This document shows, one piece after another, positions 1-36,174 of a DNA stretch of 36,174 nt (within the stretch, counting starts at the first letter, position 1; the number at the start of each line of letters is the position of its first letter). The stretch covers positions 1-36,174 of the forward strand of contig NZ_JANIBJ010000040.1 in NCBI RefSeq assembly GCF_024505185.1, given 5' to 3'. This DNA comes from Methylomonas subterranea (lineage in GTDB: Bacteria > Pseudomonadota > Gammaproteobacteria > Methylococcales > Methylomonadaceae). The notes beneath the pieces are model-generated. The model did no database searches and was not told the DNA's origin. It worked only from the letters and a program-made list of their open reading frames with translations. A program made the translations under genes and the position numbers.

Positions 1-40
1 CGCTCCGCGTGGGAACGCAGTCCCGGACGCTCCAGCGTCC
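1..40. repeat. REP-like palindromic repeat next to RAYT remnant
   Basis: The first 40 bases contain a compact palindrome, ggacgct-cc-agcgtcc (about 25-40), preceded by cgctccgcgtgggaacg. Short GC-rich palindromes of this sort next to a RAYT transposase gene are typical of REP/BIME elements, which RAYT proteins are thought to mobilise. The element is cut by the window edge, so its full extent is unknown. The assignment rests on the palindrome and its neighbour. Confidence 0.5.
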
Positions 41-51
41 ATCACCAAACA

Positions 52-545
52 TCAATCTCCATCAACCCCCGCCAAGCCTTCGTAGTTGGCGGCACTGGAA
101 TAACGCCAATGCTGCGGTAAGCTCACATAACCGCGTTTAACCGGGTTGGCGTGGATGTAGTCCAGCTTCTGCCGCATCATCGCTTCGTTCAAAATCATTT
201 CGGCATGTACGCCCTTTTGCCATAACTAGTCCTCGCGGTCTCGTTTATGGGCCGCTTTGGCGAAATGCAGGCATTGCAGCAGGCGCTCAGCTTTTTTCTG
301 CTGTAGGTGGTCGATGATCCGGCGGTCGTTATAAGCTGTGAAGCCGGCAACGCATTGGTCCAGTTCCGGCGCCTGGGCGATAAAGTACAGATGGTTTTCC
401 TGAATTACGTAGCCGTAGAGTTTTAAACCTGTGTGTTGGCGTTGGTATTGCCAGCTGTTAAGGATAATTTGCACGGTTTCCGGGCGGGTAAACACGACCA
501 CCATTCGACGACGGTGCAGGTCATGAAATTTGTCGGCTTCGGTAC
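52..545 (-). pseudogene. REP-associated tyrosine transposase (RAYT), degraded
   Basis: The minus strand encodes pieces of a Y1-type IS200-like/RAYT transposase. A middle part includes VFTRPETVQIILNSW and YGYVIQENHLYFIAQ, where the usual HUH motif HxH is already altered to HLYF. A C-terminal part includes LDYIHANPVKRGYV and HWRYSSAANYEG and ends at base 52. Two lesions separate them. A TAG stop at 226-228 falls where the family has a Tyr-Gln-x-Trp stretch. An apparent one-base shift near 505 puts the N-terminal FMTCTVVEW in a different frame from VFTRPE. The gene is therefore almost certainly inactive. The 5' boundary near 545 is approximate. Confidence 0.75.
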
Positions 546-587
546 GGATTGAAACGCGTTTGCCGCTGCCATGGGCGGAATTTCAAG

Positions 588-624
588 CAAAAAAAAGGAG
601 GCACCGCTTGGCGGTGCCTCCTTT
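588..624 (-). terminator. Rho-independent terminator of gap-pyk
   Basis: A 14-bp perfect stem (594-607 paired with 611-624) with a 3-nt loop is followed, reading on the minus strand, by a run of T. It lies 22 bases past the pyk stop codon, so it ends the gap-pyk transcript. Confidence 0.88.
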
Positions 625-646
625 CGGCCGTCGTGCGCCGGAGAGC

Positions 647-2083
647 TTAATCTTCGGTTACATTAATGACTTTCAGCGAGTTGGTGCCGCCGCTGGTACC
701 GCTAAAATCGCCTTTTGTGCGAATCAATGCATCGCCCGGTTTCACCACCCCACGCGCCTTCAAAGCCTTGGTCAGGCTTTGCGTCACGCTGGGCGAGTCC
801 ATTTTTTCCTTGGAAAATGGAATGGGGAACACGCCTTTGTACAGAGTTACCCGGCCCAAGGTGCGTTCCTGATTGCTGAAGGCATAGATGGGGATATCGG
901 AGCTGATTCTGGACATCCAAAGCGGTGTCGAACCCGACTCGGTCAAAGAGGCGATACCGGCGATTTTGGTATGGTTGGCCATATACATCGCGGACATCGC
1001 AATGGCTTCGTCGATACGTTCGAACTTGTCGGCCATCCGGTGCATGGACTGGGTCACGCTGGGTTGCTTCTCGGTTTCCAGACAAATGCGTACCATGGCC
1101 TGCACGGTTTTGACCGGATGCTTGCCGGAGGCGGTTTCCGCCGACAACATGATGGCATCGGTACCGTCGACAATGGCGTTGGCCACGTCAAACACTTCCG
1201 CGCGGGTTGGAATCGGATTTTCTATCATCGACTCCATCATCTGGGTCGCGGTGATCACGGCCCGATTCAATTCGCGCGAACGCTGAATCAGCAGTTTTTG
1301 CGCCGCCGGCAGGTTAGCATCGCCGATTTCCACGCCCAAGTCGCCGCGCGCCACCATGATGGCGTCGGAGGCCAGGATGATCTCGTCGATGACCTCCATC
1401 GCTTCGGCCCTTTCAACCTTGGCAACCAGGCCGGCATGGCAACCTTCCGCTTCCAGCAAGGCACGGGCTTCATGCATGTCTGCCGCGGTACGGGGGAATG
1501 AAATCGCCACATAATCGGCATCGATGATGGCGATGGTTTTGATGTCCTCCTTGTCCTTGTCCGTCAAGGCCGCCGCGGACAAGCCGCCACCCAACAGGTT
1601 GATACCCTTGTTGTTGGACAAATCGCCGCCCACCACGACAGTGGTATTGACACGGGTGTTGTTCTCGACATTCACCACATCCAACACAACGCGGCCGTCA
1701 TCCAGCAACAAACGGGTGCCCGGCTTGACTTCGCGCGCCAGCGGCTCGTAGCTGATACCGACCTGGGTATTGTCGCCGTCCAGCTTGCCCAGGTTGATAT
1801 CCAAGGCAAACGCCTGACCTTCTTCCAGCCAGACTTTATTTTCCTTGAAGCGCTCGATGCGGATTTTAGGCCCTTGCAAATCGGCCAGGATGCCGACCCG
1901 GCGGCCGGTTTGTTTACTCAGTTCCTTGACGCGATTAGCGCGATTAATATGATCCTGCGCCGACCCGTGCGAGAAGTTCAACCTGACAACGTCTATCCCG
2001 GCCTTGAACAATTCCTCAAGTACGCCGGGCTTATCCGTTGCGGGTCCCAGCGTAGCCAGGATTTTTGTTCTTCGTAACAGCAT
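647..2083 (-). CDS. pyk: Pyruvate kinase (PykA type)
   Basis: This encodes pyruvate kinase, the cytosolic last step of glycolysis: phosphoenolpyruvate + ADP to pyruvate + ATP. The 478-residue product starts RRTKILATLGPATDKPG and contains RLNFSHG, the MVARGDLGVEI active-site loop, and TATQMMESMIENPIPTRAEV followed by DGTDAIMLSAETASG, all hallmark pyruvate-kinase segments. The length and the ATQMMESM wording match the PykA (type II) branch. The start codon lies 9 bases after the gap stop, and an AAAGGA ribosome site overlaps that stop, so the two genes are probably cotranscribed and translationally close. A strong terminator follows. Confidence 0.96.
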   Translation of the reverse strand: MLLRRTKILATLGPATDKPGVLEELFKAGIDVVRLNFSHGSAQDHINRANRVKELSKQTGRRVGILADLQGPKIRIERFKENKVWLEEGQAFALDINLGKLDGDNTQVGISYEPLAREVKPGTRLLLDDGRVVLDVVNVENNTRVNTTVVVGGDLSNNKGINLLGGGLSAAALTDKDKEDIKTIAIIDADYVAISFPRTAADMHEARALLEAEGCHAGLVAKVERAEAMEVIDEIILASDAIMVARGDLGVEIGDANLPAAQKLLIQRSRELNRAVITATQMMESMIENPIPTRAEVFDVANAIVDGTDAIMLSAETASGKHPVKTVQAMVRICLETEKQPSVTQSMHRMADKFERIDEAIAMSAMYMANHTKIAGIASLTESGSTPLWMSRISSDIPIYAFSNQERTLGRVTLYKGVFPIPFSKEKMDSPSVTQSLTKALKARGVVKPGDALIRTKGDFSGTSGGTNSLKVINVTED

Positions 2084-2092
2084 GTAAATCCT

Positions 2093-3106
2093 TTATTTGG
2101 CGTTGAACAAGGCAACCGTGGTATCCAGCATGCGGTTTGAGAAACCCCACTCGTTGTCGTACCAGGACAACACTTTGACGAAATTACCGCCGGTGACTTT
2201 GGTCAGACCCGCTTCGTAAATGGATGAATGCGGGTTGTGGTTAAAGTCTGACGACACCAAGGGCTCGTCGTTGATGGCCAAAATGCCTTTCAATGGACCC
2301 GCTGCGGCTTCGCGCAGGATGCCGTCGATTTCTTCCTTGGTGGTGTTGCGCGAAGCCTGGAAGCACAGGTCAACCACGGAGACGTTGATGGTTGGAACGC
2401 GCATCGCAAAACCGTCCAGTTTGCCTTTCATTTCAGGCAATACCAAACCTACCGCGGCGGCGGCGCCGGTTTTGGTGGGGATCATGGACTGGGTGGCGGA
2501 ACGGGCGCGGTGCAAGTCGCTGTGGTAGACGTCGGTCAACACCTGGTCGTTGGTGTAGGAGTGGATGGTGGTCATCAAACCGTGGTCCACACCGATGGTG
2601 TCCATCAAGGGTTTAACCAGCGGCGCCAGACAGTTGGTGGTGCAAGAAGCGTTTGAAATAACGGTGTCGGATGCTTTCAGGCTGGTGTGGTTGACGCCGT
2701 AGACGACGGTGGCGTCGACGTCGTTGCCGCCCGGAGCGGAGATGATGACTTTTTTGGCGCCGGCGCTAATGTGGGCGGAAGCCTTGGCCTTGCTGGTGAA
2801 GAAACCGGTACATTCGTGGACTACGTCGATGCCCAGTTCGGCCCAAGGCAGCTTGGCGGGGTCGCGCTCGGCGAACACACGGATTTTGTCGCCATTGATG
2901 ATGATGTAATCGCCGTCGACAGAAACATCAAATGGGAATTTGCCGTGTACGGTGTCGTATTTGGTCAAATGCGCATTGGTTTTGGAGTCACCCAGATCGT
3001 TAATAGCCACGATTTGAATTTCGTTGGTGCGACCTGATTCGTACAAAGCGCGCATGACATTGCGACCGATGCGACCATAACCGTTAATTGCAACTTTAAT
3101 TGCCAT
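2093..3106 (-). CDS. gap: Glyceraldehyde-3-phosphate dehydrogenase, type I
   Basis: NAD(P)-dependent GAPDH converts glyceraldehyde-3-phosphate to 1,3-bisphosphoglycerate in glycolysis/gluconeogenesis. The protein (337 residues) begins [20 protein letters not shown], the Rossmann nucleotide-binding start. It carries the catalytic cysteine in [13 protein letters not shown] and ends with the family signature [12 protein letters not shown]. The reading frame is open back to 3190, but the ATG at 3104-3106 is chosen because it matches the family start and has GGAG about 9 bases upstream. It is first in an operon with pyk. Confidence 0.96.
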
Positions 3107-3180
3107 AGAGTGTTCTCCGGAATGAGTGTGAAAGACCTGGTGTGTAATTATTCGGCGCCACGCGCCCAAAAATAGGCTTG

Positions 3181-3210
3181 ATTGTAGCAAAATGTGCGCT
3201 TGAGCGTCCA
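3181..3210 (-). promoter_or_regulatory. Possible sigma70 promoter of gap-pyk
   Basis: Read on the minus strand there is TGGACG (3210-3205), an 18-bp spacer, and TACAAT (3186-3181). This would give a leader of about 70 nt before the gap ATG. The -10 is good and the -35 matches 4 of 6 positions. Confidence 0.4.
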
Positions 3211-3602
3211 GGTCGCTAAAATTAAAATCAAATCCCGCTCGGGCTGTTTGCTCAAAAACAGCCCACGCCGAGCATGCAATTGCGGCAGCCCAAAAAGCCG
3301 ACTTGCGATTTTGCGCTATTCTTCACGCTGACACAGCTGAATGGCTATCGCATGCGCAACGATAAATTACAAGCATTTACACTGACTTGCCGGACAATTG
3401 CGCAAGCTCGCCATCGTTGTCCGCGCGCGCGCCGCCATGGGCTTTCGCAACGCATACTCATAGGGAAATCGGCAACGGCAAATCCGCCGCAAACGCTTGC
3501 GCGGCGCCTATTGGCGCGGCGGATTAAAATTTCCGCCACCTCCGGCCCGAACATGGCTTATAAATAGGAAAAATCGATCCGCTCTCCAATAATAATAAGA
3601 CG
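3211..3602. other. Intergenic region between divergent gap and TonB receptor
   Basis: I see no convincing gene in this stretch. Small open frames on both strands lack family features and a ribosome site. A perfect 9-bp stem gggctgttt/aaacagccc (3241-3249 with 3256-3264) is present without a T run on either side. The last 60 bases before the receptor gene are AT-rich and include TATAAA near 3560, possibly part of its promoter, but no matching -35 is obvious. Confidence 0.5.
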
Positions 3603-5660
3603 ATGCGACACTATCCTATCCGCCCCAAACAGCTAAAAAGCACGCTAAGCCTGTTGTTAGTACCGACCGCGCTGACACTCGCCTTGCCCGAGTCGGCAAA
3701 GGCGGCGGACGATGCTGCTTCCGCCATCGAGGAACTGTCCATTAGCGAACTGATGCAAATGGAGGTTTCTTCCGCTTCCAGAAAATCGCAATCGCTGTCC
3801 AACACGGCGGCGGCGGCCTTCATCATCAGCCAGGACGATATCCGCCGCGCCGGCGTTACCAGCATTCCGGAGGCATTGCGCTTGGCGCCCGGCATCGAAG
3901 TGGCGCAAATCAACGCCAGCAGTTGGGCCATCACGTCGCGCGGTTTCAACGGCCGATATGCCAACAAATTACTGGTATTGATGGATGGCCGCACGGTTTA
4001 TACCCCGCTGTTCTCGGGCGTGTTCTGGAATTTGCAGGACACCCTGCTGGAAGACATAGAACGCATCGAAGTCATCCGCGGACCCGGCGCGGTGATGTGG
4101 GGCGCCAATGCGGTAAATGGCGTCATCAATATCATCACCAAAAAAACCAAGGATACCCAGGGCAACCTGTTCGTGGCCGGCGGCGGCAATCAGGAACAAG
4201 GTTTCGTCGGTTACCGGCACGGCGGACGAACCGGCGGCGACGGCAGTTACAGGGTCTATGCAAAAGCATTCGAGCGGGAAGCTTTTCTAAACAGCCAAGG
4301 CGAGCGGCAACACGACGATTGGCGCTCGGTACAAGGCGGCTTTCGGATCGATGAACGCCTGTCCGGCAATCACCGCTTTACCGTGCAAGGCGACGTTTAC
4401 CGAAAAAAAGTCGGTAATACCGTACAGCCTTCCACGGTGTCCGCGCCCTTCAATACGGCATTCAGCGTGGATGACCTGGCCGACGGCGCCAATTTGATAT
4501 CGCGTTGGGAAGGGAATCTCGGCGACGGTTCGGAATTCATCCTGCAGGGCTACTACGACAGGGTCAATTTCACCGCGCCCGCCTTGTCCGACAGCCAGGA
4601 CATCTTCGACATCGATTTTCAACATCGCCTGCACCCCAACCCCAGCCACGATTTGATGTGGGGCATCAATTACCGCTACATTCATAGCGCAACCGTGGGC
4701 AGTTCCTCGATCACCTTTACGCCCGACAGTCTGGGCTATCAGCAGGGCGGTGCCTTTGTGCAGGACGACATCACCTTGATCGATCATACCTTGCGCTTGA
4801 CCCTGGGCAGCAAAATCGAGGAAAGTCATTTCGGCAACACCCAAGTGCAACCCAACGCCAGACTGCTGTGGACACCGAACAGCAGCCACTCGGTCTGGGC
4901 CTCGGTTTCCAGGGCAGCGCGAATTCCGTCGCGCGGGGAAGCCCAGTCGGGCATAGCGCTGGGCGCAACCAGCGCAACGATAGCCCCCATCCCGTTTCCG
5001 CTTCCTGTTCAGATCATGGCGCAAGCCAACCCCGACCTGAAGGCGGAAAAAGTTTTCAGCGCGGAAGTCGGTTACCGCGCGCAATGGAGCAACCGCTTTT
5101 CCACCGACGTGACCGCTTTCAGCAATCACTATACCGACCTCATCATGCTCAATCGCGGCACCCCGTCCGTACAAACGGTACCGTCGATTTTGGTGACCCA
5201 GCCCATGCTGTGGACCAATCTGAGCCGGGAAATCACCACCCGCGGTATCGAGCTATCCGCCGACTGGAACGTCCTGGACTGGATGCGCTTCAGCGGCAAT
5301 TACAGCCACCTGAAAATCGAAAGCCCCCTGGACCCCAACAATCCCGATACCGCCGGCCTGAGTCCAAGACATCGCGGCCTGTTGCGCTGGCAGATCGACA
5401 TGACCGGCAACACTCACCTGGACATGACCATGCGTCATGTCGGCCGTTTAAGCGCCAGCAATCAGAGTGTAGCGGCCTATACCACCTTCGACGCCCGTTT
5501 CGCCTACGAACCGATTGCCGGCATGGAGTGGTCGGTGGTGGCGCAAAACCTGTTCGCGCCGCAACATCTTGAATTCAGAGACTCGGCCGCCGTTTCCCTG
5601 ACCGATTTTGCCACCGAGATACCGCGTTCGATTTACGGCAAATTCAGCTGGAATTTTTGA
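3603..5660 (+). CDS. TonB-dependent outer-membrane receptor
   Basis: A 685-residue outer-membrane receptor of the TonB-dependent family, which imports ligands such as siderophores, vitamins or metal complexes using TonB-ExbBD energy. The N-terminus has a Sec signal with a likely cleavage after AKA (residues 32-34). The plug domain follows (about 57-170), with DIRRAGVTSIPEALRLAPGI, SRGFNG and VIRGPGAVMWGANAVNGVI. The rest is a beta-barrel ending in Phe (FSWNF), as outer-membrane proteins do. The ligand cannot be read from sequence. No strong Shine-Dalgarno sequence precedes the ATG. It is followed at 29 bases by an AttH-like gene, and the c-di-GMP signalling cassette lies downstream. Confidence 0.9.
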   Translation: MRHYPIRPKQLKSTLSLLLVPTALTLALPESAKAADDAASAIEELSISELMQMEVSSASRKSQSLSNTAAAAFIISQDDIRRAGVTSIPEALRLAPGIEVAQINASSWAITSRGFNGRYANKLLVLMDGRTVYTPLFSGVFWNLQDTLLEDIERIEVIRGPGAVMWGANAVNGVINIITKKTKDTQGNLFVAGGGNQEQGFVGYRHGGRTGGDGSYRVYAKAFEREAFLNSQGERQHDDWRSVQGGFRIDERLSGNHRFTVQGDVYRKKVGNTVQPSTVSAPFNTAFSVDDLADGANLISRWEGNLGDGSEFILQGYYDRVNFTAPALSDSQDIFDIDFQHRLHPNPSHDLMWGINYRYIHSATVGSSSITFTPDSLGYQQGGAFVQDDITLIDHTLRLTLGSKIEESHFGNTQVQPNARLLWTPNSSHSVWASVSRAARIPSRGEAQSGIALGATSATIAPIPFPLPVQIMAQANPDLKAEKVFSAEVGYRAQWSNRFSTDVTAFSNHYTDLIMLNRGTPSVQTVPSILVTQPMLWTNLSREITTRGIELSADWNVLDWMRFSGNYSHLKIESPLDPNNPDTAGLSPRHRGLLRWQIDMTGNTHLDMTMRHVGRLSASNQSVAAYTTFDARFAYEPIAGMEWSVVAQNLFAPQHLEFRDSAAVSLTDFATEIPRSIYGKFSWNF

Positions 5661-5689
5661 TTTTTCAACCTGCCCGGAGAGTAGCTACG

Positions 5690-6784
5690 ATGAGCAAACT
5701 GTGGAAAAAACTGCCCTGGATCATGGCCGGACTGATACTGCTGATCAGCCTGATCAAGCCCGCGCTGTTACCTTGGCTGTTACTGGCGGCAAGTATTATC
5801 GTCTGCTTGTTCATGCCCAGGCGCGGCCTAATCGGCCCGGTGGAACTGCCCGCCGACGACGCATTTCTGCCGACCGAGCAGGTGCAGTGGTGGTATTGGA
5901 CCGGCCATTTATTCAGCGGGGACGGCCGCCGTTTCGGTTTCGAAGTGGTGTTTTTCAGCTTCGACAGCTTTGTGATCATGCGCGACCAACTGGTACAAGC
6001 CGCCATAACCGATGTGGACGGCAAACGCTTCGCGTTCGAGGAATTTGTCGAATTTCACCTGCCGCAACGCGGCAAGAACGGCTTCAAGTTGAGCTCCGGC
6101 AAGGACAACCGCGTCACCGCCGTCGGCGGCGACGGCCATGACCGCCTGCATGCCGAAGTGGGCGATTATGTGCTGGATATCGAACTGATTGCCAGCCAGC
6201 CGCCCGCCCTGCATTACGGCGGCGATGCCCATCCCTACCGTTTCGGTGGCTACACTTATTATTACTCGCGCCCCAAGATGACCACCCGCGGCACCCTGAC
6301 CATAGCCGGCGAGACTTTCGAGCTTAGCGGCAACAGCTGGTTCGATCGCCAATACGGCGAACTCTATCAAGCCATTCAACAAGGCTGGCAATGGTTTGCC
6401 ATTGAACTGGACGACAACCGGCAAATCATGTTGTTCGACTTCAAGGGCAATGATTCCGAGGTGGAAAAATCCGGCTCCATCACGGATGCGAACGGCCTTA
6501 CCACAACCCTGGCCGCGCACGAATTTCAGGTCACCGTGCTGGATCAATGGATCAGCCCCAGCACCGGTTGCAGCTACCCCTCCGGTTGGGAAATCGAGGT
6601 TCGCGGCGAAAAATTCAGCGTGCAACCCTTGCTGAAGGATCAGGAGTTGCACGCCCAACATAAGCTCTGGATTGGACCGGTCTATTGGGAAGGTGCCTGC
6701 GGTGTTAGCGGCACCGTCAACGGCCAGGCCTATGTGGAACTCAACGGTTATTGCCGTTGCCCGGCCAAAAACGGCATCTTATGA
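5690..6784 (+). CDS. AttH/CrtC-like lipocalin-fold protein, membrane-anchored
   Basis: A 364-residue protein with a hydrophobic N-terminal stretch (about residues 8-45, one or two membrane segments) and then a domain resembling AttH/CrtC (carotenoid 1,2-hydratase-like). Family-like features are QVQWWYWTGHLFSGDGRRFG near residue 62, the aromatic GGYTYYYSRP, and the hallmark GNSWFDRQYGE with a following WQWFAIEL. Proteins of this group are predicted to handle hydrophobic substrates, but the reaction here is unknown. There are no carotenoid genes nearby. The ATG at 5690 is preferred over one at 5657 (which overlaps the receptor stop) because GGAGAG precedes it. It is probably cotranscribed with the TonB receptor. 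Confidence 0.75.
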   Translation: MSKLWKKLPWIMAGLILLISLIKPALLPWLLLAASIIVCLFMPRRGLIGPVELPADDAFLPTEQVQWWYWTGHLFSGDGRRFGFEVVFFSFDSFVIMRDQLVQAAITDVDGKRFAFEEFVEFHLPQRGKNGFKLSSGKDNRVTAVGGDGHDRLHAEVGDYVLDIELIASQPPALHYGGDAHPYRFGGYTYYYSRPKMTTRGTLTIAGETFELSGNSWFDRQYGELYQAIQQGWQWFAIELDDNRQIMLFDFKGNDSEVEKSGSITDANGLTTTLAAHEFQVTVLDQWISPSTGCSYPSGWEIEVRGEKFSVQPLLKDQELHAQHKLWIGPVYWEGACGVSGTVNGQAYVELNGYCRCPAKNGIL

Positions 6785-6812
6785 ATCGGGCCGAAATCGG
6801 CCGTTTTGCCCG

Positions 6813-6841
6813 CCGGCCTCTCGCCGAATGAGGCCGGTTTT
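6813..6841 (+). terminator. Probable Rho-independent terminator
   Basis: The stem ccggcctc (6813-6820) pairs with gaggccgg (6830-6837) and is followed by TTTTG. It sits 29 bases after the AttH-like gene and would end the TonB-receptor transcript. A second small hairpin (ggccgaaatcggcc) lies just before it. Confidence 0.65.
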
Positions 6842-6997
6842 GCAAAAAAACAGCTACACTGCCTTGGGAACGCTCCGCCCGGACCGTCATTCCCGCGCAT
6901 GAGTGGAACCGGCATGCCGTTCAACCGATTCCAAAGGTTTGCGCATGCGCATTGAATTTCATCCGCCACTACGACTTGACTCACTCCAACCCAAGGC

Positions 6998-7594
6998 ATG
7001 ACGCATCCCGGCAAACGTAAAGGATTTCAAATTCACTCGCCGACGAAACGCCGGCGCCGCGCCGCGTTCATGGTTCTGGCGTTTGGCCTTGCTTGGTTGC
7101 CGGGGACATGGCAATTGCCGGTGGCGGACAGCCTGTCCGAAGCCCAGGTCAAGGCCGCCTATTTGTACAATTTTGCCAAGTTTGTCGAGTGGCCCGCCGA
7201 GGGCGAGCCGGACAACAGCGACATTTCATTGTGCCTGATCGGCAACAATCCGCTGGAAGGCTTCCTGGAGACTTTAAACGGACGCAATATCGGCGAACGT
7301 CGATTGCGCCTGGTCCGGCATAATTACGCCAACCTTTCCCTAAGCGGCTGCCACTTGCTATATATCGGCCTCAGCGAACAAGCGCATTTCCTGGTCATAC
7401 TCAACGCCTTGGGAAACGCGCCCACCCTGACCCTGTCCGATATCGAGAATTTCGCGGAAAAAGGCGGCGGCATAGGCTTGGTGGTTCGCGACAACAAAGT
7501 GGTGTTCGAAGTCAACCTGGAAACGATCCGCAAGGCCGGACTGCACTTGCCGGGTCAGTTACTGAACATCGCAACCCATGTGTACGGGAGATAG
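6998..7594 (+). CDS. YfiR-family (DUF4154) periplasmic protein
   Basis: A 198-residue protein with an Arg/Lys-rich N-terminus, a hydrophobic signal segment (about 25-45), and a YfiR-type domain. The family hallmark is KAAYLYNFAKFVEWP right after the signal; later come GGGIGLVVRDNKVVFEVNL and KAGLHLPGQLL. YfiR of Pseudomonas is a periplasmic repressor of the diguanylate cyclase YfiN. Here no YfiN is present; instead the gene overlaps by 17 bases a hybrid kinase with a small extracytoplasmic sensor, followed by a diguanylate cyclase. It may therefore sense an envelope signal for that kinase. The start at 6998 has AAGG six bases before it; Met25 (7070) is an alternative. Confidence 0.85.
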   Translation: MTHPGKRKGFQIHSPTKRRRRAAFMVLAFGLAWLPGTWQLPVADSLSEAQVKAAYLYNFAKFVEWPAEGEPDNSDISLCLIGNNPLEGFLETLNGRNIGERRLRLVRHNYANLSLSGCHLLYIGLSEQAHFLVILNALGNAPTLTLSDIENFAEKGGGIGLVVRDNKVVFEVNLETIRKAGLHLPGQLLNIATHVYGR

Positions 7595-10500
7595 TCCATT
7601 GCGCGCTTTATCAGGTTTTTCCAATTGGTCCCTACGCCGCAAGCTGGTTTCCATCATCATGCTGAGTTGCGCCGCCTGTCTGTTCGTCAGCCTGTCCGTG
7701 ATGATGGTCAGCTCAGCCTTCAAGCAATATCGCAACGCGCTGCAGGAACTGTCCGGCCTAGCCGACGTCCTGGCCGAAAACGGCCAGGCCGCGCTGGCTT
7801 TTGCCGATCATGCCGAAGCCCGGCGCCTGCTGGAATCCTTGAGGGAACACCAGGAAATCCTTGCCAGCTGGATGATATCGGCCGATGGCCAAGTCCTGTC
7901 TTCCTGGAGCCGGACGGATATCGCCCCCGCCACGCCGGACGATTTTCAGCGGCCGTTCCGCGAGTTGCGCACGGATTTTTGGAGCCGGCGCGCGGAACTT
8001 TTCACGCCGGTGATAAAAAACGGCGAACTGATCGGTTATGTGCTGCTGCAAGCCGATTTCACCGCGCAATGGAACGACCAATTGGCGGGTTTGGGCAAGA
8101 GCCTGATCGCCGCCGGCTTGGCGCTGATTTTGGTCTATCTGCTGGCGAACCGCCTGCAAGGCATTATTTCCGGACCGATAGAGGAGTTGGCCGTCGCCGC
8201 CCGCAACATCGGCAATCAAAAAGATTACGGTCTCAGGGTGAAACCGCGCGGCCATGACGAAATCGGCGACCTGGTGCGGGCCTTCAATGCCATGCTGACC
8301 GAAATTCAACTGCGCGATGAAAATCTGATCCGCCACCGCGACCGCCTGGAACAGGAAGTGGCGCAACGCACCACGGAATACCTGCAGGCCAAGGAGGAGG
8401 CGGAGGCGGCCGCTCGCTCCAAGGGCTTGTTCCTGGCCAATATGAGCCATGAAATCCGCACCCCGATGAATGCCATCGTCGGCCTGTCCGACCTGGCTCT
8501 CAACACCAACCCACCCCCGAAATTGCTGGATTATTTGCGAAAAATCCACACCTCATCGATGGCGCTGATGGCGATTACCAACGATATTCTCGACTACTCC
8601 AAGGTGGAGGCCGGCCGCATGGAGCTGGTGCACGAAGTCTTCTCCCTCGAGGAAATGCTGGAAAACGTGCTGAACCTGTTCGTAGTCCGGGCCGAGGAAA
8701 AAGGCCTGGAGGTGGTTCTGGAACTCGACCCCAACCTGCCGAGCCGCTTGATCGGCGATGCCCTGCGCCTGGGGCAGGTACTGAACAACTTGGTCGGCAA
8801 CGCGGTTAAATTCACCGATATCGGCGAAATTCATCTTAAGGTCGAACAACTGGCGACCGCGCACGGTTTTACCACCCTGAAATTTTCGGTACGCGACAGC
8901 GGCATAGGCATGACGCCGGCACAGCTGGAACATTTGTTTCAAGCCTTTTCCCAGGCCGACAGTTCGATTACCCGCCGTTTCGGCGGCACGGGCCTGGGCT
9001 TGACCATCAGCAAAAGCCTGATCGAAATGATGGGCGGCGAGTTGAGCGTGCAAAGCCAACCCGGGCAAGGCAGCGTGTTCGAATTCAGCCTGCTGCTGCC
9101 CTTGCCGGAGGAAGTCGGAGCCGGCCACGCCAACGCTCAATTGCATAGCATGCGGGTGCTGATCGTCGATGACCTGGACATTTCCCGCCAAATCCTGCGC
9201 GACATCATGCAGGCCTGGGGCTTTCAGGTGGTGGAGGCCGCCAACGGCGAAGCCGCTCTGGCGGAATTGAAAGCGGCCAACGATCAGAGCCAGGATTTCG
9301 AACTGGTATTGCTGGACTGGAAAATGCCCGGCCTGGACGGCGTGGAAGTCACCCGCGCCATCAAGGACATGGTGCGCAAGGCGGAAATCCGCCACGCGCC
9401 CGTGATCATCATGGTCACGGCCTTCAGCCGGGAAAAACTATTGAGCGCCGCCGGCGAAGCGAAACCGGACGACATACTGGTCAAGCCGGTGATGCCTTCC
9501 GTTTTGTTGAATACTTTGACCCGCCTGCAAGGCGGCGAGACCTTCCACGTCGCCGAGCAGGACCGGCCGGAGCTGTCCGCCATGGCCGCCGCCATCCGCG
9601 GCGCGCATATTCTGTTGGTGGAAGATAACGAAATCAACCAACTGGTGGCGCGCGAATACCTGGAGAGCGCCGGCCTCATCGTTACCGTGGCCAATAACGG
9701 CCGGGAGGGCGTGGAAGCCGTGCGCCAGACCCGCTTCGACGCCGTGCTGATGGATCTGCAAATGCCGGAACTGGACGGAGTGGCGGCGACCCGCATCATT
9801 CGCCAGGATAAACAATTTGCCGACTTGCCCATTATCGCCATGACGGCGGCGGTACAGGACAAGGAACGTAATGATTGCCGCGCCGCCGGCATGAACGACC
9901 ATTTGGCCAAACCGGTGCTGCCGCAAACCTTGATCGAGGTACTGATACGCTGCATCAAGCCCCACGCCAAGACGGCACAGCCGGCGCCCGCCGCCAAGAC
10001 CTCGCCGGACAAGCTGTTTTTTCCGGCGGAATTGCCGGGATTCGACCTGGATTACATTCGAAAAACCATAGGGTTGAATGCGGTCAAATTCAAACGCCTG
10101 CTGGATAACTTTTGCGACAAATTCGCCGACTCGGCCGCCCGACTCAGCCAACCGGGGATTTCGGAAAACGCCGATAGCGCGGCCAGATGGTTGCACGACC
10201 TGAAAGGCGCCGCCGGCGTGATCGGCGCGACCGAACTCAGTCGAGCCGCGGCCCGCCTGGAGGAGTCCGTCGCGGCCGGCGCTCCGGCCGAAATCGATAC
10301 CGCGGCCCTAACCCAGGCTCTTGAAAACCTGCGGCAGACCGCCGCCCTGTTCGGCGATTCTTCGAATTCGCCGGAGTATGCCGCCGCCGATTGGGCCGTC
10401 GCCAATAACTTCGTCCGACATCTGCGAATGTTGCTCGAGGGCAACGACTTCGTGCCGCACGAACTGATAAATGCGCTAAAAGACGCACTGCCCTCGCAAA

Positions 10501-10625
10501 ATTTACAGCCATTGCTACTCAAATTTGAAAAACAGATAAATACTATCGACTATCGGCAAGCGGAAAAAACCCTAGTTCAGTTGGACGCCATCATCAGCCA
10601 GTATTTACAGACAGGACCCGCATGA
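7578..10625 (+). CDS. Hybrid sensor histidine kinase with two receivers and HPt
   Basis: A 1015-residue inner-membrane phosphorelay kinase. Domain order: TM1 (about 22-45), an extracytoplasmic sensor (about 46-170, CHASE8-like), TM2 (about 175-195), HAMP, and HisKA with phospho-His at residue 291 in NMSHEIRTPMN. The ATPase domain has NLVGNAVKFTD, DSGIGM and FGGTGLGLTIS. Receiver 1 has Asp580 in LLDWKMPG, receiver 2 has Asp726 in LMDLQMPE, and the HPt has His873 in LHDLKGAAG. All phosphorelay residues are present, so it looks functional. It overlaps yfiR by 17 bases, and its stop codon overlaps the diguanylate cyclase start, so signal output is most simply that cyclase. A TTG codon near 7600 with GGGAGA upstream is an alternative start. 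Confidence 0.93.
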   Translation: MCTGDSPLRALSGFSNWSLRRKLVSIIMLSCAACLFVSLSVMMVSSAFKQYRNALQELSGLADVLAENGQAALAFADHAEARRLLESLREHQEILASWMISADGQVLSSWSRTDIAPATPDDFQRPFRELRTDFWSRRAELFTPVIKNGELIGYVLLQADFTAQWNDQLAGLGKSLIAAGLALILVYLLANRLQGIISGPIEELAVAARNIGNQKDYGLRVKPRGHDEIGDLVRAFNAMLTEIQLRDENLIRHRDRLEQEVAQRTTEYLQAKEEAEAAARSKGLFLANMSHEIRTPMNAIVGLSDLALNTNPPPKLLDYLRKIHTSSMALMAITNDILDYSKVEAGRMELVHEVFSLEEMLENVLNLFVVRAEEKGLEVVLELDPNLPSRLIGDALRLGQVLNNLVGNAVKFTDIGEIHLKVEQLATAHGFTTLKFSVRDSGIGMTPAQLEHLFQAFSQADSSITRRFGGTGLGLTISKSLIEMMGGELSVQSQPGQGSVFEFSLLLPLPEEVGAGHANAQLHSMRVLIVDDLDISRQILRDIMQAWGFQVVEAANGEAALAELKAANDQSQDFELVLLDWKMPGLDGVEVTRAIKDMVRKAEIRHAPVIIMVTAFSREKLLSAAGEAKPDDILVKPVMPSVLLNTLTRLQGGETFHVAEQDRPELSAMAAAIRGAHILLVEDNEINQLVAREYLESAGLIVTVANNGREGVEAVRQTRFDAVLMDLQMPELDGVAATRIIRQDKQFADLPIIAMTAAVQDKERNDCRAAGMNDHLAKPVLPQTLIEVLIRCIKPHAKTAQPAPAAKTSPDKLFFPAELPGFDLDYIRKTIGLNAVKFKRLLDNFCDKFADSAARLSQPGISENADSAARWLHDLKGAAGVIGATELSRAAARLEESVAAGAPAEIDTAALTQALENLRQTAALFGDSSNSPEYAAADWAVANNFVRHLRMLLEGNDFVPHELINALKDALPSQNLQPLLLKFEKQINTIDYRQAEKTLVQLDAIISQYLQTGPA

Positions 10626-11542
10626 CTCGCGAACCCCCCAAGCCATTGATTCTGATCGTAGACGATACGCCCACCAACATTCAGGTACTGGCGGAAAATC
10701 TGATCAAGGATTATCGGATCAAAGTCGCCGCCAGCGGCGAGGATGCGCTACGCGTCATTGCCAGCCAGGATTTGCCGGATTTGATTTTGCTGGATGTGAT
10801 GATGCCGGATATAGACGGTTACGAGGTCTGCCGCCGCCTGAAAAACTCCCCGCACACCAACGCCATTCCCATCATCTTCGTCACCGCCTTGAACGAAGCC
10901 GCCAATGAAGAATTCGGGCTCAACCTCGGCGCGATGGATTACATTACCAAACCCTTTTATCTGCCCGTGGTAAAGGCCAGGATACGCAATCACATCCGTC
11001 TGAAGCAAACTACCGACATGCTGGAGTCCATGGCCTGGATCGACGGCTTGACCGGCATTCCCAACCGGCGGCGCTTCGATCAGATGCTGGAAGTCGAATG
11101 GAAACGCGCGCAGCGCAATCGTTTGCCGCTGGGCATCATCATGGTGGATATCGATCACTTCAAGGAATATAACGACTGCCATGGCCATGGCGAGGGCGAT
11201 GTCTGTCTGAAACAGGTCGCCGCCATGTTCGCCGCCACGGTCAACCGGCCCGGCGACTTGGTGGCCCGCTACGGCGGCGAGGAGTTCGTGATTCTGATGC
11301 CGGAAACCGATACCGACGGTACCCGCCAGTTGGCGGATCAATTGCGCCACCGCATCGAATCGATGCAAATACCCCACACCCATTCCAGCGCTTCCCGCTG
11401 GGTCACGATCAGCCTGGGCTATGCCTCATTGATCCCACAGGCAAATCAAGCGTCATCCGCTTTGCTGGACGAAGCCGACAGCATGCTGTATCAAGCCAAA
11501 AGCCTGGGCCGCAATCGCGCCTTCGGCTATTGCCTCGGGTAG
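10622..11542 (+). CDS. Response-regulator diguanylate cyclase (REC-GGDEF)
   Basis: A 306-residue PleD-like protein that would make cyclic di-GMP from two GTP when phosphorylated. The receiver covers residues 8-125, with phospho-acceptor Asp58 in LILLDVMMPD. The GGDEF domain has the active motif GGEEF (218-222). An inhibitory I-site R-P-G-D (209-212) sits exactly five residues before it, so product feedback inhibition is expected. The ATG overlaps the kinase stop by four bases, implying translational coupling and a kinase/regulator pair. It lacks an EAL or HD-GYP domain, so it can only make, not degrade, c-di-GMP. Confidence 0.93.
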   Translation: MTREPPKPLILIVDDTPTNIQVLAENLIKDYRIKVAASGEDALRVIASQDLPDLILLDVMMPDIDGYEVCRRLKNSPHTNAIPIIFVTALNEAANEEFGLNLGAMDYITKPFYLPVVKARIRNHIRLKQTTDMLESMAWIDGLTGIPNRRRFDQMLEVEWKRAQRNRLPLGIIMVDIDHFKEYNDCHGHGEGDVCLKQVAAMFAATVNRPGDLVARYGGEEFVILMPETDTDGTRQLADQLRHRIESMQIPHTHSSASRWVTISLGYASLIPQANQASSALLDEADSMLYQAKSLGRNRAFGYCLG

Positions 11543-11665
11543 CGCGGGATTTCGGCCGCCTGCCGCCAAAACCCTCCGTTTCAGGCCCGCCATCAAGCCT
11601 TGGATACCGATTTTTTGCAAAACCGGCTAAAATCCCGCCCTCGAGATTAGCTAGCGGAGTGATAG

Positions 11666-12172
11666 GTGAGCATTTTAACGATTCTGGAATTTCCCGATAA
11701 ACGGTTGCGTACCGTGGCCGAGGAAGTCAGCCAAGTCGACGACAACATCAAAACCCTGGTCGACGACATGCTGGAGACCATGTACTCCGCCAAGGGGGTA
11801 GGCTTGGCCGCCACCCAAGTCAACGTACACAAGCGGATCATCGTCATGGACGTCAGTGAAGACAAGGACGAGCCCATTTGCCTGATCAACCCGAAAATCA
11901 TCGCCCAGGACGGCGTGGAGGAATCGGAGGAAGGCTGTCTGTCGGTGCCCGGTTTTTTCGAGAAAGTCAGCCGCGCCGAACACATCAAGGTACAAGCCCT
12001 GAACCGCGACGGCGAAAGTTTCGAACTGGAAGCCCGCGATTTACTGGCGGTGTGCATCCAACACGAAATGGATCATCTGCAAGGCAAGCTGTTCGTGGAT
12101 TATCTGTCGGCTTTCAAGCGCAACCGCATCAAGGCCAAGCTGGACAAAATCCATAAACAGCAAGGCCACTAA
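11666..12172 (+). CDS. def: Peptide deformylase
   Basis: This removes the N-formyl group from nascent proteins in the cytosol; it is a metal (Fe2+) hydrolase. The 168-residue sequence contains all three family motifs: [17 protein letters not shown] (Cys metal ligand), and QHEMDHLQG (two His ligands plus catalytic Glu). The start codon is GTG at 11666 with GGAG eight to ten bases upstream. A TAAAAT box at 11628 may be its -10. It is the first gene of a tight run def-fmt-rsmB-DUF4390-ntrY-ntrX; the def-fmt pairing is common in bacteria. Confidence 0.97.
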
Positions 12173-12180
12173 GGACCCGC

Positions 12181-13107
12181 ATGAGAATCGTTTTCGCCGG
12201 CACGCCGGAATTTGCCGTACCCACCCTGCAAGCCATCCTGAAATCAAATCATCAAGTTTGCGCGGTATACACCCAACCCGATCGCCCGGCCGGTCGCGGC
12301 CGCAAACTGACGGCCAGCCCGGTCAAGCAACTGGCGCAAAGCCACGGTATTCCGGTTTATCAACCGGAAAACTTCAAGGCCGCCGAAGCCGTTTCCGAAC
12401 TGGCGGCTTTAAACGCCGATTTGATGGTGGTGATTGCCTACGGTTTGATTTTGCCGCAAGCGGTGATTGACACGCCCCGGCTGGGCTGTATCAACGTGCA
12501 CGGCTCGCTGCTGCCGCGCTGGCGCGGCGCGGCGCCGATCCACCGAGCGCTGATCGCCGGCGACGACAGGACAGGCATCACCATCATGAAAGTCGTGAAA
12601 AAACTCGATGCCGGCGACATGCTACTGAAGGCGGAATGCCCCATAGGCGCCACCGACACGTCCAGCAGTCTGCACGACAAGCTGGCGCAAATGGGCGCCG
12701 AAGCCTTGGTCAAAGTGCTGGACCAATATCAACAAGGCACGGTCAATGCGGAACCCCAGGACGAAAATCTGGTGACTTACGCGCATAAACTGGAAAAGCA
12801 CGAAGCCCTGCTGGACTGGACGGACACGGCGATTCAGCTGGACCGCAAAATTCGCGGCCTGAACGCCTGGCCGGTGGCGCAAACCCTGTTCAAAGGCGAA
12901 ATCCTGCGGGTGTGGCATTGCGCCTTGACCGACAAATCCAGTAACTTGCCGGCCGGCGGCATCGATTGCGGCGACCATCATCTGGACGTGGCCACCGGCG
13001 ACGGCGTGCTGCGCCTGCTGGAAGTACAGCTACCCGGCGGCAAGCGCATTTCCGGCCAGGACTTCCTGAACGCGCGCGCCGCCGATGGCGCCCGGCTGGG
13101 ATCATGA
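12181..13107 (+). CDS. fmt: Methionyl-tRNA formyltransferase
   Basis: This formylates initiator Met-tRNA using 10-formyltetrahydrofolate. The 308-residue protein starts MRIVFAGTPEFAVPTL and has the conserved HGSLLPRWRGAAPI folate-binding/catalytic loop and TGITIMKV. A C-terminal OB-like domain follows. It begins 8 bases after def and ends in an ATGA overlap with rsmB, so it is part of the same operon. Confidence 0.97.
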   Translation: MRIVFAGTPEFAVPTLQAILKSNHQVCAVYTQPDRPAGRGRKLTASPVKQLAQSHGIPVYQPENFKAAEAVSELAALNADLMVVIAYGLILPQAVIDTPRLGCINVHGSLLPRWRGAAPIHRALIAGDDRTGITIMKVVKKLDAGDMLLKAECPIGATDTSSSLHDKLAQMGAEALVKVLDQYQQGTVNAEPQDENLVTYAHKLEKHEALLDWTDTAIQLDRKIRGLNAWPVAQTLFKGEILRVWHCALTDKSSNLPAGGIDCGDHHLDVATGDGVLRLLEVQLPGGKRISGQDFLNARAADGARLGS

Positions 13108-14399
13108 ATTTACGCGGCTGCGCGGCGCAAATTTTGTCGCGCGTAATCGGCGACGGCCAATCGCTGACCGCGGCATTGGACAGTCAACTGCCCAAACTGA
13201 AGGATCATCAGGACCGAGCCTTCGCGCAAGCCATCTGCTATGGCGTGATACGGCATTACTTCGCCCTGGATTGCCTGCTCGGGCACTTACTCGACAAAGC
13301 CTTGAAAGCCAAGGACGGCGACATCAAGGCCTTGCTGTTGGTCGGCCTTTATCAACTGCAATACATGCGGGTCAAGCCGCATGCCGCCGTATCCGAAACC
13401 GTGGCCGCCACCAAGCACAAGCCTTGGTCCAAGGGCTTGGTCAACGCCGTTCTGAGACGCTATTTGCGCGACAGCGAAACGCTGGCGGCGCAATGCGCGA
13501 CCGATCGACAAGCCGAACTCAACCATCCCCGGTGGCTAATCGAGCAAATTGAAACCAACTGGCCGGAGCAATATAGGCACATCCTGGCCGCCAACGACCT
13601 GCCGCCGCCGATGGCGCTGCGGGTCAATTTGCGCCAAAACAGCCGCGAAGACTATTTACGCATGCTGAATCAGCAAGGCATGGCCGCGCAAGTCGTTGCC
13701 CATTGTCCGACGGCCTTGATACTGGACGAAGCCATGAATGTCGATCAATTGCCCGGCTTTGCCGAGGGTCGCGTATCGGTACAGGACGTGGCCGCGCAAC
13801 TGGCCGCCGGCTTGCTGGATGCCCAGGCCGGTGACCGGGTGCTGGATATCTGCGCGGCGCCGGGCGGCAAAACCGCCGCCATTCTGGAACGGCAACCCGG
13901 TTTGCAATCCCTGCTGGCCGTCGACATCGACGCCGGCCGTCTGCAAAGGGTGACGGACAACCTGCATCGGCTGCAATTGCATGCCGAAACCCTGGCGGCC
14001 GATGCCGCCAACCCGCAAGACTGGGCCGCCGGCCAACTATTCGACCGCATTCTGTTGGACGCCCCCTGCTCCGGCTTCGGCGTGATTCGCCGCCATCCAG
14101 ATATCAAGCTGCTGCGGCGGGAGTCCGATATTGCCGCCTTGCGGGCCTTGCAGGCGCAAATTCTTGGAGCATGCTGGGATCTGTTGGCGCCGGGCGGGAC
14201 TTTGCTGTACGCCACCTGCTCGATCCTGAAACAGGAAAACGAGCAACAAATCGCGGCCTTTTTAAACCGGCATGCCGATGCCCGGGAACTGGTCATCAGC
14301 GCCGATTGGGGCCAGCCTCGCCCGCATGGCCGGCAAATTCTTACCGGCGACCGTCGGATGGACGGTTTTTATTATGCCAAGCTTGGCAAAGCCGTTTAG
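13104..14399 (+). CDS. rsmB: 16S rRNA (cytosine-967 C5) methyltransferase RsmB
   Basis: An SAM-dependent methyltransferase of the Fmu/Sun family acting on 16S rRNA C967. The 431-residue product has an N-terminal NusB-like RNA-binding domain (about 1-130, with VKPHAAVSETV) and a Rossmann methyltransferase domain. That domain shows DICAAPGGKTAAIL (SAM loop), the catalytic pair DAPCSGFGVIRRHPDIK and ATCSILKQEN. The frame extends upstream into fmt, but the ATG at 13104 overlapping the fmt stop (ATGA) matches the family start MNLRGCAAQIL. Confidence 0.96.
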   Translation: MNLRGCAAQILSRVIGDGQSLTAALDSQLPKLKDHQDRAFAQAICYGVIRHYFALDCLLGHLLDKALKAKDGDIKALLLVGLYQLQYMRVKPHAAVSETVAATKHKPWSKGLVNAVLRRYLRDSETLAAQCATDRQAELNHPRWLIEQIETNWPEQYRHILAANDLPPPMALRVNLRQNSREDYLRMLNQQGMAAQVVAHCPTALILDEAMNVDQLPGFAEGRVSVQDVAAQLAAGLLDAQAGDRVLDICAAPGGKTAAILERQPGLQSLLAVDIDAGRLQRVTDNLHRLQLHAETLAADAANPQDWAAGQLFDRILLDAPCSGFGVIRRHPDIKLLRRESDIAALRALQAQILGACWDLLAPGGTLLYATCSILKQENEQQIAAFLNRHADARELVISADWGQPRPHGRQILTGDRRMDGFYYAKLGKAV

Positions 14400-15015
14400 G
14401 GTTCCGCCCGCAATAACTTCCGCATTCCGCTCCCTCTCTCTCCGGGAGAGGGAAATCATTAGGGACGGAATCCTTAGTGTCGGGCTGTTTTTATGTCTGA
14501 GTCTTTTGCCAAGCGCGGGCGCGGCCAACCCTTATGCCGCCATCATCCGGCGGGCCGACTTGGTCGAAACCGATTCCGGCCCGCAACTACAAGCCCAAAT
14601 CGATTATCAACTCAGCCCCAGCGCCAAGGAAGCCCTGCATAAAGGCATAGCGCTAAACTGGCGGGTGCTGTTAAAACTCCGTGCCGTCGGCCGACTATGG
14701 GACCGTACCGTTTACAGCCGGGAACTGCCTTATCGGATCCGGTTTCACGCCCTGCTGAACCAATACGAAGTACTCGCGCCGAATCAGGCCAGCGAAATGT
14801 TTTTAACCCTGAATGCCGCCCTGGGCTACATGTCCAATCCGCGCGACAGCACCCCGCTTGGCGCCATTTCCCCACGGCCGGGCCAGCGTTATTATCTAGC
14901 CGTCAAATGCCAATTCGAGCGCGAAGACTTGCCGGTTCCCCTGCGACCCTTCGCTTATCTGGACCCCCAGTGGTTTCTTTCCAGTGACTGGACACTATGG
15001 CCTATTCAAAAATAA
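14374..15015 (+). CDS. DUF4390 family secreted protein
   Basis: A small protein of the DUF4390 family, usually encoded between rsmB and ntrY in gammaproteobacteria and betaproteobacteria. It has a signal-like hydrophobic stretch (GLFLCLSLLPSAGAANP) and then a beta-rich domain with QAQIDYQLSPSAKEAL, ELPYRIRFHALLNQYEV and a C-terminal WPI end. Its role is unknown. The start is uncertain. The only in-frame ATG near the expected N-terminus is at 14374, inside rsmB. Between rsmB and the signal peptide there is no in-frame ATG/GTG/TTG, and the one ATG there (14491) is out of frame. A non-canonical ATT at 14457 follows GGGAGAGG. It overlaps ntrY by 19 bases. Confidence 0.7.
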   Translation: MPSLAKPFRVPPAITSAFRSLSLREREIIRDGILSVGLFLCLSLLPSAGAANPYAAIIRRADLVETDSGPQLQAQIDYQLSPSAKEALHKGIALNWRVLLKLRAVGRLWDRTVYSRELPYRIRFHALLNQYEVLAPNQASEMFLTLNAALGYMSNPRDSTPLGAISPRPGQRYYLAVKCQFEREDLPVPLRPFAYLDPQWFLSSDWTLWPIQK

Positions 15016-17153
15016 AGCTGCCGGCCAGCGTCTCGATTCTGATCCTGTTCGGTTTCATCCTGCTGTCGCTGCAGTTGATGAGCAGTTCCACCCAGGAATC
15101 CTCCGAACTAAGCGAGATGCACTCCTGGCTGTTGGTCATCAATACCCTGGGCTCGATCACCTTGTTGATCCTGGTGGTGGTCAACGCCTACTCGCTGGTC
15201 CGGGAACTCAAGAAGAAAGAGGCCGGCTCGCGGCTGACTACCCGCATGGTGTCTTTATTCGTGCTGCTGGCCTTGGCCCCGGCGGCGATTGTGTTTTATT
15301 TCTCCGTGCAGTTTTTACATCAGGGCATAGACAGCTGGTTCAACGTCGAAATCGACCGCGCCATGGACGACGCCCTGGAGCTCAGCCAATCCTCGCTGGC
15401 GCAACGCATGAATTGGCACATCAAGCAAACCCGCCAGATCGCCGAAAAACTGGAAGACAAATCCGACACCCTGATCGCGATGGAAATCGGCTCACTGTGG
15501 GCCGACTCCGGGGCGATCGAGATTGCCGCCTTCTCCAGCCAGGGCCGGGTTCTGGCCTCCAGCAGCAGCAATCCCAGCGATATTCTGCCGCATCTGCCTG
15601 ACGATCAAATCTGGCTACAATTGCGGCAGAACAAGGAATATTTTGCCTTCGATCCGGGCGACAACGACGAAATGATGGTGCGCATCATCTTGCCGATAGA
15701 CCGCGACCAACGACGGTTTTTACAAGTGCTTTATCCGATTCCGTTGCGGGTAACCGACTTGGCGGACTCGATCGAATTCGCCTTCATCCGTTATCAGGAA
15801 ATGACCTTCCTGCGCAACGCCCTGAAAACCAGTTTTTCGCTGATTCTGCTGCTGGTATTGTTGTTGAGCCTGCTGGCCGCCATCTGGGTGGCCTTCATCA
15901 GCATCCGCAACATCGTCGCGCCGGTGAAAGAGCTGGTGAAAGGTACCCAGGCCGTGGCGGAAGGCGACTATAAACGGCAGTTGCCGGTCATGAGCCAGGA
16001 CGATCTGGGCTTTTTGGTGGAATCCTTCAACCAGATGACCAAGCGCATCGCCCGTTCCAGCGAAGAAACCCGCGCCGCCGGCCTGGAGGTGGAAAACCAG
16101 CGTGCCTACCTGGAAACCATACTCGCCAACCTGACCGCCGGCGTGATAGGTTTCGATGCATCTTTTCAGATCCGCACCGCCAATCAAGCCGCCTACCGGA
16201 TTTTACACATCCCGGTCAGCCATTTCGTCAATCAAACCCTGTCCAATTTGGCCGGCAGACACGCCGAACTGGCGCAAGTACTGGAAACCATTCAACACCT
16301 GCTGGAAAAAGCCGACGACATCTGGGAGCAGCGCATCGTCTTCCTCGGTCCCAACGGCCGCCAGGAACTGCTCTGCCGCGGCACGCCGCTATTTTTACAA
16401 GACGGCAGCCGCATGGGCGCGGTGGTGGTGTTCGACGACGTCACCGATCTGATTCAGGCGCAGAAAAACGCCGCTTGGGGCGAGGTGGCGCGCCGCTTGG
16501 CGCATGAAATCAAAAACCCGCTGACGCCCATCCAGCTTTCCGCCGAACGGCTGCAGCACAAGCTGGCCAAGGAACTTCCCGAGACCTCGCAGGAATTTCT
16601 GCAGCGCGGTACCCGTACCATCGTGCAACAGGTGGAAGCCATGAAACGCATGGTGGACGATTTTTCCGAATACGCCCGCCCTTCCAAAAAACAGGTGGAG
16701 AAAATCAACCTGATCGAGCTGATTCAGGAAGTGCTGGCCTTGTACCAACCCTCTGGGATTGTGTTTGCCAATGCATTCGCCTCCAGCCGGGTCCTGGTCG
16801 AGGTCGACCCGGTCAGCATCCGCCAGGTGCTGCACAACCTGATCAAAAATGCCCAGGAAGCCACCAGCGGGATTTGCCGGGTGGAGATAAAAGTCAACAA
16901 AGCCAGCCGCAACAATACCGAATACGCCGAACTCGGCATTTACGACAACGGCAGCGGCTTGCAGGCCGAGCAGATCGAAACCATCTTCGAACCCTACGTC
17001 ACCAGCAAAGCCAAGGGTACCGGTCTGGGCCTGGCGATTGTCAAAAAAATCGTCGAAGAACATGGCGGGGTGATTTGGGTGGATACGTCATATAATGCCG
17101 GGGCTGGCTTTGTGATCCAGCTACCGGTCTTTGAATTTGGAAACAGCGCATGA
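14997..17153 (+). CDS. ntrY: Nitrogen-regulation-type sensor histidine kinase NtrY
   Basis: A 718-residue membrane kinase. There are three N-terminal TM segments (about 12-30, 46-68, 85-105), a periplasmic loop, a fourth TM (about 277-305), HAMP, and PAS (about 375-485). HisKA has the phospho-His in RRLAHEIKNPLTPIQLSAER. The ATPase domain has NLIKNAQEAT, DNGSGL and KGTGLGLAIVKKIVEEHGG. The architecture and the H-E-I-K-N-P-L-T-P-I-Q motif are those of NtrY. It overlaps the next gene, the response regulator NtrX, by four bases, so the two form a cognate pair. In other bacteria NtrYX responds to nitrogen, redox or envelope conditions; the signal here is unknown. Confidence 0.9.
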   Translation: MAYSKIKLPASVSILILFGFILLSLQLMSSSTQESSELSEMHSWLLVINTLGSITLLILVVVNAYSLVRELKKKEAGSRLTTRMVSLFVLLALAPAAIVFYFSVQFLHQGIDSWFNVEIDRAMDDALELSQSSLAQRMNWHIKQTRQIAEKLEDKSDTLIAMEIGSLWADSGAIEIAAFSSQGRVLASSSSNPSDILPHLPDDQIWLQLRQNKEYFAFDPGDNDEMMVRIILPIDRDQRRFLQVLYPIPLRVTDLADSIEFAFIRYQEMTFLRNALKTSFSLILLLVLLLSLLAAIWVAFISIRNIVAPVKELVKGTQAVAEGDYKRQLPVMSQDDLGFLVESFNQMTKRIARSSEETRAAGLEVENQRAYLETILANLTAGVIGFDASFQIRTANQAAYRILHIPVSHFVNQTLSNLAGRHAELAQVLETIQHLLEKADDIWEQRIVFLGPNGRQELLCRGTPLFLQDGSRMGAVVVFDDVTDLIQAQKNAAWGEVARRLAHEIKNPLTPIQLSAERLQHKLAKELPETSQEFLQRGTRTIVQQVEAMKRMVDDFSEYARPSKKQVEKINLIELIQEVLALYQPSGIVFANAFASSRVLVEVDPVSIRQVLHNLIKNAQEATSGICRVEIKVNKASRNNTEYAELGIYDNGSGLQAEQIETIFEPYVTSKAKGTGLGLAIVKKIVEEHGGVIWVDTSYNAGAGFVIQLPVFEFGNSA

Positions 17154-18511
17154 GCAAACAAGCACCTTACATTTTGGTCGTCGACGATGAACAGGATATT
17201 CGTCAACTGGTTTCGGAAATTCTGGAAGACGAGGGCTATGAAGTAGCGATGGCCGAAAACGCCGCCGAAGCGAAAGCACGTAAAAACCAGCGCCCACCCA
17301 ATCTGATTTTATTGGATATCTGGATGCCGGACAGCGACGGCATCACCTTGTTGCGGGAATGGGTGGCCGAGGACGATCATTTATGCCCGGTGATCATGAT
17401 GTCCGGCCATGGCTCGGTGGAATCCGCCGTGGAAGCCACCCGGCTGGGTGCTTACGACTTCCTGGAAAAACCCCTGTCGCTGGCCAAATTGTTATTGATC
17501 GTCGAGCGCGCTCTGGAAACCAGCTCGCTGCAACGCGAAAATGCCGGACTGAAGCAACAATTGATGATAGGCGTGGACCCGGTCGGCAAAAGCGCGGTAG
17601 TGGAACGTACCAAGGACAAGGTCAAACGGCTGGCCCAACACGACACCCGGGTGCTGTTCGTCGGCGAAGCCGGTGTCGGCAAGGAAATGTTCGCCCGCTA
17701 TCTGCATAACAACAGTCCGCGCCGCGACGGCGCCTTTATCGACGTTTCGGTCGGCAGCATCTCGCCCGAAAACGCCGCCGTGGAATTTTTCGGCCGCGAG
17801 GATAATGGCCGGGTTTACCGCGGCCTGCTGGAACAGGCGCATCGCGGCACGCTGTTCCTGGGCGAAATTGGCGGCATGGACCCGGAAACCCAGGCCCGCC
17901 TGCTCAGCGCGCTGGAATCCAGTTCGTTTCTCAGAGTTGGCGGCAGTCAGGCGGTCCGCGTCGACGTGCGCGTGGTCGCCTCGACCCGCATGGCGCTGGA
18001 CGAGGAAGTTAACCATGGCCGCTTCCGTCAGGATTTATACTATTTATTGAATGAAGTCACCCTGGATGTACACCCCTTGCGCGACCACAGCGAGGACGTC
18101 CCCAGCCTGCTGAATTTTTATGTCGATCATTTCGTGGTACATGAAAAACTGCCGTTCCGGCGTTTCTCGATGGCGGCGCAAAACTACCTGCGCAACTACA
18201 GCTGGCCCGGCAACGTGCGCGAACTGCGCAATCTGGTACAGCGCCTGATGATATTGGGCGCCGGCGACGACATAGAGCTGGATGAAGTCAAAACCGCGCT
18301 GGGCTCCATCGCCGAACAACCCAAACTGGGCAATAATGTGCCGGAGTTTTTCAACCTGCCGCTGAAGGAAGCCCGCGATCATTTCGAAAAATCCTACCTG
18401 GAATACCATTTCGAAAAGAACGGCGGCAGCGTCGCCAAACTGGCCTCGGCCATCGGCATGGAGCGCACGCATTTGTACCGGAAACTGCATTCATTGAAAA
18501 TTAAACTCTAA
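17150..18511 (+). CDS. ntrX: NtrX-type response regulator lacking sigma54-activation motifs
   Basis: A 453-residue NtrC-family regulator. The receiver (1-120) has Asp56 in LILLDIWMPD. The AAA+ domain has a Walker A-like GEAGVGKE at 172-179. The C-terminal Fis-type helix-turn-helix (about 410-453) ends KLASAIGMERTHLYRKL. Two expected features are absent. The GAFTGA loop that contacts sigma54 is missing: the stretch FFGREDNGRVYRGLLEQA is shortened there. The Walker B aspartate is replaced, reading LFLGEIGGMD instead of LFLDEIGDM. It therefore probably works as a phosphorylation-controlled DNA-binding regulator rather than a sigma54 activator. It is coupled to ntrY. Confidence 0.88.
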   Translation: MSKQAPYILVVDDEQDIRQLVSEILEDEGYEVAMAENAAEAKARKNQRPPNLILLDIWMPDSDGITLLREWVAEDDHLCPVIMMSGHGSVESAVEATRLGAYDFLEKPLSLAKLLLIVERALETSSLQRENAGLKQQLMIGVDPVGKSAVVERTKDKVKRLAQHDTRVLFVGEAGVGKEMFARYLHNNSPRRDGAFIDVSVGSISPENAAVEFFGREDNGRVYRGLLEQAHRGTLFLGEIGGMDPETQARLLSALESSSFLRVGGSQAVRVDVRVVASTRMALDEEVNHGRFRQDLYYLLNEVTLDVHPLRDHSEDVPSLLNFYVDHFVVHEKLPFRRFSMAAQNYLRNYSWPGNVRELRNLVQRLMILGAGDDIELDEVKTALGSIAEQPKLGNNVPEFFNLPLKEARDHFEKSYLEYHFEKNGGSVAKLASAIGMERTHLYRKLHSLKIKL

Positions 18512-18517
18512 AACGAC

Positions 18518-18546
18518 TTGAAGTTGAGGCCCTCTTTGAGTAGAAT
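18518..18546 (+). promoter_or_regulatory. Sigma70 promoter of rplM-rpsI
   Basis: TTGAAG (18518-18523), a 17-bp spacer, and TAGAAT (18541-18546) form a good sigma70 promoter in the 78-bp gap between ntrX and rplM. It would give a leader of about 37 nt. I see no clear ribosomal-protein leader fold. Confidence 0.68.
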
Positions 18547-18589
18547 CCCCGTTCTTTATACATAGCCTCAACAGAATCAAGAAGCAAAG

Positions 18590-19018
18590 ATGAAAACATT
18601 TAGTGCAAAGCCCGCAGAAGTTAAGCGCGATTGGTACGTGATTGATGCAGAAGGAAAGACGCTAGGTCGCCTTGCTACTGAAATTGCACGACGTCTTCGC
18701 GGCAAACATAAACCCGAATTCACTCCGCATGTCGACACCGGCGATTACATCATCGTCATCAACGCCGAAAAAGTAGGCGTCACCGGCAACAAGGAAACAG
18801 ACAAAATGTACTACCGTCATACCGGTTATGTCGGCAACATGAAGTCAACCTCCTTGGGCAAGCTGAGACAAACCTTCCCTGATCGCATCATCAGCACCGC
18901 CGTACAAGGCATGCTGCCTAAAAATCCCTTAGGCCGCGCCATGTTCAAAAAATTAAAAATTTACGCGGGTTCTGAGCACAATCATCAGTCTCAACAACCC
19001 AAAGTACTAGACTTTTAA
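18590..19018 (+). CDS. rplM: 50S ribosomal protein L13
   Basis: An early-assembling large-subunit protein of 142 residues, the usual L13 length. It has [20 protein letters not shown] at the N-terminus, [17 protein letters not shown], the [11 protein letters not shown] strand and the conserved [19 protein letters not shown]. It forms the standard rplM-rpsI operon with the next gene (15-base gap). Confidence 0.98.
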
Positions 19019-19033
19019 GCAGGTAGATAGTTT

Positions 19034-19423
19034 ATGGCAGCTCAATACTACGGAACCGGTCGTCGCAAAAGCTCAGTGGCTCGCGTTTACGCCACCATCG
19101 GCTCGGGAAAATTCACTATCAATAACCGCCCTGTAAACGAATATTTCGGTCGTAAAACCGACGAAATGATCGCCAGACAACCGTTGGAATTGTTGGCGAA
19201 AACCGGCGATTTCGACATCAACATCATCGTCAGCGGCGGCGGCCCATCCGGCCAAGCCGGCGCCATTCGCCACGGCCTGACCCGCGCGTTAATGGAATTC
19301 GACGAATCCCTGAGATCGCCCTTGCGCAAAGCCGGTTACGTAACCCGCGACGCTCGTGAAGTCGAACGTAAGAAAGTCGGCCTGCACAAAGCCAGAAAAC
19401 GTCCTCAATACTCAAAACGTTAA
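19034..19423 (+). CDS. rpsI: 30S ribosomal protein S9
   Basis: A small-subunit protein of 129 residues, whose C-terminal tail reaches the P-site tRNA. It shows [15 protein letters not shown] at the start and the universal [15 protein letters not shown]-terminus. Its last two codons, stop and terminator are duplicated 5.5 kb downstream, marking the 3' end of this gene as the insertion point of the dnd unit. The coding sequence itself is intact. Confidence 0.98.
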
Positions 19424-19468
19424 GCGTTTACGGGTTGGACAAAAAAGCCGCTGCAAAGCGGCTTTTTT
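19415..19468. repeat. Left 54-bp direct repeat (att-like, rpsI 3' end)
   Basis: This stretch contains the rpsI codons for Lys-Arg, the stop codon and the terminator hairpin. It is identical, base for base, to 24912-24965. The 5.5 kb between holds the dnd genes and nothing of the core genome. This is the arrangement left by site-specific integration into a gene 3' end, with the gene restored. Confidence 0.85.
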
Positions 19469-19470
19469 TT
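19441..19470. terminator. Bidirectional terminator after rpsI
   Basis: The stem aaaaaagccgc / gcggctttttt (loop tgcaaa region) is flanked by A6 and T8 runs, so it can work on both strands. It ends the rplM-rpsI transcript. Before insertion of the dnd unit it would have faced the convergent phosphopantetheinyl transferase gene. Confidence 0.88.
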
Positions 19471-19770
19471 GTCCCGTGCTTTTCAGGCGTAATATAAAAA
19501 CAATTCCCTCCTCCGCATAAAAAACACATACCAGCGGATGCGAGGAATACTCGCGAATGAGCAAACAACACCGGAATATGGGCTTGAACGGAAGGCAGGA
19601 GTTTTGACGACTTTCAATTCAGCACGCCATTGAGACAGGAAAACATGAGAGCTGCATCTACCAGGAATAATCACTGTTTCGCATCATGGATAAGCGCTCA
19701 CCCCCATCCAATAGCATTATCAAGGAATAATCGAGTTTCGTTTATTCACACCATAAAACGTCGTTCTGAT
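19471..19770. other. AT-rich island leader without genes
   Basis: No convincing gene is present in these 300 bases. Base composition drops sharply in GC compared with the left-hand chromosome. Two similar short segments, aggaataatc-(nn)-tgtttcg at 19663 and aggaataatc-ga-gtttcg at 19723, lie 60 bases apart as imperfect direct repeats. They could be protein-binding sites of the element or chance. Confidence 0.4.
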
Positions 19771-19804
19771 TATAATGCCGATTAATTTTTCGCTCATAGA
19801 GCGA
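19771..19804 (+). promoter_or_regulatory. Putative -10 box and leader hairpin of the dnd operon
   Basis: A perfect TATAAT (19771-19776) lies 62 bases before dndC. No good -35 is seen at 17 bp; TTCACA at 19745 would give 20 bp. Between it and the gene is a perfect 6-bp hairpin tcgctc-ata-gagcga (19790-19804), which could be an operator or an RNA control element. No dndB repressor gene is present to act on it. Confidence 0.4.
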
Positions 19805-19838
19805 GAATAAAATCTTTTTCCCTAAAAATATACAAATA

Positions 19839-21134
19839 ATGACCCAAAATATTCTGGACAGCCTCCATAGACTTTACTCTTTGGATGCTAGGCCATGGAT
19901 CGTCGGTTACAGCGGCGGCAAAGACAGTTCGATGATAGCCTCCTTGGTGTTCGAAGTAGTAATGGAGACCCCCCCGGAACAGCGCACCAAAGAGATTTGT
20001 GTTGTCTGCACCGACACCCGTGTGGAAATTCCTGCCGTTGTAGCTAGGGTTCAAAGCGAGTTGGACCTCATGCAAACCTGCTCAGATAAGCATGGGTTAA
20101 ACATTTCTGCACATTTATTAAAACCAACGGCACAGCAGTCATTTTGGGTAAATATTATTGGCCGCGGTTATCCGCCACCCAACCGAACCTTTCGCTGGTG
20201 TACTCAGCGGTTAAAGATTGACCCAGTCAGCGAGTTCATTCGCGGGAAGCTCGGACACTGGGGAGAAGCAATTATTGTGTTGGGAGCTCGCCGAAGCGAG
20301 AGCGGCTCGCGCGCGCAAACATTGGATGCTCGAGCCAAGAGCGAATTCGGCTTGCGACGCCATGACGACTTACCGCGTTGCTGGATTTCGACACCGATTG
20401 AACATATCTCAACTTTTGAAGTTTGGGATTATTTGATGGAACGTCCTTGTCCATGGAATGGGGACAATCAGACTCTTTTTCAGCTTTACAAGGATGCGTC
20501 GGGCGGTGAATGCCCGCTGGTGGTTGACCAATCAACACCCTCATGTGGCAATAGCAGATTTGGCTGCTGGACTTGCACGGTAGTAGAGAAAGATAAAGCC
20601 AGCGAGGGTTTGCTTGCCACCGGAGATCAGCGCATGGAATCACTGCTCCGCTTTCGCGAAACACTATTGCATTTTCGTGATCCAGAGAACGGCTACCGCG
20701 ATATGGTGCGAAAAAACGGTCAAGAAGGACCAGGGCCGTTGAAAATTGAGGCTAGAAAAGAGCTTTTAACTAAGCTGTTAGCTTTACAAGACGAATCGGG
20801 TCTCCCTGTCATCAGTGAAGAAGAGCTGCATTGGATTCAAACCTTTTGGAATAGCGCTCGCAATCCAGATGACGGTACGGGGGTCGTCAATATTATCTTC
20901 CAGCAAAAGGGTGACGCCATGCCAGACAGAAAGGATGAAGCTGAGTTGCGAGAAATCGAGGAGCGCGTAGCAACGGAAAAGGAAATATCGATAGAAACAT
21001 TGCGACGGCTTGTTTCGAAGGTCGAAGAATATGGTGAAAGCCACCGTGCTGTAGGCCTGCCTGACGAACTGTTGCAGATATTGCAAGATGATTTGAGAGA
21101 GCGCCAATTAGAAAAGGAACAAACGAATGCCTGA
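19839..21134 (+). CDS. dndC: DNA phosphorothioation sulfurtransferase DndC
   Basis: An adenine-nucleotide alpha-hydrolase of the PAPS-reductase family (431 residues) that activates the DNA backbone for replacement of a non-bridging oxygen by sulfur. The P-loop is SGGKDS (25-30). Conserved DndC segments are PPPNRTFRWCTQRLK (Cys121), LGARRSES and CGNSRFGCWTC (Cys236, 243, 246), which together supply the cysteines expected for the Fe-S cluster. The frame is open only about 13 codons upstream, with no better start; the ribosome site is weak. It overlaps dndD by 8 bases. No dndA (cysteine desulfurase) or dndB is nearby, so sulfur would come from a chromosomal IscS-type enzyme. Codon use is more AT-rich than the core genes to the left. 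Confidence 0.9.
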   Translation: MTQNILDSLHRLYSLDARPWIVGYSGGKDSSMIASLVFEVVMETPPEQRTKEICVVCTDTRVEIPAVVARVQSELDLMQTCSDKHGLNISAHLLKPTAQQSFWVNIIGRGYPPPNRTFRWCTQRLKIDPVSEFIRGKLGHWGEAIIVLGARRSESGSRAQTLDARAKSEFGLRRHDDLPRCWISTPIEHISTFEVWDYLMERPCPWNGDNQTLFQLYKDASGGECPLVVDQSTPSCGNSRFGCWTCTVVEKDKASEGLLATGDQRMESLLRFRETLLHFRDPENGYRDMVRKNGQEGPGPLKIEARKELLTKLLALQDESGLPVISEEELHWIQTFWNSARNPDDGTGVVNIIFQQKGDAMPDRKDEAELREIEERVATEKEISIETLRRLVSKVEEYGESHRAVGLPDELLQILQDDLRERQLEKEQTNA

Positions 21135-23190
21135 GGTATATATTGATTCGCTGTCCATCAAAAATTTTGGGCCATATTACGGCGAGCATACCTTCGAGCT
21201 TGGAACTGAGGGATACCGTCGAGCCACGCTTATCGGTGGCAAGAATGGTGCGGGTAAGACCCATCTGCTTCGAGCTCTATATCTAGCCACTGTCGGTGAA
21301 AGTGGTGCTATTGATCTTAAAAAAGTTGAATCGGGTTCAGATGCGACCCGATTTGATTTGGCCGAATCATTGAATCGTCGAGCAAAATCTGAGGGTGAAG
21401 ACAGTTGCTCCATGACGTTACAATTAAGCCAGCGCGATGAAACCGGTAGTATTGGTCGAACATTGACATTGGTTCGTCAGGTGAGGTGGCGCCCCAATTC
21501 ACCTCCAGTTTTTAGCTCTAAAGCCAATCTATCTGGTGACTCTCAATGGATAGAGGACGAAGACAAGGTTCAAAAGTTGCGCGATGCTTTTTTGCCACGC
21601 CATTTGACACGCTTTTTCTTTTTCGACGCGGAGCGTAGCCAAAGCATCCAGCTAAATGAGCGGGAAATAACTGAAGGCATCAGCCGAGTGCTCGGTCTTT
21701 ACTCCTATTCGGAATTAGAGGAAGACTTGCGCCAACTGACGGCTAATAAAATCCCCAAAATATACGGTAGTGGCTCCGAGGCAGAACGTCGCTTAAACGA
21801 CATCACGGCTGAAATACTTCGCCATGAGTCCAATCTCAAAACGTTTTCGATTGATGAGTCGGATCAAAAACAGGAACTTCGGGACAACATATCGGAACTT
21901 GATGAAGTAGAAGACCAGCTCAAATCTATCGGGGCCGTAGATCCTGAACAACTGACTAAAGCGACCAAACAGCGCGAGGAAATAAAATCAACCAAGGACA
22001 AGCTGGAAGCCAATCTTGGCACGGCCTGGGAATCGACATTACCCATTTCTCTGTTAGGTGGATTCCGCGCAGAGCTTTATGACTATTTACTGAAAGAGGA
22101 ACGCCGAAGAGATTTCGAAAATCGAAAAGCTAGCGTAGAGCCAAAAATCCCTCAAGTAAAGCAAGCTGTGTTTGAAAACGTTCCGCCTAACTTTGTGCTT
22201 GATGATTCCCTCCGAAGCTTTTATGAAGCCCAGATAGATGTCGCACTTCAAAGTTTGTTCAATCCCCCGCCTGAGGGCATGTCAGAGAAAATCTTTGTTG
22301 TTCCTGAACGTAACGAGCTTAGCATTCAAATCAGATCAAAACTACGAACTCAGGCTACAGCGATACAAGGTCTTGCTAATTTGTGTGCTGAATTAGAGCG
22401 CAAGACATCTGAACTCAGGGAGCTTGATCAAACGTTAAAAGTACTGAACTCGGACAGCACAGCTATCGCTCTCGGCAATGAGTTACGTGAGCGTAGAGGC
22501 TCTCTTCTGAAACACAAGGAGCAAATCGACGAAAAGATTTCCAATATTCAGGCCGAACGCACTCTAATCAATAATAAACTCCATGAGCTTCGTAAGGAGG
22601 AAACCAATCTGTCGGAGCAAGTGCAAAAAGTACAGAAAGGACGGGATCTCAATAGCTTGGCGCATCGCTATCGGGACGCTGTAAGCCAAATCAAGTCCTG
22701 CGCAGCCGTATCACTTCGAGAGAAGATCGCTGACATCGTTGGAGGATTGTGGCTGGATATAACCGACCGCGGCTTAGAGTACGTCGGCATGGAGTTTGAC
22801 CAACACTGGAATTGCTTCCTGAAAAAGTCTGATGGCACTCGCGTATCCTGGGAAAGCGCCAATACCTCGGCTGGTCAGCGCCAAGTTCGAATTTTAGCAT
22901 TCACCGAAGCGTTGCGTCGTTTGGGCCGCTTCGTAACACCCCTTGTAGTTGATACGCCATTGGGGCGTCTGGATAAAGAAGTCCGTGAAAACGTATTGGA
23001 ACGACTGTATCTTTCGGGCCATCAAAGCATCATTCTGACTACTAACGCAGAAATCGATCCCAAAAGCGATCTTTTTGACCGAATCGCACCCCATTTATCC
23101 AGGGTCTACACTTTGAATCCGCAAGGGGATCCAGAATCGAACTCCTACCAAGTTAGAGTCAGCAATGACTACTTCAAACGAGTGCTTTAG
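21127..23190 (+). CDS. dndD: DNA phosphorothioation ATPase DndD
   Basis: An SMC/RecN-like ATPase of 687 residues, thought to open or nick-scan DNA for phosphorothioate insertion. Walker A is GGKNGAGKT (37-45). The DndD hallmark FFFDAERSQSIQL follows. The middle (about 220-520) is rich in charged coiled-coil sequence. The C-terminal head has the signature SAGQRQVRILAF and Walker B LVVDTPLGRLD, followed by HQSIILTTNAEID. It overlaps dndC by 8 bases and is 11 bases from the dndE fusion gene, so the three are one operon. Confidence 0.9.
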   Translation: MPEVYIDSLSIKNFGPYYGEHTFELGTEGYRRATLIGGKNGAGKTHLLRALYLATVGESGAIDLKKVESGSDATRFDLAESLNRRAKSEGEDSCSMTLQLSQRDETGSIGRTLTLVRQVRWRPNSPPVFSSKANLSGDSQWIEDEDKVQKLRDAFLPRHLTRFFFFDAERSQSIQLNEREITEGISRVLGLYSYSELEEDLRQLTANKIPKIYGSGSEAERRLNDITAEILRHESNLKTFSIDESDQKQELRDNISELDEVEDQLKSIGAVDPEQLTKATKQREEIKSTKDKLEANLGTAWESTLPISLLGGFRAELYDYLLKEERRRDFENRKASVEPKIPQVKQAVFENVPPNFVLDDSLRSFYEAQIDVALQSLFNPPPEGMSEKIFVVPERNELSIQIRSKLRTQATAIQGLANLCAELERKTSELRELDQTLKVLNSDSTAIALGNELRERRGSLLKHKEQIDEKISNIQAERTLINNKLHELRKEETNLSEQVQKVQKGRDLNSLAHRYRDAVSQIKSCAAVSLREKIADIVGGLWLDITDRGLEYVGMEFDQHWNCFLKKSDGTRVSWESANTSAGQRQVRILAFTEALRRLGRFVTPLVVDTPLGRLDKEVRENVLERLYLSGHQSIILTTNAEIDPKSDLFDRIAPHLSRVYTLNPQGDPESNSYQVRVSNDYFKRVL

Positions 23191-23201
23191 AGATTATTGC
23201 C

Positions 23202-24695
23202 ATGAGAATCAAAACTAGTGCCGCTGTAGGCGATTTCTTGGAATCGGTTTGGAGTCGCGTTCATGCTCCAAATAAAGCAGTTTTGGGTAGAGCTGGAATG
23301 TTTCTGGCTTTGGGAGAAGGATTACCGGGTGGATTTAAGGTGGCAGATTCCCAGGGTATTGAGTTAGCTGAAGAAACTATCGTTGGAGACGACTTGGCTC
23401 CAGTTGTGAGAGCAGCTCTAAATTATCGCAACGGTTCGACCCTAGATGAAGCCGCCTACAAGCAAGCGTTTCGCCTATATTTCGAGTATGGCTGCCATCG
23501 TCTCATGCAACTGTGGGATGAATACAATGGCGACCAAATTATGTTCACATCTGCGCTTATCAAAACGGCAAAAACCGGTCCTGAACTTCTTCCATCTATC
23601 GAAGGTTCTGCAATAGCCCCTATGGCAATTGTGGACCATCCGGTCCGAATCAAGTTACTTGATGACGTAGAGCCTTGGACAATCAACGCGGCGGGCGGGA
23701 ACTGCCTTACCGTAATTTCCGGCAAACCCGGTTCAGGCAAAAGCCAACTTGCCTTGGACCTGTTGGCCCAAATATCACGCCAAGGTGTCAAATTTCTATT
23801 TTTCGACTTGAAAGGTGAATTGGAAGACGACCCTTCAAACCCTCAACAAACTCAAACCCGAAATAATTTTCTTCAAATTACGGGGGCAAATTATATTCGT
23901 CTCATTTCAGAGGGTTTGCCCATCAATCCTTTGTTTAGAGGGAAGTCTGAGGCGGAAAATGCGCAGATTGCGTCAGAGGTTGCTTCTCTGGTGGGCTCAT
24001 TCGCACCGCAACTTGGTGCAAATCAGGAGAGAGCCATTCGAGATGCGTTCGAGAGTCTGGAACGTCCCGATTTTCATGGCCTTGCTGCAGAATTGGAGCA
24101 ACGAGGAGAAGAAGGGGTTGCGCTCTCAATATTGGAGAAAATTTCCAAATTCAACCTATTTTCAAACGCGGACAGAGCGCAACCGATTGAGCGCTGGTTA
24201 AGTTTGTCCCAAGTCATAGACTTCAAGCCTTTAGGTAACGACAACGACACTAAAGTTTTAGCAGTTGCCTTTATTCTTAACTGCATCATGCGCCAGTTAA
24301 ACCGCGCACTCGCGGTAAAAGACGCCATCCAACCCTTACAGATGGTGCTGTTTGTTGACGAAGCACATCTACTACTACCCAAGGAAGGCAAATCAGGACT
24401 TTTAGGCTCCTTAGCACGTCAAGGCCGCTCGTGGGGTTTTCCTGTTTGGTTGGCCTCGCAAGATGCAGATGCTTTTTTGACGAAAGGGGCAAACGCAACG
24501 GACTTTGCTGAGTTGGCTGAATGCGGCATACATTTTTCACCGCAAACACTCTCGGAGAATGAGCAAAAGAAAGTATTCGGACTAACTTTGAATAAGCCGT
24601 TACAAAAAGGCGAAGCTGTTCTTCGTTTGTCTAGCAAGCTTTACACAGGAGCTGCACGACAAATTTGGAGGGACAATGGCGAACTACATGAATAA
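23202..24695 (+). CDS. dndE: DndE domain fused to HerA/FtsK-like ATPase
   Basis: A 497-residue two-part protein. Residues 1-118 resemble DndE (DUF1832), the small nicked-DNA-binding subunit of Dnd systems, usually about 120 residues and free-standing; here SVWSRVHAPNKAVLGRAGMF and FRLYFEYGCHRLMQLWDEY are seen. Residues about 140-497 form a P-loop ATPase. It has Walker A GKPGSGKS (174-181), FFDLKGE (200-206) as in HerA/FtsK/VirB4 translocases, Walker B LFVDEAHLLLP (383-393), and RQGRSWGFPVWLASQ after it. The fusion suggests DNA translocation tied to the modification complex, or a replacement for the missing DndFGH restriction proteins; both are inference. The DndE call rests on sequence resemblance and operon position. 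Confidence 0.8.
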   Translation: MRIKTSAAVGDFLESVWSRVHAPNKAVLGRAGMFLALGEGLPGGFKVADSQGIELAEETIVGDDLAPVVRAALNYRNGSTLDEAAYKQAFRLYFEYGCHRLMQLWDEYNGDQIMFTSALIKTAKTGPELLPSIEGSAIAPMAIVDHPVRIKLLDDVEPWTINAAGGNCLTVISGKPGSGKSQLALDLLAQISRQGVKFLFFDLKGELEDDPSNPQQTQTRNNFLQITGANYIRLISEGLPINPLFRGKSEAENAQIASEVASLVGSFAPQLGANQERAIRDAFESLERPDFHGLAAELEQRGEEGVALSILEKISKFNLFSNADRAQPIERWLSLSQVIDFKPLGNDNDTKVLAVAFILNCIMRQLNRALAVKDAIQPLQMVLFVDEAHLLLPKEGKSGLLGSLARQGRSWGFPVWLASQDADAFLTKGANATDFAELAECGIHFSPQTLSENEQKKVFGLTLNKPLQKGEAVLRLSSKLYTGAARQIWRDNGELHE

Positions 24696-24911
24696 ATTGA
24701 TTTACCTGATTAGTAAGCTGCTTCAGCTAATTCAAAGGGGCACATTCACTAAATCGTCATTTCGGGAGTGCCGAAACAGGCTGCATGGATGGCTCGAAGC
24801 TTGCCATCCACGGTACTGGAGACCGGTATCCCCCCCGTTCTCCCGCCCCGGGCAGGCTCAGCGTGCATGACGGATCTTTTTGGTTTTAGCTGGAGCCGCT
24901 TTCAAATCAGG
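24696..24911. other. Tail of the dnd unit, no gene
   Basis: About 216 bases between the dndE-fusion stop and the right repeat hold no convincing gene. A GC-rich patch (about 24820-24860, ccccccccgttctcccgccc-like) contrasts with the AT-rich genes before it and may be a remnant from another source. The last bases, agg followed by the repeat, differ from the rpsI sequence at the left copy. Confidence 0.4.
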
Positions 24912-24965
24912 AAACGTTAAGCGTTTACGGGTTGGACAAAAAAGCCGCTGCAAAGCGGCTTTTTT
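24912..24965. repeat. Right 54-bp direct repeat (att-like) with terminator
   Basis: This is an exact copy of 19415-19468, including Lys-Arg-stop codons of rpsI and the hairpin terminator (24938-24965). One base before it the two copies diverge, and after it the T run is shorter. The terminator copy now serves both the dnd operon from the left and the convergent phosphopantetheinyl transferase gene from the right. Confidence 0.85.
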
Positions 24966-24984
24966 ATTGGCGCCCCTCATAGCC

Positions 24985-25683
24985 CTAAACCTGCAGATCC
25001 CGCCGGATAAAATCGACCTTCGGCACCACCAAGGCCGCAGCAAACCCTTCGCCGCAAACCAATTCCGCGACAGTCCAGTCATCGGCACGACCGTATTCCC
25101 CTGGAATCGCCAGCAGCCGGCCGCGCCCCGTCATATCCACTTCGCAACGTTCCAGCCCCGCCGACAAACCGCGACCGACCGCCTTTACAAAGGCTTCCTT
25201 GATCGTCCACAGCCGAAAAAATGCCGCCGTCCGTTCCCGTGGGGATAATTCCAACCAAACGGCTAACTCCTTTTCGGAAAAACAGCGTCTGGCTATTTCC
25301 GGCATTCCCTTGCGGGGTTTCACGGCCTCGATATCGATACCGACATGCCGCAGATCCGACACCGCCAATAACAAGGCATCCCGCGAATGCGACAAATTAA
25401 AATATATGCCCTGCCCCGGCAGATAGGGCTTGCCGTGTTCACCCAAGGCGAACCGCACGGCTTCCGGCTTGCATGCCAAATACCCGGACAACACCCGACG
25501 CACAACAGCTCGAGCCGATATGTAACGCATGCGCACCTCGTCATTGATCAGCTTTTCCGCCTTACCGCGTTCTTCATCGCTCAGCAAGCCCCAAAGTCCA
25601 GCCGAATCATCCCCCACGGCGACTCGTCCGCGCCAAATATCGACAAAATGCCCCGTCACCGACCAACCGCCTGCAGCAAGCAT
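24985..25683 (-). CDS. 4'-phosphopantetheinyl transferase, Sfp/AcpT family
   Basis: A 232-residue enzyme transferring the phosphopantetheine arm of CoA to carrier-protein serines. The two Mg/CoA motifs are present: HVGIDIEAVKP and FFRLWTIKEAFVKAVGRGL. The Sfp-like length suggests activity on secondary-metabolite or fatty-acid carrier proteins. The ATG at 25683 lies inside jetD (28-base overlap). A GTG at 25659 would instead give a neat GTGA overlap with the jetD stop; family starts do not settle it. Either way it is translationally linked to the Wadjet genes, an unexpected partner. Before the dnd insertion it would have been the convergent neighbour of rpsI. Confidence 0.9.
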   Translation of the reverse strand: MLAAGGWSVTGHFVDIWRGRVAVGDDSAGLWGLLSDEERGKAEKLINDEVRMRYISARAVVRRVLSGYLACKPEAVRFALGEHGKPYLPGQGIYFNLSHSRDALLLAVSDLRHVGIDIEAVKPRKGMPEIARRCFSEKELAVWLELSPRERTAAFFRLWTIKEAFVKAVGRGLSAGLERCEVDMTGRGRLLAIPGEYGRADDWTVAELVCGEGFAAALVVPKVDFIRRDLQV

Positions 25684-26831
25684 GCAAAACCGACATATTC
25701 CTGCTCCAAGCGCACATGGCTTCCAAACCGGTTGTCGCGCAAGCCATCGTAAAGTGCCGCTTCTTCGGCGCGCAGATGGCTCAGCTCAGCTTTACCGGGA
25801 GCGGCTTCCGTTACCCAATGGGCGCGGTGACTCAGCAAAGTCGCTTCGTCCATCAACAAGGAACGGGTTTGCGGAAAAAGCTTGCGGAATTGATCGAGAA
25901 TGGCAAAACCATGCGTATCGATGTCGCCCCAGTAATCAATTTCCTTGCCTCTGAGCCATTCGGCCTTCGCCAAGGCTTCAAAACCGTAACCGCGGCCGAA
26001 AATCACCATGGCGTCATCGAGTGACGGAAAGGCCAGACCGTTGATATCGTTTTCGGTGACGAATACCCGCCTCACCGGCAAATCCAATCCCGCAAACTCC
26101 TCGGCGGTCACCGTCAGATCGCTTAATCCGCCAATTCTCAAATGGCTATCCAGCAGGCGGAAACGAATCAATTGCGGCTTGGCCAAAAACCCGTAACGCA
26201 ACTCAAATCCGCCGATAGCGCTATGTTTGCGCTCTATCGCCGCCTCGGGCAGCAAAAAGTCCAGCCATTCGCCCAACAATTTCTTATGCTTCTCGATGAA
26301 CTTGGTGTCGACGCCCGGCAAACTGATCTGGCGCAAATAAATGCCGGGCCGGGGATGTTCGCTTATCCAGCCGGCCACTGCCAGCAACCTGGACCATTGG
26401 TCGGCATATTCCAGCGCTCGCAGGGGATATTTACCCAGCCATGCGCGCAAGCCGTCGAAACCGTCCGGCACTGTTTTCGACAGTTCGATGAACCGCGCCA
26501 GTTCCCCAGACTTCTTCAGCAGAGCTGCCGCATCGGCCGGCGTCGCGAACAGCACCGCCGCCGGCAACTGGTTACGCCCCAACTGCCTGTGCCTGATGTC
26601 GCGCCATTCGATTTGGAAAAAGCGACTGTCGGCGTTTTGCCAGCTCTCCACCCAGGCGCGGGCGGCGGCAAAGTCGGCGCCGAGTTGGGCGGTCGTCGGT
26701 TGCTTCAAGTTCAAGCGTAGCGGAAACAAGCCGGAATCGGCCAACGTTTCCGTCAACAATTGGCCACGTTGCCAGCGTTTTTCCAGTTCGGCCCGGATAT
26801 CGGCCGGCGTGGTCCAGATCGGACGACTCAT
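25656..26831 (-). CDS. jetD: Wadjet nuclease subunit JetD (DUF3322/DUF2220)
   Basis: A 391-residue protein with an N-terminal DUF3322 part (WTTPADIRAELEKRWQRGQLL, about 1-190) and a C-terminal Toprim-like DUF2220 part. The latter has VTENDINGLAFPS, IFGRGYGFEAL and YWGDIDTHGFAILDQF, containing the acidic residues expected for a topoisomerase VI A-like metal-dependent nuclease. In Wadjet, JetD cleaves plasmid DNA captured by the JetABC SMC complex. It overlaps jetC by an ATGA. The catalytic residues look intact. Confidence 0.92.
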   Translation of the reverse strand: MSRPIWTTPADIRAELEKRWQRGQLLTETLADSGLFPLRLNLKQPTTAQLGADFAAARAWVESWQNADSRFFQIEWRDIRHRQLGRNQLPAAVLFATPADAAALLKKSGELARFIELSKTVPDGFDGLRAWLGKYPLRALEYADQWSRLLAVAGWISEHPRPGIYLRQISLPGVDTKFIEKHKKLLGEWLDFLLPEAAIERKHSAIGGFELRYGFLAKPQLIRFRLLDSHLRIGGLSDLTVTAEEFAGLDLPVRRVFVTENDINGLAFPSLDDAMVIFGRGYGFEALAKAEWLRGKEIDYWGDIDTHGFAILDQFRKLFPQTRSLLMDEATLLSHRAHWVTEAAPGKAELSHLRAEEAALYDGLRDNRFGSHVRLEQEYVGFACLLQAVGR

Positions 26832-29800
26832 GCATGGGCCGCGCGTTCAGCGCGGTATTGTTCTATGCTCAGATTGCGCAATTTAGAATCCCGGCCTTCC
26901 TCGTTATGCACGAAGCCGACTGCCGCCACGTAAGGCTCGATGATATGAATCTTCTGCAAGGGCGTGACGATCAGCAATTGCAAATTCAACTGCGCGAACA
27001 AGCGCAGACCGTATTGAGCCGATTCGTCGGAGCCGCGGCCGAAAGCCTCGTCGATCACCACGAAGCGGAACGACCGCGAGCGCACCGCGCCCCATTCCAG
27101 GCCGAACTGATAGGCTAGGCTGGCCGCCAGGATGGTGTACGCCAATTTCTCCTTTTGACCGCCGGACTTGCCGCCGGAATCGGAATAATGCTCGTGTTCG
27201 CTGTCGTCCTCGCGCCAACGTTCGCTGGCGCCGAAGTTGAACCAGTTGCGCACGTCGCTGACCTTGGCGGTCCAGCGCCGATCCAGCTCGGTCTGGCCCT
27301 CGCGACCGCGAAAGCGCTCGATGATAGCCTTGACCTGCAAAAACTTGGCTTCCGAATATTGTGCGTCCTCGGAACCGGTCAGCGCACCCTCGGTACAGGC
27401 CCTAAGCTCTGCTTGAAAATCGCGCACATCGGCATCCAGAGCCGGCCGGGCCTCCAGCACGATGTAACGGCCGGTGTTGTAATCGATCTTGGTTAGCGAT
27501 TCGTTGATCAGCGCGATGCGTTCCTTGATGGTTTCGCGCTCGCGAGCCAGTTGCGACTGGAAGTTGGCGACCTCGCGGATGGTGTTTTCGTTGAGCAATT
27601 CCTTGAAACGGGCCTCGAAACGCGGCAAGTCGTCGGCTTGCAGTTTGTCGAGCATCTCGCGGTATTCGCCGGCGGCGGCAATCGCCACATCGACTTCCTG
27701 CGTGTCGAGTGGAAACGCCGCGCAATAGCCGCGCATCGCGTCGATGATCTTGTCGCGTAAGCCGTTGAGCTTGCGGGATTCGGCGTCTATGCGTTCTTGC
27801 AGCCATTTACGGTAGTCCTGTTCGCGGTTGTCGCAGGACTCCACCGACAAGTGATGCTCGCCCAAGGCTTCGTGACGCATTGCGTCCAGTTTGGGGTAAC
27901 GCTCGGCATGGGCCGGGCCTGCTTCGTCGAGCAAGGCCTGGGTTTGTTGAAGCAATGCTTCGGCAGCCTGTTTGCGTTGTTCGGTGCCGCCCAGTTCCTT
28001 GGTTTTATCGCCGAGCAGGCGTTCGGTTTCTTTAAGCGCCGCTTGCAGGGTTTCCAGGCGTTCGGTCAAAGCCTTCAATAAATCCGACTCGGCTTCCAAC
28101 TGCCGTTTTTCCTCTTCCAGCCGGGCGATGTCGCCGGCCAGCGGCCGCCAATCCAATTCGCGGAAGTCGCGGTATTCGTCCAGTTTGGACAGGGTATCCA
28201 GTTGCGCCTTGACGACTTTTTGCGCTTTGTCCAATTCCGCCAGCTTACCGGCCAATTCGGCCAAATGGCCCTCCAAAGCCTTCGCTTTATGCTCCAGCGC
28301 GGCAATCTTGGCGGCATTCGACCAGCCCAGCACGTAGCGGCTACGGTCGTCCAAACGATGGCGGTCGTCTTTTTCGTGGCGTTCTCCCGGTGCCTTGATT
28401 TGGCCGGCGCGGGTGATAGCTTTTTGTTCGCGGCGGAATTGTTCCGGCGTTGCGCAACAGGCCACGTCGAAACGGTGGGCAATTTCCCGTTCCAGCCAGT
28501 CGTAAAATGCCGAATCAGGCTTGACCGCCAATTTATGAACCAAGGAATCGCGGTGCAGGCTGGGCAATTCGGCGCGCTGGCCATGTCGTACCCGAAAATA
28601 CACCAATCGTCCTTTCAGATGAGTCTTATCCACCCACTCGGCCACCGCCGCATAATGAGCATCCGGCACCAGCAGCGACAGGCCGAAGCTGCGCAACAAA
28701 CGCTCGGCCGCGCCTTCCCAATCCCGTTCATCATCGCGTATTTGAATCAACTCGCCGGCAAACGGCATGTCGTCTTCAGCCAAGCCCAGGGCCAGACACA
28801 GCAGTTGGCGCAGTTTGATTTGAGCATCGTCGATATTGCTGCGCCGCGCCTTCAGGCTGTCGATTTCGGCTTGCAGGGCTTGATGCTCCTGACGACTCTG
28901 GGCAAAGTCGACACCCGTTTGGTTGGCCTGGTTCTGCAAATCCGCCTCGCTGTCCGCCGCCGCTTGCAGCAAATCGGCGAACTGTTTTTGCTGGACCAGA
29001 AAGCCGTCGCCATCCTCCGGCGGAACCAATCCCACTGCTCGCACCAGTTGTTCGTGCCGTTCGGCCTTGTTTTTGCGGCGGCCCAGTTCATCCCGATGGC
29101 GTTGAATTTCCTCGCCGATACGGGCAATGCGGTCGCCGCCGTTCTCGCCGATGTTGCGCTGCAATTCGCGCTCCTCGCTCAGTTGGGTTTGCTTGCGTTC
29201 CGCCAGCCTTTCCACTTGCGCGCCTTGCCGTGCAAGCTCTTCGTCCAGACTAGCCAGGCGCTTGTCCAGCAAGCCGCGTTTCAAGCCGGCAAAGTAAGCC
29301 CGTAATGCTTCGCGACAAGCGCGCAGTTCCTCGGTTTGTTCGGTCAATTGCGTGTGGCGGTCGCTATCGGTAACCAGCGGCATCAACAATCCAACCTGGC
29401 GTTTGGCCTTCAACACCGCTTCGTGGGCGCGGTTCAGGTCGTCGAAATGGGCGATCAATGCGGCGATGCGCGGGGCCACGTCGGACGGCTCCAGCATGTG
29501 GCTGCGGACGAAATCGGTCAGATTGCCGACCGACTTCATCGATACGGTTTGATGAAACAATTCCAGCGCCTGTTCGTTGTCTATGCCAAAACGGCGACGG
29601 AACCAAGCACCGTAAGGCGGAAAGCTGTCGTGCAACTCGGCACCCAGGCCGCGCAGCTTCTTGCGCAGTTGGCCGATGTCGCTGCCGAAGCCGGCGAAGT
29701 CCTTGGCAATAGCCAGGTCGCGTTCGGCGCCGACGAACAACCGCGCCGGCTGGCCCTGGCGTTCCGTCATCCAGAATACTTGCGCCAAAGTCACGGTCTG

Positions 29801-30202
29801 GTCGTAGCCGGCGTTGTGGAACACGCCCAAAATCACCGAATAATTATTATGGTCGCGCAAGGCCACCGGCTTAGTGCTGCCACTCACTTCATTGCGTTCG
29901 GATTTGTAATGGCCCAGCACGTAGGAGCGCAGGCTGCGCTCCTTGCTGTCGGCACCGGCCGCCTTGTTGTAAGCGATGCGATGGGCCGGCACCAGCAAGG
30001 TGGTGACCGCGTCGACCAGCGTCGATTTGCCGGAACCGATGTCGCCGGTCAGCAAGGCGTTCTGACCGTCGAGATGCAAAGTCCAGACCCGGGCATCGAA
30101 GGTGCCCCAGTTGAACACCTCCAAACGCTGCAGCCGAAAGCCGGACAAGGTATCGTCGTCGACGAAGTCCAGGGAGAGTTGCAAGTCGCTGTTGTTATTC
30201 AT
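26828..30202 (-). CDS. jetC: Wadjet SMC-like ATPase JetC
   Basis: A 1124-residue MukB/SMC-like ATPase that loop-extrudes DNA in the Wadjet anti-plasmid complex. Walker A is GDIGSGKST (53-61). Long coiled coils occupy roughly 250-900 with a hinge-like middle. The C-terminal head has the signature SGGKSGGQKEKLAYTILA and Walker B FRFVVIDEAFGRGSDES. The frame is open to 30277, but the ATG at 30200-30202 (MNNNSDLQLSLDF) is chosen: the extra 25 residues look unlike the family and come from a palindromic repeat region. It is followed without a gap by jetD. Confidence 0.93.
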   Translation of the reverse strand: MNNNSDLQLSLDFVDDDTLSGFRLQRLEVFNWGTFDARVWTLHLDGQNALLTGDIGSGKSTLVDAVTTLLVPAHRIAYNKAAGADSKERSLRSYVLGHYKSERNEVSGSTKPVALRDHNNYSVILGVFHNAGYDQTVTLAQVFWMTERQGQPARLFVGAERDLAIAKDFAGFGSDIGQLRKKLRGLGAELHDSFPPYGAWFRRRFGIDNEQALELFHQTVSMKSVGNLTDFVRSHMLEPSDVAPRIAALIAHFDDLNRAHEAVLKAKRQVGLLMPLVTDSDRHTQLTEQTEELRACREALRAYFAGLKRGLLDKRLASLDEELARQGAQVERLAERKQTQLSEERELQRNIGENGGDRIARIGEEIQRHRDELGRRKNKAERHEQLVRAVGLVPPEDGDGFLVQQKQFADLLQAAADSEADLQNQANQTGVDFAQSRQEHQALQAEIDSLKARRSNIDDAQIKLRQLLCLALGLAEDDMPFAGELIQIRDDERDWEGAAERLLRSFGLSLLVPDAHYAAVAEWVDKTHLKGRLVYFRVRHGQRAELPSLHRDSLVHKLAVKPDSAFYDWLEREIAHRFDVACCATPEQFRREQKAITRAGQIKAPGERHEKDDRHRLDDRSRYVLGWSNAAKIAALEHKAKALEGHLAELAGKLAELDKAQKVVKAQLDTLSKLDEYRDFRELDWRPLAGDIARLEEEKRQLEAESDLLKALTERLETLQAALKETERLLGDKTKELGGTEQRKQAAEALLQQTQALLDEAGPAHAERYPKLDAMRHEALGEHHLSVESCDNREQDYRKWLQERIDAESRKLNGLRDKIIDAMRGYCAAFPLDTQEVDVAIAAAGEYREMLDKLQADDLPRFEARFKELLNENTIREVANFQSQLARERETIKERIALINESLTKIDYNTGRYIVLEARPALDADVRDFQAELRACTEGALTGSEDAQYSEAKFLQVKAIIERFRGREGQTELDRRWTAKVSDVRNWFNFGASERWREDDSEHEHYSDSGGKSGGQKEKLAYTILAASLAYQFGLEWGAVRSRSFRFVVIDEAFGRGSDESAQYGLRLFAQLNLQLLIVTPLQKIHIIEPYVAAVGFVHNEEGRDSKLRNLSIEQYRAERAAHA

Positions 30203-30250
30203 CGCTAGCCAATGGGCGTTTGAGGCGCCGGGGCTGGCCCGGGTAAGATA

Positions 30251-30321
30251 TAGGTTGGATAAGCGAAGCGCATCCACCAGCGGCCTTAACTTTGGTGGAT
30301 GCGCTTCTCCTATCCACCCTA
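30251..30321. repeat. Long imperfect palindromic repeat between jetB and jetC
   Basis: The arm taggttggataagcgaagcg-catccacca (30251-30279) is matched in reverse complement by tggtggatgcgcttctcc-tatccaccct (30293-30321) around a 13-base loop. Intergenic repeats with the core ggataagcgaagcgcatccacc are scattered in many gammaproteobacterial genomes (from general knowledge). It occupies the 156-bp gap between two genes that normally touch, so it probably inserted there and can form a hairpin in the mRNA. Confidence 0.75.
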
Positions 30322-30358
30322 CCGTTGAGATTTTGCGAAATCCTCACGCTAAAACCCA

Positions 30359-31021
30359 TCATTCACCGCCCTCCACGCCGCCCGCCAGTTGCGCCTGATA
30401 CTCGGCCAGCCGGGCATCGAATTCCGACAACCATTGCGCATCGACAAAGGCTTTCAATATGCGCCTAACTTCGTAATTGGCCGACTGACCGGGAGCAGCC
30501 TTGAATTTGCGCAAAAATCCCAGTTCAACAACCCGATTGATGTGGTTTTCTATTTGATCGATCAGCCGGGCCTCGTTGCTGCCTTGCGGTAAAAACACCC
30601 GGATCAGTTCGGCGATGTCCTCGCGCGACAAAACCAGGCGCGTATCGCCGCCGCCGGCATCGAACTCGGCCAGTTTCTTGCGCAACAAGGCCAAAAGCAG
30701 GCTGACCGGAAACGACAGCGGCCGGCGAACGATCAGCCGGGGTAATTGCCGCGTGGCATCCTCGTCAGTCGCCGCCTGACGCGAACGCAAAAACGCATAA
30801 CTCTCGGCCTCGTCCAGCACCAACTCCAGACCCAACACCGCGACGTAATCCCGCACCCTGGCTTGCAGATTCAGTAGCGTCCCCCACAAGGCGGCGTCGT
30901 TTTCCTGGTAGAGCACGCCTTTGAGCAAGGGGATCACGACGCCCGACAAGTCGTATTGGGGTGCGGCTTCGATCTCGGTTTCTGTCATCGCGTTTGGAAT
31001 CGCTGGGATAAAATCGGGCAT
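30359..31021 (-). CDS. jetB: Wadjet accessory subunit JetB (DUF4194)
   Basis: A 220-residue DUF4194 protein, the MukE-like winged-helix partner of the SMC complex. Typical segments are GVVIPLLKGVLYQENDAALW, DYVAVLGLELVLDEAESYAFLRS and PLSFPVSLLLALLRKKLAEFD. The start may be the ATG at 31021 or Met12 at 30988 (MTETEIEAAP). In type I Wadjet loci jetA (DUF3375 kleisin) lies directly upstream; here only 58 bases separate this gene from an IS66 remnant, with no jetA sequence recognisable. A TATAAA box about 33-38 bases upstream of the ATG could drive it. Confidence 0.9.
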   Translation of the reverse strand: MPDFIPAIPNAMTETEIEAAPQYDLSGVVIPLLKGVLYQENDAALWGTLLNLQARVRDYVAVLGLELVLDEAESYAFLRSRQAATDEDATRQLPRLIVRRPLSFPVSLLLALLRKKLAEFDAGGGDTRLVLSREDIAELIRVFLPQGSNEARLIDQIENHINRVVELGFLRKFKAAPGQSANYEVRRILKAFVDAQWLSEFDARLAEYQAQLAGGVEGGE

Positions 31022-31079
31022 TTTACGGGAAGAGACCGGAAAATCGAATCCGCTTTATACTGAAATGGTCTATGCGGTT

Positions 31080-31603
31080 CACATTTGCTGCGCGAGCTCA
31101 CCTTTATTGTGGACGCGCATGGCTATCGTTGGGCAAAAAACATGAAACGCTTATTGCAGAAAACGTGCATCAACGTTTCTAAAAGCCCAGACAAGGCACT
31201 GACGGCCATAGAACTGGCCAACCTGCAAAAGCGCTACCGAGCCATCCTGACACGCGGCGAAAAAGAGCCGCCCGCCATTCCACCCAAACCCAGTGGCAAG
31301 CGCGGCAAATTGGCCAAATCCGATGCGCACAACTTGTGGGAGCGATTCAAGGCACATGAACACGCCATCCTACTCTTCGCCAAAGAGCCGCATGTTGCCT
31401 TTACCAATAACCGTGCTGAACAGGATTTACGCATGGCCAAGGTCAAACAAAAGGTCTCGTGCTGCTTTCGGGCAGAAGAGTATGCCCATGCCTACTGCCG
31501 AATCTCCAGCTATCTGCAAACCATGGCCAGCCGGGGATATAATCCGCTCATCGCCATTCAAATGGCTTTGGCTGGCAACGCTCTGACTATGGGGCGCGAG
31601 TAG
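31080..31603 (+). mobile_element. IS66-family transposase, C-terminal remnant
   Basis: The open frame (about 172 codons) is the C-terminal half of an IS66 TnpC-type transposase. It starts mid-domain at HLLRELTFIV, has GYRWAKNMKRLL, and the DDE catalytic-end motif NNRAEQDLRMAKVKQKVS with CCFRAEEYAHAYCRISSYL. The N-terminal half and the two accessory genes are missing, and I cannot find terminal inverted repeats. It is a dead remnant sitting exactly where jetA should be. Confidence 0.88.
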
Positions 31604-31659
31604 TTACGCAACTGTTAATGCATATTATACAAGCGACGATATGGCTGCTCTTGAATAAG

Positions 31660-31688
31660 TTGCAGATAGTGCGAAACATTACTACCAT
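31660..31688 (+). promoter_or_regulatory. Possible promoter of the parDE pair
   Basis: TTGCAG (31660-31665), a 17-bp spacer and TACCAT (31683-31688) precede the antitoxin gene by 14 bases. The -10 is weak. Antitoxin-toxin complexes usually repress their own promoter, but I do not see a clean operator palindrome. Confidence 0.3.
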
Positions 31689-31702
31689 AACGAGCAGAGG
31701 TA

Positions 31703-31981
31703 ATGACCATGGCCAACGTTGAAAAATTATCGATTGCATTGACACCCGAGATGGCGGCGGTAGTTCGCCAATGTGTTGAAAGTGGTGAATACGCCAGTTC
31801 CAGTGAACTGATACGTGAAGCATTGCGGGATTGGAAAACCAAACGGTCATTGCAGCAAAATGAACTTCAGGAACTGCGGCACCTTTGGCAGGATGGTATT
31901 GATAGTGGGCCAGCAAAGTTTGCGGATATGAATGCCATTAAGATGGAAGCCAGAAAACGACTTGCATCATCAGCTAAATAG
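31703..31981 (+). CDS. parD: Type II antitoxin, ParD/CopG ribbon-helix-helix family
   Basis: A 92-residue protein with an N-terminal ribbon-helix-helix DNA-binding fold (EKLSIALTPEMAAVVRQCVE, SGEYASSSELIREALRDW), the classic ParD pattern. A C-terminal tail would wrap the toxin. The start is ATG 31703 with AGAGG five bases before it; Met3 is an alternative. It lies 14 bases upstream of the toxin gene. The pair may stabilise this region. Confidence 0.9.
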   Translation: MTMANVEKLSIALTPEMAAVVRQCVESGEYASSSELIREALRDWKTKRSLQQNELQELRHLWQDGIDSGPAKFADMNAIKMEARKRLASSAK

Positions 31982-31995
31982 CTCGTCCACTATCC

Positions 31996-32283
31996 ATGGG
32001 TATTGTTCATCGTACCAGTCAATCAGAAGAAGATTTGATTGAAATATGGCTTTACATAGCACAGGACAATCCAACAGCGGCTGATAGGGTGTTGGATGAT
32101 ATAGAGCAACGTTTCGTCATGCTGGCAGACAATCCCCAGATGGGTCGCTACCGTCCTGATATTGCACCCGAGCTGCGGTATTTTATATCAGGCAAATACC
32201 TTATTTTGTATAGAACCCTGAACGATGGCGTGCAGATTGTTCGCGTCATTCATGGTGCCAGGGATTTACCCAACGAGTTCTAA
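31996..32283 (+). CDS. parE: Type II toxin, ParE/RelE superfamily
   Basis: A 95-residue toxin-fold protein. It has the ParE pattern RTSQSEEDLIEIWLYIAQDN, a middle NPQMGRYRPDIAPELRYF, and the end YLILYRTLNDGVQIVRVIHGARDLP. ParE toxins inhibit DNA gyrase, while RelE relatives cut mRNA; the RVIHGARDL ending fits ParE. The gene is intact and cotranscribed with its antitoxin. Confidence 0.9.
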   Translation: MGIVHRTSQSEEDLIEIWLYIAQDNPTAADRVLDDIEQRFVMLADNPQMGRYRPDIAPELRYFISGKYLILYRTLNDGVQIVRVIHGARDLPNEF

Positions 32284-32318
32284 CATCATTCTGGATTCAT
32301 CAACATGGATTTTACCCA

Positions 32319-32392
32319 ATGACCAACACCATCACCCTACCACAACTAGAATCGTTCCTATGGGGTGCTGCGGATATATTGCGTGGCAACTA
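32319..32392 (+). pseudogene. Type I restriction methylase (hsdM), 5' fragment
   Basis: The first 25 or so codons read MTNTITLPQLESFLWGAADI and LRGNYN, which match the start of type I modification subunits (LESFLW.AADILRG). Coding homology stops abruptly at 32392, where an IS3-type sequence begins, and no other part of hsdM, hsdS or hsdR is present in the window. Confidence 0.75.
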
Positions 32393-32690
32393 TAATGGTC
32401 CCCAAAATTTAGACAGCTAATTAAGGTGTAAACCTGCATGTATCAACCCGATGAAGTATAAAGGAAAAATCATGCAGAGAAAGAAACACAGTGCCGAGTT
32501 TAAAGCCAAAGTCGCATTAGAGGCCTTAAAAGGGGATAAGACCATCAACGAAATCGCCGGCGAGCACCAAGTGCATCCGAATCAAGTCTCGAACTGGAAA
32601 AAGGAAGCGTAAGCCGGGCTCGTCGAATGTTTTTCCGCCAAGCGCGGTCGAAAGAGCAAGCAGCAGGAAGCGGATCAGGAGGCGCTGTAT
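32393..32690 (+). mobile_element. Decayed IS3-family element (orfA remnant)
   Basis: It starts with an IS3-like end, tggtccccaaaatttagac. It then encodes orfA from ATG 32472: [20 protein letters not shown] and the helix-turn-helix [24 protein letters not shown] at 32610-32612 interrupts the frame; beyond it the same frame continues with FSAKRGRKSKQQEADQEALY, typical of IS3 orfA, then homology ends near 32690. OrfB and the right end are missing, so the element is inactive. Confidence 0.8.
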
Positions 32691-32743
32691 ACCCCCAAAT
32701 TATTTGGCTTTCAATGCATGCCCATGGACATTGGTGGACAATA

Positions 32744-32778
32744 AAAAACCCGCGAAGCCAGTAAACTTGCGGGTTTTT
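32744..32778. terminator. Terminator-like hairpin
   Basis: aaaaacccgc (32744-32753) pairs with gcgggttttt (32769-32778) across a 15-base loop, with A and T runs on either side. It sits in a region without genes, probably left over from a lost gene. Confidence 0.55.
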
Positions 32779-32957
32779 GGATTGGGTTGCACCCTGTTGG
32801 ATGCATAAATGGTGCTCAGACCGGACTAGAAATAATGCTAACGAAATGAAATTAAACGTATTATTTTTAATAAAAATCATAAATACACGATCACGTACAC
32901 GATTTTGTTTCTTAGGCATCAATTTGCATTTGAATAGACTACCGATTCCAAACCGCT

Positions 32958-32992
32958 ACGGGTTCGATTGGTAAATGACCAATCGAACCCGT
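32958..32992. repeat. Perfect 15-bp inverted repeat after the helicase remnant
   Basis: acgggttcgattggt (32958-32972) and accaatcgaacccgt (32978-32992) are perfect complements around a 5-base loop. It lies 9 bases past the stop of the minus-strand helicase fragment and may be its terminator or a mobile-element end. No strong T run follows on the minus strand. Confidence 0.6.
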
Positions 32993-33001
32993 ATGCTTTT
33001 A

Positions 33002-33622
33002 TCAGTTTGGAACTGCCATTCGGTAGCCCATTGCCCGATATCCCCGTTGACGCTTCTCCCACATTCGCAGTAAAGCCGGGTGACCGGTGTCGACAAAGTC
33101 GATGATTCGAACATCGGTTTTGGTGGCGTGTTCACGGTGTAAACGGCCAGCATATTGCTGCAGAGTACCTTTCCATGAAATCGGCATTGCCAGTACCAAG
33201 GTATCCAGTGGTGGATGATCAAAACCTTCGCCCACCAATTTACCAGTGGCTAACAATACCCGAGGCGCATCTGGTGGCAGTCCTTCAAGTTCTGTGATCA
33301 AAGTTGCTCGTTGCTTTTTCGACATTCGGCCGTGAAGCACAAAAGGTGGCGGTAATTTGCTGTCCAATGCTAACAAAATAGCATCCAGATGCTCGGTGCG
33401 CTCAGTCAGGACCAGTACTTTTCGTCCCTGATCAAAAGCCGCGATGATGTCATTGGCAATTACCGCCGTGCGCTCCACATCATTGGCGATGTGACGGAAT
33501 ACATCCTGTATAGCGGATTCCTGAGGCAGATCGATAGTCTTGTAAATCATCTGCGGAATAACTTCCAGATCACTTGGCGCATTATCTGGTTTGGCAGTGA
33601 TAAATGGGGTTGGCTCACATCA
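33002..33622 (-). pseudogene. Superfamily II helicase, C-terminal fragment (TOTE-like)
   Basis: Only the second RecA-like domain is left. Motifs IV-VI are visible as GRKVLVLTERTEHLDAIL, VLHGRMSKKQRATLI, RVLLATGKLVGEGFDHP and GTLQQYAGRLHREH. The longest ATG-started frame begins at 33550, but the frame is open and homologous-looking back to about 33622 (CEPTPFITAKPD), where a TGA cuts it off. Walker A and B belong to the missing first domain, so it cannot hydrolyse ATP. It resembles the C-terminus of large DEAD/DEAH proteins, often with an N-terminal primase domain, found in defence loci. An N-terminal stub of probably the same gene lies at 35553. Confidence 0.75.
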
Positions 33623-33632
33623 AAACGTTTGA

Positions 33633-33653
33633 GACGGAGTTACAAACTCCGTC
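33633..33653. repeat. Short perfect palindrome at replacement junction
   Basis: gacggagt (33633-33640) and actccgtc (33646-33653) form an 8-bp stem with a 5-base loop. It lies between the helicase fragment and the stop of the HEPN gene, so it may be the HEPN transcript terminator or a mark of the rearrangement junction. Confidence 0.5.
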
Positions 33654-33682
33654 ATCGCTGATGAAATCAAATTTTTAGCGCA

Positions 33683-34624
33683 TCAATACTCATTATTATC
33701 GTCTTCCATCATTCCGCGAATATGTTCGTCAATATCCACCTCAAAATATTCGATGGCATCGTAATGTGAGGTAGCGGTGTAAGTATCACCAAGGCCAGAC
33801 GCGATTAGTTTTGAATAGCCATTAATCTTTAATCCGCAGGCAACGCACTGGAAGGACTCTGGTCGCATTACTTGTTTTTCTATAATTCCGCCATCATCAA
33901 CTTCCCGTTTAACCTCGCCAACGGCTTTACCTAGCAACAGACCCGTGCTTTGACAAACAGGACAACTGACTCTATGACCGTAATGGCGAAGCGCTACTGT
34001 GTTGGCTTGTTTGTGTGCCTGATCTTGTTCTTCAGCTGTTTTCTTTTCCCACATAGCCTTATGAGCGGCTATCGTGCCCTTAACTGCTTGCGCGTTTTCG
34101 TCCTTTAATGCGTCTATTTCTTCTCTGGCTTGTCTGGCTATTTCGGTACCAAACAACGACTCTAACGATTCGTCAACTTCTCTAGCCAATACATCGCAGA
34201 CTGTGAAAAAGTTGGGTAGCCATGAAGCACTGCCAAAGTTTTCAAAGGGCATATTGCCAGAATGGACTTCGCTGTTTCTCCGTTCGACATGGCTGACGCA
34301 GAAGTTCGCATGGTCTGTCGTAAAATCCTCAGCCAAATCTCCAACTCTCGTTATTAAACTAGTTATCGATGCGGACTTGGCAACAAATTTTGATTTCTTG
34401 ATAGGCTTGCCCAGGGCGAAGAGCAAATTATGCCATTCTTTTAGGTCTGCCAATAACACTGGCGATGTTTTTGCGACAGCAGATCTTATTAACATTTCGA
34501 GCACAAATGCTGACCATAAACCAAACTGCCAGTTGGTATCTTGGTGTTCAAACATCACTTCCGCATATTTTTGAGCTTTTGCAAATAATGATTCTGGCGA
34601 CCATTCGTGGCTGGTTTTTTCCAT
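33683..34624 (-). CDS. HEPN-like protein with C-terminal zinc ribbon
   Basis: A 313-residue cytosolic protein. The helical N-terminal half (about 1-160) includes ESLFAKAQKYAEVMFEHQ, WQFGLWSAFVLEMLIRSAV and HVERRNSEVHSGNMPF. The R-N-x-x-x-H in the last gives the Rx4-6H motif of HEPN RNases. A charged, coiled-coil-like linker follows (about 165-215). The C-terminal part has two CxxC pairs, CPVC and CVAC, a zinc ribbon, then GYSKLIASGLGDTYTA. HEPN proteins are frequent RNA-cleaving effectors in defence and toxin-antitoxin systems; the Zn ribbon may bind nucleic acid. Three bases separate it from the upstream oxygenase gene. Function is inferred from the motif only. Confidence 0.65.
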   Translation of the reverse strand: MEKTSHEWSPESLFAKAQKYAEVMFEHQDTNWQFGLWSAFVLEMLIRSAVAKTSPVLLADLKEWHNLLFALGKPIKKSKFVAKSASITSLITRVGDLAEDFTTDHANFCVSHVERRNSEVHSGNMPFENFGSASWLPNFFTVCDVLAREVDESLESLFGTEIARQAREEIDALKDENAQAVKGTIAAHKAMWEKKTAEEQDQAHKQANTVALRHYGHRVSCPVCQSTGLLLGKAVGEVKREVDDGGIIEKQVMRPESFQCVACGLKINGYSKLIASGLGDTYTATSHYDAIEYFEVDIDEHIRGMMEDDNNEY

Positions 34625-34627
34625 AAA

Positions 34628-35278
34628 TTACATTGTTAATTCAGATAAGTAGACTCGTTCTATTTTTCTATTCGATGCCTCGAATGGAATGCTTGATCGA
34701 GCGTGAAAAGCTTGCCAATTATCAATAATGAGACAAGCCCCCGTATGAGCAAAAATATGAACATTAGGAGTAGCGATCGAAATTCGTTCTTCGATGCGTA
34801 CTTGAAGTGACTTCGCTAATTTACCTATTGGCTCAATAAACAAATAGTCCCATCTATAGAAATCGCCTTCGAATAACCGAAGTGGACTCAGGCGCCCTTC
34901 CAGTCTTCGTCTCGGCCTGAATAGCGCTCTGCGCAAATCATTTGGATCCTCATGCTCAAACAGTGGAGCGGCCTTGATTATTTTTGTTGAAACAAATTTG
35001 GAAGCAGTGATGCACCGCAACATCAAAAATCTCGGAGGTCGATACCAATGCGCCATATCGCTATGAAATGGAAACTCCCCAAACCCATAAATGCCGCTGT
35101 AACTGCTTGCCTCGGTTTTAATAATATTGGAAGGCACTAATGTCTGTACCAAATCAACGCCTGGTATATTCGCAACTTTTCCTAGGTTGTTTGCTATGTC
35201 AAGGGAGTCATCGCCAATTAGATTCCCATTGAAGTCAACAAACCCATTATTCTTTAATTTGTTCGGATCGAAATACAT
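34628..35278 (-). CDS. TauD/CAS-like Fe(II)/2-oxoglutarate-dependent oxygenase
   Basis: A 216-residue protein with the facial-triad pattern of the TauD/clavaminate-synthase family: the HxD in FPFHSDMAHWYRPPRFLML and the distal His in IIDNWQAFHARSS. A following Arg (RKIERVYLSEL) fits 2-oxoglutarate binding. Family enzymes hydroxylate or oxidise small molecules, but some 2OG enzymes act on proteins or nucleic acids. It is somewhat shorter than TauD (about 280). The substrate is unknown. It is tightly linked (3 bases) to the downstream HEPN gene, so the two probably work together. The ribosome site before ATG 35278 is weak. Confidence 0.8.
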   Translation of the reverse strand: MYFDPNKLKNNGFVDFNGNLIGDDSLDIANNLGKVANIPGVDLVQTLVPSNIIKTEASSYSGIYGFGEFPFHSDMAHWYRPPRFLMLRCITASKFVSTKIIKAAPLFEHEDPNDLRRALFRPRRRLEGRLSPLRLFEGDFYRWDYLFIEPIGKLAKSLQVRIEERISIATPNVHIFAHTGACLIIDNWQAFHARSSIPFEASNRKIERVYLSELTM

Positions 35279-35316
35279 TTACCGAAAATATTATGCGAAA
35301 CAGTGAATTAAACAGC

Positions 35317-35553
35317 CTAAGTTTGGCAGGTTCCACTCAGATTGTAGTCATTCAATCCGATTGAGAGACCCTCCGCAACGGGTCGGTTATGATATGTCCT
35401 TATTTCCAAAAGCCGCCATTCATAACCTGCGTAGTCGTAGCGAAATCGGTGGCGGCTCAGGTGGTAAATGTCATGTGCTTCGAGTAAAGCAATCAGCCTT
35501 GCGTTTTCAGCTTGGAGATCGGCTAAAAGCGCATTGCTAGTCATCGATGCCAT
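35317..35553 (-). pseudogene. N-terminal stub of a large helicase/primase-type gene
   Basis: The first 29 residues, with the segment LLADLQAENARLIALLEAHD, look like the N-terminal helix that begins TOTE-type primase-helicase proteins (AENARLxALLxxHGI). After residue 29 the sequence loses any family resemblance and the frame ends at 35317. I read it as the 5' stub of the gene whose C-terminal end survives at 33002-33622. It overlaps the upstream gene's stop by 17 bases (or 8 if Met4 is the start), as in an operon. It could alternatively be a small real protein. Confidence 0.5.
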
Positions 35554-36088
35554 ATTCGGCTAACAATATTTCCATGTCGTCGCCAACACCCCAGCCGACG
35601 TTCGGGCCTTGCAGCGCAACTTGCTCGAGTCTGTCTATAAACACTGGGCGTTTGGCTTCCGGCAATGCCATGACATATTTCAATGCTTGTTCGAACGTAC
35701 GCACTAAGGCATCAAAATAGCCTTCATCGTCCATGCCGCAGTAGCCCAGAAAAACAAATACTTCTTCGCAATAGAAAATTGACAGTTCAGCCAGTCCTTC
35801 AGGTTGACCGACCGCTTTTTTGTAATCGGTAATCGCTTTCTTCGCTTTGGCCACTGAAATAGGCTGATTGCGCATTACATCAGGACAAATCCAGCGGGAA
35901 ATGGTGGTCTTATAGGGTTTAAGAATATCCTCGCCCAACCCGAATCGTGCATGCAGAAACGTTTGATTATCTTTATTCGCTGCGTATAGATCCTGTATAA
36001 GCCCGATCAGACCAATTCGATCGACGTCAGCCAATTTGGATTTAACGTCGCTCCAGGTTGCTTTGGATTTTTTCTGTTTGCTAGTCAT
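35537..36088 (-). CDS. DUF6155-like protein of unknown function
   Basis: A 183-residue soluble protein, mostly helical, with a lysine-rich start and the segments IGLIGLIQDLYAANKDNQTF, FGLGEDILKPYKTTISRWI, ISVAKAKKAITDYKKAVG and an acidic C-terminus. The pattern resembles DUF6155, a family without known function; this is from memory and moderately sure. Its stop overlaps the start of the helicase-gene stub, so it was probably the first gene of that former defence operon. It seems complete. The 86 bases upstream to the window end show no gene. Confidence 0.65.
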   Translation of the reverse strand: MTSKQKKSKATWSDVKSKLADVDRIGLIGLIQDLYAANKDNQTFLHARFGLGEDILKPYKTTISRWICPDVMRNQPISVAKAKKAITDYKKAVGQPEGLAELSIFYCEEVFVFLGYCGMDDEGYFDALVRTFEQALKYVMALPEAKRPVFIDRLEQVALQGPNVGWGVGDDMEILLAEYGIDD

Positions 36089-36174
36089 TTGCTGTCGGTT
36101 GTTTTCTTTTGGTTCGTTCTTGCAATTACCCTAAGTTATATCATCAGCATTCAGCGCTAACCATCACAGTCAGA

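Follow-up and report, generated by a model that had tools for sequence, protein, structure and literature searches.

A dndC-dndD-dndE/ATPase cassette inserted behind rpsI of Methylomonas subterranea between two copies of the rpsI 3' end, one of them abutting a MITE

The window, the 36,174-nt stretch of Methylomonas subterranea DNA that was analysed as a whole, makes up an entire contig (C40) of the genome and carries a Dnd cassette behind rpsI, followed by a phosphopantetheinyl transferase (PPTase) gene (Table 1). The cassette comprises dndC, a gene for a dndD-like ABC ATPase, and a gene in which dndE is fused to a HerA/FtsK-type ATPase. It is framed by a direct repeat of 54 bp, and the initial annotation was confirmed in that the two copies are identical at 54/54 positions and occupy only two places in the genome; the match extends at neither end. 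The unit length of 5497 bp given there is also right. The description of the unit as holding only three dnd genes applies to the genes, and "only" has to be dropped, since a 207-bp MITE lies inside the unit as well.

Table 1. Features at the rpsI locus of the window
Feature	Position	Strand	Evidence
rpsI (30S ribosomal protein S9), target gene	19034..19423	+	ORF list; 88-93% protein identity to relatives' rpsI
Left repeat copy with final two codons and stop of rpsI plus terminator	19415..19468	+	54/54 identity; hairpin fold
Left inner region, low G+C (41%)	19469..19838	+	three AGGAATAMTCR direct repeats
dndC	19839..21134	+	NCBIfam TIGR03183 above cut-off; PADLOC DndC 5e-129
dndD-like ABC ATPase	21127..23190	+	PADLOC PbeC 6e-61, DndD 4e-60; TIGR03185 5e-52, below cut-off
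DndE fused to HerA/FtsK-type ATPase	23202..24695	+	Pfam DndE; PADLOC DndH
207-bp MITE, 26-nt imperfect inverted ends	24705..24911	.	dispersed matches; without 8-bp target duplication
Right repeat copy, rpsI end + terminator	24912..24965	+	identity; stop-to-PPTase-end distance 65 nt
PPTase gene, right neighbour	24985..25683	-	Pfam ACPS 6e-20

The repeat contains the final two codons and the stop of rpsI, a spacer, and a hairpin with a T run. The initial description as the rpsI end with its terminator needs the correction that the duplicated coding part of rpsI amounts to only nine bases including the stop. In its context, the hairpin of the left copy folds at -28 kcal/mol (z -4.0 against shuffles), and that of the right copy at -24.1 kcal/mol (z -1.9; 11 of 200 shuffles were equally good). 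Comparison of the rpsI end with its own downstream DNA gave a BLAST E value of 1e-26. A query with the rpsI end hits two places in the whole genome (104 contigs, E <= 0.001), and the terminator core with at most two mismatches likewise occurs at two genomic places, its reversed control at none. The window holds 35 directly repeated exact 20-mers, the number contained in the 54-bp repeat alone. A dispersed repeat as the source of the pair was rejected, since there are just these two places. Between the left copy and dndC lies the left inner region, for which no strong relative was found among the matches listed from 201 family genomes; the best foreign match among those listed has an E value of 1e-4 over 42 bases. 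The short direct repeats AGGAATAMTCR lie in this region at 19543, 19663, and 19723. They might conceivably be recombinase arm sites, a weak suggestion for a pattern picked after the repeats had been seen.

The N-terminus of the fusion protein matches Pfam DndE over residues 2-101 (7e-5; 23.6 bits, cut-off 25), and PADLOC DndH matches at 167-460 with the C-terminal portion of that profile (2e-17). The genes dndC, dndD, and dndE thus occur together, as in a Dnd phosphorothioation system, with DndD and DndE below the curated cut-offs (TIGR03185 and Pfam DndE) and DndD having a full-length PADLOC match. The G+C content of the dnd genes is 47-50% versus 54% for the window. At E <= 1e-20, the dndE-ATPase gene was found in one of 201 sampled family genomes, namely the window's own; another genome of the family (G046) has a distant relative with a 27% match. 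A search of the class at E <= 1e-10 recovered the cassette in 4/369 genomes: the window, one at 57%, and two at 27-29%. No cassette was found in viral contigs, and the matches in five plasmid records and two phage records are all below 30%. A peptide-pattern scan, with one genome per species, yielded five loci encoding relatives of the dndE-ATPase.

The MITE starts 9 bases past the stop of the dndE-ATPase gene and directly adjoins the right repeat copy with its right edge. It matches dispersed DNA in 20/37 genus genomes, with many of the matches partial. To its flanks we compared those of its relatives, sampled at 39 loci, of which 21 could be scored after setting aside 3 without an end pair, 3 duplicates, and 12 with poor ends. 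In 18 of these 21 copies, the same 8 bases flank the element on both sides at >=6/8 positions. The remaining three are L127 (3/8), L175 (1/8), and L116, which was mispaired by the script and shows an 8/8 target duplication when its BLAST ends are used. L116 and L117 resemble one ancestral insertion, so the copies are not all independent. Inverted ends, dispersed copies, and target duplication thereby characterize the family as the MITE of an 8-bp-duplication transposon, and the window copy is without the duplication: its left flank, TTGATTTA, agrees with its right flank, AAACGTTA, at 3/8 positions. AAACGTTA is at the same time the first eight bases of the right repeat copy, the octamer at the rpsI end, and is AT-rich like the octamers used by the MITE family (AAAACGTT/AAAATGTT in L160). 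Because the window MITE is without a target duplication and the right copy begins at its edge, a rearrangement at that boundary is indicated, probably a break at a MITE edge. Two routes come into question, a deletion that started at the MITE edge and extended into the right copy, and a junction of two alleles formed at the MITE. Under both options, 54 bp would not be the length of an attachment site; the left limit of the right copy coincides with the edge of the MITE. A later MITE insertion that made a target duplication of its own, without any further event, was rejected on account of the 3/8 flank match, and movement of the unit as a transposon by its MITE ends was rejected since it leaves a further 46 identical bases unexplained.

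The DNA behind rpsI was compared among relatives of the genus (35 of 36 genomes besides the window's own), in stretches of about 1-18 kb, several of them just about 1-6 kb long; the genome left out (G030) has a contig that stops about 200 bp beyond rpsI. The end of the PPTase gene lies 46-66 nt after the rpsI stop in nine relatives and at 248 nt in one. In 12 relatives the gene is 1.4-6.3 kb from rpsI, behind other genes, and in 13 the gene listing, which covers the first 9 kb or less, does not include it. The window shows a corresponding distance of 65 nt, measured between the stop of the right copy and the end of the PPTase gene. Deletion of one unit length leaves rpsI followed by one terminator and by a PPTase gene that ends at this distance of 65 nt, and thus restores the arrangement of the empty relatives. 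The empty site that the initial annotation had called for was accordingly found, at similar spacing, in 9/35 relatives, and relative to them a segment has been inserted at rpsI. Insertion at the rpsI 3' end is further supported by the rarity of the dndE-ATPase and by the same anatomy in a second host, described below. The companion expectation of other cargo between the same repeats was not borne out: in none of the 35 relatives is the own rpsI end doubled around cargo, and a search of the stretches for a second copy yielded nothing beyond two 14-nt matches (E <= 0.01). What lies behind rpsI differs widely among the relatives and includes varied cargo without repeats, such as an Eco29kI-type restriction enzyme with a C5 methylase in G035.

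The closest homologous cassette found lies in a Desulfobulbaceae MAG (UBA2262; locus L074), with protein identities of 83, 84, and 88% for dndC, dndD, and dndE-ATPase. Among 395 genomes of that phylum, the cassette occurs in this one only. The DNA match covers window positions 19846-24679 at 73%, with nothing further within 18501-26900, and blastn detected no shared ends outside the genes; by protein, the sole other match to the window is an 81-residue piece at 38%. This cassette is located directly behind mntP, in an unrelated context. The final 86 bp of mntP before the stop are found again beyond the cassette at 12265-12350 of the locus, with 81/86 positions identical, 70 of them in a row, and occur nowhere else in that genome. 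Enclosed between the repeats are the dnd genes, an ORF for a MazE-type antitoxin, and an adjacent ORF without a Pfam match; the DNA of this ORF pair recurs in two other genomes of the family. At the edge of the repeat, the search brought up no dispersed element. Within the family, mntP is present in 22/27 genomes. At 18 of the 22 other mntP loci, the DNA that follows the right copy in L074 begins 27-378 nt past the mntP stop, which identifies the right copy as the displaced native end and the left copy as the one that came with the insert. At the other four loci, something else lies behind mntP, and in these four as well as in the left copy of L074 the gene ends in TTCTGA, an ending seen at 0/18 loci with the native flank. 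G592 and G604, which belong to these four, resemble each other and do not count as independent cases. A third (G591) carries an insert of about 3.8 kb that has no copy of the mntP end and holds another 92-bp repeat at 78%; at the remaining three, the contig does not extend as far as the native flank. In the more distant homologs L075-L079, no cassette-spanning repeat was found in the DNA examined, in which L076 and L077 have repeats on just one of the two sides and the sequence of L075 begins within dndD.

Two traits expected of an integrative element are present: the unit is flanked on either side by a direct repeat consisting of a gene's 3' end, and relatives have an empty site (9/35 for rpsI, 18/22 for the mntP flank). 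An integrase gene inside was not found with the tyrosine-recombinase profile or Pfam. The profile, made from 20 such domains found in the genus, covers tyrosine recombinases. It detected nothing in the window, L074-L079 (including the 21 kb of L074), or 29 mntP-related loci. In the 35 rpsI stretches, it detected only three adjacent genes, 15-18 kb from rpsI in G031; one of them was already in the integrase listing of the genus and served as a positive control. Among the matches listed, inspected by eye, this is the only genus integrase less than 20 kb downstream of an rpsI. Pfam identified no integrase in the three large genes of the unit. The absence of a recombinase from the unit, as initially reported, therefore agrees with both searches. 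Of the proposed integrase-type departure from rpsI, the insertion at the 3' end of the gene stands, and a recombinase acting at rpsI was found neither in the rpsI stretches nor when phage, plasmid, and viral sequences were scanned. In viral contigs the pattern turned up 21 times, with stops upstream in the rpsI frame and in no case with an rpsI frame. The use of rpsI as a phage site was rejected as well: 11 phage and 16 plasmid records gave weak matches only, and of two phage records inspected, one is a contig of ordinary Acinetobacter chromosomal genes and the other, a Vibrio phage, has a coding match. An autonomous partner with the same ends was sought without success, with no third site in the own genome, none in the stretches of the 35 relatives, and none in the viral scan.

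Considering these results together, the best reading is an integrase-type insertion at a gene 3' end by an element whose recombinase is absent from the unit today, which we hold tentatively and rate at slightly less than an even chance. It is preferred because two homologous cassettes are found at two different genes, both at the 3' end. A segment with dndC, dndD, and dndE/ATPase would have entered the chromosome at the rpsI 3' end, much as integrative elements make use of 3' gene ends. One gene end with its terminator would stay with rpsI, and the other copy would be displaced to the far side, before the PPTase gene. A deletion from the MITE behind dndE to the AAACGTTA octamer of the right copy could then have removed the right part of the element. 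Such a deletion would set the left limit of the right copy and would be the likeliest reason here for the missing recombinase; a modification-only Dnd cassette that ends in a duplicated terminator would be left. Consistent with this reading are the repeat unique in the genome, the nine empty sites, the lack of a close dndE-ATPase in the 200 other family genomes, the lower G+C of the dnd genes, the parallel at mntP, and the 3/8 flank match of a MITE whose relatives reach at least 6/8 in 18/21 copies. In addition, rpsI 3' ends are targets of tyrosine integrases in Streptococcus, according to PMC4701971. Against it stand the failure to find a recombinase acting at rpsI, the lack of another relative with the rpsI repeat, and the insert in G591, which sits at mntP without an mntP repeat. 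At the mntP repeat of L074, no edge element was detected and a recombinase is missing as well; loss at a MITE edge therefore cannot explain both cases. The 54/54 identity, spacer included, implies an incoming end from the same or a very near lineage, which also counts against an integrase-type insertion.

The first octamer of the right copy, immediately at the MITE edge, is AT-rich and of the family type, and the octamer on the left is a different one, so that the MITE joins two contexts. These observations suit the main rival, recombination of two rpsI alleles without an integrase, which for the window is a serious alternative and which we regard as rather unlikely. Here, the first allele would carry rpsI, terminator, dnd genes, and MITE, and the second would have either a MITE within the 3' end of rpsI, with AAACGTTA as its target, or an rpsI-terminator-PPTase end that is intact. 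Crossing over within rplM/rpsI as well as at the MITE would join the left of the first with the right of the second, so that two ends of rpsI remain. The varied cargo that relatives carry behind rpsI without repeats is compatible with such exchange. The left flank weakly resembles the native rpsI flank of G027 (0.003 uncorrected, 34 tested) and the right flank that of G002 (0.027 uncorrected), but these similarities are lost after correction for the number tested. Moreover, a MITE at AAACGTTA of the sole rpsI would add 55 residues to S9, probably with harmful effect, and the mntP repeat around the L074 cassette is left unexplained.

A further rival is a true non-autonomous unit, one that would never have had a recombinase and would be moved in trans to different gene 3' ends in different hosts, either by a function of the host or by recombinases that other elements supply. 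The two closest cassettes share their anatomy, and a tyrosine recombinase was found in or around neither. The three short direct repeats of the left inner region would fit, and so does the recombinase-less mobile island H47 of E. coli (PMC5426353). Such a unit nevertheless seems improbable to us, as there are two cases only, with no cassette-spanning repeat in the DNA examined at L075-L079, no ends shared outside the genes by blastn, a right end that is rearranged here, neither a helper nor an excised circle found, and no third copy of the site in the own genome. Slightly less improbable, and still doubtful, is the more general proposal of a class of recombinase-free defence cargo that would insert behind different housekeeping genes in distant bacteria, every time swapping in its own copy of the 3' end, via borrowed recombinases or a host pathway. 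An assembly artefact, in which two loci were joined through the repeat, is very improbable: 54 bp may be short enough to mislead some assembly graphs, and the assembly consists of 104 contigs, but the mntP case has the same anatomy with an imperfect 86-bp repeat.

Cis-mobilizable elements (CIMEs) consist of cargo between attL-like and attR-like repeats without an integrase. The unit resembles them in having cargo between att-like repeats and no integrase, and differs in that no related ICE with the same ends was found. In Streptococcus, tyrosine integrases target the 3' end of rpsI (PMC4701971). ICEs and IMESag-rpsI are Streptococcus integrative elements at this position. The unit shares this target with them; unlike them, it contains no recognised integrase, relaxase, or conjugation gene. 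With H47 it has in common a small island between direct repeats without its own recombinase. In PMC5426353, the mobility of H47 is shown by PCR and its direct repeats (148/144 bp) are imperfect, whereas those of the present unit are perfect. Among the titles and opening lines of abstracts listed on dnd islands, integrase-less islands, rpsI sites, and MITEs, no paper on this locus was found, which does not prove that none exists.

Defence genes move between bacteria, but what carried them has often disappeared. The two homologous cassettes, each set between copies of a gene's 3' end and each at a different gene, with no tyrosine recombinase found in or near either one, provide a concrete pair with which mobilization in trans can be tested against loss of an integrase. 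The locus further indicates that a MITE can imitate or truncate the footprint of an attachment site, which calls for caution when islands are called from direct repeats alone.

A fusion of DndE to a clade-3 HerA/FtsK ATPase beside a DndD-related ABC ATPase has been published, and the Dnd modules in PMC10853773 are like the unit in that DndE-HerA/FtsK forms one polypeptide adjoining a DndD-type ATPase. In contrast to those modules, the unit is confined to dndC, dndD, and dndE-ATPase, with no dndA, dndB, dndFGH, or other nuclease gene. The window and L074 units both hold only three modification-type genes of a Dnd system; they would thus need a sulphur donor from the host, and any restriction partner would be encoded elsewhere. 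The neighbourhood of L076 contains genes for a class-V aminotransferase of the cysteine-desulfurase type and an HATPase_c_3 protein, and a similar aminotransferase ORF was seen by eye at L075 and L077-L079.

Since the Wadjet-type genes lie behind the PPTase gene, the right neighbour of the Dnd unit, two defence systems adjoin. The set comprises jetD, a jetC-like SMC-type ATPase gene and a DUF4194/MksE gene; relatives of jetD and the jetC-like gene are likewise located behind the PPTase gene in three other genomes (G003, G025, and G026). The family of the 207-bp MITE at the right repeat edge is matched in 20 of the 37 genomes of the genus. Target duplications of 8 bp are usual for this family, and none is present at the copy in the window.

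Features of the window and of two stretches downstream of rpsI in relatives
Feature	Sequence	Coordinates	Strand	Remark
MITE, 207 bp	window	24705-24911		
Wadjet-type genes	window	25656-31021	-	jetD by PADLOC
ParD/ParE-type toxin-antitoxin pair	window	31703-32283	+	on far side of Wadjet genes
Eco29kI-type restriction enzyme and C5 methylase	L046 (G035)	836-2664		immediately 3' of rpsI; no repeats
Three tyrosine recombinase genes	L061 (G031)	1-2544		side by side

Immediately 3' of rpsI in G001 (L053), similarity to the rpsI terminator breaks off after the spacer, and terminator-like sequence occurs approximately 1.9 kb further along; this resembles a group II intron with a preference for terminators. 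The recombinase trio of G031 resembles a multi-copy element, because three equal-scoring copies of one of its recombinases occur in that genome among the matches listed.

Relatives of the Desulfobulbaceae genome carry other inserts at the mntP 3' end (L087, L100, L104, and L106). TTCTGA forms the mntP end at all four loci and at none of the 18 loci with a native flank, which suggests that this 3' end is a hotspot with gene-end replacement.
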